A stretch of DNA of 34,901 bases from an uncultured Lachnoclostridium sp. (GTDB lineage: Bacteria; Bacillota; Clostridia; Lachnospirales; Lachnospiraceae). The stretch's first letter is position 1. Every line of letters begins with the position of its first letter. The translations under genes and the position numbers were made by a program. The DNA lies in the NCBI GenBank assembly GCA_947565985.1, contig CANOID010000017.1, positions 1 to 34,901 on the forward strand. Reading direction: 5' to 3'. Below are positions 1-34,901 of this stretch, one piece after another. The notes beneath the pieces are model-generated. The model saw nothing but the letters and a program-made list of their open reading frames with translations. It was not told the origin of the DNA and made no database searches.

Positions 1-1
1 T

Positions 2-67
2 CATTTCAAAAACGGACACGTTGAACAAGGAATGAAACATAAAAGTTTTATTTATGATTTTTTATAA
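2..67 (+). CDS. possible C-terminal end of an upstream gene (partial)
   Basis: A reading frame is open from the left window edge for 21 codons and ends at TAA 65-67. It would overlap the start of the VanZ-like gene at 54 by 14 bases, a common arrangement in tightly packed bacterial operons. The residues (a mixed His/Lys/Gly stretch followed by a hydrophobic end) do not identify a family. It may be chance. Confidence 0.3.
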   Translation, partial: HFKNGHVEQGMKHKSFIYDFL

Positions 68-482
68 GTTTTCAGTAACGGTTTTGCACAACTTGAATAT
101 ATATTTAGGTTTGACAGTTTTATGGTTTATCTTTATGACATACCTATCACATCAAGATGGCGAACACACAGGAAAGGCAAGTCTGGGACTTGCCAAAAAA
201 TTAAAATTTTTAGGCAGCAATATTAATAAGCTTAATTCTCATTTAAGGAAGACTGCACACGTATTTTTGTTTTTTATATTTATCTTGCTTTTAAATATAA
301 CTTTAAAAAGTATGGAACTGCAAATAGGCTATGGAGTAATTGTAGCAGTTTTTTGGGCGTGGGCTGATGAGAAGACAAAATTATTTATAAAAGGTCGGCA
401 TTTCTCATGGTTTGATGTATGTTTGAATGTATTAGGTATTGCACTTGGAATAATAGTTGACATATTATTGTCAAAAATTTAA
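54..482 (+). CDS. VanZ-like membrane protein
   Basis: The 142-residue protein has the VanZ-family layout: several hydrophobic segments (about 17-30, 70-82, 91-103 and 123-139). It has the RKTAH motif at 65-69, the DE pair at 105-106, and a GRHFSWFDVCLNVLG motif at 114-128, which matches the family's GR..s..Dv..N..G consensus. VanZ itself raises teicoplanin resistance by an uncertain mechanism; most chromosomal homologues have no known role, and no resistance function should be inferred here. The start is uncertain because the AAGGA at 27-31 is too far from ATG 54 to be a good ribosome binding site. No promoter of its own is evident, so it is probably the last gene of an operon entering from the left. 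Confidence 0.8.
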   Translation: MIFYKFSVTVLHNLNIYLGLTVLWFIFMTYLSHQDGEHTGKASLGLAKKLKFLGSNINKLNSHLRKTAHVFLFFIFILLLNITLKSMELQIGYGVIVAVFWAWADEKTKLFIKGRHFSWFDVCLNVLGIALGIIVDILLSKI

Positions 483-523
483 ATCTTTATACAATTTTTA
501 TTCCATTTTTGTCCAAAATGGTA

Positions 524-570
524 TATAATAGATATGATATTTTTTATTACAGCTTCAAATTCATGAAGCT
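524..570 (+). promoter_or_regulatory. putative fba promoter with inverted repeat
   Basis: A consensus -10 hexamer TATAAT lies at 524-529 without a convincing -35. It is followed by the inverted repeat AGCTTCA (551-557) / TGAAGCT (564-570) with a 6-base spacer, just before the GGGAGG ribosome binding site of fba. The repeat would fall in the 5' leader and could be an operator or an mRNA hairpin. Confidence 0.4.
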
Positions 571-594
571 TATTATTCACAGGGAGGTTAAATT

Positions 595-1458
595 ATGTTA
601 GTATCAGCAAAAGAAATGCTCACCAAAGCTAAAGCTGGCAAGTATGCAGTAGGTCAGTTCAACATCAATAACTTAGAGTGGACAAAGTCAATTTTACAGA
701 CAGCACAGGAATTACAGTCACCTGTTATTTTAGGTGTGTCTGAAGGTGCTGGCAAGTATATGTGCGGCTATAAGACAGTTGTAGGAATGGTAAATGGAAT
801 GTTAGAAGAGTTAAATATTACTGTTCCTGTAGCACTTCACCTTGACCATGGCTCATTTGAAGGTGCAAAAGCTTGTATTAATGCAGGATTTTCATCAATT
901 ATGTTTGATGGTTCACATTATCCTATTGAAGAAAACATTGAAAAGACAAAACAGTTAGTACATGCCTGTGACGTTCTTGGTCTTTCCATTGAAGCAGAAG
1001 TTGGAGCAATCGGTGGTGAAGAAGATGGTGTAGTTGGAACTGGTGAATGTGCAGACCCTGATGAGTGCAAGATGATTGCAGACCTTGGTGTTACAATGCT
1101 TGCAGCAGGTATTGGCAATATTCACGGCAAATATCCTGAGAACTGGCAGGGATTGAGCTTTGAGACTCTTGATGCAGTACAGGCTAAGACAGGTGATATG
1201 CCTCTTGTACTTCATGGTGGTACAGGCATTCCTTCTGATATGATAAAGAAAGCAATATCACTTGGCGTTGCAAAAATTAATGTTAATACAGAGTGCCAGC
1301 TTTCCTTCCAAGAAGCAACACGTAAGTACATTGAAGAAGGCAAAGATTTACAGGGTAAGGGCTTTGACCCACGTAAACTTTTAGCTCCTGGTGCAGAAGC
1401 TATAAAGGCTACTGTAAAAGAAAAAATGGAACTCTTTGGTTCAGTTGGTAAAGCTTAA
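595..1458 (+). CDS. fba: class II fructose-bisphosphate aldolase
   Basis: This enzyme reversibly cleaves fructose 1,6-bisphosphate to dihydroxyacetone phosphate and glyceraldehyde 3-phosphate in cytoplasmic glycolysis. The 287-residue protein has the class II zinc aldolase signature HLDHG (82-86; D84 the catalytic acid/base position, H85 a metal ligand). Further ligands are E135 (EAEVG), H177 (NIHGKY) and H207 (LHGGTG), and the NVNT substrate loop is at 229-232. Length is typical of the FbaA/GatY group. The start is fixed by GGGAGG seven bases upstream. It is monocistronic, with a strong terminator just after it. A paralogue, iolJ at 30417, shares the fold but sits in the inositol operon; this copy, among housekeeping genes, is the likely glycolytic one, although tagatose-bisphosphate or broader specificity cannot be excluded. 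Confidence 0.93.
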   Translation: MLVSAKEMLTKAKAGKYAVGQFNINNLEWTKSILQTAQELQSPVILGVSEGAGKYMCGYKTVVGMVNGMLEELNITVPVALHLDHGSFEGAKACINAGFSSIMFDGSHYPIEENIEKTKQLVHACDVLGLSIEAEVGAIGGEEDGVVGTGECADPDECKMIADLGVTMLAAGIGNIHGKYPENWQGLSFETLDAVQAKTGDMPLVLHGGTGIPSDMIKKAISLGVAKINVNTECQLSFQEATRKYIEEGKDLQGKGFDPRKLLAPGAEAIKATVKEKMELFGSVGKA

Positions 1459-1498
1459 TTTTCTTTAGTATTTAAGCTGTCATATTTAGTAGTTGTAT

Positions 1499-1526
1499 AA
1501 GCGCAAGCCGTATGACTTGCGCTTTT
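1499..1526 (+). terminator. rho-independent terminator of fba
   Basis: A perfect 9-bp stem, AAGCGCAAG (1499-1507) / CTTGCGCTT (1516-1524), with an 8-base loop is followed by further Ts. Confidence 0.9.
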
Positions 1527-1554
1527 AACATACTATGTAACAATTGGAGGTTAA

Positions 1555-2040
1555 ATGACAAAAAACGAATTTCTGGATATTCTTGCAGAAAGTCTTTCAG
1601 GCAATGTTCCAACGGCTGAAATAGAAGAAAATATCCAGTATTATAAAAGCTATATTGAAAGTGGTGAAGAGTCTGAAGAAAAAGCACTTAAAACATTAGG
1701 CGACCCACATTTGATTGCAAGGACAATAATAGACAGTTTTAAAGCATCCAAAGGACCTATGGCAGATTTTTATACAGAACAGGCAAGAAATGAATACAGC
1801 AAAGGAATGTCTGGTGAGGATACAAACAGTACAGACTATAGACAATATGACAATGGGTATATACGCCCACAGCCTAAATGGTACTATAAACTTATTGCCA
1901 TACTTATGGTGGTTGCTGTAATAGCTATTATTCTTGTAATTGGTGGTCTTGCCACTATTGTTATTATAAGGGTTGTCCTTCCAGTAGTGCTTGTAATAAT
2001 TGTACTAAAATTTATTGCAAATTATTTTGGCAAAAGTTGA
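1555..2040 (+). CDS. DUF1700/HAAS-domain membrane protein
   Basis: The N-terminal 65 residues are the HAAS/DUF1700 signature: a start MTKNEFLDILAESL, then a helical segment with 'ENIQYYKSYIESGEESEEKAL' character and the LGDPHLIA motif at about 48-55. A polar linker leads to a strongly hydrophobic C-terminus (about 112-158) that forms one or two transmembrane helices. HAAS proteins are often partnered with a PadR-like repressor or a sensor, but no PadR gene is adjacent here, so the function is unknown. A GGAGG at 1546-1550 precedes ATG 1555. It is followed by tgt after only 16 bases and is probably co-transcribed with it. Confidence 0.8.
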   Translation: MTKNEFLDILAESLSGNVPTAEIEENIQYYKSYIESGEESEEKALKTLGDPHLIARTIIDSFKASKGPMADFYTEQARNEYSKGMSGEDTNSTDYRQYDNGYIRPQPKWYYKLIAILMVVAVIAIILVIGGLATIVIIRVVLPVVLVIIVLKFIANYFGKS

Positions 2041-2050
2041 CAAGAAATGA

Positions 2051-3186
<1,136 letters not shown>

Positions 3187-3187
<1 letters not shown>

Positions 3188-3510
3188 TGAATTTGGTAAC
3201 ATTATTAGGAAATGCACAAGCGGCGGGAGGAGGAAGCATTATAAGCGTAGTTCTTATCTATGCAGTTATTATAGGTATATTTTGGTTTATGGCGATAAGA
3301 CCACAGAAGAAAAAACAAAAAGAACACACAGCACTCATGGCGACACTTGCAGTAGGTGACAGTATACTTACATCAAGTGGTTTTTTCGGTGTTGTAATAG
3401 ATATAATGGAAGAAGTTGTTATTGTAGAATTTGGCAACAACAAAAACTGCCGTATTCCAATGAAAAAAGAAAATATTGTTGAGATAGACAAGCAGAGCAG
3501 CGAAATCTGA
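3187..3510 (+). CDS. yajC: preprotein translocase subunit YajC
   Basis: YajC is a small accessory protein of the Sec translocon (with SecDF) in the cytoplasmic membrane. The 107-residue protein has the family layout: a short periplasmic N-terminus and one transmembrane helix (about 17-36). A conserved positive patch follows (FMAIRPQKKKQKEH), then a cytoplasmic domain with the GDSILTSSGFFGVV motif at about 57-70. Its start codon overlaps the tgt stop by one base, so translation is probably coupled. A bidirectional terminator follows directly. Confidence 0.93.
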
Positions 3511-3518
3511 ATCAAAAG

Positions 3519-3562
3519 CCAGGAAGAAACCAATAATATATAAGTGGCATCTTCCTGGATTT
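3519..3562 (+). terminator. bidirectional terminator between yajC and the PHP gene
   Basis: CCAGGAAGA (3519-3527) pairs with TCTTCCTGG (3550-3558) across a 22-base loop. T-rich tracts follow the stem on the plus strand (ATTTTAATTT) and on the minus strand (CTTTTGATT), so it can serve both convergent genes. Confidence 0.75.
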
Positions 3563-3566
3563 TAAT

Positions 3567-4424
3567 TTAAAGAGGATAATTGCAAGCATTAGCAAGTGCT
3601 TCAAGGTATTCATATGGAACAGCAAGGTTTCCTCGTCCAGTGCCAATATCTATTGCAGGTTTATTATCACCATGAAAATCAGACCCTCCGCTTGGCAATA
3701 GGTGATATTTTTGTGCCAGTTTTTTGGCATATATTTCATCAGTTGTGGAGTGGTTGGAATACAATACTTCAATACCCATAAGCCCTGCAAATGTAAGCCT
3801 CTTAACTAATTTTTCCAGCTCAACTTCTTTTAATTTATAATGAAGTGGATGTGCAAGTACAGGGACTCCACCAGCATTTTTTATAAGCTCTAATCCTTCT
3901 TCTGGCTCTATGTACTTGCGAGGCACGTAATAAGGTGTATCTGTATTGAGATACTTTTTAAACGCTTCAGCAGGTGTTTCTGTTATTTTATTGTCTACAA
4001 GAAAGCGTGCGAAGTGTGCTCTGGTTACTACAGTGTCAGGATTATTTGCCGTCAGTGCATCAATAGTTATTGGAATACCAGCTTTTCTAAGATTTTCTGC
4101 CATTTCACAATTGCGGTCTCTACGCCGCTTAATCACAAGCTCTGTGGTCTTTTTTAGTGCAGTGTTATTGTGATTTATAAATAGTCCTACAATATGTATA
4201 TCTTTTTCTTTATATGCTACAGATAGTTCAGTTCCTGGTATAAATTTAATAGGTACATCTTGTTCTTTAACTGCATTAATAGTATCATCAATGCCAGCTA
4301 CTGTATCATGGTCGGTAAGTGCAAAGGCAGTTAGCCCTTTTTGAACAGCTCTTGCAACTAGTGTGGCAGGAGAGCAAGTCCCATCTGAGTAATTTGAATG
4401 TGTGTGTAAGTCAATATATTTCAT
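3567..4424 (-). CDS. PHP-domain phosphoesterase (YciV/RNase AM-like)
   Basis: PHP-domain proteins of this type hydrolyse phosphoesters, for example 3',5'-nucleoside bisphosphates or 5' ends of short RNAs, using three metal ions. The full ligand set is visible in 285 residues: H7 and H9 (DLHTHS), D14, H39 and D40 (TDHDT), E66 (GTELS), H77, H137, H192 (LAHPL), and D249 and H251 (GGSDFHG). The length and the terminal SDFHG motif match the YciV/YtrH-type stand-alone PHP family rather than DNA polymerase PHP domains. It is convergent with yajC and divergent from the TIGR04086 gene. The exact substrate cannot be read from sequence. Confidence 0.88.
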   Translation of the reverse strand: MKYIDLHTHSNYSDGTCSPATLVARAVQKGLTAFALTDHDTVAGIDDTINAVKEQDVPIKFIPGTELSVAYKEKDIHIVGLFINHNNTALKKTTELVIKRRRDRNCEMAENLRKAGIPITIDALTANNPDTVVTRAHFARFLVDNKITETPAEAFKKYLNTDTPYYVPRKYIEPEEGLELIKNAGGVPVLAHPLHYKLKEVELEKLVKRLTFAGLMGIEVLYSNHSTTDEIYAKKLAQKYHLLPSGGSDFHGDNKPAIDIGTGRGNLAVPYEYLEALANACNYPL

Positions 4425-4556
4425 AGTAGTATATTTTCCTTTCAGTTTTTAATTTTTAAATTTAGTATAACATAGTTAGCATATTTTGTGCCAGAAAAGT
4501 ATAGATATGATTATCAGGGTTACTATTCACAGGAATTAATGGAGGATATGTTTAAT

Positions 4557-4919
4557 ATGGATAAGAAAAATGCTATAAACTATGTTATAATATTATCAGG
4601 TATGTTTATATTAAGTGCATTGCTTCTTGCTGCTATGTCAGCAATTATATGGAAAACAAATGCCGGAGCTGGAGCCGTCAGTGGTTGCATTACTGCTGTG
4701 TATATAATATCTAATTTTGTCGGCGGTTTTGTGGCAGGAAGAAAAGCTGGCAAACATAAATTTATATGGGGTATAGCAGCTAGTGCCGCCTATTTTGCAA
4801 TTATAGTTGTTGCTGGCGTATGGTTTATGGGCAATCCTATTGCATTAAGCCCTCAAATTGTAACAGGAGCAATGATATGCATAATATCTGGTATGTTTGG
4901 CGGTATGCTTGCACCATAA
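4557..4919 (+). CDS. TIGR04086-family membrane protein
   Basis: This small protein has four hydrophobic segments and the Gly/Ala-rich helices and 'SNFVGGFVAGRKAGKHK' loop of the TIGR04086 family, which is common near yajC in Clostridia. Its function is unknown. The frame is open from a GTG at 4488 (143 residues), with in-frame ATGs at 4539, 4548 and 4557. I prefer 4557 because GGAGG (4541-4545) sits 11 bases upstream and the resulting 120-residue protein matches the family's usual size; 4539 (AGGA upstream) is the main alternative. A TATAAC at about 4466 may be its promoter in the divergent region shared with the PHP gene. Confidence 0.75.
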   Translation: MDKKNAINYVIILSGMFILSALLLAAMSAIIWKTNAGAGAVSGCITAVYIISNFVGGFVAGRKAGKHKFIWGIAASAAYFAIIVVAGVWFMGNPIALSPQIVTGAMICIISGMFGGMLAP

Positions 4920-4964
4920 ATAAAATAACAAAAGTTGACAAAAATGTAATAATTTTTTAAAAAT

Positions 4965-4993
4965 TTGTTAAAAGAAATATGTTATCATAAGAT
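4965..4993 (+). promoter_or_regulatory. putative promoter of the deacetylase gene
   Basis: TTGTTA (4965-4970) and TAAGAT (4988-4993) are spaced by 17 bases, 62 bases upstream of the preferred start. A separate TTGACA lies at 4935-4940 but has no good -10 at the right distance. Confidence 0.35.
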
Positions 4994-5054
4994 AAACGTT
5001 GCAGATTTTTGGGGAATAATTAAATTGCTGATAAAAAATTTGGAGGGAACTTTA

Positions 5055-6017
5055 ATGGGTTACAAGGGAAGAAACAATAAAGATGAAAGTGATATCTTCA
5101 CAAGAGAATCATATCGTGTAAGAAGCATTATGAGTCAAAGAAAAAGGAAAAATGAATTGAGGGCTAGAATTATACTTTTAAGTACAGGAATTGTACTTGT
5201 TGTCATTTTATCTGTATTAGCTTTTAGGTTGGTTAACTTAAATAAAAAAGACAAAACAGGTAATGATAATGTTGTCGAGGCAGGTGCATCGTCAAATAGT
5301 AACACTCAAAATTCAGATGAGAAAAAGAAGAAAAAAGAAGAAGCTGATAATAAAGAACAAACTAGCACTGTAGCTGCAAAAGGAAAAAAGAGGTGGCTTA
5401 GGGATGGACTTGATCCAGATAAGCCTATGGTTGCACTGACTTTTGATGATGGACCATACACTCCAGTAACCAGTAAAATATTAGAAGTGCTTAACAAATA
5501 TGATGCACGTGCGACATTTTTTATCGTTGGAAGCAGAGTGCCATCATATGAAGATATGGTAAAGCAAGCTTATGAACAGGGAAATGAAATAGCTACACAT
5601 ACTTATAACCATGCAAATTTAACAAAGCTTACAACAAAGCAGATGAAAGAGGAACTTAGAAAAAGCAGGGATATTATAAAGGATGTAATTGGATGTAGCT
5701 TTTCCACATTAAGACCGCCAGGAGGCAATATTAATGACAACATGCGCAATAATATAAAAGTTCCTATGATTTATTGGAGTGTGGATACAGAGGATTGGAA
5801 AAGCAGAAATGCAAAGTCTGTTCTACAAGAGTGCAAAGTTATTCAAGATGGAGATATTGTGCTTATGCACGACTTGTATCCTTCAACAGCAGAAGCTGTA
5901 CAAAAGCTTGTTCCAAGGCTTATAAAAAAGGGATACCAGTTAGTTACTGTTGATGAACTATTCCACTACAAAGGTATTAAAGCTGAAGCCGGAAAAGTTT
6001 ATATGAGTGGAAGATAA
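5055..6017 (+). CDS. membrane-anchored polysaccharide deacetylase (NodB family)
   Basis: Carbohydrate esterase family 4 enzymes remove N-acetyl groups from peptidoglycan or other polysaccharides. From M at 5055 the 320-residue protein has a basic cytoplasmic N-terminus and one transmembrane segment (about 38-58). A low-complexity Lys/Glu/Asn linker (60-110) leads to the NodB domain outside the membrane. Motifs are TFDDGP (129-134; D131 base, D132 metal), HTYNH (182-186; two metal histidines), RPPGG (220-224), DTEDW (244-248) and LMHD (270-273). All five CE4 motifs are present, so it should be active. The frame extends 30 codons further upstream, but GGAGGG (5042-5047) fixes the start at 5055. 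A strong terminator follows. Confidence 0.9.
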   Translation: MGYKGRNNKDESDIFTRESYRVRSIMSQRKRKNELRARIILLSTGIVLVVILSVLAFRLVNLNKKDKTGNDNVVEAGASSNSNTQNSDEKKKKKEEADNKEQTSTVAAKGKKRWLRDGLDPDKPMVALTFDDGPYTPVTSKILEVLNKYDARATFFIVGSRVPSYEDMVKQAYEQGNEIATHTYNHANLTKLTTKQMKEELRKSRDIIKDVIGCSFSTLRPPGGNINDNMRNNIKVPMIYWSVDTEDWKSRNAKSVLQECKVIQDGDIVLMHDLYPSTAEAVQKLVPRLIKKGYQLVTVDELFHYKGIKAEAGKVYMSGR

Positions 6018-6024
6018 TGATAGA

Positions 6025-6052
6025 CAAAAACCCCAGTATAGCTGGGGTTTTG
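6025..6052 (+). terminator. rho-independent terminator of the deacetylase
   Basis: AAAACCCCAG (6027-6036) / CTGGGGTTTT (6042-6051) is a perfect 10-bp stem with a 5-base loop and a U-tract. The symmetry would also work on the minus strand. Confidence 0.93.
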
Positions 6053-6087
6053 TTAAATATAAGACACTGAATTACCACATATTCAAA

Positions 6088-6254
6088 ATATAATGATGTT
6101 GGGGTCAAAAGGTATTTTGCCCCCAACTGATGCTACGGATTGCTACATTGCCCTGCAATTCGCGCAATCCTGCCAAAACCTTTAATCCCGCATATTTGCA
6201 AGCAAATCTGTTTCTTGTCGGTGTTAGCGGGTCAAGCTAATGGCATGATATAAT
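6088..6254 (+). repeat. structured intergenic repeat, copy 1
   Basis: This segment is closely similar to 7943-8157. It begins with ATATAATGATGTTGGGGTC and contains a hairpin at about 6099-6126 (TTGGGG...CCCCAA with a CAAAA/TTTTG inner stem). It has further local hairpins, such as ATTTGC-AA-GCAAAT in the right half. It ends GTCAAGCTAATGGCATGATATAAT. No ORF of useful size is seen. It carries no transposase, so it is a non-autonomous or RNA-type repeat. Its last bases supply an extended -10 sequence (TGATATAAT, 6246-6254) ahead of the DUF3810 gene. Confidence 0.85.
6246..6254 (+). promoter_or_regulatory. extended -10 promoter at the right end of repeat copy 1
   Basis: TGATATAAT matches the extended -10 form TGnTATAAT. 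It lies 52 bases upstream of the DUF3810 start. No -35 is evident, which is tolerated in extended -10 promoters. Confidence 0.4.
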
Positions 6255-6306
6255 ACAAATATAGACAAAGATACATATTTCTGACTATCTGACAAAGGAC
6301 AGAGTT

Positions 6307-7398
6307 ATGAGATTATATAAAAAACTTTTTATTTTAATATTTACTATATTCTTAAATATATTGTCATGGAACAGCCACGTATTTTCCGATTGGTATATAG
6401 CCAATATTTTGCCAATCTGGATTAATACATACAGCCGTTTTATAAGCATTTTTCCAATTTCTGTAGGAGAAAAACTTATTGTTCTTGCAATTATTCTGAT
6501 AATAGCTGCTGTTATTATATTTTTATTGGGATTTTTAAAATCAGATAAATTAAAATCTCTACGACGAATTTATTTTAATATAATAAGTTGGATTGTTGTA
6601 TGTGTGTTATTAATCCAGACATTAAACTGTTTTATACTTTATCATGCATCAACATTTGAATCACAGTATATGAACACTGTTAATAATTATGATTTTGAAG
6701 AACTGACAAATTTGCGTGAAAATATTGTTGAAAAGCTAAACCATCTTGTAACAAATTTTGAACGTAACAACAATGGGGAGATTATATATGATGGTGACTT
6801 AGATTCACTATATGCTGAATGTATAGAAAGTATGCAAAGCCTTGGAGAAAAATACCCGAATTTGTCAGGGTATTATCCACAGCCTAAGAGAATATACTTT
6901 TCTAAATTTATGAGTCAGCAATACCTTTTAGGAATATTTTTTCCATTTACTCTTGAAGCCAATTATAATACAGAGATGTACATAACAAATATGCCATATA
7001 CAATATGCCACGAACTTGCACATTTAAAAGGTTATATATATGAGGATGAAGCGAATTTCATTGCATTTATGGCTTGCACTGGGTCAGATAACTTATTTTT
7101 TCAGTATTGCGGCTATTTGAATGTATTAAATTATGTTTCAAATGATTTTAGAAGTAACGCAGATGAAAATGCATGGAATTCACGTACAATGGTTAAAGAA
7201 GAGGTTGCTAGGGACAATATATTTTTGACATCTGAGACATGGGAAAATGTAAATAAGACATCTATTTTTAAAACAGAAACAGTTGAAGCAGTTGCAAATA
7301 CATTACTTGATGGCAACCTTAAAATGAATGGTATTAAAGACGGAATAAAAAGTTATAGTCGTGTTGTTAGACTACTTCTTAATTACTATGCACAGTAA
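6307..7398 (+). CDS. DUF3810-family membrane protein, putative zinc metalloprotease
   Basis: This 363-residue protein has three hydrophobic segments (about 7-25, 55-77 and 92-112) and then a large extracytoplasmic or cytoplasmic domain. The domain has the gluzincin-like motif HELAH (235-239) followed by KGYIYEDEANFIA, where E248 is the probable third zinc ligand (HExxH-x8-E). The layout and the YPQPKRIYFSKFMS segment match DUF3810, a family without a known substrate. It is probably driven by the -10 at the end of the upstream repeat and ends at a terminator whose stem starts at the stop codon. It could be a peptidase that acts on membrane or cell-envelope proteins; this is inference from the motif only. 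Confidence 0.8.
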   Translation: MRLYKKLFILIFTIFLNILSWNSHVFSDWYIANILPIWINTYSRFISIFPISVGEKLIVLAIILIIAAVIIFLLGFLKSDKLKSLRRIYFNIISWIVVCVLLIQTLNCFILYHASTFESQYMNTVNNYDFEELTNLRENIVEKLNHLVTNFERNNNGEIIYDGDLDSLYAECIESMQSLGEKYPNLSGYYPQPKRIYFSKFMSQQYLLGIFFPFTLEANYNTEMYITNMPYTICHELAHLKGYIYEDEANFIAFMACTGSDNLFFQYCGYLNVLNYVSNDFRSNADENAWNSRTMVKEEVARDNIFLTSETWENVNKTSIFKTETVEAVANTLLDGNLKMNGIKDGIKSYSRVVRLLLNYYAQ

Positions 7399-7430
7399 AA
7401 AGCCCCTTTTTGTTTAATATGGGGCTTTCA
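7397..7430 (+). terminator. terminator after the DUF3810 gene
   Basis: AAAGCCCC (7399-7406) pairs with GGGGCTTT (7421-7428) across a 14-base loop, between convergent genes. The upstream arm abuts the DUF3810 stop codon. Confidence 0.7.
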
Positions 7431-7447
7431 ATATAATTTTATGTCTT

Positions 7448-7885
7448 TTAGTTAATTTTTTTTCTATTACCTCTACCATCAAGAAAACGCATCTCTTCTT
7501 GTTGTCTGTCAAGCCTTTGTTTTGCAATAACATGGAGATGCTGTAGTTTGTGACATTCAGGGCAGACAGTACCAAAATCTATCAATTTGCCGCATATATG
7601 ACATCTGGCACCTGATATAGTTCTGCCATCTGCTGACCTATATTCTATTCTTCCTTGTTTAATCCATGACCTTACTTTTGATATGGGAATATTAAAATGT
7701 CTTGCTACATCCATTTCTCGTACATCATTTAACCGGATATAATCTTTTACTTCTGCAAAAAGATTTATCTCTATACATGATGGGCATAAATCTTCCTTAT
7801 AATACTCATTTAAGGGACGTCTACACTGCTTACATTCCCTTATTCCAGAGAACTGATTCATATTCCTGTTATGTTCCAGTCTCAT
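7448..7885 (-). CDS. double zinc-ribbon/HTH protein (TIGR03826/YvyF-like)
   Basis: This 145-residue protein has two four-cysteine zinc knuckles, C18-xx-C21...C34-xx-C37 and C95-xx-C98...C108-xx-C111. They flank a MerR-like helix-turn-helix at about 53-82 (VARHFNIPISKVRSWIKQGRI). A charged, Arg/Lys-rich tail follows. The same order of ribbon, HTH and ribbon is found in the flagellar-operon protein TIGR03826 (YvyF) of Firmicutes. No flagellar genes are in the window, so a flagellar role is unproven and a general nucleic-acid-binding role is equally possible. GGAGG is eight bases before the ATG at 7885. It is convergent with the DUF3810 gene and flanked upstream by repeat copy 2. Confidence 0.7.
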   Translation of the reverse strand: MRLEHNRNMNQFSGIRECKQCRRPLNEYYKEDLCPSCIEINLFAEVKDYIRLNDVREMDVARHFNIPISKVRSWIKQGRIEYRSADGRTISGARCHICGKLIDFGTVCPECHKLQHLHVIAKQRLDRQQEEMRFLDGRGNRKKIN

Positions 7886-7942
7886 CCGTCATTCCTCCAT
7901 ATTAGATATATTTCTAACTATTATCTATGGCAAGCTATGATA

Positions 7943-8157
7943 ATATAATGATGTTGAGGTCAAAAGGTATTTTACCTCCAACTGATGCTACGGATTGCTA
8001 CATTGCCCTGCAATTCGTACAATCCTGCCAACACTCCAATTCCGCATATTTGCAAGCAAATCTGCTTCTTGTCGGTGTTTGGCGGGTCAAGCTAGTAGAT
8101 AGCAATTTGCATGTAAACATGCACTACTATCTACTTTTGACCATGGCATCATATAAT
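7943..8157 (+). repeat. structured intergenic repeat, copy 2 with extra hairpin
   Basis: This copy aligns with copy 1 over about 150 bases with few changes, then carries about 48 extra bases before the shared right end (GGCATnATATAAT). The extra part is a nested palindrome: AGTAGATAG (8094-8102) / CTATCTACT (8127-8135) enclosing TGCATGT (8108-8114) / ACATGCA (8117-8123). The ends form an imperfect terminal inverted repeat (ATATAATGATG...GGTCAAAAGGTA against ATTATATGATG...GGTCAAAAGTA read from the right). Base changes relative to copy 1 in the left hairpin keep it paired. Confidence 0.85.
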
Positions 8158-8478
8158 TAACTTAAGGATTTTTAGTTCTCTAATACTTTCTTAAATATAA
8201 TTGTTGTTCTTCCTAATAAAATGTTTTAAGCTTACCTTTTTAATACTGTTACAAAAATATCTCTCTGTAACTATATATAGTATATCATATAGTTTAATCA
8301 AATGCTATACAGTTTTTATAGCTTGGATTAGTAAATATAGTTGTATATATCAATTAATATGTGATTTATTAGTGTAAAAAAGTAAAGTTACATTGTTTAC
8401 ACATTCAAGATATTTTGAAAAAATATCAATTAAAAGTATGTTAAAAATTTTTTTGAAAATTAAATCTTCATATGTATA

Positions 8479-8487
8479 TGGTATAAT
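8479..8487 (+). promoter_or_regulatory. extended -10 promoter candidate upstream of the small ORF
   Basis: TGGTATAAT fits the TGnTATAAT extended -10 consensus. There is no convincing -35 at 17 bases (a TTGAAA is 23 bases away). Confidence 0.35.
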
Positions 8488-8631
8488 ATTACAGAATTCT
8501 ATATATTTCCAAAATAAAAATTTATTACTTTTTAAAAAATAAATTCCAAGAAGACAGCATAGCCTGCATATTAAAAGTATTAAGGCATTATATAGGCGAC
8601 AAGGAACTTTTAATTAAATAGAATATATAAA

Positions 8632-8659
8632 AAGTCAACATTGACTTAATATAAGTCAA
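8632..8659. promoter_or_regulatory. AAGTCAA/TTGACTT inverted repeat cluster
   Basis: AAGTCAA (8632-8638), TTGACTT (8641-8647) and AAGTCAA (8653-8659) form two overlapping dyads with 2-base and 5-base spacers. It looks like an operator or a stem-loop in a leader, 127 bases before the small ORF. Confidence 0.4.
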
Positions 8660-8785
8660 TATCATACCTAGTTTTATACAAGATAACAATATATTATAAA
8701 TGTGTAAGTAAGACAACTTACAGAAACTTTTTGTTAAGTAAGCGATTTTGTAGTTAAACATATATTTTTATTAGGAGGTAGAGAT

Positions 8786-8866
8786 ATGTTCCGTAAATTA
8801 TTTAAAGGACTTGTTAGTGCTCATTTGTATGAACTTAGCAGAATGAGTCGTGAGCTTTACCATTAA
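8786..8866 (+). CDS. 26-residue small protein
   Basis: A short ORF starts ATG 8786 and stops at TAA 8864-8866. It has a near-perfect Shine-Dalgarno site, AGGAGGT (8773-8779), six bases before the start. The peptide begins MFRKLFKGLV and ends RMSRELYH; it is basic, with an amphipathic-helix look, and has no signal peptide or transmembrane segment. I do not recognise a family. The strong ribosome binding site, the long leader and the terminator 38 bases downstream argue it is really expressed. It may be a regulatory peptide, a small membrane-associated protein or a leader peptide; none of these is established. Confidence 0.6.
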   Translation: MFRKLFKGLVSAHLYELSRMSRELYH

Positions 8867-8903
8867 GATATATTAAAATAAGATTTTTCCATCAATTAAT
8901 AAC

Positions 8904-8935
8904 AAACAGCACACAAAAATAATGTGTGCTGTTTT
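8904..8935 (+). terminator. bidirectional terminator between the small ORF and the symporter gene
   Basis: AAACAGCACAC (8904-8914) pairs with GTGTGCTGTTT (8924-8934), 11 bp with a 9-base loop. A U-tract lies on the plus strand and TTTGTT on the minus strand, so it can stop transcription from both sides. Confidence 0.8.
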
Positions 8936-8950
8936 AATGATATATAATTT

Positions 8951-10615
8951 TTATGCAGCGATTCCAAGTGGTGAGAAAAGTATATATATAAGAATCGCTA
9001 AGATCAACCCTATAATTGAAACTATATGTCTGTATTTCCAAGGAGTTAAATCAACTGCACCAACATCTTTTATTATGTATTCTTCTTCTGATGGACGATA
9101 TTTATTGAGTGCCCACATAATAATAAGTTCAAGAGGAAAGAGTACAGCCATTGCGTACAGATAGTGAATTGGGGTTTCTGTACTAGGATAATTTGGTTTA
9201 AGTAATAAAAACCCACCATAGCATACTACATGGAATATAGTAATAACTTTAGGTGTATACACAGGAGAACGCCTAAATAAAAATACACCTAAGATTGTAC
9301 ACAGTACAGGAAGTGATACAAATTGGCTCATAGAGTTAAGGAATGTTGTAATACCTTGAGCATTCATAACAAATGGTGCGATAATAATAGCAATACAGCC
9401 AGCTATTGTACCATATATTTTTCCAACTTTTACGCATTTTACGTCAGACGCAGATGGGTTTATTGAAGAGCGGTATAAATCAAGCGTAAACATTGTAGAT
9501 GCAGAATTTAATACTGAGTTAAATGATGATAAAATTGCACCAAACATGACAGCTGCGAAAAAGCCAAGTAATGGCTTAGGTATAATTGCTGAAATCAATG
9601 CAGGATATGCAAAATCAATTGCAGTGTCACCTGCTGCTGCAAGAGCATCTTGGATAGATGGTAAATAGTAAGCGATAATTCCAGGTATAACTAAATAAAG
9701 CGGTCCAAGGCATTTGAGAAAGCCGCAGAAGATTGCACCTTTCTGACCTTCTTTTAAAGATTTGGCCGCTAATGAACGCTGTACAAAAGACTGGTTTGTA
9801 CACCACCAATAAAGATTGTTGAAAAACATACAAGTGATAATCAGTGGCCATGGTACTTCTGGCTCTGCTGCATTCCAAGCATTTACTGCGTTCATTTTAG
9901 CAGGGTCTGCTTCTATTATGTAACGTATACCATCTATAATGCCACTTCCACCAGTCTCTGATGCCAGTACCCAAAAACCAATAAAAGGTACTAGAAGTCC
10001 ACCTATAATAAGTCCAACACCATTAATTGTATCAGATACGGCAACGGCTTTTAAACCGCCAAAAATCGCATAGCAGCCGCCTATAATACCAATAATGATA
10101 CAAAGTATAGTAACTGATTGAAATGGTGTTATGCCAATCATTCCAGAAATGTCAAAAATTTTTTCAAAAACAACTGCACCAGAATACAGGATAACTGGCA
10201 GGTTAAGAATAGAGTACATTATTACGATAACTAGTGAGAACATTGTTTTTGTTCCCTTGCCATAGCGTTCTTCCATTAGTGATGGAATTGTCATAGCACC
10301 CATTTTTAGATAGCGTGGCAGAAAATAGTAAGCAAGTGCAAGAAGTGTAAACATTGAGCCAACTTCCCATGCGATAGGTCCCATATTTGATTTCCAGCTT
10401 TGTCCATTAAGACCTACAAGTTGCTCAGCCGAAAGATTTGTTAAAAGCAGTGAACCTGCAATAACTATACCAGGTAGTCCACGTCCTGCAAGAAAGTACC
10501 CTTCAGCAGAGTCCAGTTGGTCACCTCGAGTTTTCCAGCTTGAGATAATTGCCACTCCTGCTGTAAATATTAAAAATGAAATAATAATCCATAAAATGGA
10601 GTTAAAAAATCCCAT
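8951..10615 (-). CDS. SGLT-type sodium:solute symporter, probable inositol transporter
   Basis: This 554-residue polytopic membrane protein belongs to the sodium/solute symporter family. It has about 14 hydrophobic segments, the GGLKAVAVSDTINGVGLI signature, and a WWCTNQSFVQRSLAAK segment very like the WYWCTNQ..VQRCL.AK of SGLT/SMIT sugar and myo-inositol carriers. The frame extends ten codons further upstream, but AGGAGG just before the ATG at 10615 fixes the start. It is the last gene of the minus-strand iolG-iolI-iolE-iolH operon, 30 bases after iolH, so it most likely imports an inositol with sodium. The substrate is inferred from context; a hexose cannot be ruled out. Confidence 0.88.
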   Translation of the reverse strand: MGFFNSILWIIISFLIFTAGVAIISSWKTRGDQLDSAEGYFLAGRGLPGIVIAGSLLLTNLSAEQLVGLNGQSWKSNMGPIAWEVGSMFTLLALAYYFLPRYLKMGAMTIPSLMEERYGKGTKTMFSLVIVIMYSILNLPVILYSGAVVFEKIFDISGMIGITPFQSVTILCIIIGIIGGCYAIFGGLKAVAVSDTINGVGLIIGGLLVPFIGFWVLASETGGSGIIDGIRYIIEADPAKMNAVNAWNAAEPEVPWPLIITCMFFNNLYWWCTNQSFVQRSLAAKSLKEGQKGAIFCGFLKCLGPLYLVIPGIIAYYLPSIQDALAAAGDTAIDFAYPALISAIIPKPLLGFFAAVMFGAILSSFNSVLNSASTMFTLDLYRSSINPSASDVKCVKVGKIYGTIAGCIAIIIAPFVMNAQGITTFLNSMSQFVSLPVLCTILGVFLFRRSPVYTPKVITIFHVVCYGGFLLLKPNYPSTETPIHYLYAMAVLFPLELIIMWALNKYRPSEEEYIIKDVGAVDLTPWKYRHIVSIIGLILAILIYILFSPLGIAA

Positions 10616-10645
10616 AAAACCCCTCCTTTCTCTAAAGTATTGCAA

Positions 10646-11551
10646 TTAGCATCCAAGCAATTCATGTTCAATAATTTCTTTTGCACGTGGTGCTTCTACA
10701 TTCATACGCTCTGGATATCCAAATATTGATACACATGCAATGGAATCACCACCAACTTTGAATTTTTTGTTAGCAAAATCCATTTCACGCAAAGTTTCAA
10801 AAATTCCTTTAAAGTCTACGTCTCCTTCACCCATTGGGTTATGCTGGTGAATTGACACATCTTCTCTGCCCATTGAGTTTAACCATGGAGGATTTAAGAT
10901 ATAACGGCAGTCTTTTGTCTGATTAAAGGTATCTGCGAATAGTACATGACTTAATTCATCTCCTGCATATTTAAGCATTGAACGTACATCTCCAACTCCT
11001 TTATCATAGAAGAATCCATGTGGTGCTGAATATACATATTTTAAGTTTTCAGAGCGGTAGCTTTTAACCATATCACAGGTTTCATTGTTTAATTCACAAA
11101 AATCCCATGGATGTGACTGGATTTCTACACGTATGCCCTCTTTTTCAAATAGTGGCAACAGCTCATCCATAGAGCGAAACCACATACCATTACATATTTC
11201 CTGCTGGTTAGGGTCTCCAGAAAGCTCTGTGTTAATAACCTGCACCCCCATATCTACAGCAATTTCTACAATTCTTTTCCAATTTGCTACAGCCATTTTC
11301 CTCTGTTCTTCTGTAGGACCAGACCAGCGATATACTACAATAAATGAAGATATCTCTACACCTGTTTCTTTAAGAGCTTTGCGGTACTCAGCTTCACATT
11401 CCTTGGAAAATAATGGGTGTTTATAAAATGGATTGATTCTTGGGTGTGGCGACTGCTCAATATATTTATATCCCCAGTCTGCCACTTGATGGACCATATC
11501 ATTTATACACATCTGCTTTGCCAATACGTCCACATCAAATGCTATTTTCAT
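10646..11551 (-). CDS. iolH: IolH-like TIM-barrel protein
   Basis: This 301-residue xylose-isomerase-like TIM barrel closely follows Bacillus subtilis IolH. Shared stretches recalled from that protein include KIAFDVDV, VADWGYKYIEQSPHP, EISSFIVVYRWSGP, DMGVQVINTELSG, IQSHPWDF and FKVGGDSI. Probable metal ligands include E113-region and H-rich positions of the barrel (the HPWDF and ADTFN segments). IolH is encoded in inositol operons, but its exact reaction is not well defined; an epimerase or isomerase acting on an inositol intermediate is the usual guess. GGGAGGA precedes the ATG. It lies between iolE (59 bases upstream) and the symporter. Confidence 0.9.
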   Translation of the reverse strand: MKIAFDVDVLAKQMCINDMVHQVADWGYKYIEQSPHPRINPFYKHPLFSKECEAEYRKALKETGVEISSFIVVYRWSGPTEEQRKMAVANWKRIVEIAVDMGVQVINTELSGDPNQQEICNGMWFRSMDELLPLFEKEGIRVEIQSHPWDFCELNNETCDMVKSYRSENLKYVYSAPHGFFYDKGVGDVRSMLKYAGDELSHVLFADTFNQTKDCRYILNPPWLNSMGREDVSIHQHNPMGEGDVDFKGIFETLREMDFANKKFKVGGDSIACVSIFGYPERMNVEAPRAKEIIEHELLGC

Positions 11552-11609
11552 ACGTTTATCCTCCCTCTTACTCTTATTTAAAAGTACAGTTTTATGTAAC
11601 TTGAGCTAT

Positions 11610-12506
11610 TTATAATCCAGTATGCTCTGCTATATATTTTCTTGCTTTACATGCATATTCAAAAGGGTTTGCCTTTGCAGGGTCTTGTTCAGCTTCTACA
11701 ACAATCCATCCTGCGTAGCCTGCTTCTTCAAGAATATTAAATATAGGTGCAAAGTCTACATCTCCATCGCCAGGAACTGTAAATGTGCCTGCACGCACTC
11801 CTTTTAAGAAGCTCCATTTTTCTTTTCTGGATTGTTCCACAACGTCCTTTCGTAAATCTTTTAAATGTACATGACGTACACGGTTTACGTATTTGCGTAG
11901 CACTTTTTCTGGGTCAATTCCAGCAAATGACAGATGTCCGCTGTCAAATAATAAAAATACAAGTTCTTGATCTACTGATTCCATAAATCTGTCTATCTCC
12001 GCTTCTGTCTGAATTACAGTCCCCATATGGTGATGGAAAGTGAGTACCATTCCCTTGTCCTTTGCAATTTTACCAAGTTTATTTAATCCAATTATGAGTT
12101 TTTCCCATTCTTCGTCATTCATAACATATTTGCCTTCCTGTATTGGATGGTCTAACATGCCCTGTATGCTATAACTTTGTTCAGATACTCCTATGCACTT
12201 TGAACCCACTTTAGTAAGGAAGTCACACTGTGCAATAAATGCCTTTTCGGTCTCCTCGTAAGGTTTACTAATTAAAAATGATGAAAACCACTGGTTGCAT
12301 ATTGTAAGTCCCCTTAGATCAAGAGCTTTTTTTAATATGGTAGGGTCTGTTGGATAATGGCTTCCGACCTCAGAACCTTTAAAACCTGCAAGTGCCATCT
12401 CACTTACAGTCTGCTCAAATGTATTTTCTTTACCTAAATCTGGCATATCATCATTTGTCCATCCAATTGGAGCAATTCCAAGTGATACTTTATTTTTATC
12501 TAACAT
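11610..12506 (-). CDS. iolE: inosose dehydratase, first copy
   Basis: IolE dehydrates 2-keto-myo-inositol (scyllo-inosose) to 3D-(3,5/4)-trihydroxycyclohexane-1,2-dione. The 298-residue TIM barrel matches family length. It carries the IolE landmarks GIAPIGWTNDDMPDLGKENT near the N-terminus, GSEVG, WFSSFLI, VSEQSYSIQG, FHHHMGT, LFDSGH, HVHLKD, FTVPGDGDVDF and VVEAEQDPAKANP. The HHH, DSGH and E residues of these motifs are the expected metal and substrate contacts. AAAGGAG precedes the start. A 10-bp hairpin separates it from iolI upstream. A clear paralogue is at 21785. Confidence 0.95.
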   Translation of the reverse strand: MLDKNKVSLGIAPIGWTNDDMPDLGKENTFEQTVSEMALAGFKGSEVGSHYPTDPTILKKALDLRGLTICNQWFSSFLISKPYEETEKAFIAQCDFLTKVGSKCIGVSEQSYSIQGMLDHPIQEGKYVMNDEEWEKLIIGLNKLGKIAKDKGMVLTFHHHMGTVIQTEAEIDRFMESVDQELVFLLFDSGHLSFAGIDPEKVLRKYVNRVRHVHLKDLRKDVVEQSRKEKWSFLKGVRAGTFTVPGDGDVDFAPIFNILEEAGYAGWIVVEAEQDPAKANPFEYACKARKYIAEHTGL

Positions 12507-12530
12507 TTTTCTACTCCTTTTTTTAATTAA

Positions 12531-12560
12531 GACTGGAAAGCAGGTATCTACTTTCCAGTC
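12531..12560 (-). repeat. intercistronic hairpin between iolI and iolE
   Basis: GACTGGAAAG (12531-12540) pairs perfectly with CTTTCCAGTC (12551-12560) over a 10-base loop. There is no U-tract after it on the minus strand, so it is more likely an mRNA stability or processing element than a terminator. Confidence 0.6.
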
Positions 12561-12588
12561 AGTCTATATTAAAAACATTTTGTCTGAT

Positions 12589-13422
12589 TTAGGCAAAATA
12601 TTTTTTTACAAATGCTTCTGTTACTTCTGCAGCCTTTTTAACATTTTCATCATGTGACATTGCATAGTATTCTGGACGAAATTCTTCAATTGTACATACG
12701 CCATCAAAACCGATTTCTTTTAAAGCACCTGCAATCGCCTTATGGTCAACTACACCTTCTTCTGGCCAGAGTCTCTTGTCATCACCACATGAACCAAGTG
12801 GAAGGTCTTCGCAGTCATTTAAATGATAAGCAAATATTTTTTTACCATCCGCATTACGCAAATCTTCTATTTTAGAACACATCTCATGAAAATGGAATGT
12901 ATCTACTGTAATTCCGACATTGTCTCTATCTACTGCTTTTACGACATCATAAGCTGTGCCAAATTGGTTTATTGAGCAGTTTGGGGCTCCACAGAATTCC
13001 AAAGAAATTTTTATATCAGAACCAACTTTGTCTGACAAATATTTAAGCCTTTCTACAGCTTCTTCTTTGATTTCTGTAACACTTTTATCTTTTACATCAA
13101 ACTGTGGAACTGTAATTAGCATTTTCATGCCGATTGCCTTGCACACTTTAATAATAAAGTCTGTTTCTTCATCAATTTCTTTTACACCAGCAGCGTCTCT
13201 CTGATTGAAGTAAATCAGTGTATTATAAGCCCATGGCTTAAGGTGGTGGTTTTTAAACCAAGTGGACAGTTCTTCAAGTGTGTGTTCTTTTAAATAATCT
13301 TTAATACAGTCAAATCTGATTTCAATATAATCAAATCCGTATTTTTCACATGCTTCCAAATCAGCCATTAATGACTGTCCTTTACATTCCAGTGCTGTTG
13401 CTTCATTAAATCCAATTTTCAT
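12589..13422 (-). CDS. iolI: inosose isomerase (2-keto-myo-inositol isomerase)
   Basis: IolI interconverts 2-keto-myo-inositol and 1-keto-D-chiro-inositol, letting D-chiro-inositol enter the pathway. The protein is a TIM barrel of 277 residues from the preferred start. It shares the IolI pattern: KIGFNEAT at the N-terminus, CEKYGFDYIEIR, HHLKPWAYNTL, SLEFCGAPNCSIN, DRDNVGITVDTFHFHEM, ADGKKIFAYHLND, and EEFRPEYY near the end. E and H residues in the SLEF, DTFHFH and EEFRPEYY motifs are the expected metal ligands. The frame allows a start two codons earlier (13428), but 13422 gives better spacing to AAAGGA and matches the Bacillus start. Confidence 0.93.
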   Translation of the reverse strand: MKIGFNEATALECKGQSLMADLEACEKYGFDYIEIRFDCIKDYLKEHTLEELSTWFKNHHLKPWAYNTLIYFNQRDAAGVKEIDEETDFIIKVCKAIGMKMLITVPQFDVKDKSVTEIKEEAVERLKYLSDKVGSDIKISLEFCGAPNCSINQFGTAYDVVKAVDRDNVGITVDTFHFHEMCSKIEDLRNADGKKIFAYHLNDCEDLPLGSCGDDKRLWPEEGVVDHKAIAGALKEIGFDGVCTIEEFRPEYYAMSHDENVKKAAEVTEAFVKKYFA

Positions 13423-13469
13423 AATCATTAATCCTTTCTGGTTAGTGCATAACCATTAATATATATTAT

Positions 13470-13610
13470 AAAGCAGCTTGCTAAAGCGTCGTGCTGTATT
13501 AGTAGGTAAGTGTGTACGCACACGCAAATGTTAAAAAAATATGGCTGTTGGAGATTGCTTTTAGTTTTTACTACTTCCTGCCGGTTTTGTAGTTGTTTGC
13601 AAGCTGCTTT
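13470..13610. repeat. 12-bp inverted repeat flanking the iolG-iolI intergenic segment
   Basis: AAAGCAGCTTGC (13470-13481) and GCAAGCTGCTTT (13599-13610) are perfect inverted copies with a 117-base interval. The interval also has the dyad GTGTGTACGCACAC (13510-13523). In the iolG-iolI transcript these could form a closed structure between the two genes. Confidence 0.65.
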
Positions 13611-13618
13611 ACAAGCTA

Positions 13619-14623
13619 TTATTTGTAAAATTCTGGTTTTTCTTTTGTTACTACTTTTTCAATATTGCCAGTTTCTTGTGCCTTTACAAGTGCATCTGCT
13701 GTAACTGCTGCAAGATATCCGTCCCAAGCTGTTGGTCCTTCAATTACACCTTTTTCTGCACAGTCTACCCAATTCTGGATTTCAGCATCATATGCATCCT
13801 TGAATAATACAAAACAATCTGTTGTAATTTCCGTAGAAAGTGTTGCGTTCTTGCGGATAGATGGAGCCATTGGTGTACCCATTTTAAGAGCACCATCTTC
13901 GCATACTACTTCACAATTGATGTCATATCCAAACTTACAATTTACAAAACACTCTACATCAATACAGATACCACTTTTTGTACGCATAAGCATAATCTGT
14001 GGGTCTTTTAACTCGGAGTGCGAATATTTTGTAACCTTTGGCATAATTACCTGTACACTTTCATAGTCATCATTTACCAGCCAATGGCAAAGATCAATTT
14101 CATGTATAACTGTGTCATGTACCGCCATTGGTGTATTGTAGTTTGTTCCTACTTCTGGATTTCTGTGTGTGCAGTGTACGATTAATGGCTCACCATATTC
14201 TCCTGTAGCGATTGCATCCTTAATCTGGTTATACCCTTTGTGGTAACGGCGCATAAAGCCTAACTGTATCAGATGTTTGCCAGATGCTGCTTCTGCATCC
14301 ATAACTTTCTTACAATCATCAGCTGTTGTACAAAGTGGCTTTTCACAAAAGATGCGTTTGCCTGCTTTAATTGCTTCTAAAAGGTCATTACAGTGTGCAA
14401 ATCCTGGTGAAACAACCAGTACTGCATCAACTTCTGAGTCACGTATCAGTTCTTTTCCATCTGTATAAACTTTAGCACCACCTGCAATTGCTGCTGCCTG
14501 TTTAGCACCTTCTTCGTATACATCAGAAACTGCTACTACTTTTGCTCCTTGGATTCTTTCTGTAATTCTCTGGATATGGTCTCTGCCCATACCACCGCAT
14601 CCGATTACTCCTACTCTTAACAT
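13619..14623 (-). CDS. iolG: myo-inositol 2-dehydrogenase
   Basis: IolG oxidises myo-inositol to 2-keto-myo-inositol with NAD, the first catabolic step. The 334-residue Gfo/Idh/MocA protein has the Rossmann motif GVIGCGGMGRDH (5-16), EKPLCTT (the lysine is the conserved active-site residue), QLGFMRRY, CTHRNPEVG, VHDTVIHEIDLCHWLVNDDYES split over the catalytic region with the conserved D and H, and GPTAWDGYLAAV near the C-terminus. All of these match Bacillus subtilis IolG closely. AAAGGCGG precedes ATG. It is the first gene of the minus-strand operon and has a palindrome-overlapped promoter. A second inositol dehydrogenase of another subtype is at 22717. Confidence 0.95.
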   Translation of the reverse strand: MLRVGVIGCGGMGRDHIQRITERIQGAKVVAVSDVYEEGAKQAAAIAGGAKVYTDGKELIRDSEVDAVLVVSPGFAHCNDLLEAIKAGKRIFCEKPLCTTADDCKKVMDAEAASGKHLIQLGFMRRYHKGYNQIKDAIATGEYGEPLIVHCTHRNPEVGTNYNTPMAVHDTVIHEIDLCHWLVNDDYESVQVIMPKVTKYSHSELKDPQIMLMRTKSGICIDVECFVNCKFGYDINCEVVCEDGALKMGTPMAPSIRKNATLSTEITTDCFVLFKDAYDAEIQNWVDCAEKGVIEGPTAWDGYLAAVTADALVKAQETGNIEKVVTKEKPEFYK

Positions 14624-14679
14624 TTTTTCTACCGCCTTTCATGTGTGTTTAAGTTGTATTCTTGTTACTTGATATAGTT

Positions 14680-14708
14680 ATAATAACATTGCGTTCACGT
14701 GAACGCAA
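14680..14708 (-). promoter_or_regulatory. candidate iolG promoter overlapped by a perfect palindrome
   Basis: On the minus strand, TTGCGT (14708-14703) and TATTAT (14685-14680) are spaced by 17 bases, 57 bases before iolG. Nearly the whole promoter lies in the palindrome at 14682-14715, the geometry of a repressor operator. Confidence 0.55.
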
Positions 14709-14715
14709 TGTTATT
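14682..14715. promoter_or_regulatory. perfect 34-bp palindrome, candidate LacI-family operator
   Basis: The half-site AATAACATTGCGTTCAC is followed directly by its exact reverse complement, with a central CG step as in LacI-family operators. It lies between the iolG start and the end of the adjacent lacI-type gene. It could also fold as a hairpin in RNA from either strand. Confidence 0.65.
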
Positions 14716-14759
14716 TTTGCACAAATTTACAATAATATATTTATGCACTTTGACTATAC

Positions 14760-14788
14760 ATTATATAAATAACAAAAAAAATGTGCAA
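14760..14788 (-). promoter_or_regulatory. second candidate promoter for the iolG operon
   Basis: On the minus strand, TTGCAC (14788-14783) and TATAAT (14765-14760) are spaced by exactly 17 bases. This is the better consensus match of the two candidates. The palindrome would then sit about 40-70 bases into the transcript as a roadblock operator or leader hairpin. The -35 overlaps the downstream arm of the lacI terminator. Confidence 0.6.
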
Positions 14789-14816
14789 TATACAATATTT
14801 TTTTGCATATTGCACA
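14774..14816 (-). terminator. terminator of the minus-strand LacI regulator
   Basis: On the minus strand TGTGCAATAT pairs with ATATTGCACA (plus-strand positions 14807-14816 and 14782-14791) and is followed by eight Ts. It starts 10 bases after the regulator's stop codon. Confidence 0.75.
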
Positions 14817-14825
14817 ATCTTAGAT

Positions 14826-15854
14826 TTATACAAGATTATATTTGGTTTTAATGACAATTTCCGTGTAAATAAATTCTTTTTCTGGTTCTTTACTATCAAA
14901 TAATTTATCAAACAACAACATAACAGGTTGATATCCTTGCTCATAACTGTCCTGTCCTATTAAAAAGTTGATTTTTCCTTCTTCAAGATAGCGTATGTTT
15001 TGTTCAGTAAGGTCATTTGAAATTACCTTGATTTTATTTAACATTCCTTGTTCTTCTAAAGCATTGCATACTCCATGTACACCTGATGCAGTAATATAAA
15101 TGCCTGCAAGGTCATTGTATTCACTTATCATACCTTTTGTTATTTTTTCTGCCATTTGGTCATCATCAAAAGCATACTGGATATCTAATATCTTTATATC
15201 ATTTCTAAGGTTTTTTAATTCTCTTGTGAATCCTTTTGTGCGGTTTCTGTGTCCATATATTGTAGGATATCCTGATATAACAAGAACTTTTCCTGATTCT
15301 GGGAGAATTTCTGCCATAAGCCCTGCTGCTACTTTGCCACTTCGAAAAGTGTCTTGTCCCACGAAACAAAGTCTTTTTGATTCTTCGATATCAGAATTAA
15401 ATGTAACAACCGGAATATCTTCTTCTGCAAACTTATCAATCATATTTTTCATATATTCATCATCTACAGGAACAATTGCAAGTCCATTGCACCCTTCTTC
15501 TTTTAAATTTTGCATTTCTTCTATGGCTTTTGTAGCATCCATATCATTAATTGTCTTGATAAGAACTCTTGCACCAAGGCTTTCTACTTCAGCTTTAGCT
15601 TCTATAACTCCGTTCAAAACACCTTCCATAAAAGGAGTTTTTGCTGCTTGGATAAGCACGCCAATTGTGACAGGCATTTTTGACATTGCCAAAGCTCTGC
15701 CAGCTCGGTTAGGTTGGTAGCCCATCTTGTTTGCAAGTTTACGGATATTATCTGCAACTTCTGGATTGATTCTTCCTCTGTTATTTAATGCCCTGTCGAC
15801 GGTTCCTCTCGAAACCCCAGCTACCTCAGCTATTTGCTGTAATGTTACAGCCAT
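14826..15854 (-). CDS. LacI-family transcriptional regulator, first copy
   Basis: This 342-residue protein has a LacI helix-turn-helix at residues 2-25 (TLQQIAEVAGVSRGTVDRAL) and a hinge with NRAGRALAMSK. A periplasmic-binding-protein-like sugar domain of the ribose-binding type follows to the C-terminus. The recognition helix reads SRGTVDRALN rather than the common S..TVSRVLN, a variant that it shares with the divergent paralogue at 16114. Its position beside iolG and the palindrome suggests it represses the iolG operon and is released by an inositol or keto-inositol. GGAGGG precedes the start. The ligand is inferred from context only. Confidence 0.88.
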   Translation of the reverse strand: MAVTLQQIAEVAGVSRGTVDRALNNRGRINPEVADNIRKLANKMGYQPNRAGRALAMSKMPVTIGVLIQAAKTPFMEGVLNGVIEAKAEVESLGARVLIKTINDMDATKAIEEMQNLKEEGCNGLAIVPVDDEYMKNMIDKFAEEDIPVVTFNSDIEESKRLCFVGQDTFRSGKVAAGLMAEILPESGKVLVISGYPTIYGHRNRTKGFTRELKNLRNDIKILDIQYAFDDDQMAEKITKGMISEYNDLAGIYITASGVHGVCNALEEQGMLNKIKVISNDLTEQNIRYLEEGKINFLIGQDSYEQGYQPVMLLFDKLFDSKEPEKEFIYTEIVIKTKYNLV

Positions 15855-15922
15855 GAAATATCCCTCCTTTTAGCCAATGTATATGTATTTTGTATAGTTA
15901 ATTTGTATTAGATAAAGTTTAT

Positions 15923-15940
15923 AATACATAACAATACATA
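15923..15940. repeat. 10-bp-phased AATACATA direct repeat upstream of the minus-strand lacI
   Basis: AATACATA occurs at 15923-15930 and 15933-15940, one helical turn apart, within a segment rich in TGTAT/ATACA words between the two divergent regulators. It may be a protein binding site, or simply low-complexity AT-rich DNA. Confidence 0.3.
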
Positions 15941-16023
15941 GTTTACCATATCTAAATTCTTATTAGAAGTATGAATTTTACATAAAATTTAATATTATTA
16001 TTAGAGAAATATCTATATAGTGA

Positions 16024-16050
16024 AAAGCACGCATAGTACTTGCGTGTTTT
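16024..16050. promoter_or_regulatory. inverted repeat before the plus-strand lacI
   Basis: CACGCA (16028-16033) pairs with TGCGTG (16041-16046) over a 7-base loop, extended by AAAG/TTTT with one G-T pair. TTGCGT (16040-16045) could be a -35 with TACCAT 17 bases on. The left arm contains GCACGCAT, the inverse of the ATGCGTGC word in the two twin promoters. It could be an operator for autoregulation; a terminator is less likely because no gene ends just upstream. Confidence 0.5.
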
Positions 16051-16113
16051 ATGAAATTATGATACCATATTCTTAAAACATCACGTGTGAAAATGGTGAT
16101 AAGGAGATAGATT

Positions 16114-17130
16114 ATGGCAGTGACAATACAGCAGATTGCAGAAAAAGCCGGCGTTTCAAGGGGGACTGTAGACCGTGCCTTAAACCACCGTGGTAGGATT
16201 AATCCTGAAGTGGCAGAACAGATACAAAAGATAGCAGATGAGATGGGATATGTGCATAAAGAAAGAAAAAAACCGCGTAGCCGAATAAAAATAGGAATAG
16301 TGACTCAGCTTGCTGGAGCACCTTTTATGTTTGAGATAAACCGTGGCATACAGCAAGCTAAGACAGAACTTGTTGAGCGTGGGATTGATGTTATTTTAAA
16401 AGAAGTGGTATCTGTTAATGAAGATGAGCAGTTACGTGCGATAGATACACTTGCAGAGGAAGATATAAAAGGACTTGCAGTAATGCCAGTAGAAAGTGAG
16501 AGTATACGTGTAAAACTTAATTTCCTTATTGAAGAAAAGCATATACCAGTTGTAACATTTAATTCTGATATAATAGGAACAAAACGCAGTTGTTTTGTGG
16601 GAATGGACAATCGCAGAAGTGGACGTACTGCTGCTGGGCTTATGGGTATGCTTACTGGAGGAATTGGCAAGATACTTGTGATTACAGGCTTTTTTAGTAA
16701 TAGTGTGAATAACAGCAGGGTAGACGGGTTTATTGAGGAGTTAAAAGAGTCTTATCCTGAACTTGAGCTTGCAGGCGTTCATGGAAGTTTTGACGATGAT
16801 AAGGAAGTGGAAAAAATAATTGTAAATGCTATAACAGATATGCCAAGCATCAATGGAGTTTTTGCAATATCTGGCGGACAAGAGGGTATTGCAAGGGCAT
16901 ATGAAAAGCTTCATCTGGATAAAAGACCTTACACTATTATTTATGACCTTACACCTGATAACAGAAAGGCTCTTGAAGATGGCACAGTGGACTTTTTAAT
17001 TGACCAAGATGGATATGTACAAGGGTATGAATCCCCATTTATTTTATCAGACATCGTGCTGAAAAAAAATTTGGCAGAACCATGCTGCAGGTATACAGAT
17101 ATTAATATAAAAACAAAATACAATCTATAA
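16114..17130 (+). CDS. LacI-family transcriptional regulator, second copy
   Basis: This 338-residue paralogue is divergent from the regulator at 14826. The first 45 residues are almost the same (TIQQIAEKAGVSRGTVDRAL, then RGRINPEVA), so both proteins probably read similar operators. The hinge differs: it is a basic KERKKPRSRIK stretch without the usual GRAL motif. The sugar domain (GIVTQLAGAPF..., FNSDI, FVGMDNRRSGR, FDDDKEV) resembles that of its paralogue and of the lipoprotein at 17275. AAGGAGAT precedes the start. A terminator follows. Its effector and targets are not known; an inositol isomer is the natural guess. Confidence 0.87.
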   Translation: MAVTIQQIAEKAGVSRGTVDRALNHRGRINPEVAEQIQKIADEMGYVHKERKKPRSRIKIGIVTQLAGAPFMFEINRGIQQAKTELVERGIDVILKEVVSVNEDEQLRAIDTLAEEDIKGLAVMPVESESIRVKLNFLIEEKHIPVVTFNSDIIGTKRSCFVGMDNRRSGRTAAGLMGMLTGGIGKILVITGFFSNSVNNSRVDGFIEELKESYPELELAGVHGSFDDDKEVEKIIVNAITDMPSINGVFAISGGQEGIARAYEKLHLDKRPYTIIYDLTPDNRKALEDGTVDFLIDQDGYVQGYESPFILSDIVLKKNLAEPCCRYTDINIKTKYNL

Positions 17131-17142
17131 ATATTATTTTTT

Positions 17143-17167
17143 AAGCTCTGCTGTTGCAGAGCTTTTT
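17143..17167 (+). terminator. rho-independent terminator of the second LacI gene
   Basis: AAGCTCTGC (17143-17151) and GCAGAGCTT (17156-17164) form a 9-bp stem with a 4-base loop and a run of seven Ts. Confidence 0.93.
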
Positions 17168-17172
17168 TTAAG

Positions 17173-17233
17173 AAAGCGTGTGAAAAAGTATTGCACACTA
17201 AAACGATGCGTGCTATAATTTATTTATAAAGTA
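17173..17233 (+). promoter_or_regulatory. twin promoter 1, driving the sensor operon
   Basis: TTGCAC (17191-17196) and TATAAT (17214-17219) are 17 bases apart, 56 bases before the lipoprotein start. The spacer ends with ATGCGTGC. GTGTG (17178-17182) and CACAC (17194-17198) form a dyad over the -35. About 60 bases are nearly the same as at 25288-25348. Confidence 0.85.
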
Positions 17234-17274
17234 AAATACAAAAACACACACCAAAAATTTATTATAGAAAGATA

Positions 17275-18234
17275 ATGAAAATGGATAAAAAAGTTTTAAT
17301 TAAATTTGTGCTGATAGTTTTATGTTTTTTATTTACTGGTTGTACAAATAAACAAAATTATAACTATAAAAATAATAAACCAGTAATAGGTATTGTAACA
17401 AAATCTACAGACAGTGAATACTGGATGTCTTTGGTTTCAGGAATGAACATGGCTGCTGATGAACTGGGAATGAAAACTGTTTTCTTTTCTCCAGAGTCAG
17501 AGTCAGAAAAAGAGGTTCAAGACAGACTTGCTGAATCTTTGCTTGTAAACAAGATTGATGTGTTAGCAGTGTCACCAATTGATTCTTATTCTGAACCAGA
17601 TTATATTAATCAAGCAAAAAAAATGACAATTCCTGTAATTTCTTTTGATACGTGTTTTGAAGGAACTAAAATTCCATATATTGGCATTGATAATAAATTA
17701 GTGGGATATGAACTTGGAAAAGAATTGGCAAAACAGATGGAACATAAAGGACAAGCAGGTATTATTGCTGGAGACCTCAGACAGTCGGGACATAGGCAGC
17801 GTGTAGACGGATTTATGCGTTATATGAAGACAGAGAAAAATATAGAGGTTGCATTTATAGAAAGTGGGTATGCCAACCTTCAAATGTCAGAAAAGAAAGT
17901 AAGAAAGATGAAAAAAAACTACCCTATGGTTAAAGGAATATTTGCAACAAGCGCTGTTACAGCATTGGGAATTGCACAAGAAATAGATGGAACTAAAGTA
18001 AAAATAGTGACTGTTGATGAACAAAAGGATGTGCTTGATGCAATAGAACAGAATAAAATTGCTGCAGTTGCAAACCAATCTGGGTATAGAATTGGATATG
18101 AAACAGTACAATATATACATCAAATGTTGGAGGGTAAAGAACTGGAAACAAAGGTGCTGCTGTCAGTCCAGATAATAACAAAAGATAATCTTTTAAATTA
18201 TATGTCAAATAGCCGGGAGGAATATCTACAATGA
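17275..18234 (+). CDS. sugar-binding lipoprotein, probable sensor component
   Basis: This 319-residue protein has a lipoprotein signal peptide with lipobox LFTGC (C23 the lipidated cysteine). A periplasmic sugar-binding fold of the ribose/galactose type follows (IGIVTKSTDSEYW, ISFDTCFEG, IGIDNKLVGYELG, RVDGFMRYM, VTVDEQKDV). No ABC permease or ATPase is nearby. The stop overlaps the start of the histidine kinase by four bases (ATGA), so the lipoprotein is probably the ligand-binding partner of the kinase, as in the XylFII-LytS-type systems of clostridia. The ligand is likely an inositol by context. The ribosome binding site is weak (GAAAG). Confidence 0.85.
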   Translation: MKMDKKVLIKFVLIVLCFLFTGCTNKQNYNYKNNKPVIGIVTKSTDSEYWMSLVSGMNMAADELGMKTVFFSPESESEKEVQDRLAESLLVNKIDVLAVSPIDSYSEPDYINQAKKMTIPVISFDTCFEGTKIPYIGIDNKLVGYELGKELAKQMEHKGQAGIIAGDLRQSGHRQRVDGFMRYMKTEKNIEVAFIESGYANLQMSEKKVRKMKKNYPMVKGIFATSAVTALGIAQEIDGTKVKIVTVDEQKDVLDAIEQNKIAAVANQSGYRIGYETVQYIHQMLEGKELETKVLLSVQIITKDNLLNYMSNSREEYLQ

Positions 18235-19952
18235 ATAGTGTGCGAAGTAAAATACTTGCATCAATTCTATTAATCACAATAGTTGTGGCATTTGGCATTA
18301 CAATGGTTATCTATAGAGGTGCCGCAAAAATGATTGAACAGAATTATATCACGGTTTTTAGTCAGAGGCAAGAGCAGACAATAAATGCCATAGACCAAAT
18401 GGTACAGAAACTTTCATATATAAGTATTGATGTTGCCTGCAATACAGAAATTAAAGAAGCAGTTTCAGAATATAGAGCTACATTAAAAGAAAAGCTTTTA
18501 GAAGAAATATCTGAAAACCTTCGTGCATTCAAAAAAACAGATGATGGAATTTCATCTATTTATTTGTTATTACCCAAAGAACGTACTGTTATTACATCCA
18601 GAGAATATCCTGTTTATCGCCGAAAACTGTCAAAAAAATTATTAGGGCAGATATCACAGGAAATATCAGAACAATGTAGACTAATACTTATTAGTGATTT
18701 TGTTTACGATAATAAATTAATTTTATCCTTGTTAGAAAGAATTGAAAATGATAAAGGAGAGATTATAGGATATATATTTGTAAATATAGAGAATAGAAAG
18801 CTATATTATGATTACTTGGCTACTATTACAGAGAACAATGTAAAAAATGCAATGTTATTAAAAGAAAGTCAGGTTATTACTTCTCTTGATATGGATGTAG
18901 TTAAAGAACATATAATAGTAAATAAATATGTAAAATGGATGCAAGGACAGGAAAATGTTGGTTCTGATTCAGAAAATATATACATTTATTATAAAGGCAA
19001 TTATTCAAAATTAGGATTATTTTTGTGTATAGACAGAAGGAAGATTTTAGGAAATCTTGTGTATATACGAAACAGTCTGACAGGTGTTATGATTCTGTTT
19101 CTTTTAATATCCCTTATTCCAGCTTTTTATTTGACAAGAGTTGTGTATCGACCACTAAAGGAGTTGACACATACAATTAAACACGTTTCTTATGGAGAAC
19201 TGGGTATACGTGCAAGAATTATATCAAAAGATGAGATTGGTTCACTGTCAGCAGAATTTAATCAGATGCTTGACCGAATTGAAGAATTGATACAACAGGT
19301 AGTTGAACAGGAAATGCAGAAAAAAGATGCAGAACTAGAGGCATTACAATATCAAATTACACCACATTTTATGTATAATACACTTAATTCTATTAAATGT
19401 GCAGCAATGCTTCATGGGGAAAAAGAGCTTGCAAAACTCCTTGATGATTTTGTAGAACTTTTACAAGCAAGTATTAGCAAAAGAGGAACATTCTTAACGG
19501 TTGCAGAAGAAATATATGTTTTAAAAAAATATCTGGAGCTACAAAACTTTCGATATGGAGGAGGATTGACAGTAATTTATGAAGTAGAAGATAGTGTTAG
19601 GCAGTGCATTATTCCTAGATTATTATTACAGCCATTAGTGGAAAATGCACTTCTTCATGGACTGGATATAAAAGATAAGAATAGTTATATCACTATACGG
19701 ATGTATAAGAAAGATGATAAGCTCTATTTGGAAGTAAAAGACAATGGTCAGGGTATTACAAAAGAGCAGATTCAGGAATTATTAAATAGTAAGACTAAAA
19801 AGAAAAGAGGATTGACTGCTATTGGAGTCGCCAATATTAAAGAGCGGCTTAGCCTGTACTATGGCGATGAGGCAGGGCTATTTTATGAGAGCAGCAGCAA
19901 TGGTACTAAAGCGGTTATATATATACCTATTGTAATGGATGCAGGAGAATAA
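18231..19952 (+). CDS. LytS/YesM-type sensor histidine kinase
   Basis: This 573-residue membrane kinase has a first transmembrane helix (about 9-28), an extracellular sensor domain (about 30-275) and a second helix (about 282-302). A HAMP domain follows (about 303-355, RPLKELTHTI...DEIGSLSAEFNQML). The His_kinase domain has phosphoacceptor H379 in TPHFMYNTLN. The ATPase domain has the N-box PLVENALLHGL (N472), DNGQGI (504-509), and GLTAIGVANIKERL (527-540). All catalytic motifs are intact. The extracellular domain presumably docks on the lipoprotein encoded just upstream, with which it overlaps. The response regulator starts 37 bases downstream. Confidence 0.93.
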   Translation: MNSVRSKILASILLITIVVAFGITMVIYRGAAKMIEQNYITVFSQRQEQTINAIDQMVQKLSYISIDVACNTEIKEAVSEYRATLKEKLLEEISENLRAFKKTDDGISSIYLLLPKERTVITSREYPVYRRKLSKKLLGQISQEISEQCRLILISDFVYDNKLILSLLERIENDKGEIIGYIFVNIENRKLYYDYLATITENNVKNAMLLKESQVITSLDMDVVKEHIIVNKYVKWMQGQENVGSDSENIYIYYKGNYSKLGLFLCIDRRKILGNLVYIRNSLTGVMILFLLISLIPAFYLTRVVYRPLKELTHTIKHVSYGELGIRARIISKDEIGSLSAEFNQMLDRIEELIQQVVEQEMQKKDAELEALQYQITPHFMYNTLNSIKCAAMLHGEKELAKLLDDFVELLQASISKRGTFLTVAEEIYVLKKYLELQNFRYGGGLTVIYEVEDSVRQCIIPRLLLQPLVENALLHGLDIKDKNSYITIRMYKKDDKLYLEVKDNGQGITKEQIQELLNSKTKKKRGLTAIGVANIKERLSLYYGDEAGLFYESSSNGTKAVIYIPIVMDAGE

Positions 19953-19989
19953 ACTATACAGTTAGTAGAGGAGATAGGGATAGGTTAGA

Positions 19990-21561
19990 ATGAAAAAAGT
20001 AATATTAGTAGACGATGATTTTTTGGTGAGAAGTTATTTAAAGATGCTATCATCTTGGCAAAAGGCAGGATATGAGGTAGTAGCCGATGTACGAGATGGC
20101 AAAGAGGCTCTTGATGCACTTGATACTATAGAAGCAGACCTTGTTATTACAGATATTTCTATGCCTTTGATGGATGGTATCCAGATGATTAAGAAAATAC
20201 GAAAATATAACCAAACATTATATATTATAGTATTAAGTTGTCATGATGATTTTGATTATGTAAAAGACGCTATGAAAGAAGGTGCAGATGAATATATTCT
20301 AAAAAATTCGCTAAATGAAGATACTCTTTTAAAACTGCTTTATACAACTACAGAAAAAATAGAGAAAAAAAGAAATGATTCTGAGACTAATAAACAGAGT
20401 AAGCGGATGTATAAAGATGAAGTGCAGAATATGAAACAGAAGTATATATTCTTTAACCAGCTTCTTTCTGGCACACATTCAGAGGAAGAACTTGAAGTTA
20501 TGCGTGTAAAGGCTGGAATTGGTGCAAGATTCTATAACAGTGCAGTTATTGTAATCGGCATGAAAGATAGAAATAGTCAGATAGATGAAAATGTTTTTCA
20601 AAAGGAGCAGGAGTGCCAGCTTTTTTTACAAAAGGTAACATTAGTTAAGAATGATTTTAATCAAGAGATGGAAATTCTTTATCTTGGATATGGAATATTT
20701 TGTTGTTTTATTGATTTTTCTAATATGCACAGGCAAAGTTTAATGCATCAAATTCTGACAAGTATTGCATCTTCTTGTTATATGATTTGTGAATCTGAAG
20801 AAAACAAGTACGATGTCGCTGTGAGCAGTATATGTATAGGGAGACAGTCAGTCAGACAGTCATACCAGCAGGCAAGGACAATGCTTAAACTTGTATTGTA
20901 TGAAAAAAAAGGCATTTTATACTACAGTCCAGAAAAAAAGACAGGAAATACTCTTCCAGAAGCTGCAAAAAATTTTTTAAGGAATTTAGATAAATATTGT
21001 GACAGGGGAGATTTGCACAAAGCCTTGAAAGAATGTCATCGAGTAGTAAAGTCATTTATCAGTGAGCATACAGATAGCAGGATTGTTTTTCAGTGGCTTC
21101 ACAATATAGAACAGATGATAGAACTTCCTGAAGATTATGACTATAGCAGCATAGACGGAATTGAACAAGTACAAAGTAGATTGGAGAATGCGATAAGTAC
21201 TTTATTTGGAAATCATTTAATAGAAATTCCTGAACAGTTAAGCATTCCAGTGCATAATGCAGTTTTGTATATATTACAAAATTACCGCAGCCAGATAGGG
21301 TTAAATGAAGTAGCAGAAGCAGTAGGGTTAAATTCAGCATATCTTAGCTATCTTTTCAGTCAGGAAATGGGAGTAGGATTTTCAACTTTTTTAATGGAAC
21401 AGAGACTTTTATATGCAAAAAAGCTTTTGGCAGAAACTGAATTAAAAGTTTGTGAAATTGCAGAAAATGCGGGTTTTAATGATTACCATTATTTTTCTAA
21501 GGCATTTAAAAAAGCGTGTGGAATGAGTGCAGCAGAATATCGGAAGAAAACTAGGGCATAG
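19990..21561 (+). CDS. YesN-type response regulator with AraC DNA-binding domain
   Basis: This 523-residue protein has an N-terminal receiver domain (acidic D8-D10, phosphoacceptor D55 in ITDISMPLMDG, S83, K105). A long middle region precedes a C-terminal AraC-type double helix-turn-helix (about 420-520, with IGLNEVAEAVGLNSAYLSYLF and the AraC signature ending AENAGFNDYHYFSKAFKKACG). This YesN layout pairs with YesM-type kinases. It probably activates genes for uptake and breakdown of the sensed ligand. The nearest downstream candidate is the iolE-idhA-transporter operon, whose promoter region has spaced CCAAAAA repeats. A strong terminator follows the gene. Confidence 0.93.
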   Translation: MKKVILVDDDFLVRSYLKMLSSWQKAGYEVVADVRDGKEALDALDTIEADLVITDISMPLMDGIQMIKKIRKYNQTLYIIVLSCHDDFDYVKDAMKEGADEYILKNSLNEDTLLKLLYTTTEKIEKKRNDSETNKQSKRMYKDEVQNMKQKYIFFNQLLSGTHSEEELEVMRVKAGIGARFYNSAVIVIGMKDRNSQIDENVFQKEQECQLFLQKVTLVKNDFNQEMEILYLGYGIFCCFIDFSNMHRQSLMHQILTSIASSCYMICESEENKYDVAVSSICIGRQSVRQSYQQARTMLKLVLYEKKGILYYSPEKKTGNTLPEAAKNFLRNLDKYCDRGDLHKALKECHRVVKSFISEHTDSRIVFQWLHNIEQMIELPEDYDYSSIDGIEQVQSRLENAISTLFGNHLIEIPEQLSIPVHNAVLYILQNYRSQIGLNEVAEAVGLNSAYLSYLFSQEMGVGFSTFLMEQRLLYAKKLLAETELKVCEIAENAGFNDYHYFSKAFKKACGMSAAEYRKKTRA

Positions 21562-21573
21562 ATATAATAAAAC

Positions 21574-21619
21574 AAAAAAATTCCTTAATCATATTATATT
21601 ATGGTTAGGGGATTTTTTT
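21574..21619 (+). terminator. terminator of the sensor operon
   Basis: A long stem (21574-21591 with 21602-21619) has an A7 tract on the left and T7 on the right; about 18 pairs include three G-U pairs. Confidence 0.85.
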
Positions 21620-21688
21620 GTTGTTATCTAAAAATATTACCTAAAAAGAATACCCAATTTTTTTGTCGAAAAAAATCGAATTTATATT

Positions 21689-21753
21689 CCAAAAAATAAC
21701 CTCAAAATCCAAAAATCATTCCAATATGCAAATATGTATACTGCCAATATAAT
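21689..21753 (+). promoter_or_regulatory. candidate activator-dependent promoter of the second iolE operon
   Basis: TATAAT lies at 21748-21753 with a poor -35 (TATGCA, 21725-21730). Upstream, CCAAAAA occurs at 21689-21695 and 21709-21715, exactly 20 bases apart (about two helical turns). This is typical of AraC-type tandem sites next to a weak -35. The binding protein would most simply be the YesN-type regulator just upstream. Confidence 0.45.
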
Positions 21754-21784
21754 AAATAGTAAATAAAGACAGGAGGAATACAAG

Positions 21785-22684
21785 ATGTTTAATAAAGAAA
21801 AAGTAAAACTGGGGATTGCCCCAATAGCATGGACTAATGATGATATGCCAGATCTTGGAAAAGAAAACACATTTGAGCAGTGTATTAGTGAGATGGCACT
21901 GGCTGGTTTTACAGGTTCCGAGGTAGGTAATAAGTATCCAACAGATACAGAAGTATTAAAGAAAGCATTAGAACTTCGTGGAATGGAAATCTGTAACCAG
22001 TGGTTTTCATGTTTCCTGATTACCAAGCCTTTTGAAGAAGTAGAAAAAGAATTCAGAAACCAGCTTGCGTACCTAAAAACTATGGGAGCAAAGATAATTG
22101 GGGCTTCTGAGCAGAGTCACAGTGTACAGGGTATGACAGATACTCCAGTTTTTGGACATAAGTATGTGATGAATGATAAGGAATGGGATATTTTCTGCAA
22201 AGGTATGGACAGACTTGGAAAGATTGCAAAAGATGAATATGGTATTGCACTTACATTTCATCATCATATGGGAACAGTTGTACAGGATGAAGATGAAGTT
22301 GAACGCATGATGGCAAATACTAATCCTGAATATGTCAGCCTGCTTTTTGACACAGGGCATTTTGCATATTGTGGAGTTGACCCTTTAAAAATGGTAAAGA
22401 AATATGCCAACCGTATAAAGCATGTACATCTAAAAGATATCCGCAAAGATGTGGTTGAGAAAGTAAAAGCAGAGAATTTAAGCTTTTTAGATGGTGTAAG
22501 AATGGGGACGTTTACAGTACCTGGAGATGGCAGTATTGATTTTGAGCCGATTTTTAAAGTATTAGAGGAAAGTGGATATGAAGGATATATGCTAGTAGAA
22601 GCAGAACAGGACCCTGCAAAAGCAAATCCTTTAGAATATGCTATAAAAGCAAGGAAGTTTATAGCAGAGAAAACCGGATTATAA
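21785..22684 (+). CDS. iolE: inosose dehydratase, second copy
   Basis: This 299-residue paralogue of the iolE at 11610 also makes trihydroxycyclohexane-dione from a keto-inositol. The same landmarks are present: GIAPIAWTNDDMPDLGKENT, GSEVG, CNQWFSCFLI, SEQSHSVQG, FHHHMGT, LFDTGH, HVHLKD, FTVPGDGSIDF and VEAEQDPAKANP. Differences cluster in the SEQS/IQG loop and the helices, so the substrate isomer may differ from that of the first copy. AGGAGGA precedes the start. It leads an operon with an IdhA-type dehydrogenase (32 bases later) and a GPH symporter. Confidence 0.94.
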   Translation: MFNKEKVKLGIAPIAWTNDDMPDLGKENTFEQCISEMALAGFTGSEVGNKYPTDTEVLKKALELRGMEICNQWFSCFLITKPFEEVEKEFRNQLAYLKTMGAKIIGASEQSHSVQGMTDTPVFGHKYVMNDKEWDIFCKGMDRLGKIAKDEYGIALTFHHHMGTVVQDEDEVERMMANTNPEYVSLLFDTGHFAYCGVDPLKMVKKYANRIKHVHLKDIRKDVVEKVKAENLSFLDGVRMGTFTVPGDGSIDFEPIFKVLEESGYEGYMLVEAEQDPAKANPLEYAIKARKFIAEKTGL

Positions 22685-22716
22685 AATAAATACTTAATAA
22701 AAAGGAGGAAATTATT

Positions 22717-23727
22717 ATGGTAACAGTAGGAATCATAGGTGCAGGCAGAATTGGAAAGGTACATGTAGAGAGCATTTGTACACAGGTTAAAAATGCAAAG
22801 GTAAAGACACTCGCGGACCCATTTATTAATGATGATACAGAATCATGGGCAAAAAATATGGGTGTTGAAAAGGTTACAAAGGATTATCATGAAATTCTGA
22901 CTGACCCAGAAATTAATGCAGTATTGATTTGTTCATCTACAGATACACATTCTCCAATTTCCGTAGAAGCAATTAAAGCGGGAAAACACGTTTTTTGTGA
23001 AAAACCAATTGACCATGATATAGAAAAAATACAGGAAGTTATCGATGCATTAAAAACTAGTAATGTAAAGTACCAAGTTGGTTTTAATCGTCGTTTTGAC
23101 CACAATTTTGAGGCAGTACAGAGAGCAGTTGCAGAAGGTAAAATTGGTGATACACACTTGATAAAGGTAACTTCAAGAGACCCTGAGCCTCCCTCAGCAG
23201 AATATGTAAAGGTATCAGGAGGTATGTTCCTTGATATGACAATACATGATTTTGATATGGTGCGTTTTCTTGCAGGTTGTGATGCAGAGGAAGTGTATGT
23301 AGAGGCCGCAGTATTGGTTGACCCAGCAATTGGAGAGGCAGGGGATGTAGATACTGCAGTTATTACTCTTAAAATGGAAAATGGAGCTATTGCTGTAATT
23401 GATAATTCCAGAAAGGCAGTCTATGGATATGACCAGAGAGCAGAAGTATTTGGCTCAAAAGGAATGGTAGCGACATCAAATGATACAGCTTCTGCTGCTG
23501 TAGTTAGTAATGCAGATGGCATAACTGGTGAAAAGCCATTATATTTCTTCCTTGAGCGCTATATGGCAGCTTATGCAAAAGAAATTAACTGTTTTATTGA
23601 AGCTATAGAGAATAATACAGATACTCCTCTTGGTGTTATGGATGGTCTTAAACCAGTACTTATGGGCATTGCAGCAAAGAAGTCTTTAGATGAACACCGC
23701 CCAGTCAAAATTTCAGAGATTGTATAA
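22717..23727 (+). CDS. IdhA-type inositol 2-dehydrogenase
   Basis: This 336-residue Gfo/Idh/MocA oxidoreductase resembles rhizobial inositol dehydrogenase IdhA more than Bacillus IolG. It has GIIGAGRIGKVH (5-16), CSSTDTHS, EKPIDHD (the conserved lysine), VGFNRRFDHNF, TSRDPEPPSAEYVKVSGG, DMTIHDFDMVRFL (catalytic D and H), and NSRKAVYGYDQR. It probably oxidises myo-inositol or another isomer such as scyllo- or D-chiro-inositol to the keto form, feeding the iolE product beside it. The isomer cannot be read from sequence. AAGGAGG precedes the start. The next gene begins 33 bases later. Confidence 0.9.
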   Translation: MVTVGIIGAGRIGKVHVESICTQVKNAKVKTLADPFINDDTESWAKNMGVEKVTKDYHEILTDPEINAVLICSSTDTHSPISVEAIKAGKHVFCEKPIDHDIEKIQEVIDALKTSNVKYQVGFNRRFDHNFEAVQRAVAEGKIGDTHLIKVTSRDPEPPSAEYVKVSGGMFLDMTIHDFDMVRFLAGCDAEEVYVEAAVLVDPAIGEAGDVDTAVITLKMENGAIAVIDNSRKAVYGYDQRAEVFGSKGMVATSNDTASAAVVSNADGITGEKPLYFFLERYMAAYAKEINCFIEAIENNTDTPLGVMDGLKPVLMGIAAKKSLDEHRPVKISEIV

Positions 23728-23760
23728 AAAATTGTATGATATTTGAAAGGCAGGAGGTTT

Positions 23761-25146
23761 ATGGAAAAAGAAGAGAATAGCAAAAGAGGGAAGTTAAGCT
23801 GGGGGACAAAAATTGCTTATGCTGGAGGAGATGTGGCATGTAATGTAATTTTTGGTATGGTAGGGACACTTCTTACTTTGTTCTATACCGATTATGTTGG
23901 TATCAATCCAGCAACGGTAGGAATGGTTATGCTTATAAGTCGTTTATTTGATGGTTTCTCTGATATGGTTATGGGAATTATTGTAGAAAAGACAAATTCA
24001 AAATGGGGAAAGTCAAGACCATGGATTTTATGGATGAGCGTGCCATATGCATTATCAGCAGTCCTACTGTTTACTGTACCACATACAGAAACAATGTTGC
24101 AGTCAGTCTACATATTTGTAACTTATAATTTCTGTACAACCCTATGTTACACAGGTTTAAACCTTCCTTATGGAAGCCTTTCGGCAATGATGACAAGAGA
24201 ATCCAAAGAACGTGATATGTTGAGTGTTGTAAGAATGGGTCTTTCGCCATTGGGCAGGATTATGGCTGTTACATTTACACTTCCCCTTGTAAAGATATTT
24301 GGTGATACCCAGTCAGCTTGGGTTAAGACGATGAGCATATGGGCATCAATTGCTTTAGTTTTATTGATTATCTGTTTTGTGAAATGTGAAGAAACTGTAA
24401 AAATTGATGTAAAGCCAGAAAAATTAAAAGTACCAATTAAAAAAGCTTTTCAGGCATTAGTAATAAATCAGTATTTTTGGGCAGTACTGGTATTGTGGAT
24501 GCTTCAAAGCGTATCCTTTGGTATATCTGGGACTATCCTTCCATATTATTGTAAATATATTTTTAACAATGATACATGGATGTATAGTGCATTGTATCTA
24601 ACTGAAACTATAGCATTGGTTATTTGTATATTTTTGTGTGCACCTTTGATACGTAAGTATGGCAAAAGGAATATAGCTCTTGTGGGAGCAATAATTGCCG
24701 CTATATCGCAGCTTGCTTTCCTGTTATATCCTTATAATTTTACAGGTATGGTTGCAAGCTGTATAGGCAGGGCTATTGGACTTGCACCATTAAATGCTGC
24801 TGTGTTTGGCATGATTGGCGATGTAGTAGAATTTGGTCAGTGGAAAACACATATAAGACAAGAAAGTTTTATCTTTGCGGGAGGTTCTATCGGAACAAAA
24901 GTAGGTTCAGGAGTTGCATCCGCTGCAATGACAGGTCTTCTTTCTGCTGCTGGATATATAAGCTCTACAGCAGCAGAAGTAAAGCAGCCAGAACAAGCAT
25001 TGAATATGATAGTGCGAATATATGAATTTGGTCCATTAATTGTTGCTGTGATTGCAATTATAACATTATTTTTATATAGATTAGATACCCAGTACGATTC
25101 GATTATGAATGAACTTAGGCAAAGAGAATCAAGAGGTGAATTATAA
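23761..25146 (+). CDS. GPH-family cation symporter, probable inositol or sugar carrier
   Basis: This 461-residue protein of the glycoside-pentoside-hexuronide:cation symporter family has about 12 transmembrane segments. The N-terminal AYAGGDVACNVIFGM motif and the DGFSDMVMGIIVEKTNSKWGK loop (split here around the conserved D and K) are typical of MelB-like carriers. The open frame begins six codons earlier (23743), but GGAGGTTT just before ATG 23761 fixes the start. As the third gene of the iolE-idhA operon it probably imports an inositol isomer or an inositol glycoside. A strong terminator follows. Confidence 0.88.
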   Translation: MEKEENSKRGKLSWGTKIAYAGGDVACNVIFGMVGTLLTLFYTDYVGINPATVGMVMLISRLFDGFSDMVMGIIVEKTNSKWGKSRPWILWMSVPYALSAVLLFTVPHTETMLQSVYIFVTYNFCTTLCYTGLNLPYGSLSAMMTRESKERDMLSVVRMGLSPLGRIMAVTFTLPLVKIFGDTQSAWVKTMSIWASIALVLLIICFVKCEETVKIDVKPEKLKVPIKKAFQALVINQYFWAVLVLWMLQSVSFGISGTILPYYCKYIFNNDTWMYSALYLTETIALVICIFLCAPLIRKYGKRNIALVGAIIAAISQLAFLLYPYNFTGMVASCIGRAIGLAPLNAAVFGMIGDVVEFGQWKTHIRQESFIFAGGSIGTKVGSGVASAAMTGLLSAAGYISSTAAEVKQPEQALNMIVRIYEFGPLIVAVIAIITLFLYRLDTQYDSIMNELRQRESRGEL

Positions 25147-25160
25147 AATATAAAAAAGTT

Positions 25161-25195
25161 TGGCAAAGCCCTGCTATAGCAGGGCTTTGCTTTTG
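25161..25195 (+). terminator. rho-independent terminator of the second iolE operon
   Basis: GCAAAGCCCTGC (25163-25174) and GCAGGGCTTTGC (25179-25190) form a perfect 12-bp stem with a TATA loop, followed by TTTT. Confidence 0.95.
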
Positions 25196-25287
25196 TAAAA
25201 TTGTGTGCTTTATGCGTGCCTTATAAAAACAGTGTGCAAATTAAACAAACAGCCACTATACTTTTTGTGCAAAATATAGATAATTAA

Positions 25288-25348
25288 AAAGCGTGTAAAA
25301 AAGTATTGCACACTAAAATAATGCGTGCTATAATGCATTTATAAAATA
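25288..25348 (+). promoter_or_regulatory. twin promoter 2, driving iolC and the propionate genes
   Basis: TTGCAC (25306-25311) and TATAAT (25329-25334) are 17 bases apart, 51 bases before iolC. The 60-base segment differs at only a few positions from the promoter at 17173-17233. The spacer again ends ATGCGTGC, and the same 8-mer occurs once more upstream at 25212-25219. Confidence 0.85.
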
Positions 25349-25384
25349 TAACACCGAAATACACACAATAATGGAGGAAATAGT

Positions 25385-26419
25385 ATGAAATATATAGAAT
25401 TTGATTCATCCAGACCGATGGATATTGTATTGCTTGGCAGGGTAGCAATAGATTTTAACCCAGCATATAACGACCAAGTAAAAGAAGAATTTAAACCACT
25501 CAAAAAAGTACATATATTTGAAAAGTATGTAGGAGGTTCACCAGCTAATATCGCAGTAGGTGTTACAAGACACGGACTTAAAGCTGGCTTTATTGGCAAA
25601 GTGTCTGATGACCAGTTTGGTGATTATGTGGTCGATTATTTTGATGAGCAGGGAATTGATACATCACATATTACAAGGTGTACTGGTGGAGAAAAGCTTG
25701 GATTAACTTTTACTGAAATGCTTTCACCAAAGGAAAGTAGTATACTTATGTACCGCAATAGTATTGCGGACTTACAGCTTCACGTAGATGATATTGACGA
25801 AGAATATATTAAAAATGCAAAAGCACTTTTAGTTTCTGGAACAGCACTTGCAGAGAGCCCATCAAGAGAAGCAGCACTCAAGGCGGTAATGCTTGCTAAA
25901 AAGAACCAGACAAAAATTATTTTTGATATTGATTACAGAGAATATAACTGGAAAAATAGTGATGAAATTGCAATCTATTATTCTACAGTAGCAAAAGAAG
26001 CAGACATAATTATGGGTTCAAGGGAAGAATTTGACTTGACTGAAAAGTTAATTAAGCCCGATATGACAGATGAAGAAAGTGCCGCACTTTGGCAAGGATA
26101 TAATGCAAAAATTGTTGTAATTAAACATGGAATGCAAGGTTCTACTGCATACACTTGCGACGGACAAAAGTTTAGTATTAAGCCATTCCCAGTTACAGCA
26201 AGAAAAGGTTTTGGAGGCGGAGATGGATATGGCTCAGGGTTCTTATATGGATTGTATCAAGGCTGGGAAGTAATTGACTGCTTGGAGTTTGGTTCAGCAG
26301 AAGCTTCTATGATGGTTAGGAGCAATAATTGTTCTGATTCTCTTCCGGGACCTGATGAGGTACACGCTTTTATTAAAGAAGAAAAAGAGCAATTTGGTGA
26401 AATGATTGCAAGAGTTTAG
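25385..26419 (+). CDS. iolC: 5-dehydro-2-deoxygluconokinase
   Basis: IolC phosphorylates 5-dehydro-2-deoxy-D-gluconate at the 6 position with ATP. The 344-residue protein is a PfkB/ribokinase-family member: N-terminal DIVLLGRVAIDF, the GGSPANIAVG glycine-rich motif (50-59), and the C-terminal anion-hole/catalytic motif GFGGGDGYGSGF (275-286, catalytic D280). The usual GAGD reads GGGD, which fits the family pattern. GGAGG precedes the start. It is the first gene of a nine-gene or longer operon under twin promoter 2, with iolD 18 bases downstream. Confidence 0.95.
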   Translation: MKYIEFDSSRPMDIVLLGRVAIDFNPAYNDQVKEEFKPLKKVHIFEKYVGGSPANIAVGVTRHGLKAGFIGKVSDDQFGDYVVDYFDEQGIDTSHITRCTGGEKLGLTFTEMLSPKESSILMYRNSIADLQLHVDDIDEEYIKNAKALLVSGTALAESPSREAALKAVMLAKKNQTKIIFDIDYREYNWKNSDEIAIYYSTVAKEADIIMGSREEFDLTEKLIKPDMTDEESAALWQGYNAKIVVIKHGMQGSTAYTCDGQKFSIKPFPVTARKGFGGGDGYGSGFLYGLYQGWEVIDCLEFGSAEASMMVRSNNCSDSLPGPDEVHAFIKEEKEQFGEMIARV

Positions 26420-26437
26420 ATAAGGAGAGTAAGAGAT

Positions 26438-28369
26438 ATGGCTAAAACAGAAAGATTGACAACTGCACAGGCGATTGTGAAATTTTTAGATAATCAGTAT
26501 GTTTCTATGGATGGTGTGGAGACAAAATTTGTGAAAGGATTCTTTACCATATTTGGGCATGGTATTGCAGTTGGACTTGGCGAAGCACTTGATTCCAATG
26601 CAGGAAGTTTAAAGGTATTACAAGGAAGAAATGAACAGGGAATGTGCCATGTGGCAATTGCATTTGCAAAACAGAACGGACGCAAAAGCATTATTCCGTG
26701 TGCATCGTCGGTAGGTCCGGGAGCTGCTAATATGGTTACAGCTTGTGCTACAGCCACTGTAAATAATATACCACTTTTGGTATTTCCTGCTGACACTTTT
26801 GCGTCACGCCAGCCAGACCCAGTGCTACAGCAGTTAGAGCAGAGCAGCAGCCTTGCAGTTACAACAAATGATGCATTTAGACCAGTTTGTAAATACTGGG
26901 ATAGAATTACAAGACCAGAGATGATTATGACAGCTTTAATTAATGCAATGCGTGTACTGACAGACCCGGCTGAGACAGGTGCGTGCTGTATTGCACTTTG
27001 TCAGGATGTAGAGGGTGAATCCTATGATTTCCCAGAGTATTTCTTTACAAAACGTGTGCATAAGATTACAAGACCTGTGGCAGTAGAAGAAGAACTTGAA
27101 GATATTGTAGAAGTTATTGCAGGAGCAAAGAAACCTATTATAGTTGTAGGAGGCGGTGTACGTTATTCAGAAGCAGGAGAAACTGTTGAGAAGTTCTGTG
27201 AGGAGTTTAAGATTCCTTTCGGAGAAAGCCAAGGAGGTAAAAGTGCATGTAAGTCAAGCCATCCATACTGTCTTGGTGGAATTGGTGTGACAGGAACATA
27301 CGCTTCTAACATTATTGCAAAGGATGCAGATGTTGTAATCGCTATTGGTTCAAGATTATCTGATTTTACAACAAGCTCAAAGCGTTTGTTTAAAAATGAA
27401 AATGTAAAGTTTGTTACTATAAATTACAGCCGTTTCCATGCATATAAAATGGATGCTGTAAAGGCTGTTGGAGATGCGAAAGTCACAGTAGAAGCATTAG
27501 CAGAAAAATTGAGAACAAGAGGTTATGTCTCTTCTTATACAAATGAAATACAACAGGCAAAGAGTGCATGGGATAAAGAGATGGAAAGGCTTGCAGAAAT
27601 TGAGTATACTGGCGAAGATTTTGAACCAATTATCAAGGCAAGAGACCCAAGAACTATTCCAGAATTTGTAAAGCTTACAGATGGAAAGATTACACAGACG
27701 GCAGCACTAGCAGCGATACGCAGAGTGATTGATGAGGATGCAACGATTATCACTGCTGGCGGTTCACTTCCAAGCTGTATGCAAAGAGTGTGGACAACAG
27801 ATAAACGTGGTGGATACCATGCAGAGTATGGCTATTCATGCATGGGTTATGAAGTTGCTGCTACACTTGGTGTTAAGTTTGCAGAACCTGATAATGAAGT
27901 GTACTGCGTAGTCGGAGATTCAAGTTTCCAGATGCTTCACAGTGAGATTATGACGATTATGCAGGAACGTCAGAAAGTAAATATTATTATATTTGATAAC
28001 TGTGGATTTGGCTGCATCAACAATCTAGAGATGAATCATGGAATTGGAAGTATTGCGACAGAATTTCGCTATACAGACGGTAAAAAGCCATGTGGTGAGC
28101 TTATACCAGTTGATTATGCCAAGATTGGTGAAGGTTATGGCTTAAAAACTTATACCTGTAAAACAATTGCTGAACTAGAAGCAGCTCTTGAGGATGCAAA
28201 GAAACAGGATATTGCATGTCTATTTGATTTAAAGGTTATTCCAAAGACAATGACAGATGGATATGAATCATGGTGGAATGTAGGTCTTGCGGATACATCA
28301 ATAAAAGAGTCTGTAAGAAATGCATGGAAAGGCGTGCTTAAAGGCAGGAGTGAAGCAAGAAAATATTAA
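26438..28369 (+). CDS. iolD: 3D-(3,5/4)-trihydroxycyclohexane-1,2-dione acylhydrolase
   Basis: IolD is a thiamine-diphosphate enzyme that hydrolytically opens the ring of the iolE product to 5-deoxyglucuronate. The 643-residue protein has the family length. The three ThDP domains are visible: the N-terminal Pyr domain with catalytic glutamate E66 (GRNEQGM), a central domain with the AGAKKPIIVVGGGVRYS turn, and the C-terminal ThDP/Mg motif GDSSFQMLHSEI...IIIFDNCGFG (about 493-525). The HAEYGYSCMGYEVAA segment is characteristic of IolD among ThDP enzymes. AAGGAGA lies before the start; iolB follows after 59 bases. Confidence 0.96.
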   Translation: MAKTERLTTAQAIVKFLDNQYVSMDGVETKFVKGFFTIFGHGIAVGLGEALDSNAGSLKVLQGRNEQGMCHVAIAFAKQNGRKSIIPCASSVGPGAANMVTACATATVNNIPLLVFPADTFASRQPDPVLQQLEQSSSLAVTTNDAFRPVCKYWDRITRPEMIMTALINAMRVLTDPAETGACCIALCQDVEGESYDFPEYFFTKRVHKITRPVAVEEELEDIVEVIAGAKKPIIVVGGGVRYSEAGETVEKFCEEFKIPFGESQGGKSACKSSHPYCLGGIGVTGTYASNIIAKDADVVIAIGSRLSDFTTSSKRLFKNENVKFVTINYSRFHAYKMDAVKAVGDAKVTVEALAEKLRTRGYVSSYTNEIQQAKSAWDKEMERLAEIEYTGEDFEPIIKARDPRTIPEFVKLTDGKITQTAALAAIRRVIDEDATIITAGGSLPSCMQRVWTTDKRGGYHAEYGYSCMGYEVAATLGVKFAEPDNEVYCVVGDSSFQMLHSEIMTIMQERQKVNIIIFDNCGFGCINNLEMNHGIGSIATEFRYTDGKKPCGELIPVDYAKIGEGYGLKTYTCKTIAELEAALEDAKKQDIACLFDLKVIPKTMTDGYESWWNVGLADTSIKESVRNAWKGVLKGRSEARKY

Positions 28370-28428
28370 TTTGCTTATTACCTTTTAAAAGTTATAGATA
28401 GTACCAATAAAAAAGGAGGGACTTAATT

Positions 28429-29214
28429 ATGAGTGAAGTGTTTGGATATCCGCAATTTGATAATACAGGTGAAATGATTCTTACTACTTATGACAATGAG
28501 TATAAAGCAATGATGATGGATATCCGTGTGTACCATATGAATGAAGGCGAAGTAAGAAAATTCTGTAGAGAAGATGAAGAAGTTGCAGTTCTTCTTTTAT
28601 CTGGCAATATTGGCTATACATGGGAAGGCAATACAAAGACCGCCACCAGAAAGAATGTATTTACTGAAGGACCTTGGTGTGTTCATGTATGTGGTGGCAT
28701 AAGTGTGGAAGTAACTGCCAATTCAGAGTCTGAAATACTTGTACAGTGTACACATAATAATAGAAAATTTGCAAGTCATTTATATACCCCAAAAGATGCA
28801 CCATGGAAATATTCAAGTGTTGGCAAATTTGGCAATGTAGCAAAGCGCCGTGTTAATACAATATTTGACCATGATATTTCTCCAGAATCTAACATGGTTC
28901 TTGGAGAGGTGCTTAATGACAGGGGTAACTGGTCAGGATATTTGCCTCACAGACATCCACAGCCAGAGACATACTTTTTCAAATTTGATAGACCAGAGGG
29001 ATTTGGTGCAAGTTTTGTAGGTGATAGGGTATTTAAGAGTGTTGAAAACAGTTTTTCTGCTATACCGGGCGGTGAACTTCATCCACAGGCAGCAGCACCG
29101 GGATTTGAGATGTATACTTGTTGGATGATACGCCATATTGATGGTAATCCATGGCTTCAGACTGACCGCTGTGAAGATGAGCGTTATACATGGATGCATG
29201 ATGCAGATTTTTAG
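28429..29214 (+). CDS. iolB: 5-deoxy-glucuronate isomerase
   Basis: IolB isomerises 5-deoxy-glucuronate to 5-dehydro-2-deoxy-gluconate, the substrate of IolC. The 261-residue bicupin matches family length. The C-terminal cupin has the metal site H174-x-H176...E180 (PHRHPQPETYFFKF), and the domain ends with GELHPQAAAPGFEMYTCWMIRH, where the second metal-site histidine and family signature lie. AAGGAGGG precedes the start. It lies between iolD and the iron-type alcohol dehydrogenase, 14 bases before the latter. Confidence 0.94.
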   Translation: MSEVFGYPQFDNTGEMILTTYDNEYKAMMMDIRVYHMNEGEVRKFCREDEEVAVLLLSGNIGYTWEGNTKTATRKNVFTEGPWCVHVCGGISVEVTANSESEILVQCTHNNRKFASHLYTPKDAPWKYSSVGKFGNVAKRRVNTIFDHDISPESNMVLGEVLNDRGNWSGYLPHRHPQPETYFFKFDRPEGFGASFVGDRVFKSVENSFSAIPGGELHPQAAAPGFEMYTCWMIRHIDGNPWLQTDRCEDERYTWMHDADF

Positions 29215-29228
29215 AAAGGGGAGTAAAT

Positions 29229-30380
29229 ATGGCAAGAGAATTTATTATACCAGGACAGATTATAACAGGAGCAGGTGCTTTAGATATGGCAGAGAAAACT
29301 TTAGGGCAGCTAGGGAGGAAAGCTCTAATTGTGACTGATAAAGTTATGATTGAGCTTGGCAACTGTGCAAAAGTAGAACAAGCACTGAAAAATCAAGGTA
29401 TAAACTATTCTATTTATTCAGAAATAGTAGGTGAGCCTACAGATATTATGATTGAAAATGGGTTAAAACAGTATAAAGAAGAAAACTGTGATTTTCTTAT
29501 AGCTCTTGGTGGTGGAAGCCCGATTGATTCAATGAAAGCAATTGGTTCTCTAGTAAAAAATGGCGTAAATATTTCTGATTATATGGGTAAGATTATAGAT
29601 GTGGAGATGCCCCCGATGGCTGCTATACCAACAACCGCGGGAACAGGTTCGGAAGCAACCCAATTTACAATTATTACAGATACCAAAAAAGACATTAAAA
29701 TGCTGTTAAAAGGTAAGGTTCTAATGCCAACACTTGCAATAAGTGATCCACAGTTCACTATGACAGCTCCTCCAAAAATTACAGCGGCAACCGGACTTGA
29801 TGCCCTCTGCCATGCTGTAGAAGCTTATACTTCAAACAAAGCACAGACATTATCAGATACTTTTGCACTATCTGCTGTAAAACGTATCTTTAAATATCTG
29901 CCAATAGCTTTCCACAATGGTAAAGATGAAGAAGCAAGAACCGAGATGGCAGTAGCAGCACTTGAGGCAGGTATAGCATTTAACAATGCTTCTGTAACAT
30001 TAATTCATGGAATGAGTCGCCCGATTGGTGCATTGTTCCATGTAGCCCATGGTCTTTCAAATGCAATGCTTATTAAAGAGTGTTTAAGTTATGCACTTAG
30101 TGGTGCATATGAGTGTTTCGCAGAACTTGGTAGAAGTATTGGTGTTGCATCTGTTAAGGACTCAGATAAAGATGCAAGTGAAAAATTCTTAGACGCAGTA
30201 ATTAAGCTTACAGAAGAATTAGAAACTCCAACATTAGCGGAATATGGAATTGATAAAGAAGTATTTTTTAATGTTATTGAAAAAATGGCCTATGATGCGA
30301 TGGAGAGCGGCAGTCCACAGAATACAAGAAGAAAAGTTACACAGTCTGATATAGAACAGATGTATAAAAACCTCTGGTAA
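29229..30380 (+). CDS. iron-containing alcohol dehydrogenase, probable 3-hydroxypropionate dehydrogenase
   Basis: This 383-residue group III (iron-dependent) alcohol dehydrogenase has the NAD(P)-binding GGGSPIDSMKA (94-104), PTTAGTGSEAT (134-144) and the metal ligands D191, H195, H260 and H274. Members of this family reduce small aldehydes, such as butanal, lactaldehyde and succinate semialdehyde. Its place between iolB and iolJ suggests that it reduces malonate semialdehyde, released by IolJ, to 3-hydroxypropionate while regenerating NAD. That substrate is inference from context; a general aldehyde or keto-inositol reductase role is possible. AAAGGGGAG precedes the start, and the stop lies 36 bases before iolJ. 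Confidence 0.88.
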   Translation: MAREFIIPGQIITGAGALDMAEKTLGQLGRKALIVTDKVMIELGNCAKVEQALKNQGINYSIYSEIVGEPTDIMIENGLKQYKEENCDFLIALGGGSPIDSMKAIGSLVKNGVNISDYMGKIIDVEMPPMAAIPTTAGTGSEATQFTIITDTKKDIKMLLKGKVLMPTLAISDPQFTMTAPPKITAATGLDALCHAVEAYTSNKAQTLSDTFALSAVKRIFKYLPIAFHNGKDEEARTEMAVAALEAGIAFNNASVTLIHGMSRPIGALFHVAHGLSNAMLIKECLSYALSGAYECFAELGRSIGVASVKDSDKDASEKFLDAVIKLTEELETPTLAEYGIDKEVFFNVIEKMAYDAMESGSPQNTRRKVTQSDIEQMYKNLW

Positions 30381-30416
30381 AAAATTGTAATCTTTATAGA
30401 AGAAGGAGGAAAATAT

Positions 30417-31271
30417 ATGGCTTTAGTAAAAATGAAAGTACTGTTAGAGCAAGCAGTGAAAGAAAAAAGAGGTGTGGGGGCATTTAGCGTAGGCAATATG
30501 GAAATGGTAAAAGGTGCTGTTAAAGCAGCAGAAGAATTAAATACGCCATGTATTCTACAAATTGCAGAAGTTCGTCTGAAACATTCTCCGCTTGCGTATA
30601 TGGGACCTATGATGGTACAGGCAGCAAGAGAGGCAAAAGTTGATATAGCTGTACATCTTGACCATGGACTTACCTTAGATATTGTGAAAAAAGCATTAGA
30701 GCTTGGTTTTACTTCTGTTATGTTTGATAGTTCTGGCTATCCTTTTGAGGAAAATATTGAGCGTACAAAAGAAGTAGTGCAATTAGCAGAAAAGTATGGT
30801 GCAACTGTAGAAGCAGAGCTCGGACTGGTTGGCGGAAGTGAGGACGGAAGTAGTGACCATGGAATACAATGTACAAATCCTGATGATGCAAAAGTATTTT
30901 GTGAGCGTACAGGCATTGATGCACTAGCAGTAGCTATTGGGAATGCACATGGTAATTATCCAGTAGCTCCTAAACTAGCATTTGATGTACTTGAAGATAT
31001 ACATAAAAAAACAGGTGTGCCATTAGTGCTTCATGGTGGAAGTGGCATTACAGATGCAGATTTTAGAAAAGCAATTTCTCTTGGAATTGTAAAAGTTAAT
31101 ATTGCTACAGCAAGTTTTAACAGTCTCACAAAAAAGGCAGAAGATTATCTTAAATCAGAAGGTTCACATAATTATTTTAGTCTGAATGAAGCTATGGTAA
31201 GCGGAACTTATGAAAATGTAATACATCATATGGAAGTCTTTAATTGTAAAAAAGCACTGGAGGAAATTTAA
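30417..31271 (+). CDS. iolJ: 6-phospho-5-dehydro-2-deoxygluconate aldolase
   Basis: IolJ cleaves the IolC product to dihydroxyacetone phosphate and malonate semialdehyde. The 284-residue class II aldolase has HLDHG (80-84; D82, H83), EAELG (E134), GNAHGNY (H178), LHGGSG (H206) and NIAT (228-231). It is related to the fba at 595 but differs in the substrate loop (SGYPFEEN, GGSEDGSSDHG), as expected for IolJ. Position within iolC-iolD-iolB makes IolJ the best call over fructose-bisphosphate aldolase. AGGAGG precedes the start. Its stop overlaps the HAD gene's ATG by one base (TAATG). Confidence 0.92.
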   Translation: MALVKMKVLLEQAVKEKRGVGAFSVGNMEMVKGAVKAAEELNTPCILQIAEVRLKHSPLAYMGPMMVQAAREAKVDIAVHLDHGLTLDIVKKALELGFTSVMFDSSGYPFEENIERTKEVVQLAEKYGATVEAELGLVGGSEDGSSDHGIQCTNPDDAKVFCERTGIDALAVAIGNAHGNYPVAPKLAFDVLEDIHKKTGVPLVLHGGSGITDADFRKAISLGIVKVNIATASFNSLTKKAEDYLKSEGSHNYFSLNEAMVSGTYENVIHHMEVFNCKKALEEI

Positions 31272-31948
31272 TGCCTGTTATAAATATCAGGGAAATAAAA
31301 GCAGTAATTTTTGACCAAGATGGCTTGATGTTTGATACTGAACGTATATCAAAAGAAGCTTGGCACGTTGTAGGTGGACAAATGGGAATACAATTAGATG
31401 AATCCTTTCTTAGTACCATTCGAGGGGCAAACGCAGCAGATGTAAGTAGACGACTTTTGGAAAAATTTGGAGACCAGATAGATACAGAAGAGTTGCGTAA
31501 AAGGAAGTATAAATATTTTAGAAAGATTCTTAAAGAGAGGGAACTTCCCATAAAGCCAGGTTTATATGAACTGCTAAATTATTTGGAAAAGAACGGCTAT
31601 AAGATTGCGTTAGCAACTTCATCTACAAGGGAGTATTCAATAGACAATCTTAAACGGGCAGGAATTGAAAACTATTTCAAATATATGGTCACCGGAAATA
31701 TGGTAAAACGGGCAAAGCCAGACCCAGAACTGTTTTTAAAGGCTGCCATGGAGATGGATGTATCTCCATCACAGTGTATGGTACTTGAAGATAGTATAAA
31801 TGGGGTGGAAGCAGGAGTGCGTGGCGGCTTTTTAACAATTATGGTACCAGACCTTACAATGCCAAATAAGATACTTAACTGGCATCCACACCAAATTTGT
31901 GCTTCACTGCTTGAAGTAAGGGATTTAATAGCAGAATCAGCAAAATAG
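31271..31948 (+). CDS. HAD-superfamily phosphatase/phosphoglucomutase-like protein
   Basis: This 225-residue HAD hydrolase of the beta-phosphoglucomutase/GS1 type has the nucleophile motif DQDGLMFDTE (D15, D17), a cap domain, motif II ALATSS (about 116-121), the lysine in RAKPDPELF (about 140-148) and motif IV VLEDSINGVEAG. It is fully formed and translationally coupled to iolJ. In an inositol operon it may dephosphorylate inositol phosphates or a sugar-phosphate side product, but no reaction can be assigned from sequence. HAD genes are not part of the standard Bacillus iol set, so this is an addition to the core pathway. Confidence 0.85.
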   Translation: MPVINIREIKAVIFDQDGLMFDTERISKEAWHVVGGQMGIQLDESFLSTIRGANAADVSRRLLEKFGDQIDTEELRKRKYKYFRKILKERELPIKPGLYELLNYLEKNGYKIALATSSTREYSIDNLKRAGIENYFKYMVTGNMVKRAKPDPELFLKAAMEMDVSPSQCMVLEDSINGVEAGVRGGFLTIMVPDLTMPNKILNWHPHQICASLLEVRDLIAESAK

Positions 31949-31976
31949 GGAAAAATAAATATAAGGAGTAGAACAA

Positions 31977-32768
31977 ATGGAAATGAAAACATACAATAAC
32001 CTTTTAGTAGAAGTGGAAGATGGTATTGCAGTTATCACTATTAATCGTCCAAAATCTTTAAATGCGTTGAATAGTGAAACATTGGCAGAACTTGGAGATA
32101 TTGCTTCTACTATAGAAAAATCAAAAGAAGTTAAGGTTGTTATATTGACAGGAGCAGGACAAAAGGCATTCGTTGCAGGAGCTGATATTTCTGAAATGGT
32201 AAATGCGACTGCACAAGAAGGCAGGGCTATGGCACTTCTAGCAGCAGAAACATTTAACTGTTTAGAAAATATGCCACAAGTTACAATTGCAGCCGTAAAT
32301 GGCTACGCCCTTGGTGGTGGCTGTGAGATTTCAATGGCTTGTGATATTCGTATAGCTGCTGATAATGCAAAATTTGGACAACCAGAAGTAAATTTAGGAA
32401 TTTTGCCAGGTTTTGGTGGTACTCAGAGACTTCCTAGACTTGTTGGCAAGGGTCGTGCAAAAGAGTTAATTTTTACGACTGACCAGATTGATGCCGAAGA
32501 AGCATATCGTATAGGTCTTGTAAATAAAGTTGTGCCACAGACAGAACTGCTTGATTACTGCAAGTCAATGGCAAAAAAGATTATGTCAAAGGCAAGCTAT
32601 GGTGTTACTCTTGCAAAACAGGCTATAAATACTGGGATGGACACAGACCTTGAAAGTGGATTGAAATTAGAGGCAAATCTATTTGGACTTGCCTTTGCAA
32701 CACATGATAAAGCAGAAGGTATGCAGGCATTTCTCGAAAAAAGAAAGGCAGACCTTACTGATTTTTAA
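31977..32768 (+). CDS. crotonase-family enoyl-CoA hydratase, probable 3-hydroxypropionyl-CoA dehydratase
   Basis: This 263-residue crotonase has the oxyanion-hole segments AFVAGADISEM (64-74) and NGYALGGGCEISM (108-120), and the two catalytic glutamates E117 and E137 (FGQPEVNLGILPGFGGT). It is very similar in pattern to clostridial Crt, the 3-hydroxybutyryl-CoA dehydratase. In this operon, between a CoA-transferase and an acyl-CoA dehydrogenase and downstream of a malonate-semialdehyde-producing aldolase, the best substrate is 3-hydroxypropionyl-CoA, giving acryloyl-CoA. Butyrate-pathway crotonase is the alternative. AAGGAG lies before the start. The next gene starts 16 bases later. Confidence 0.9.
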   Translation: MEMKTYNNLLVEVEDGIAVITINRPKSLNALNSETLAELGDIASTIEKSKEVKVVILTGAGQKAFVAGADISEMVNATAQEGRAMALLAAETFNCLENMPQVTIAAVNGYALGGGCEISMACDIRIAADNAKFGQPEVNLGILPGFGGTQRLPRLVGKGRAKELIFTTDQIDAEEAYRIGLVNKVVPQTELLDYCKSMAKKIMSKASYGVTLAKQAINTGMDTDLESGLKLEANLFGLAFATHDKAEGMQAFLEKRKADLTDF

Positions 32769-32784
32769 ATTTGGAGGGATTCAT

Positions 32785-34338
32785 ATGTCTAAAGTTAATA
32801 TTATTACGGCATTAGAAGCAGCTTCCATGGTAGAGGATAGCATGACAGTTACTGCCAGCGGATTTGTAGCCAGTGCTATGCCAGAGGCATTGACCAAGGC
32901 TTTAGAACAACGCTTTTTGGAAACAGGTTCACCAAAAAATCTGACACTTTTTTATGCTGCTGCACAAGGCAATAGAGATGGCAGCGGAGCTGACCATTTT
33001 GCACATGAAGGAATGACAAAAAGAGTAATCGGAGGTCATTGGAATATGGTTCCAGAGCTTGGCAAGATGGTACTTGAAAATAAAATCGAAGGCTACAATT
33101 TACCACAGGGTACTCTATCACAGCTTTTACGTGATATTGCTGGACACAGAGTTGGCACTATAACCCATGTGGGCTTAAATACATTTGCGGACCCACGTAT
33201 TGAAGGCGGAAAATTAAATTCTATTTCTACAGAGGATTTAGTAGAAGTAATAAATATTCTTGGAGAAGAAAAACTTCTATATAAGGCGTTTCCAATTGAT
33301 ATAGGCTTTATCCGTGGTACTTATGCGGACGAACATGGCAATGTTACTATGGAGCATGAAGTTTCTTCGCTAGAAGCTACTTCTATAGCTCAGGCGGTTA
33401 AAAACAGTGGCGGAAAGGTTATAGTACAGGTTGAAAAAGTCGTTGAAAATGGTTGTCTTGACCCTAAACTTGTAAAAATTCCGGGAATATATGTAGATGC
33501 TGTTGTAGTCTGCCAAGACCCGAAAAACCATGAGCAATGTGTAGGTTGTGAATATGATGGCTCTATGGCAGGTGAGTTTAGAGTACCTTTAAGCAGTCTG
33601 CACTATCCAAAGCTATCTGCAAAGAAAGTTATTGGCAGAAGGGCAGCTATGGAACTCAAAAAAGATTCTGTTGTCAATTTAGGAATTGGAATTCCTGAAT
33701 ATATTTCTATGGTTGCCAATGAAGAGGGCATTGGGGATTATATGACACTTACAGTAGAAGCAGGTCCAGTAGGCGGTGTTCCACAGGGTGGTGCAAAGTT
33801 TGGAGGTTCGGTAAATCCAGAAGCAATTTTAGACCAGCCATACCAGTTTGACTTTTATGATGGTGGTGGTGTGGATTATGCATTTTTAGGGCTTGCACAA
33901 GCAGATAAGGAAGGCAATATAAATGTAAGCAAGTTTGGTCCAAGGATTGCTGGATGTGGCGGTTTTGTCAATATTACACAGAATGCCAAAAGAGTATTTT
34001 TCTGTGGAACGTTTACTGCAGGTGGACTGGAAGTAACATTTGAAGATGGCAAATTGCATATTGTAAAAGAAGGAAAGTCGAAGAAGTTTCTTGAACACGT
34101 AGAACAGATTACATTTAGTGGAGCTTATGCCAATAAAACAGGACAGCCAGTTCTTTATATTACAGAGCGTGCCGTTTTTGAACTGCGTAAAGATGGTGTA
34201 TATTTAACAGAAGTTGCACCTGGTATAGACATTCAGACACAGATTGTTGACCAGATGGGTTTTGTTCCAAAAATGGATAGACAGCCTAAATTGATGGATG
34301 GACGAATTTTTAAAGATAAGTTGATGGGACTTAAATAA
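32785..34338 (+). CDS. family I CoA-transferase (propionate/acetate CoA-transferase type)
   Basis: This 517-residue fused alpha-beta CoA-transferase belongs to the YdiF/propionate CoA-transferase group. The catalytic glutamate is E325 in TLTVEAGPVGG. The following GVPQGGAKFGGS, the GGGVDYAFLGLAQ segment, and NVSKFGPRIAGCGGFVNITQ and FFCGTFTAGG blocks are those seen in clostridial propionate CoA-transferase. It would charge 3-hydroxypropionate with CoA taken from propionyl-CoA or acetyl-CoA, and release propionate at the end. The open frame extends 34 codons into the crotonase gene, but GGAGGG at 32773-32778 fixes ATG 32785. Substrate preference is inferred. Confidence 0.92.
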   Translation: MSKVNIITALEAASMVEDSMTVTASGFVASAMPEALTKALEQRFLETGSPKNLTLFYAAAQGNRDGSGADHFAHEGMTKRVIGGHWNMVPELGKMVLENKIEGYNLPQGTLSQLLRDIAGHRVGTITHVGLNTFADPRIEGGKLNSISTEDLVEVINILGEEKLLYKAFPIDIGFIRGTYADEHGNVTMEHEVSSLEATSIAQAVKNSGGKVIVQVEKVVENGCLDPKLVKIPGIYVDAVVVCQDPKNHEQCVGCEYDGSMAGEFRVPLSSLHYPKLSAKKVIGRRAAMELKKDSVVNLGIGIPEYISMVANEEGIGDYMTLTVEAGPVGGVPQGGAKFGGSVNPEAILDQPYQFDFYDGGGVDYAFLGLAQADKEGNINVSKFGPRIAGCGGFVNITQNAKRVFFCGTFTAGGLEVTFEDGKLHIVKEGKSKKFLEHVEQITFSGAYANKTGQPVLYITERAVFELRKDGVYLTEVAPGIDIQTQIVDQMGFVPKMDRQPKLMDGRIFKDKLMGLK

Positions 34339-34401
34339 GCAAAATTAGTGGTTTATCAAAAATTATTTATTATATACATATTAAGTTAAGGAGGATTTAT
34401 T

Positions 34402-34901
34402 ATGGATTTTCAGTTATCAGAAAAACGTATGGCTTTACAAAAATCAGTTAGGGAGTTTGCAGAAAAAGAGCTTGCTCCTGGGGTAATCGAACGAGATGCA
34501 ACTGGTGAATATCCAGTAGAGCTTTATAAAAAAATGGGAGAAATGGGACTTATTGGACTTCCATATGAAAAGGAGTACGGCGGAGCAGGTGGAGATTATC
34601 TAGATTATGCTATTGCAGTAGAGGAAATCTCCAAAGTTGACGCTTCCGTAGGCATTTCGTATTCAGTTTCTACATCACTTTACGGTGGTAGCATTGCAAA
34701 TGGTGCTTCAGAAGAACAGAAAAAGGAATTTCTTCCAGATGTACTTTCTGGAAAATCATTTGGTTCATTTGGACTTACAGAGCCGAATGCAGGCTCTGAT
34801 GCAGGTGGATGCATTACTACTGCTGAGAAAAAGGGTGATAAGTACATATTAAATGGATTAAAATGCTTTAATACTAATGGACCTCTTTCTGACCACTTTG
34901 C
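34402..34901 (+). CDS. acyl-CoA dehydrogenase, probable acryloyl-CoA reductase (partial)
   Basis: The gene starts at ATG 34402 after TAAGGAGGA and runs off the right edge. The first 166 residues are an acyl-CoA dehydrogenase N-terminus: DFQLSEKRMALQKSVREFA, GLIGLPYEKEYGGAGGDYLDYA, SVSTSLYG and the FAD/substrate signature FGLTEPNAGSDAGG, with KCFNTNG just before the edge. In clostridia such proteins work with electron-transferring flavoproteins as butyryl-CoA or acryloyl-CoA reductases. Following a CoA-transferase and a crotonase, this one most simply reduces acryloyl-CoA to propionyl-CoA. etfB/etfA would be expected just beyond the window. Confidence 0.92.
   Translation, partial: MDFQLSEKRMALQKSVREFAEKELAPGVIERDATGEYPVELYKKMGEMGLIGLPYEKEYGGAGGDYLDYAIAVEEISKVDASVGISYSVSTSLYGGSIANGASEEQKKEFLPDVLSGKSFGSFGLTEPNAGSDAGGCITTAEKKGDKYILNGLKCFNTNGPLSDHF

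Follow-up and report, generated by a model that had tools for sequence, protein, structure and literature searches.

The window analyzed here is an entire contig of 34,901 nucleotides (G000:C17) from the genome of an uncultured Lachnoclostridium species. Its right end holds a single codirectional row of genes (positions 25385 to 34901) in the order iolC-iolD-iolB-like-Fe-ADH-iolJ-HAD-crotonase-CoA transferase-ACAD, where Fe-ADH is an iron-type alcohol dehydrogenase and ACAD an acyl-CoA dehydrogenase (Table 1). The successive intergenic distances are 18, 59, 14, and 36 bp, a 1-bp overlap, and 28, 16, and 63 bp. The initial annotation had described a tightly spaced, one-strand row of inositol and C3 genes, and with no gap above 63 bp that description was confirmed; the genes are probably cotranscribed. 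The window ends inside the ACAD gene, whose remainder continues in frame on another contig of this genome, C114; the two contigs have an exact 35-bp end in common.

Table 1. Features of the inositol locus, in window coordinates, with bit scores against the named profiles
Feature	Coordinates	Strand	Profile match
iolE, inosose dehydratase (upstream unit)	21785..22684	+	TIGR04379, 416.5 bits (cut-off 290)
iolG, inositol 2-dehydrogenase (upstream unit)	22717..23727	+	TIGR04380, 472.6 bits (cut-off 355)
GPH-type cation symporter, inositol uptake likely	23743..25146	+	TIGR00792, 308 bits (cut-off 231)
Perfect 14-bp inverted repeat, between the iolE-iolG-symporter unit and the iolC operon	25163..25190	.	
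iolC, 5-dehydro-2-deoxygluconokinase	25385..26419	+	TIGR04382, 379 bits (cut-off 300)
iolD, trihydroxycyclohexanedione hydrolase	26438..28369	+	TIGR04377, 914 bits (cut-off 715)
iolB-like gene	28429..29214	+	TIGR04378, E 2e-27, 96 bits (cut-off 205)
Fe-ADH, proposed malonate-semialdehyde reductase (3-hydroxypropionate dehydrogenase)	29229..30380	+	no curated equivalog reached
iolJ-type class II aldolase	30417..31271	+	NF005288, 439 bits (cut-off 396)
HAD-family phosphatase-like gene	31271..31948	+	
Crotonase, proposed 3-hydroxypropionyl-CoA dehydratase	31977..32768	+	PRK05809, 373 bits (cut-off 394)
Class I CoA transferase, OxcT/propionate CoA-transferase type	32785..34338	+	
ACAD, first 166 residues, proposed acryloyl-CoA reductase	34402..34901	+	completed on C114

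Genes for IolB, IolC, IolD, IolE, IolG, and IolJ were all found, two of them with qualifications. The gene that had been called iolB lies directly after iolD, a slot that the same gene occupies in many relatives, but its product falls below the curated TIGR04378 cut-off. The iolJ role of the aldolase is assigned from operon context; the profile that it matches, NF005288, is named for class II fructose-bisphosphate aldolase. The HAD gene had no match at E≤1e-10 in the 105 loci compared. The longest open reading frame of the CoA transferase begins at 32683, and translation probably starts at the ATG at 32785. In a terminator scan the inverted repeat scored as terminator-like on the minus strand only, promoter-like matches were at the chance level (49 found versus 44.3 expected), and a search for LacI-type operators gave no match.

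Relatives and active sites of the acyl-CoA enzymes

The active sites had been described as intact. This holds for the key residues of the Fe-ADH (see below), of the crotonase, in which E117 and E137, which we take to be the catalytic residues, align with those of 5z7r, and of the CoA transferase, which carries E325, presumably its active-site residue. For the ACAD it could not be seen within the window, since the motif YEGTNEIQ, whose Glu we presume to be catalytic, is encoded on C114.

In a tree of 27 rows the crotonase fell into a clade of 8 (support 100/100) with sequences from A. hominis, Anaerostipes MSJ-23, G126, G071, A. polymeriproducens (G082), G025, and an Oscillibacter, apart from the butyrate Crt of its own genome. 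The CoA transferase fell into a clade of 6 among 17 rows (97/98) that includes the A. hominis copy, to which it is 83% identical. The N-terminal part of the ACAD fell into a clade of 4 among 11 rows (99/96), which includes the ACAD of the A. hominis module and is again separate from the genome's own Bcd. As a point against the propionate reading, crotonases of about 60 to 70% identity occur in 19 genomes also without butyrate or CoA-transferase neighbors; as a point for it, a distant crotonase lineage follows iolJ in ASF356 and one near relative.

The crotonase and ACAD could have been butyrate enzymes recruited into the operon for C4 chemistry. Their profiles are butyrate-like, the solved sequence closest to the crotonase is the short-chain enoyl-CoA hydratase 5z7r (300 bits), and in Lachnospiraceae B63 (L094) thl-crt-hbd-bcd-etf genes follow the iol-ADH genes (read partly by eye). 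However, contig C56 of this genome carries thl-crt-hbd-bcd-etfBA as a set apart (thl and hbd were recognized by eye), the copies in the window belong to other clades, and the row has neither thl nor hbd, all of which makes C4 chemistry very improbable. The trees led us to reject a simple butyrate-operon reading.

The initial annotation had also made the ACAD an acryloyl-CoA reductase, a call that the curated AcrC profile (NF042972) does not back: the joined ACAD scored 465 bits against a cut-off of 640. The ACAD of A. hominis scored 451 and the genome's own Bcd 525. Because the Bcd outscores the ACAD, the profile does not discriminate between them, and we dropped it as proof of acryloyl-CoA specificity. 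Where a normal etfBA pair had been looked for past the window, C114 instead carries, beyond a 284-bp gap, an unusual single-chain electron-transfer flavoprotein (ETF) with the composition EtfB-EtfA(domain II). No dedicated EtfB/EtfA pair adjoining the operon was found; the pair that we saw lies in the butyrate set on C56.

Among 28 genomes of the genus, only that of the window has a close CoA transferase, and this assembly is in 185 contigs and 87% complete. These facts, together with a lower GC content toward the left end of the contig (0.336 over positions 1 to 8900), would fit a foreign operon placed in the bin by an assembly or binning error. Such an artefact is nevertheless extremely unlikely: GC content is 0.37 to 0.40 over the iol and propionate genes alike, a single contig bears the row, and the nearest relatives of the CoA transferase whose kinship is stated are from the same family. 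Patchy gain or loss suffices to explain the distribution.

The iron-type alcohol dehydrogenase and gene co-occurrence

The Fe-ADH is an inositol-operon gene. Among 80 named loci of its close relatives it directly follows iolB in 53, and an iol gene was within the fetched stretch in 73 and absent nearby in 7. Residues D191, H195, H260, and H274, which we take to be the metal ligands, are invariant in all 27 aligned rows. Of these rows, the 24 closest all have Arg264, whereas the position is occupied by His in the solved homologues that act on alcohols (8zrl, 8zwd, 3owo, and 3bfj); an Arg here would suit a carboxylated substrate. From context, co-occurrence, and Arg264, the Fe-ADH is predicted to be the best candidate for the malonate-semialdehyde reductase. 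By gene order it would correspond to AR1Y2_1107 of A. rhamnosivorans, for which the main texts of PMC8355322 and PMC7618129, as far as they were available, gave no individual role. In a literature search that covered titles and the beginnings of abstracts, no Fe-ADH was linked with inositol or with malonate semialdehyde.

We tested for co-occurrence in 200 genomes of the family, the window's own included, 26 of which have iolD. With identity thresholds that were chosen after the lists had been inspected, all 11 genomes with a full-length Fe-ADH of at least 60% identity were iolD positive (P = 2e-11), as were 7 of the 9 with a CoA transferase of at least 60% identity (P = 9e-6); these and the following P values are from Fisher tests, which overstate independence because the genomes are related. 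Among the 26 iolD-positive genomes, iolA was present in 1 of the 7 with the CoA transferase and in 13 of the 19 without it (P = 0.026, or 0.056 when the window's own genome is left out). The Fe-ADH and iolA were not mutually exclusive in this set (iolA in 5/11 with the Fe-ADH and 9/15 without; P = 0.69), and the Fe-ADH and CoA transferase were not linked within it (3/11 versus 4/15; P = 1). The Bacillus-type oxidative inositol pathway uses iolA (malonate-semialdehyde dehydrogenase, TIGR01722), for which a search of the window's 87%-complete genome gave no hit at E≤1e-60.

A proposed route from inositol to propionate

We consider it likely (probability about 0.8) that the row is an operon for the fermentation of the plant sugar alcohol myo-inositol through 3-hydroxypropionate (3-HP) and acryloyl-CoA to propionate, with a single CoA transferase. 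IolG, IolE, IolD, IolB, IolC, and IolJ would convert inositol to DHAP and malonate semialdehyde, the products proposed for the iolJ-type aldolase, and DHAP would go toward acetate. Using NAD(P)H, the Fe-ADH would reduce malonate semialdehyde to 3-HP, and the CoA transferase would exchange CoA between propionyl-CoA and 3-HP, thus activating the acid and freeing propionate at once without spending ATP. The crotonase would then dehydrate 3-hydroxypropionyl-CoA, and the ACAD would reduce acryloyl-CoA. The sum, inositol to propionate, acetate, CO2, and H2 (or formate), would not need iolA; by our own count it balances for C, H, and O. The substrates, the order of the reactions, and the redox partner are what we infer from the genes. 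The proposal in the initial annotation that inositol breakdown is joined to a reductive 3-HP/acryloyl-CoA module is supported by the clades shared with Anaerostipes, by the finding that the CoA transferase and Fe-ADH co-occur with iolD, and by the publications on A. rhamnosivorans. The principle was said to be known from Anaerostipes, and so it is: in the accessible parts of PMC8355322 and PMC7618129, conversion of inositol to propionate by A. rhamnosivorans is backed by labeling, proteomics, and 3-HP conversion. The pathway is therefore known; what varies here is its layout and the assignment of enzymes.

We made the comparison with this pathway on A. hominis as a stand-in for A. rhamnosivorans. 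Its gene order, iolC-D-B-ADH ... EtfB-EtfA-permease-CoA transferase-crotonase-ACAD, agrees with AR1Y2_1104-1117 as described in the available portions of PMC8355322 and PMC7618129. The window resembles A. rhamnosivorans in having iolC-D-B (PMC8355322) followed, as it would be there, by the Fe-ADH, and, through A. hominis, in having a CoA transferase, a crotonase, and an ACAD that belong to the same clades. In A. hominis, however, the propionate module lies about 10 kb from the ADH; its CoA transferase and crotonase are encoded on the other strand, its ACAD is divergent, and it includes EtfB, EtfA, and a permease-like gene. The window has instead one codirectional row, with iolJ and HAD but without a permease, and the single-chain ETF past the 284-bp gap.

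The order published for A. rhamnosivorans differs: malonate semialdehyde first receives CoA from the CoA transferase, giving 3-oxopropionyl-CoA, and reduction of this ester to 3-hydroxypropionyl-CoA follows. The substrate of the Fe-ADH would be the CoA ester or some other compound. PMC8355322 proposes this order and places the ACAD AR1Y2_1117 in the reducing branch together with the AR1Y2_1050-1052 complex. However, in the sections available it names no alcohol or 3-hydroxyacyl-CoA dehydrogenase for the reduction step, and 3-oxopropionyl-CoA and 3-oxopropionate both went undetected. Free 3-HP is turned into propionate by A. rhamnosivorans, if only when glucose is present, and AR1Y2_1112, 1113, and 1117 were later assigned to acryloyl-CoA reduction (PMC7618129, as far as accessible). 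Aldehyde reduction before CoA transfer, the order given in the initial annotation, is in our view the better supported because the window operon encodes an alcohol dehydrogenase, while the published text, in the part available, has only ACADs, a hydratase, and a CoA transferase for the branch; the CoA-first order is unlikely for the window. If the Fe-ADH is the malonate-semialdehyde reductase, flux would run through free 3-HP and not through the published 3-oxopropionyl-CoA.

Alternatively, the Fe-ADH could make 3-HP or another alcohol as a redox valve or end product, and the module of crotonase, CoA transferase, and ACAD, merely located beside the iol genes, could mainly scavenge external 3-HP or acrylate. 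Mitsuokella jalaludinii converts inositol via malonate semialdehyde to 3-HP, which it excretes and A. rhamnosivorans takes up; in coculture with this producer, AR1Y2_1112-1117 transcripts were up to 19-fold higher and AR1Y2_1104-1107 about 15-fold lower (PMC7618129, in the portions consulted), so that in A. rhamnosivorans the two sets do not form a single regulon. Four genomes (G039, G043, G136, and G194) have iolD and the Fe-ADH without iolA or a close CoA transferase, and two (G071 and G025, 2 of the 9) have the close CoA transferase without iolD. On the other side, the module in the window comes after iolJ-HAD, codirectional with them and at short distances, the row lacks the permease gene of A. 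hominis, and, of the proteins AR1Y2_1104-1106 and 1115-1117 that were induced on inositol, 1115-1117 were induced strongly, and with inositol alone (PMC8355322, available text). We regard this alternative as unlikely.

Related systems and implications

The proposed reduction of malonate semialdehyde to 3-HP is the same as in Mitsuokella jalaludinii, in which, in the accessible text of PMC7618129, the reductase MJ_1291 is annotated as 2-hydroxy-3-oxopropionate reductase and is not an Fe-ADH. The classical acrylate pathway, represented by the ASF356 cluster L189, also has a class I CoA transferase and ACAD/Etf acting on acryloyl-CoA, but it is entered from lactate via a 2-hydroxyacyl-CoA dehydratase-like set (read by eye) rather than from 3-HP via a crotonase; no gene in the row with the CoA transferase encodes a lactoyl-CoA dehydratase subunit. 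The 3-hydroxypropionyl-CoA dehydratase of Metallosphaera (PDB 5zai) is a homologue of the crotonase (234 bits) but is described as part of an archaeal carbon-fixation cycle. The alcohol dehydrogenase DddB has a role in the 3-HP metabolism of DMSP degraders. We liken it to the Fe-ADH by role; it differs in pathway and hosts, and its link to 3-HP metabolism is in the opposite direction (PMC8163506, available text).

A broader reading, to which we give even odds, is that the iolB-linked Fe-ADH is an unrecognized malonate-semialdehyde reductase and that inositol fermentation through free 3-HP is widespread in gut Firmicutes, some species excreting 3-HP and others, including the window's, finishing to propionate; the single-chain ETF, which lacks EtfA domain I, may feed the last reduction. 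If all this were true, the published 3-oxopropionyl-CoA step would be wrong. The Firmicutes concerned are Lachnospiraceae and records labeled Oscillospiraceae and Bacilli.

Inositol to propionate is counted in a 2025 review as a fourth propionate route, with seven complete genomes out of more than 10,000 (PMC12482443, as far as available). For the first reduction of its C3 branch, to which PMC8355322 in the text available assigned no alcohol or hydroxyacyl dehydrogenase, the operon supplies a candidate gene in the right place and an alternative order of reactions. Inositol-derived 3-HP is described as antimicrobial and as passing between gut species (PMC7618129, accessible portions). If our reading is right, many gut bacteria besides Mitsuokella should produce it, and predicting propionate production from genomes would require the Fe-ADH and CoA transferase as joint markers.

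The inositol operon and its surroundings

All nine genes that the initial annotation had claimed, iolC, iolD, iolB-like, an iron-type alcohol dehydrogenase (Fe-ADH), iolJ, HAD, crotonase, CoA transferase, and acyl-CoA dehydrogenase (ACAD), were present in that order on the forward strand. Their spacing was indeed tight: from iolC to ACAD there were gaps of 18, 59, 14, and 36 bp, a 1-bp overlap, and gaps of 28, 16, and 63 bp. The CoA-transferase gene likely starts at 32785; a longer open reading frame (ORF), starting at 32683, runs over the end of the crotonase gene. The window is an entire contig (C17) of an assembly that is 87% complete and in 185 contigs.

Upstream, the iolG-like dehydrogenase of the second inositol-like set was of the chiro-inositol type (470 of 540 bits), and this set perhaps serves other inositol isomers. 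The second LacI type encoded between the two sets often sits before iolC in relatives.

Features of the window, its continuation, and compared loci
Feature	Location	Remarks
Second inositol-like set	window 8951-14623, - strand	SSF symporter, three TIM-barrel isomerase-like proteins, second iolG-like dehydrogenase
Regulatory genes	window 14826-21561	between both inositol sets; two LacI-type regulators, sugar-binding protein, histidine kinase, AraC-type response regulator
iolE, iolG, GPH symporter	window 21785-25146	just upstream of the iolC row
Perfect 14-bp inverted repeat	window 25163-25190	between the symporter group and the iolC row
HAD phosphatase-like gene	window 31271-31948	between iolJ and crotonase; none matched in 105 compared loci
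Single-chain ETF, 401 residues	contig C114, 959-2164 (L185)	284 bp after ACAD stop
Anaerostipes MSJ-23	L188, 6219-6986	ACAD beside CoA transferase and crotonase, split into two short ORFs; may be broken or hit by sequencing error
Composite in genome G080	L171, 8895-19901	iolE, iolD, iolB, CoA transferase (60%), ACAD, EtfB, EtfA, HpaB-family protein, GldA-type Fe-ADH
Clostridium sp. ASF356	L096, 10001-12843	iolC-D-B-ADH-iolJ-crotonase in one place
Lachnospiraceae B63	L094, 6095-21148	iol-ADH genes, then thl-crt-hbd-bcd-etf set (partly by eye)

The complete ACAD and a single-chain ETF

The window ends the ACAD at residue 166. With a close ACAD from genome G126 as the query, its C-terminal half was found at base 1 of contig C114 of the same assembly as the window. 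The ends of the two contigs have 35 identical bases in common, the frame is unbroken across the join, and the joined protein, of 379 residues, contains the motif YEGTNEIQ. The expectation of a normal etfBA pair after the window was not borne out; past a gap there is instead one protein. Its first 234 residues matched six of six EtfBs tried and none of six EtfAs, and its end, from about residue 255, matched the C-terminal part of every EtfA but no EtfB. By this half-by-half pattern, the predicted protein is EtfB joined to the FAD domain of EtfA, with EtfA domain I absent. Nearest on both halves was the pair beside an ACAD in an ASF356 cluster (32% and 56%). The 391 other genomes searched from the order contained no full-length relative at E≤1e-55, and among the matches listed in the 200-genome family search, those from other genomes covered the C-terminal part only. 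On contig C56, the genome also has a butyrate gene set that includes a normal EtfBA pair.

The candidate reductase and the Anaerostipes pathway

We sampled Fe-ADH neighborhoods from the best 80 of 344 confirmed stretches, closest first, fetching at most 10 kb on each side. In these 80 relatives the Fe-ADH lay directly after iolB in 53, and an iol gene (>45% identity) fell within the fetched stretch in 73; the other seven include copies that stand alone in Dorea-like genomes. Full-length copies of at least 60% identity occurred in 11 of the 200 family genomes (own included), all 11 with iolD, which was found in 15 of the remaining 189. Left out of this count was a broken 63% fragment with one stop in the iolD-negative genome G037. 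Fourteen family genomes had copies at 47 to 59%, and iolD was found in none of them at E≤1e-150. The metal ligands are intact. In an alignment of 27 rows, the 24 closest all carry Arg264; His occupies this position in the three distant rows and in the four best solved homologues. We infer from sequence that Arg264 may bind the substrate carboxylate.

According to the main text of PMC8355322, Anaerostipes rhamnosivorans converts 13C-inositol to propionate, and inositol induces AR1Y2_1104-1106, 1115-1117, and 1050-1052. The intermediate proposed there is 3-oxopropionyl-CoA, with acyl-CoA dehydrogenases named in the reducing branch; the terms "alcohol dehydrogenase" and "1107" are absent from that main text. 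The main text of PMC7618129, from which "alcohol dehydrogenase" is likewise absent, names AR1Y2_1104-1107 the inositol operon and 1112-1117 the 3-hydroxypropionate (3-HP) operon, and reports that 3-HP is converted to propionate only with glucose present. In the co-culture described there, the two operons are regulated in opposite directions, 1104-1107 being down about 15-fold and 1112-1117 up to 19-fold up. The relative A. hominis has the order iolC-D-B-ADH, four ORFs (plus one small opposite ORF), EtfB, EtfA, a permease-like gene, CoA transferase, crotonase, and ACAD. Since this order fits the AR1Y2 tags, AR1Y2_1107 is presumably the Fe-ADH. In the part of a review that treats this pathway, it is termed a fourth propionate route (PMC12482443).

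Layout and predicted fate of malonate semialdehyde across relatives

The window crotonase fell into a clade of 8 (support, 100/100; 27 rows) with A. hominis and others, and the genome's own butyrate Crt fell elsewhere. The CoA transferase belonged to a clade of 6 (97/98; 17 rows) and the ACAD N-terminal part to a clade of 4 (99/96) in a tree of the 11 of 14 rows that passed the length filter, with MSJ-23, G025, and one butyrate row left out. In ASF356 and a near relative, the crotonase found beside iolJ belongs to a distant lineage, suggesting that the same position was filled by a separate recruitment. Crotonases about 60 to 70% identical stand alone in 19 family genomes; thus, this kind of crotonase also occurs outside the module.

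We compared 105 Fe-ADH loci, 25 from family genomes and the 80 best relatives, with some overlap and many loci incomplete. Among them, only the window had a codirectional row with iolJ and HAD, and a single genome, A. polymeriproducens (L040 and L141, the same record), had both crotonase and CoA transferase near the Fe-ADH; there the module is encoded on the opposite strand. In Oscillibacter, contig L151 has a crotonase of the window's clade directly after the ADH and then ends, so a similar row is possible there. Of 28 genomes in the genus, only the one that holds the window had the close CoA transferase, which points to patchy gain or loss of the row.

Elsewhere in ASF356, a lactoyl-CoA-dehydratase-like cluster (L189, by eye) carries CoA transferase and ACAD/Etf genes, and it may have its last steps in common with the L096 set. 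The B63 arrangement is a lead for inositol-to-butyrate conversion, which the review describes, where it treats the topic, as not fully characterized (PMC12482443).

Among the 26 iolD-positive family genomes, iolA (malonate-semialdehyde dehydrogenase) was over the cutoff in 14, Fe-ADH was present in 11, and a close CoA transferase was present in 7. iolA occurred in 1 of the 7 genomes with the CoA transferase versus 13 of the 19 without it (P = 0.026; P = 0.056 without the window's own genome). Within the same 26, Fe-ADH was independent of both iolA (P = 0.69) and CoA transferase (P = 1). G039, G043, G136, and G194 have iolD and Fe-ADH with neither iolA nor CoA transferase and are predicted to be 3-HP excretors. 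Four others (G010, G058, G080, and G081) carry iolD together with the CoA transferase but lack iolA and any close copy of the window Fe-ADH. In G080, where EtfA exceeds the AcrA equivalog cutoff, an HpaB-family protein adjoins the CoA transferase and may replace crotonase as the dehydratase; similar ORFs lie beside the CoA transferase in the other three (by eye). G109 and G165 showed none of the three genes iolA, Fe-ADH, and CoA transferase.

We conclude that the operon is real, that its pathway is already known, and that its compact layout is new; enzyme specificities, expression, and product are predictions. The operon is of value in nominating the Fe-ADH as a candidate reductase and in giving a testable order of reactions.
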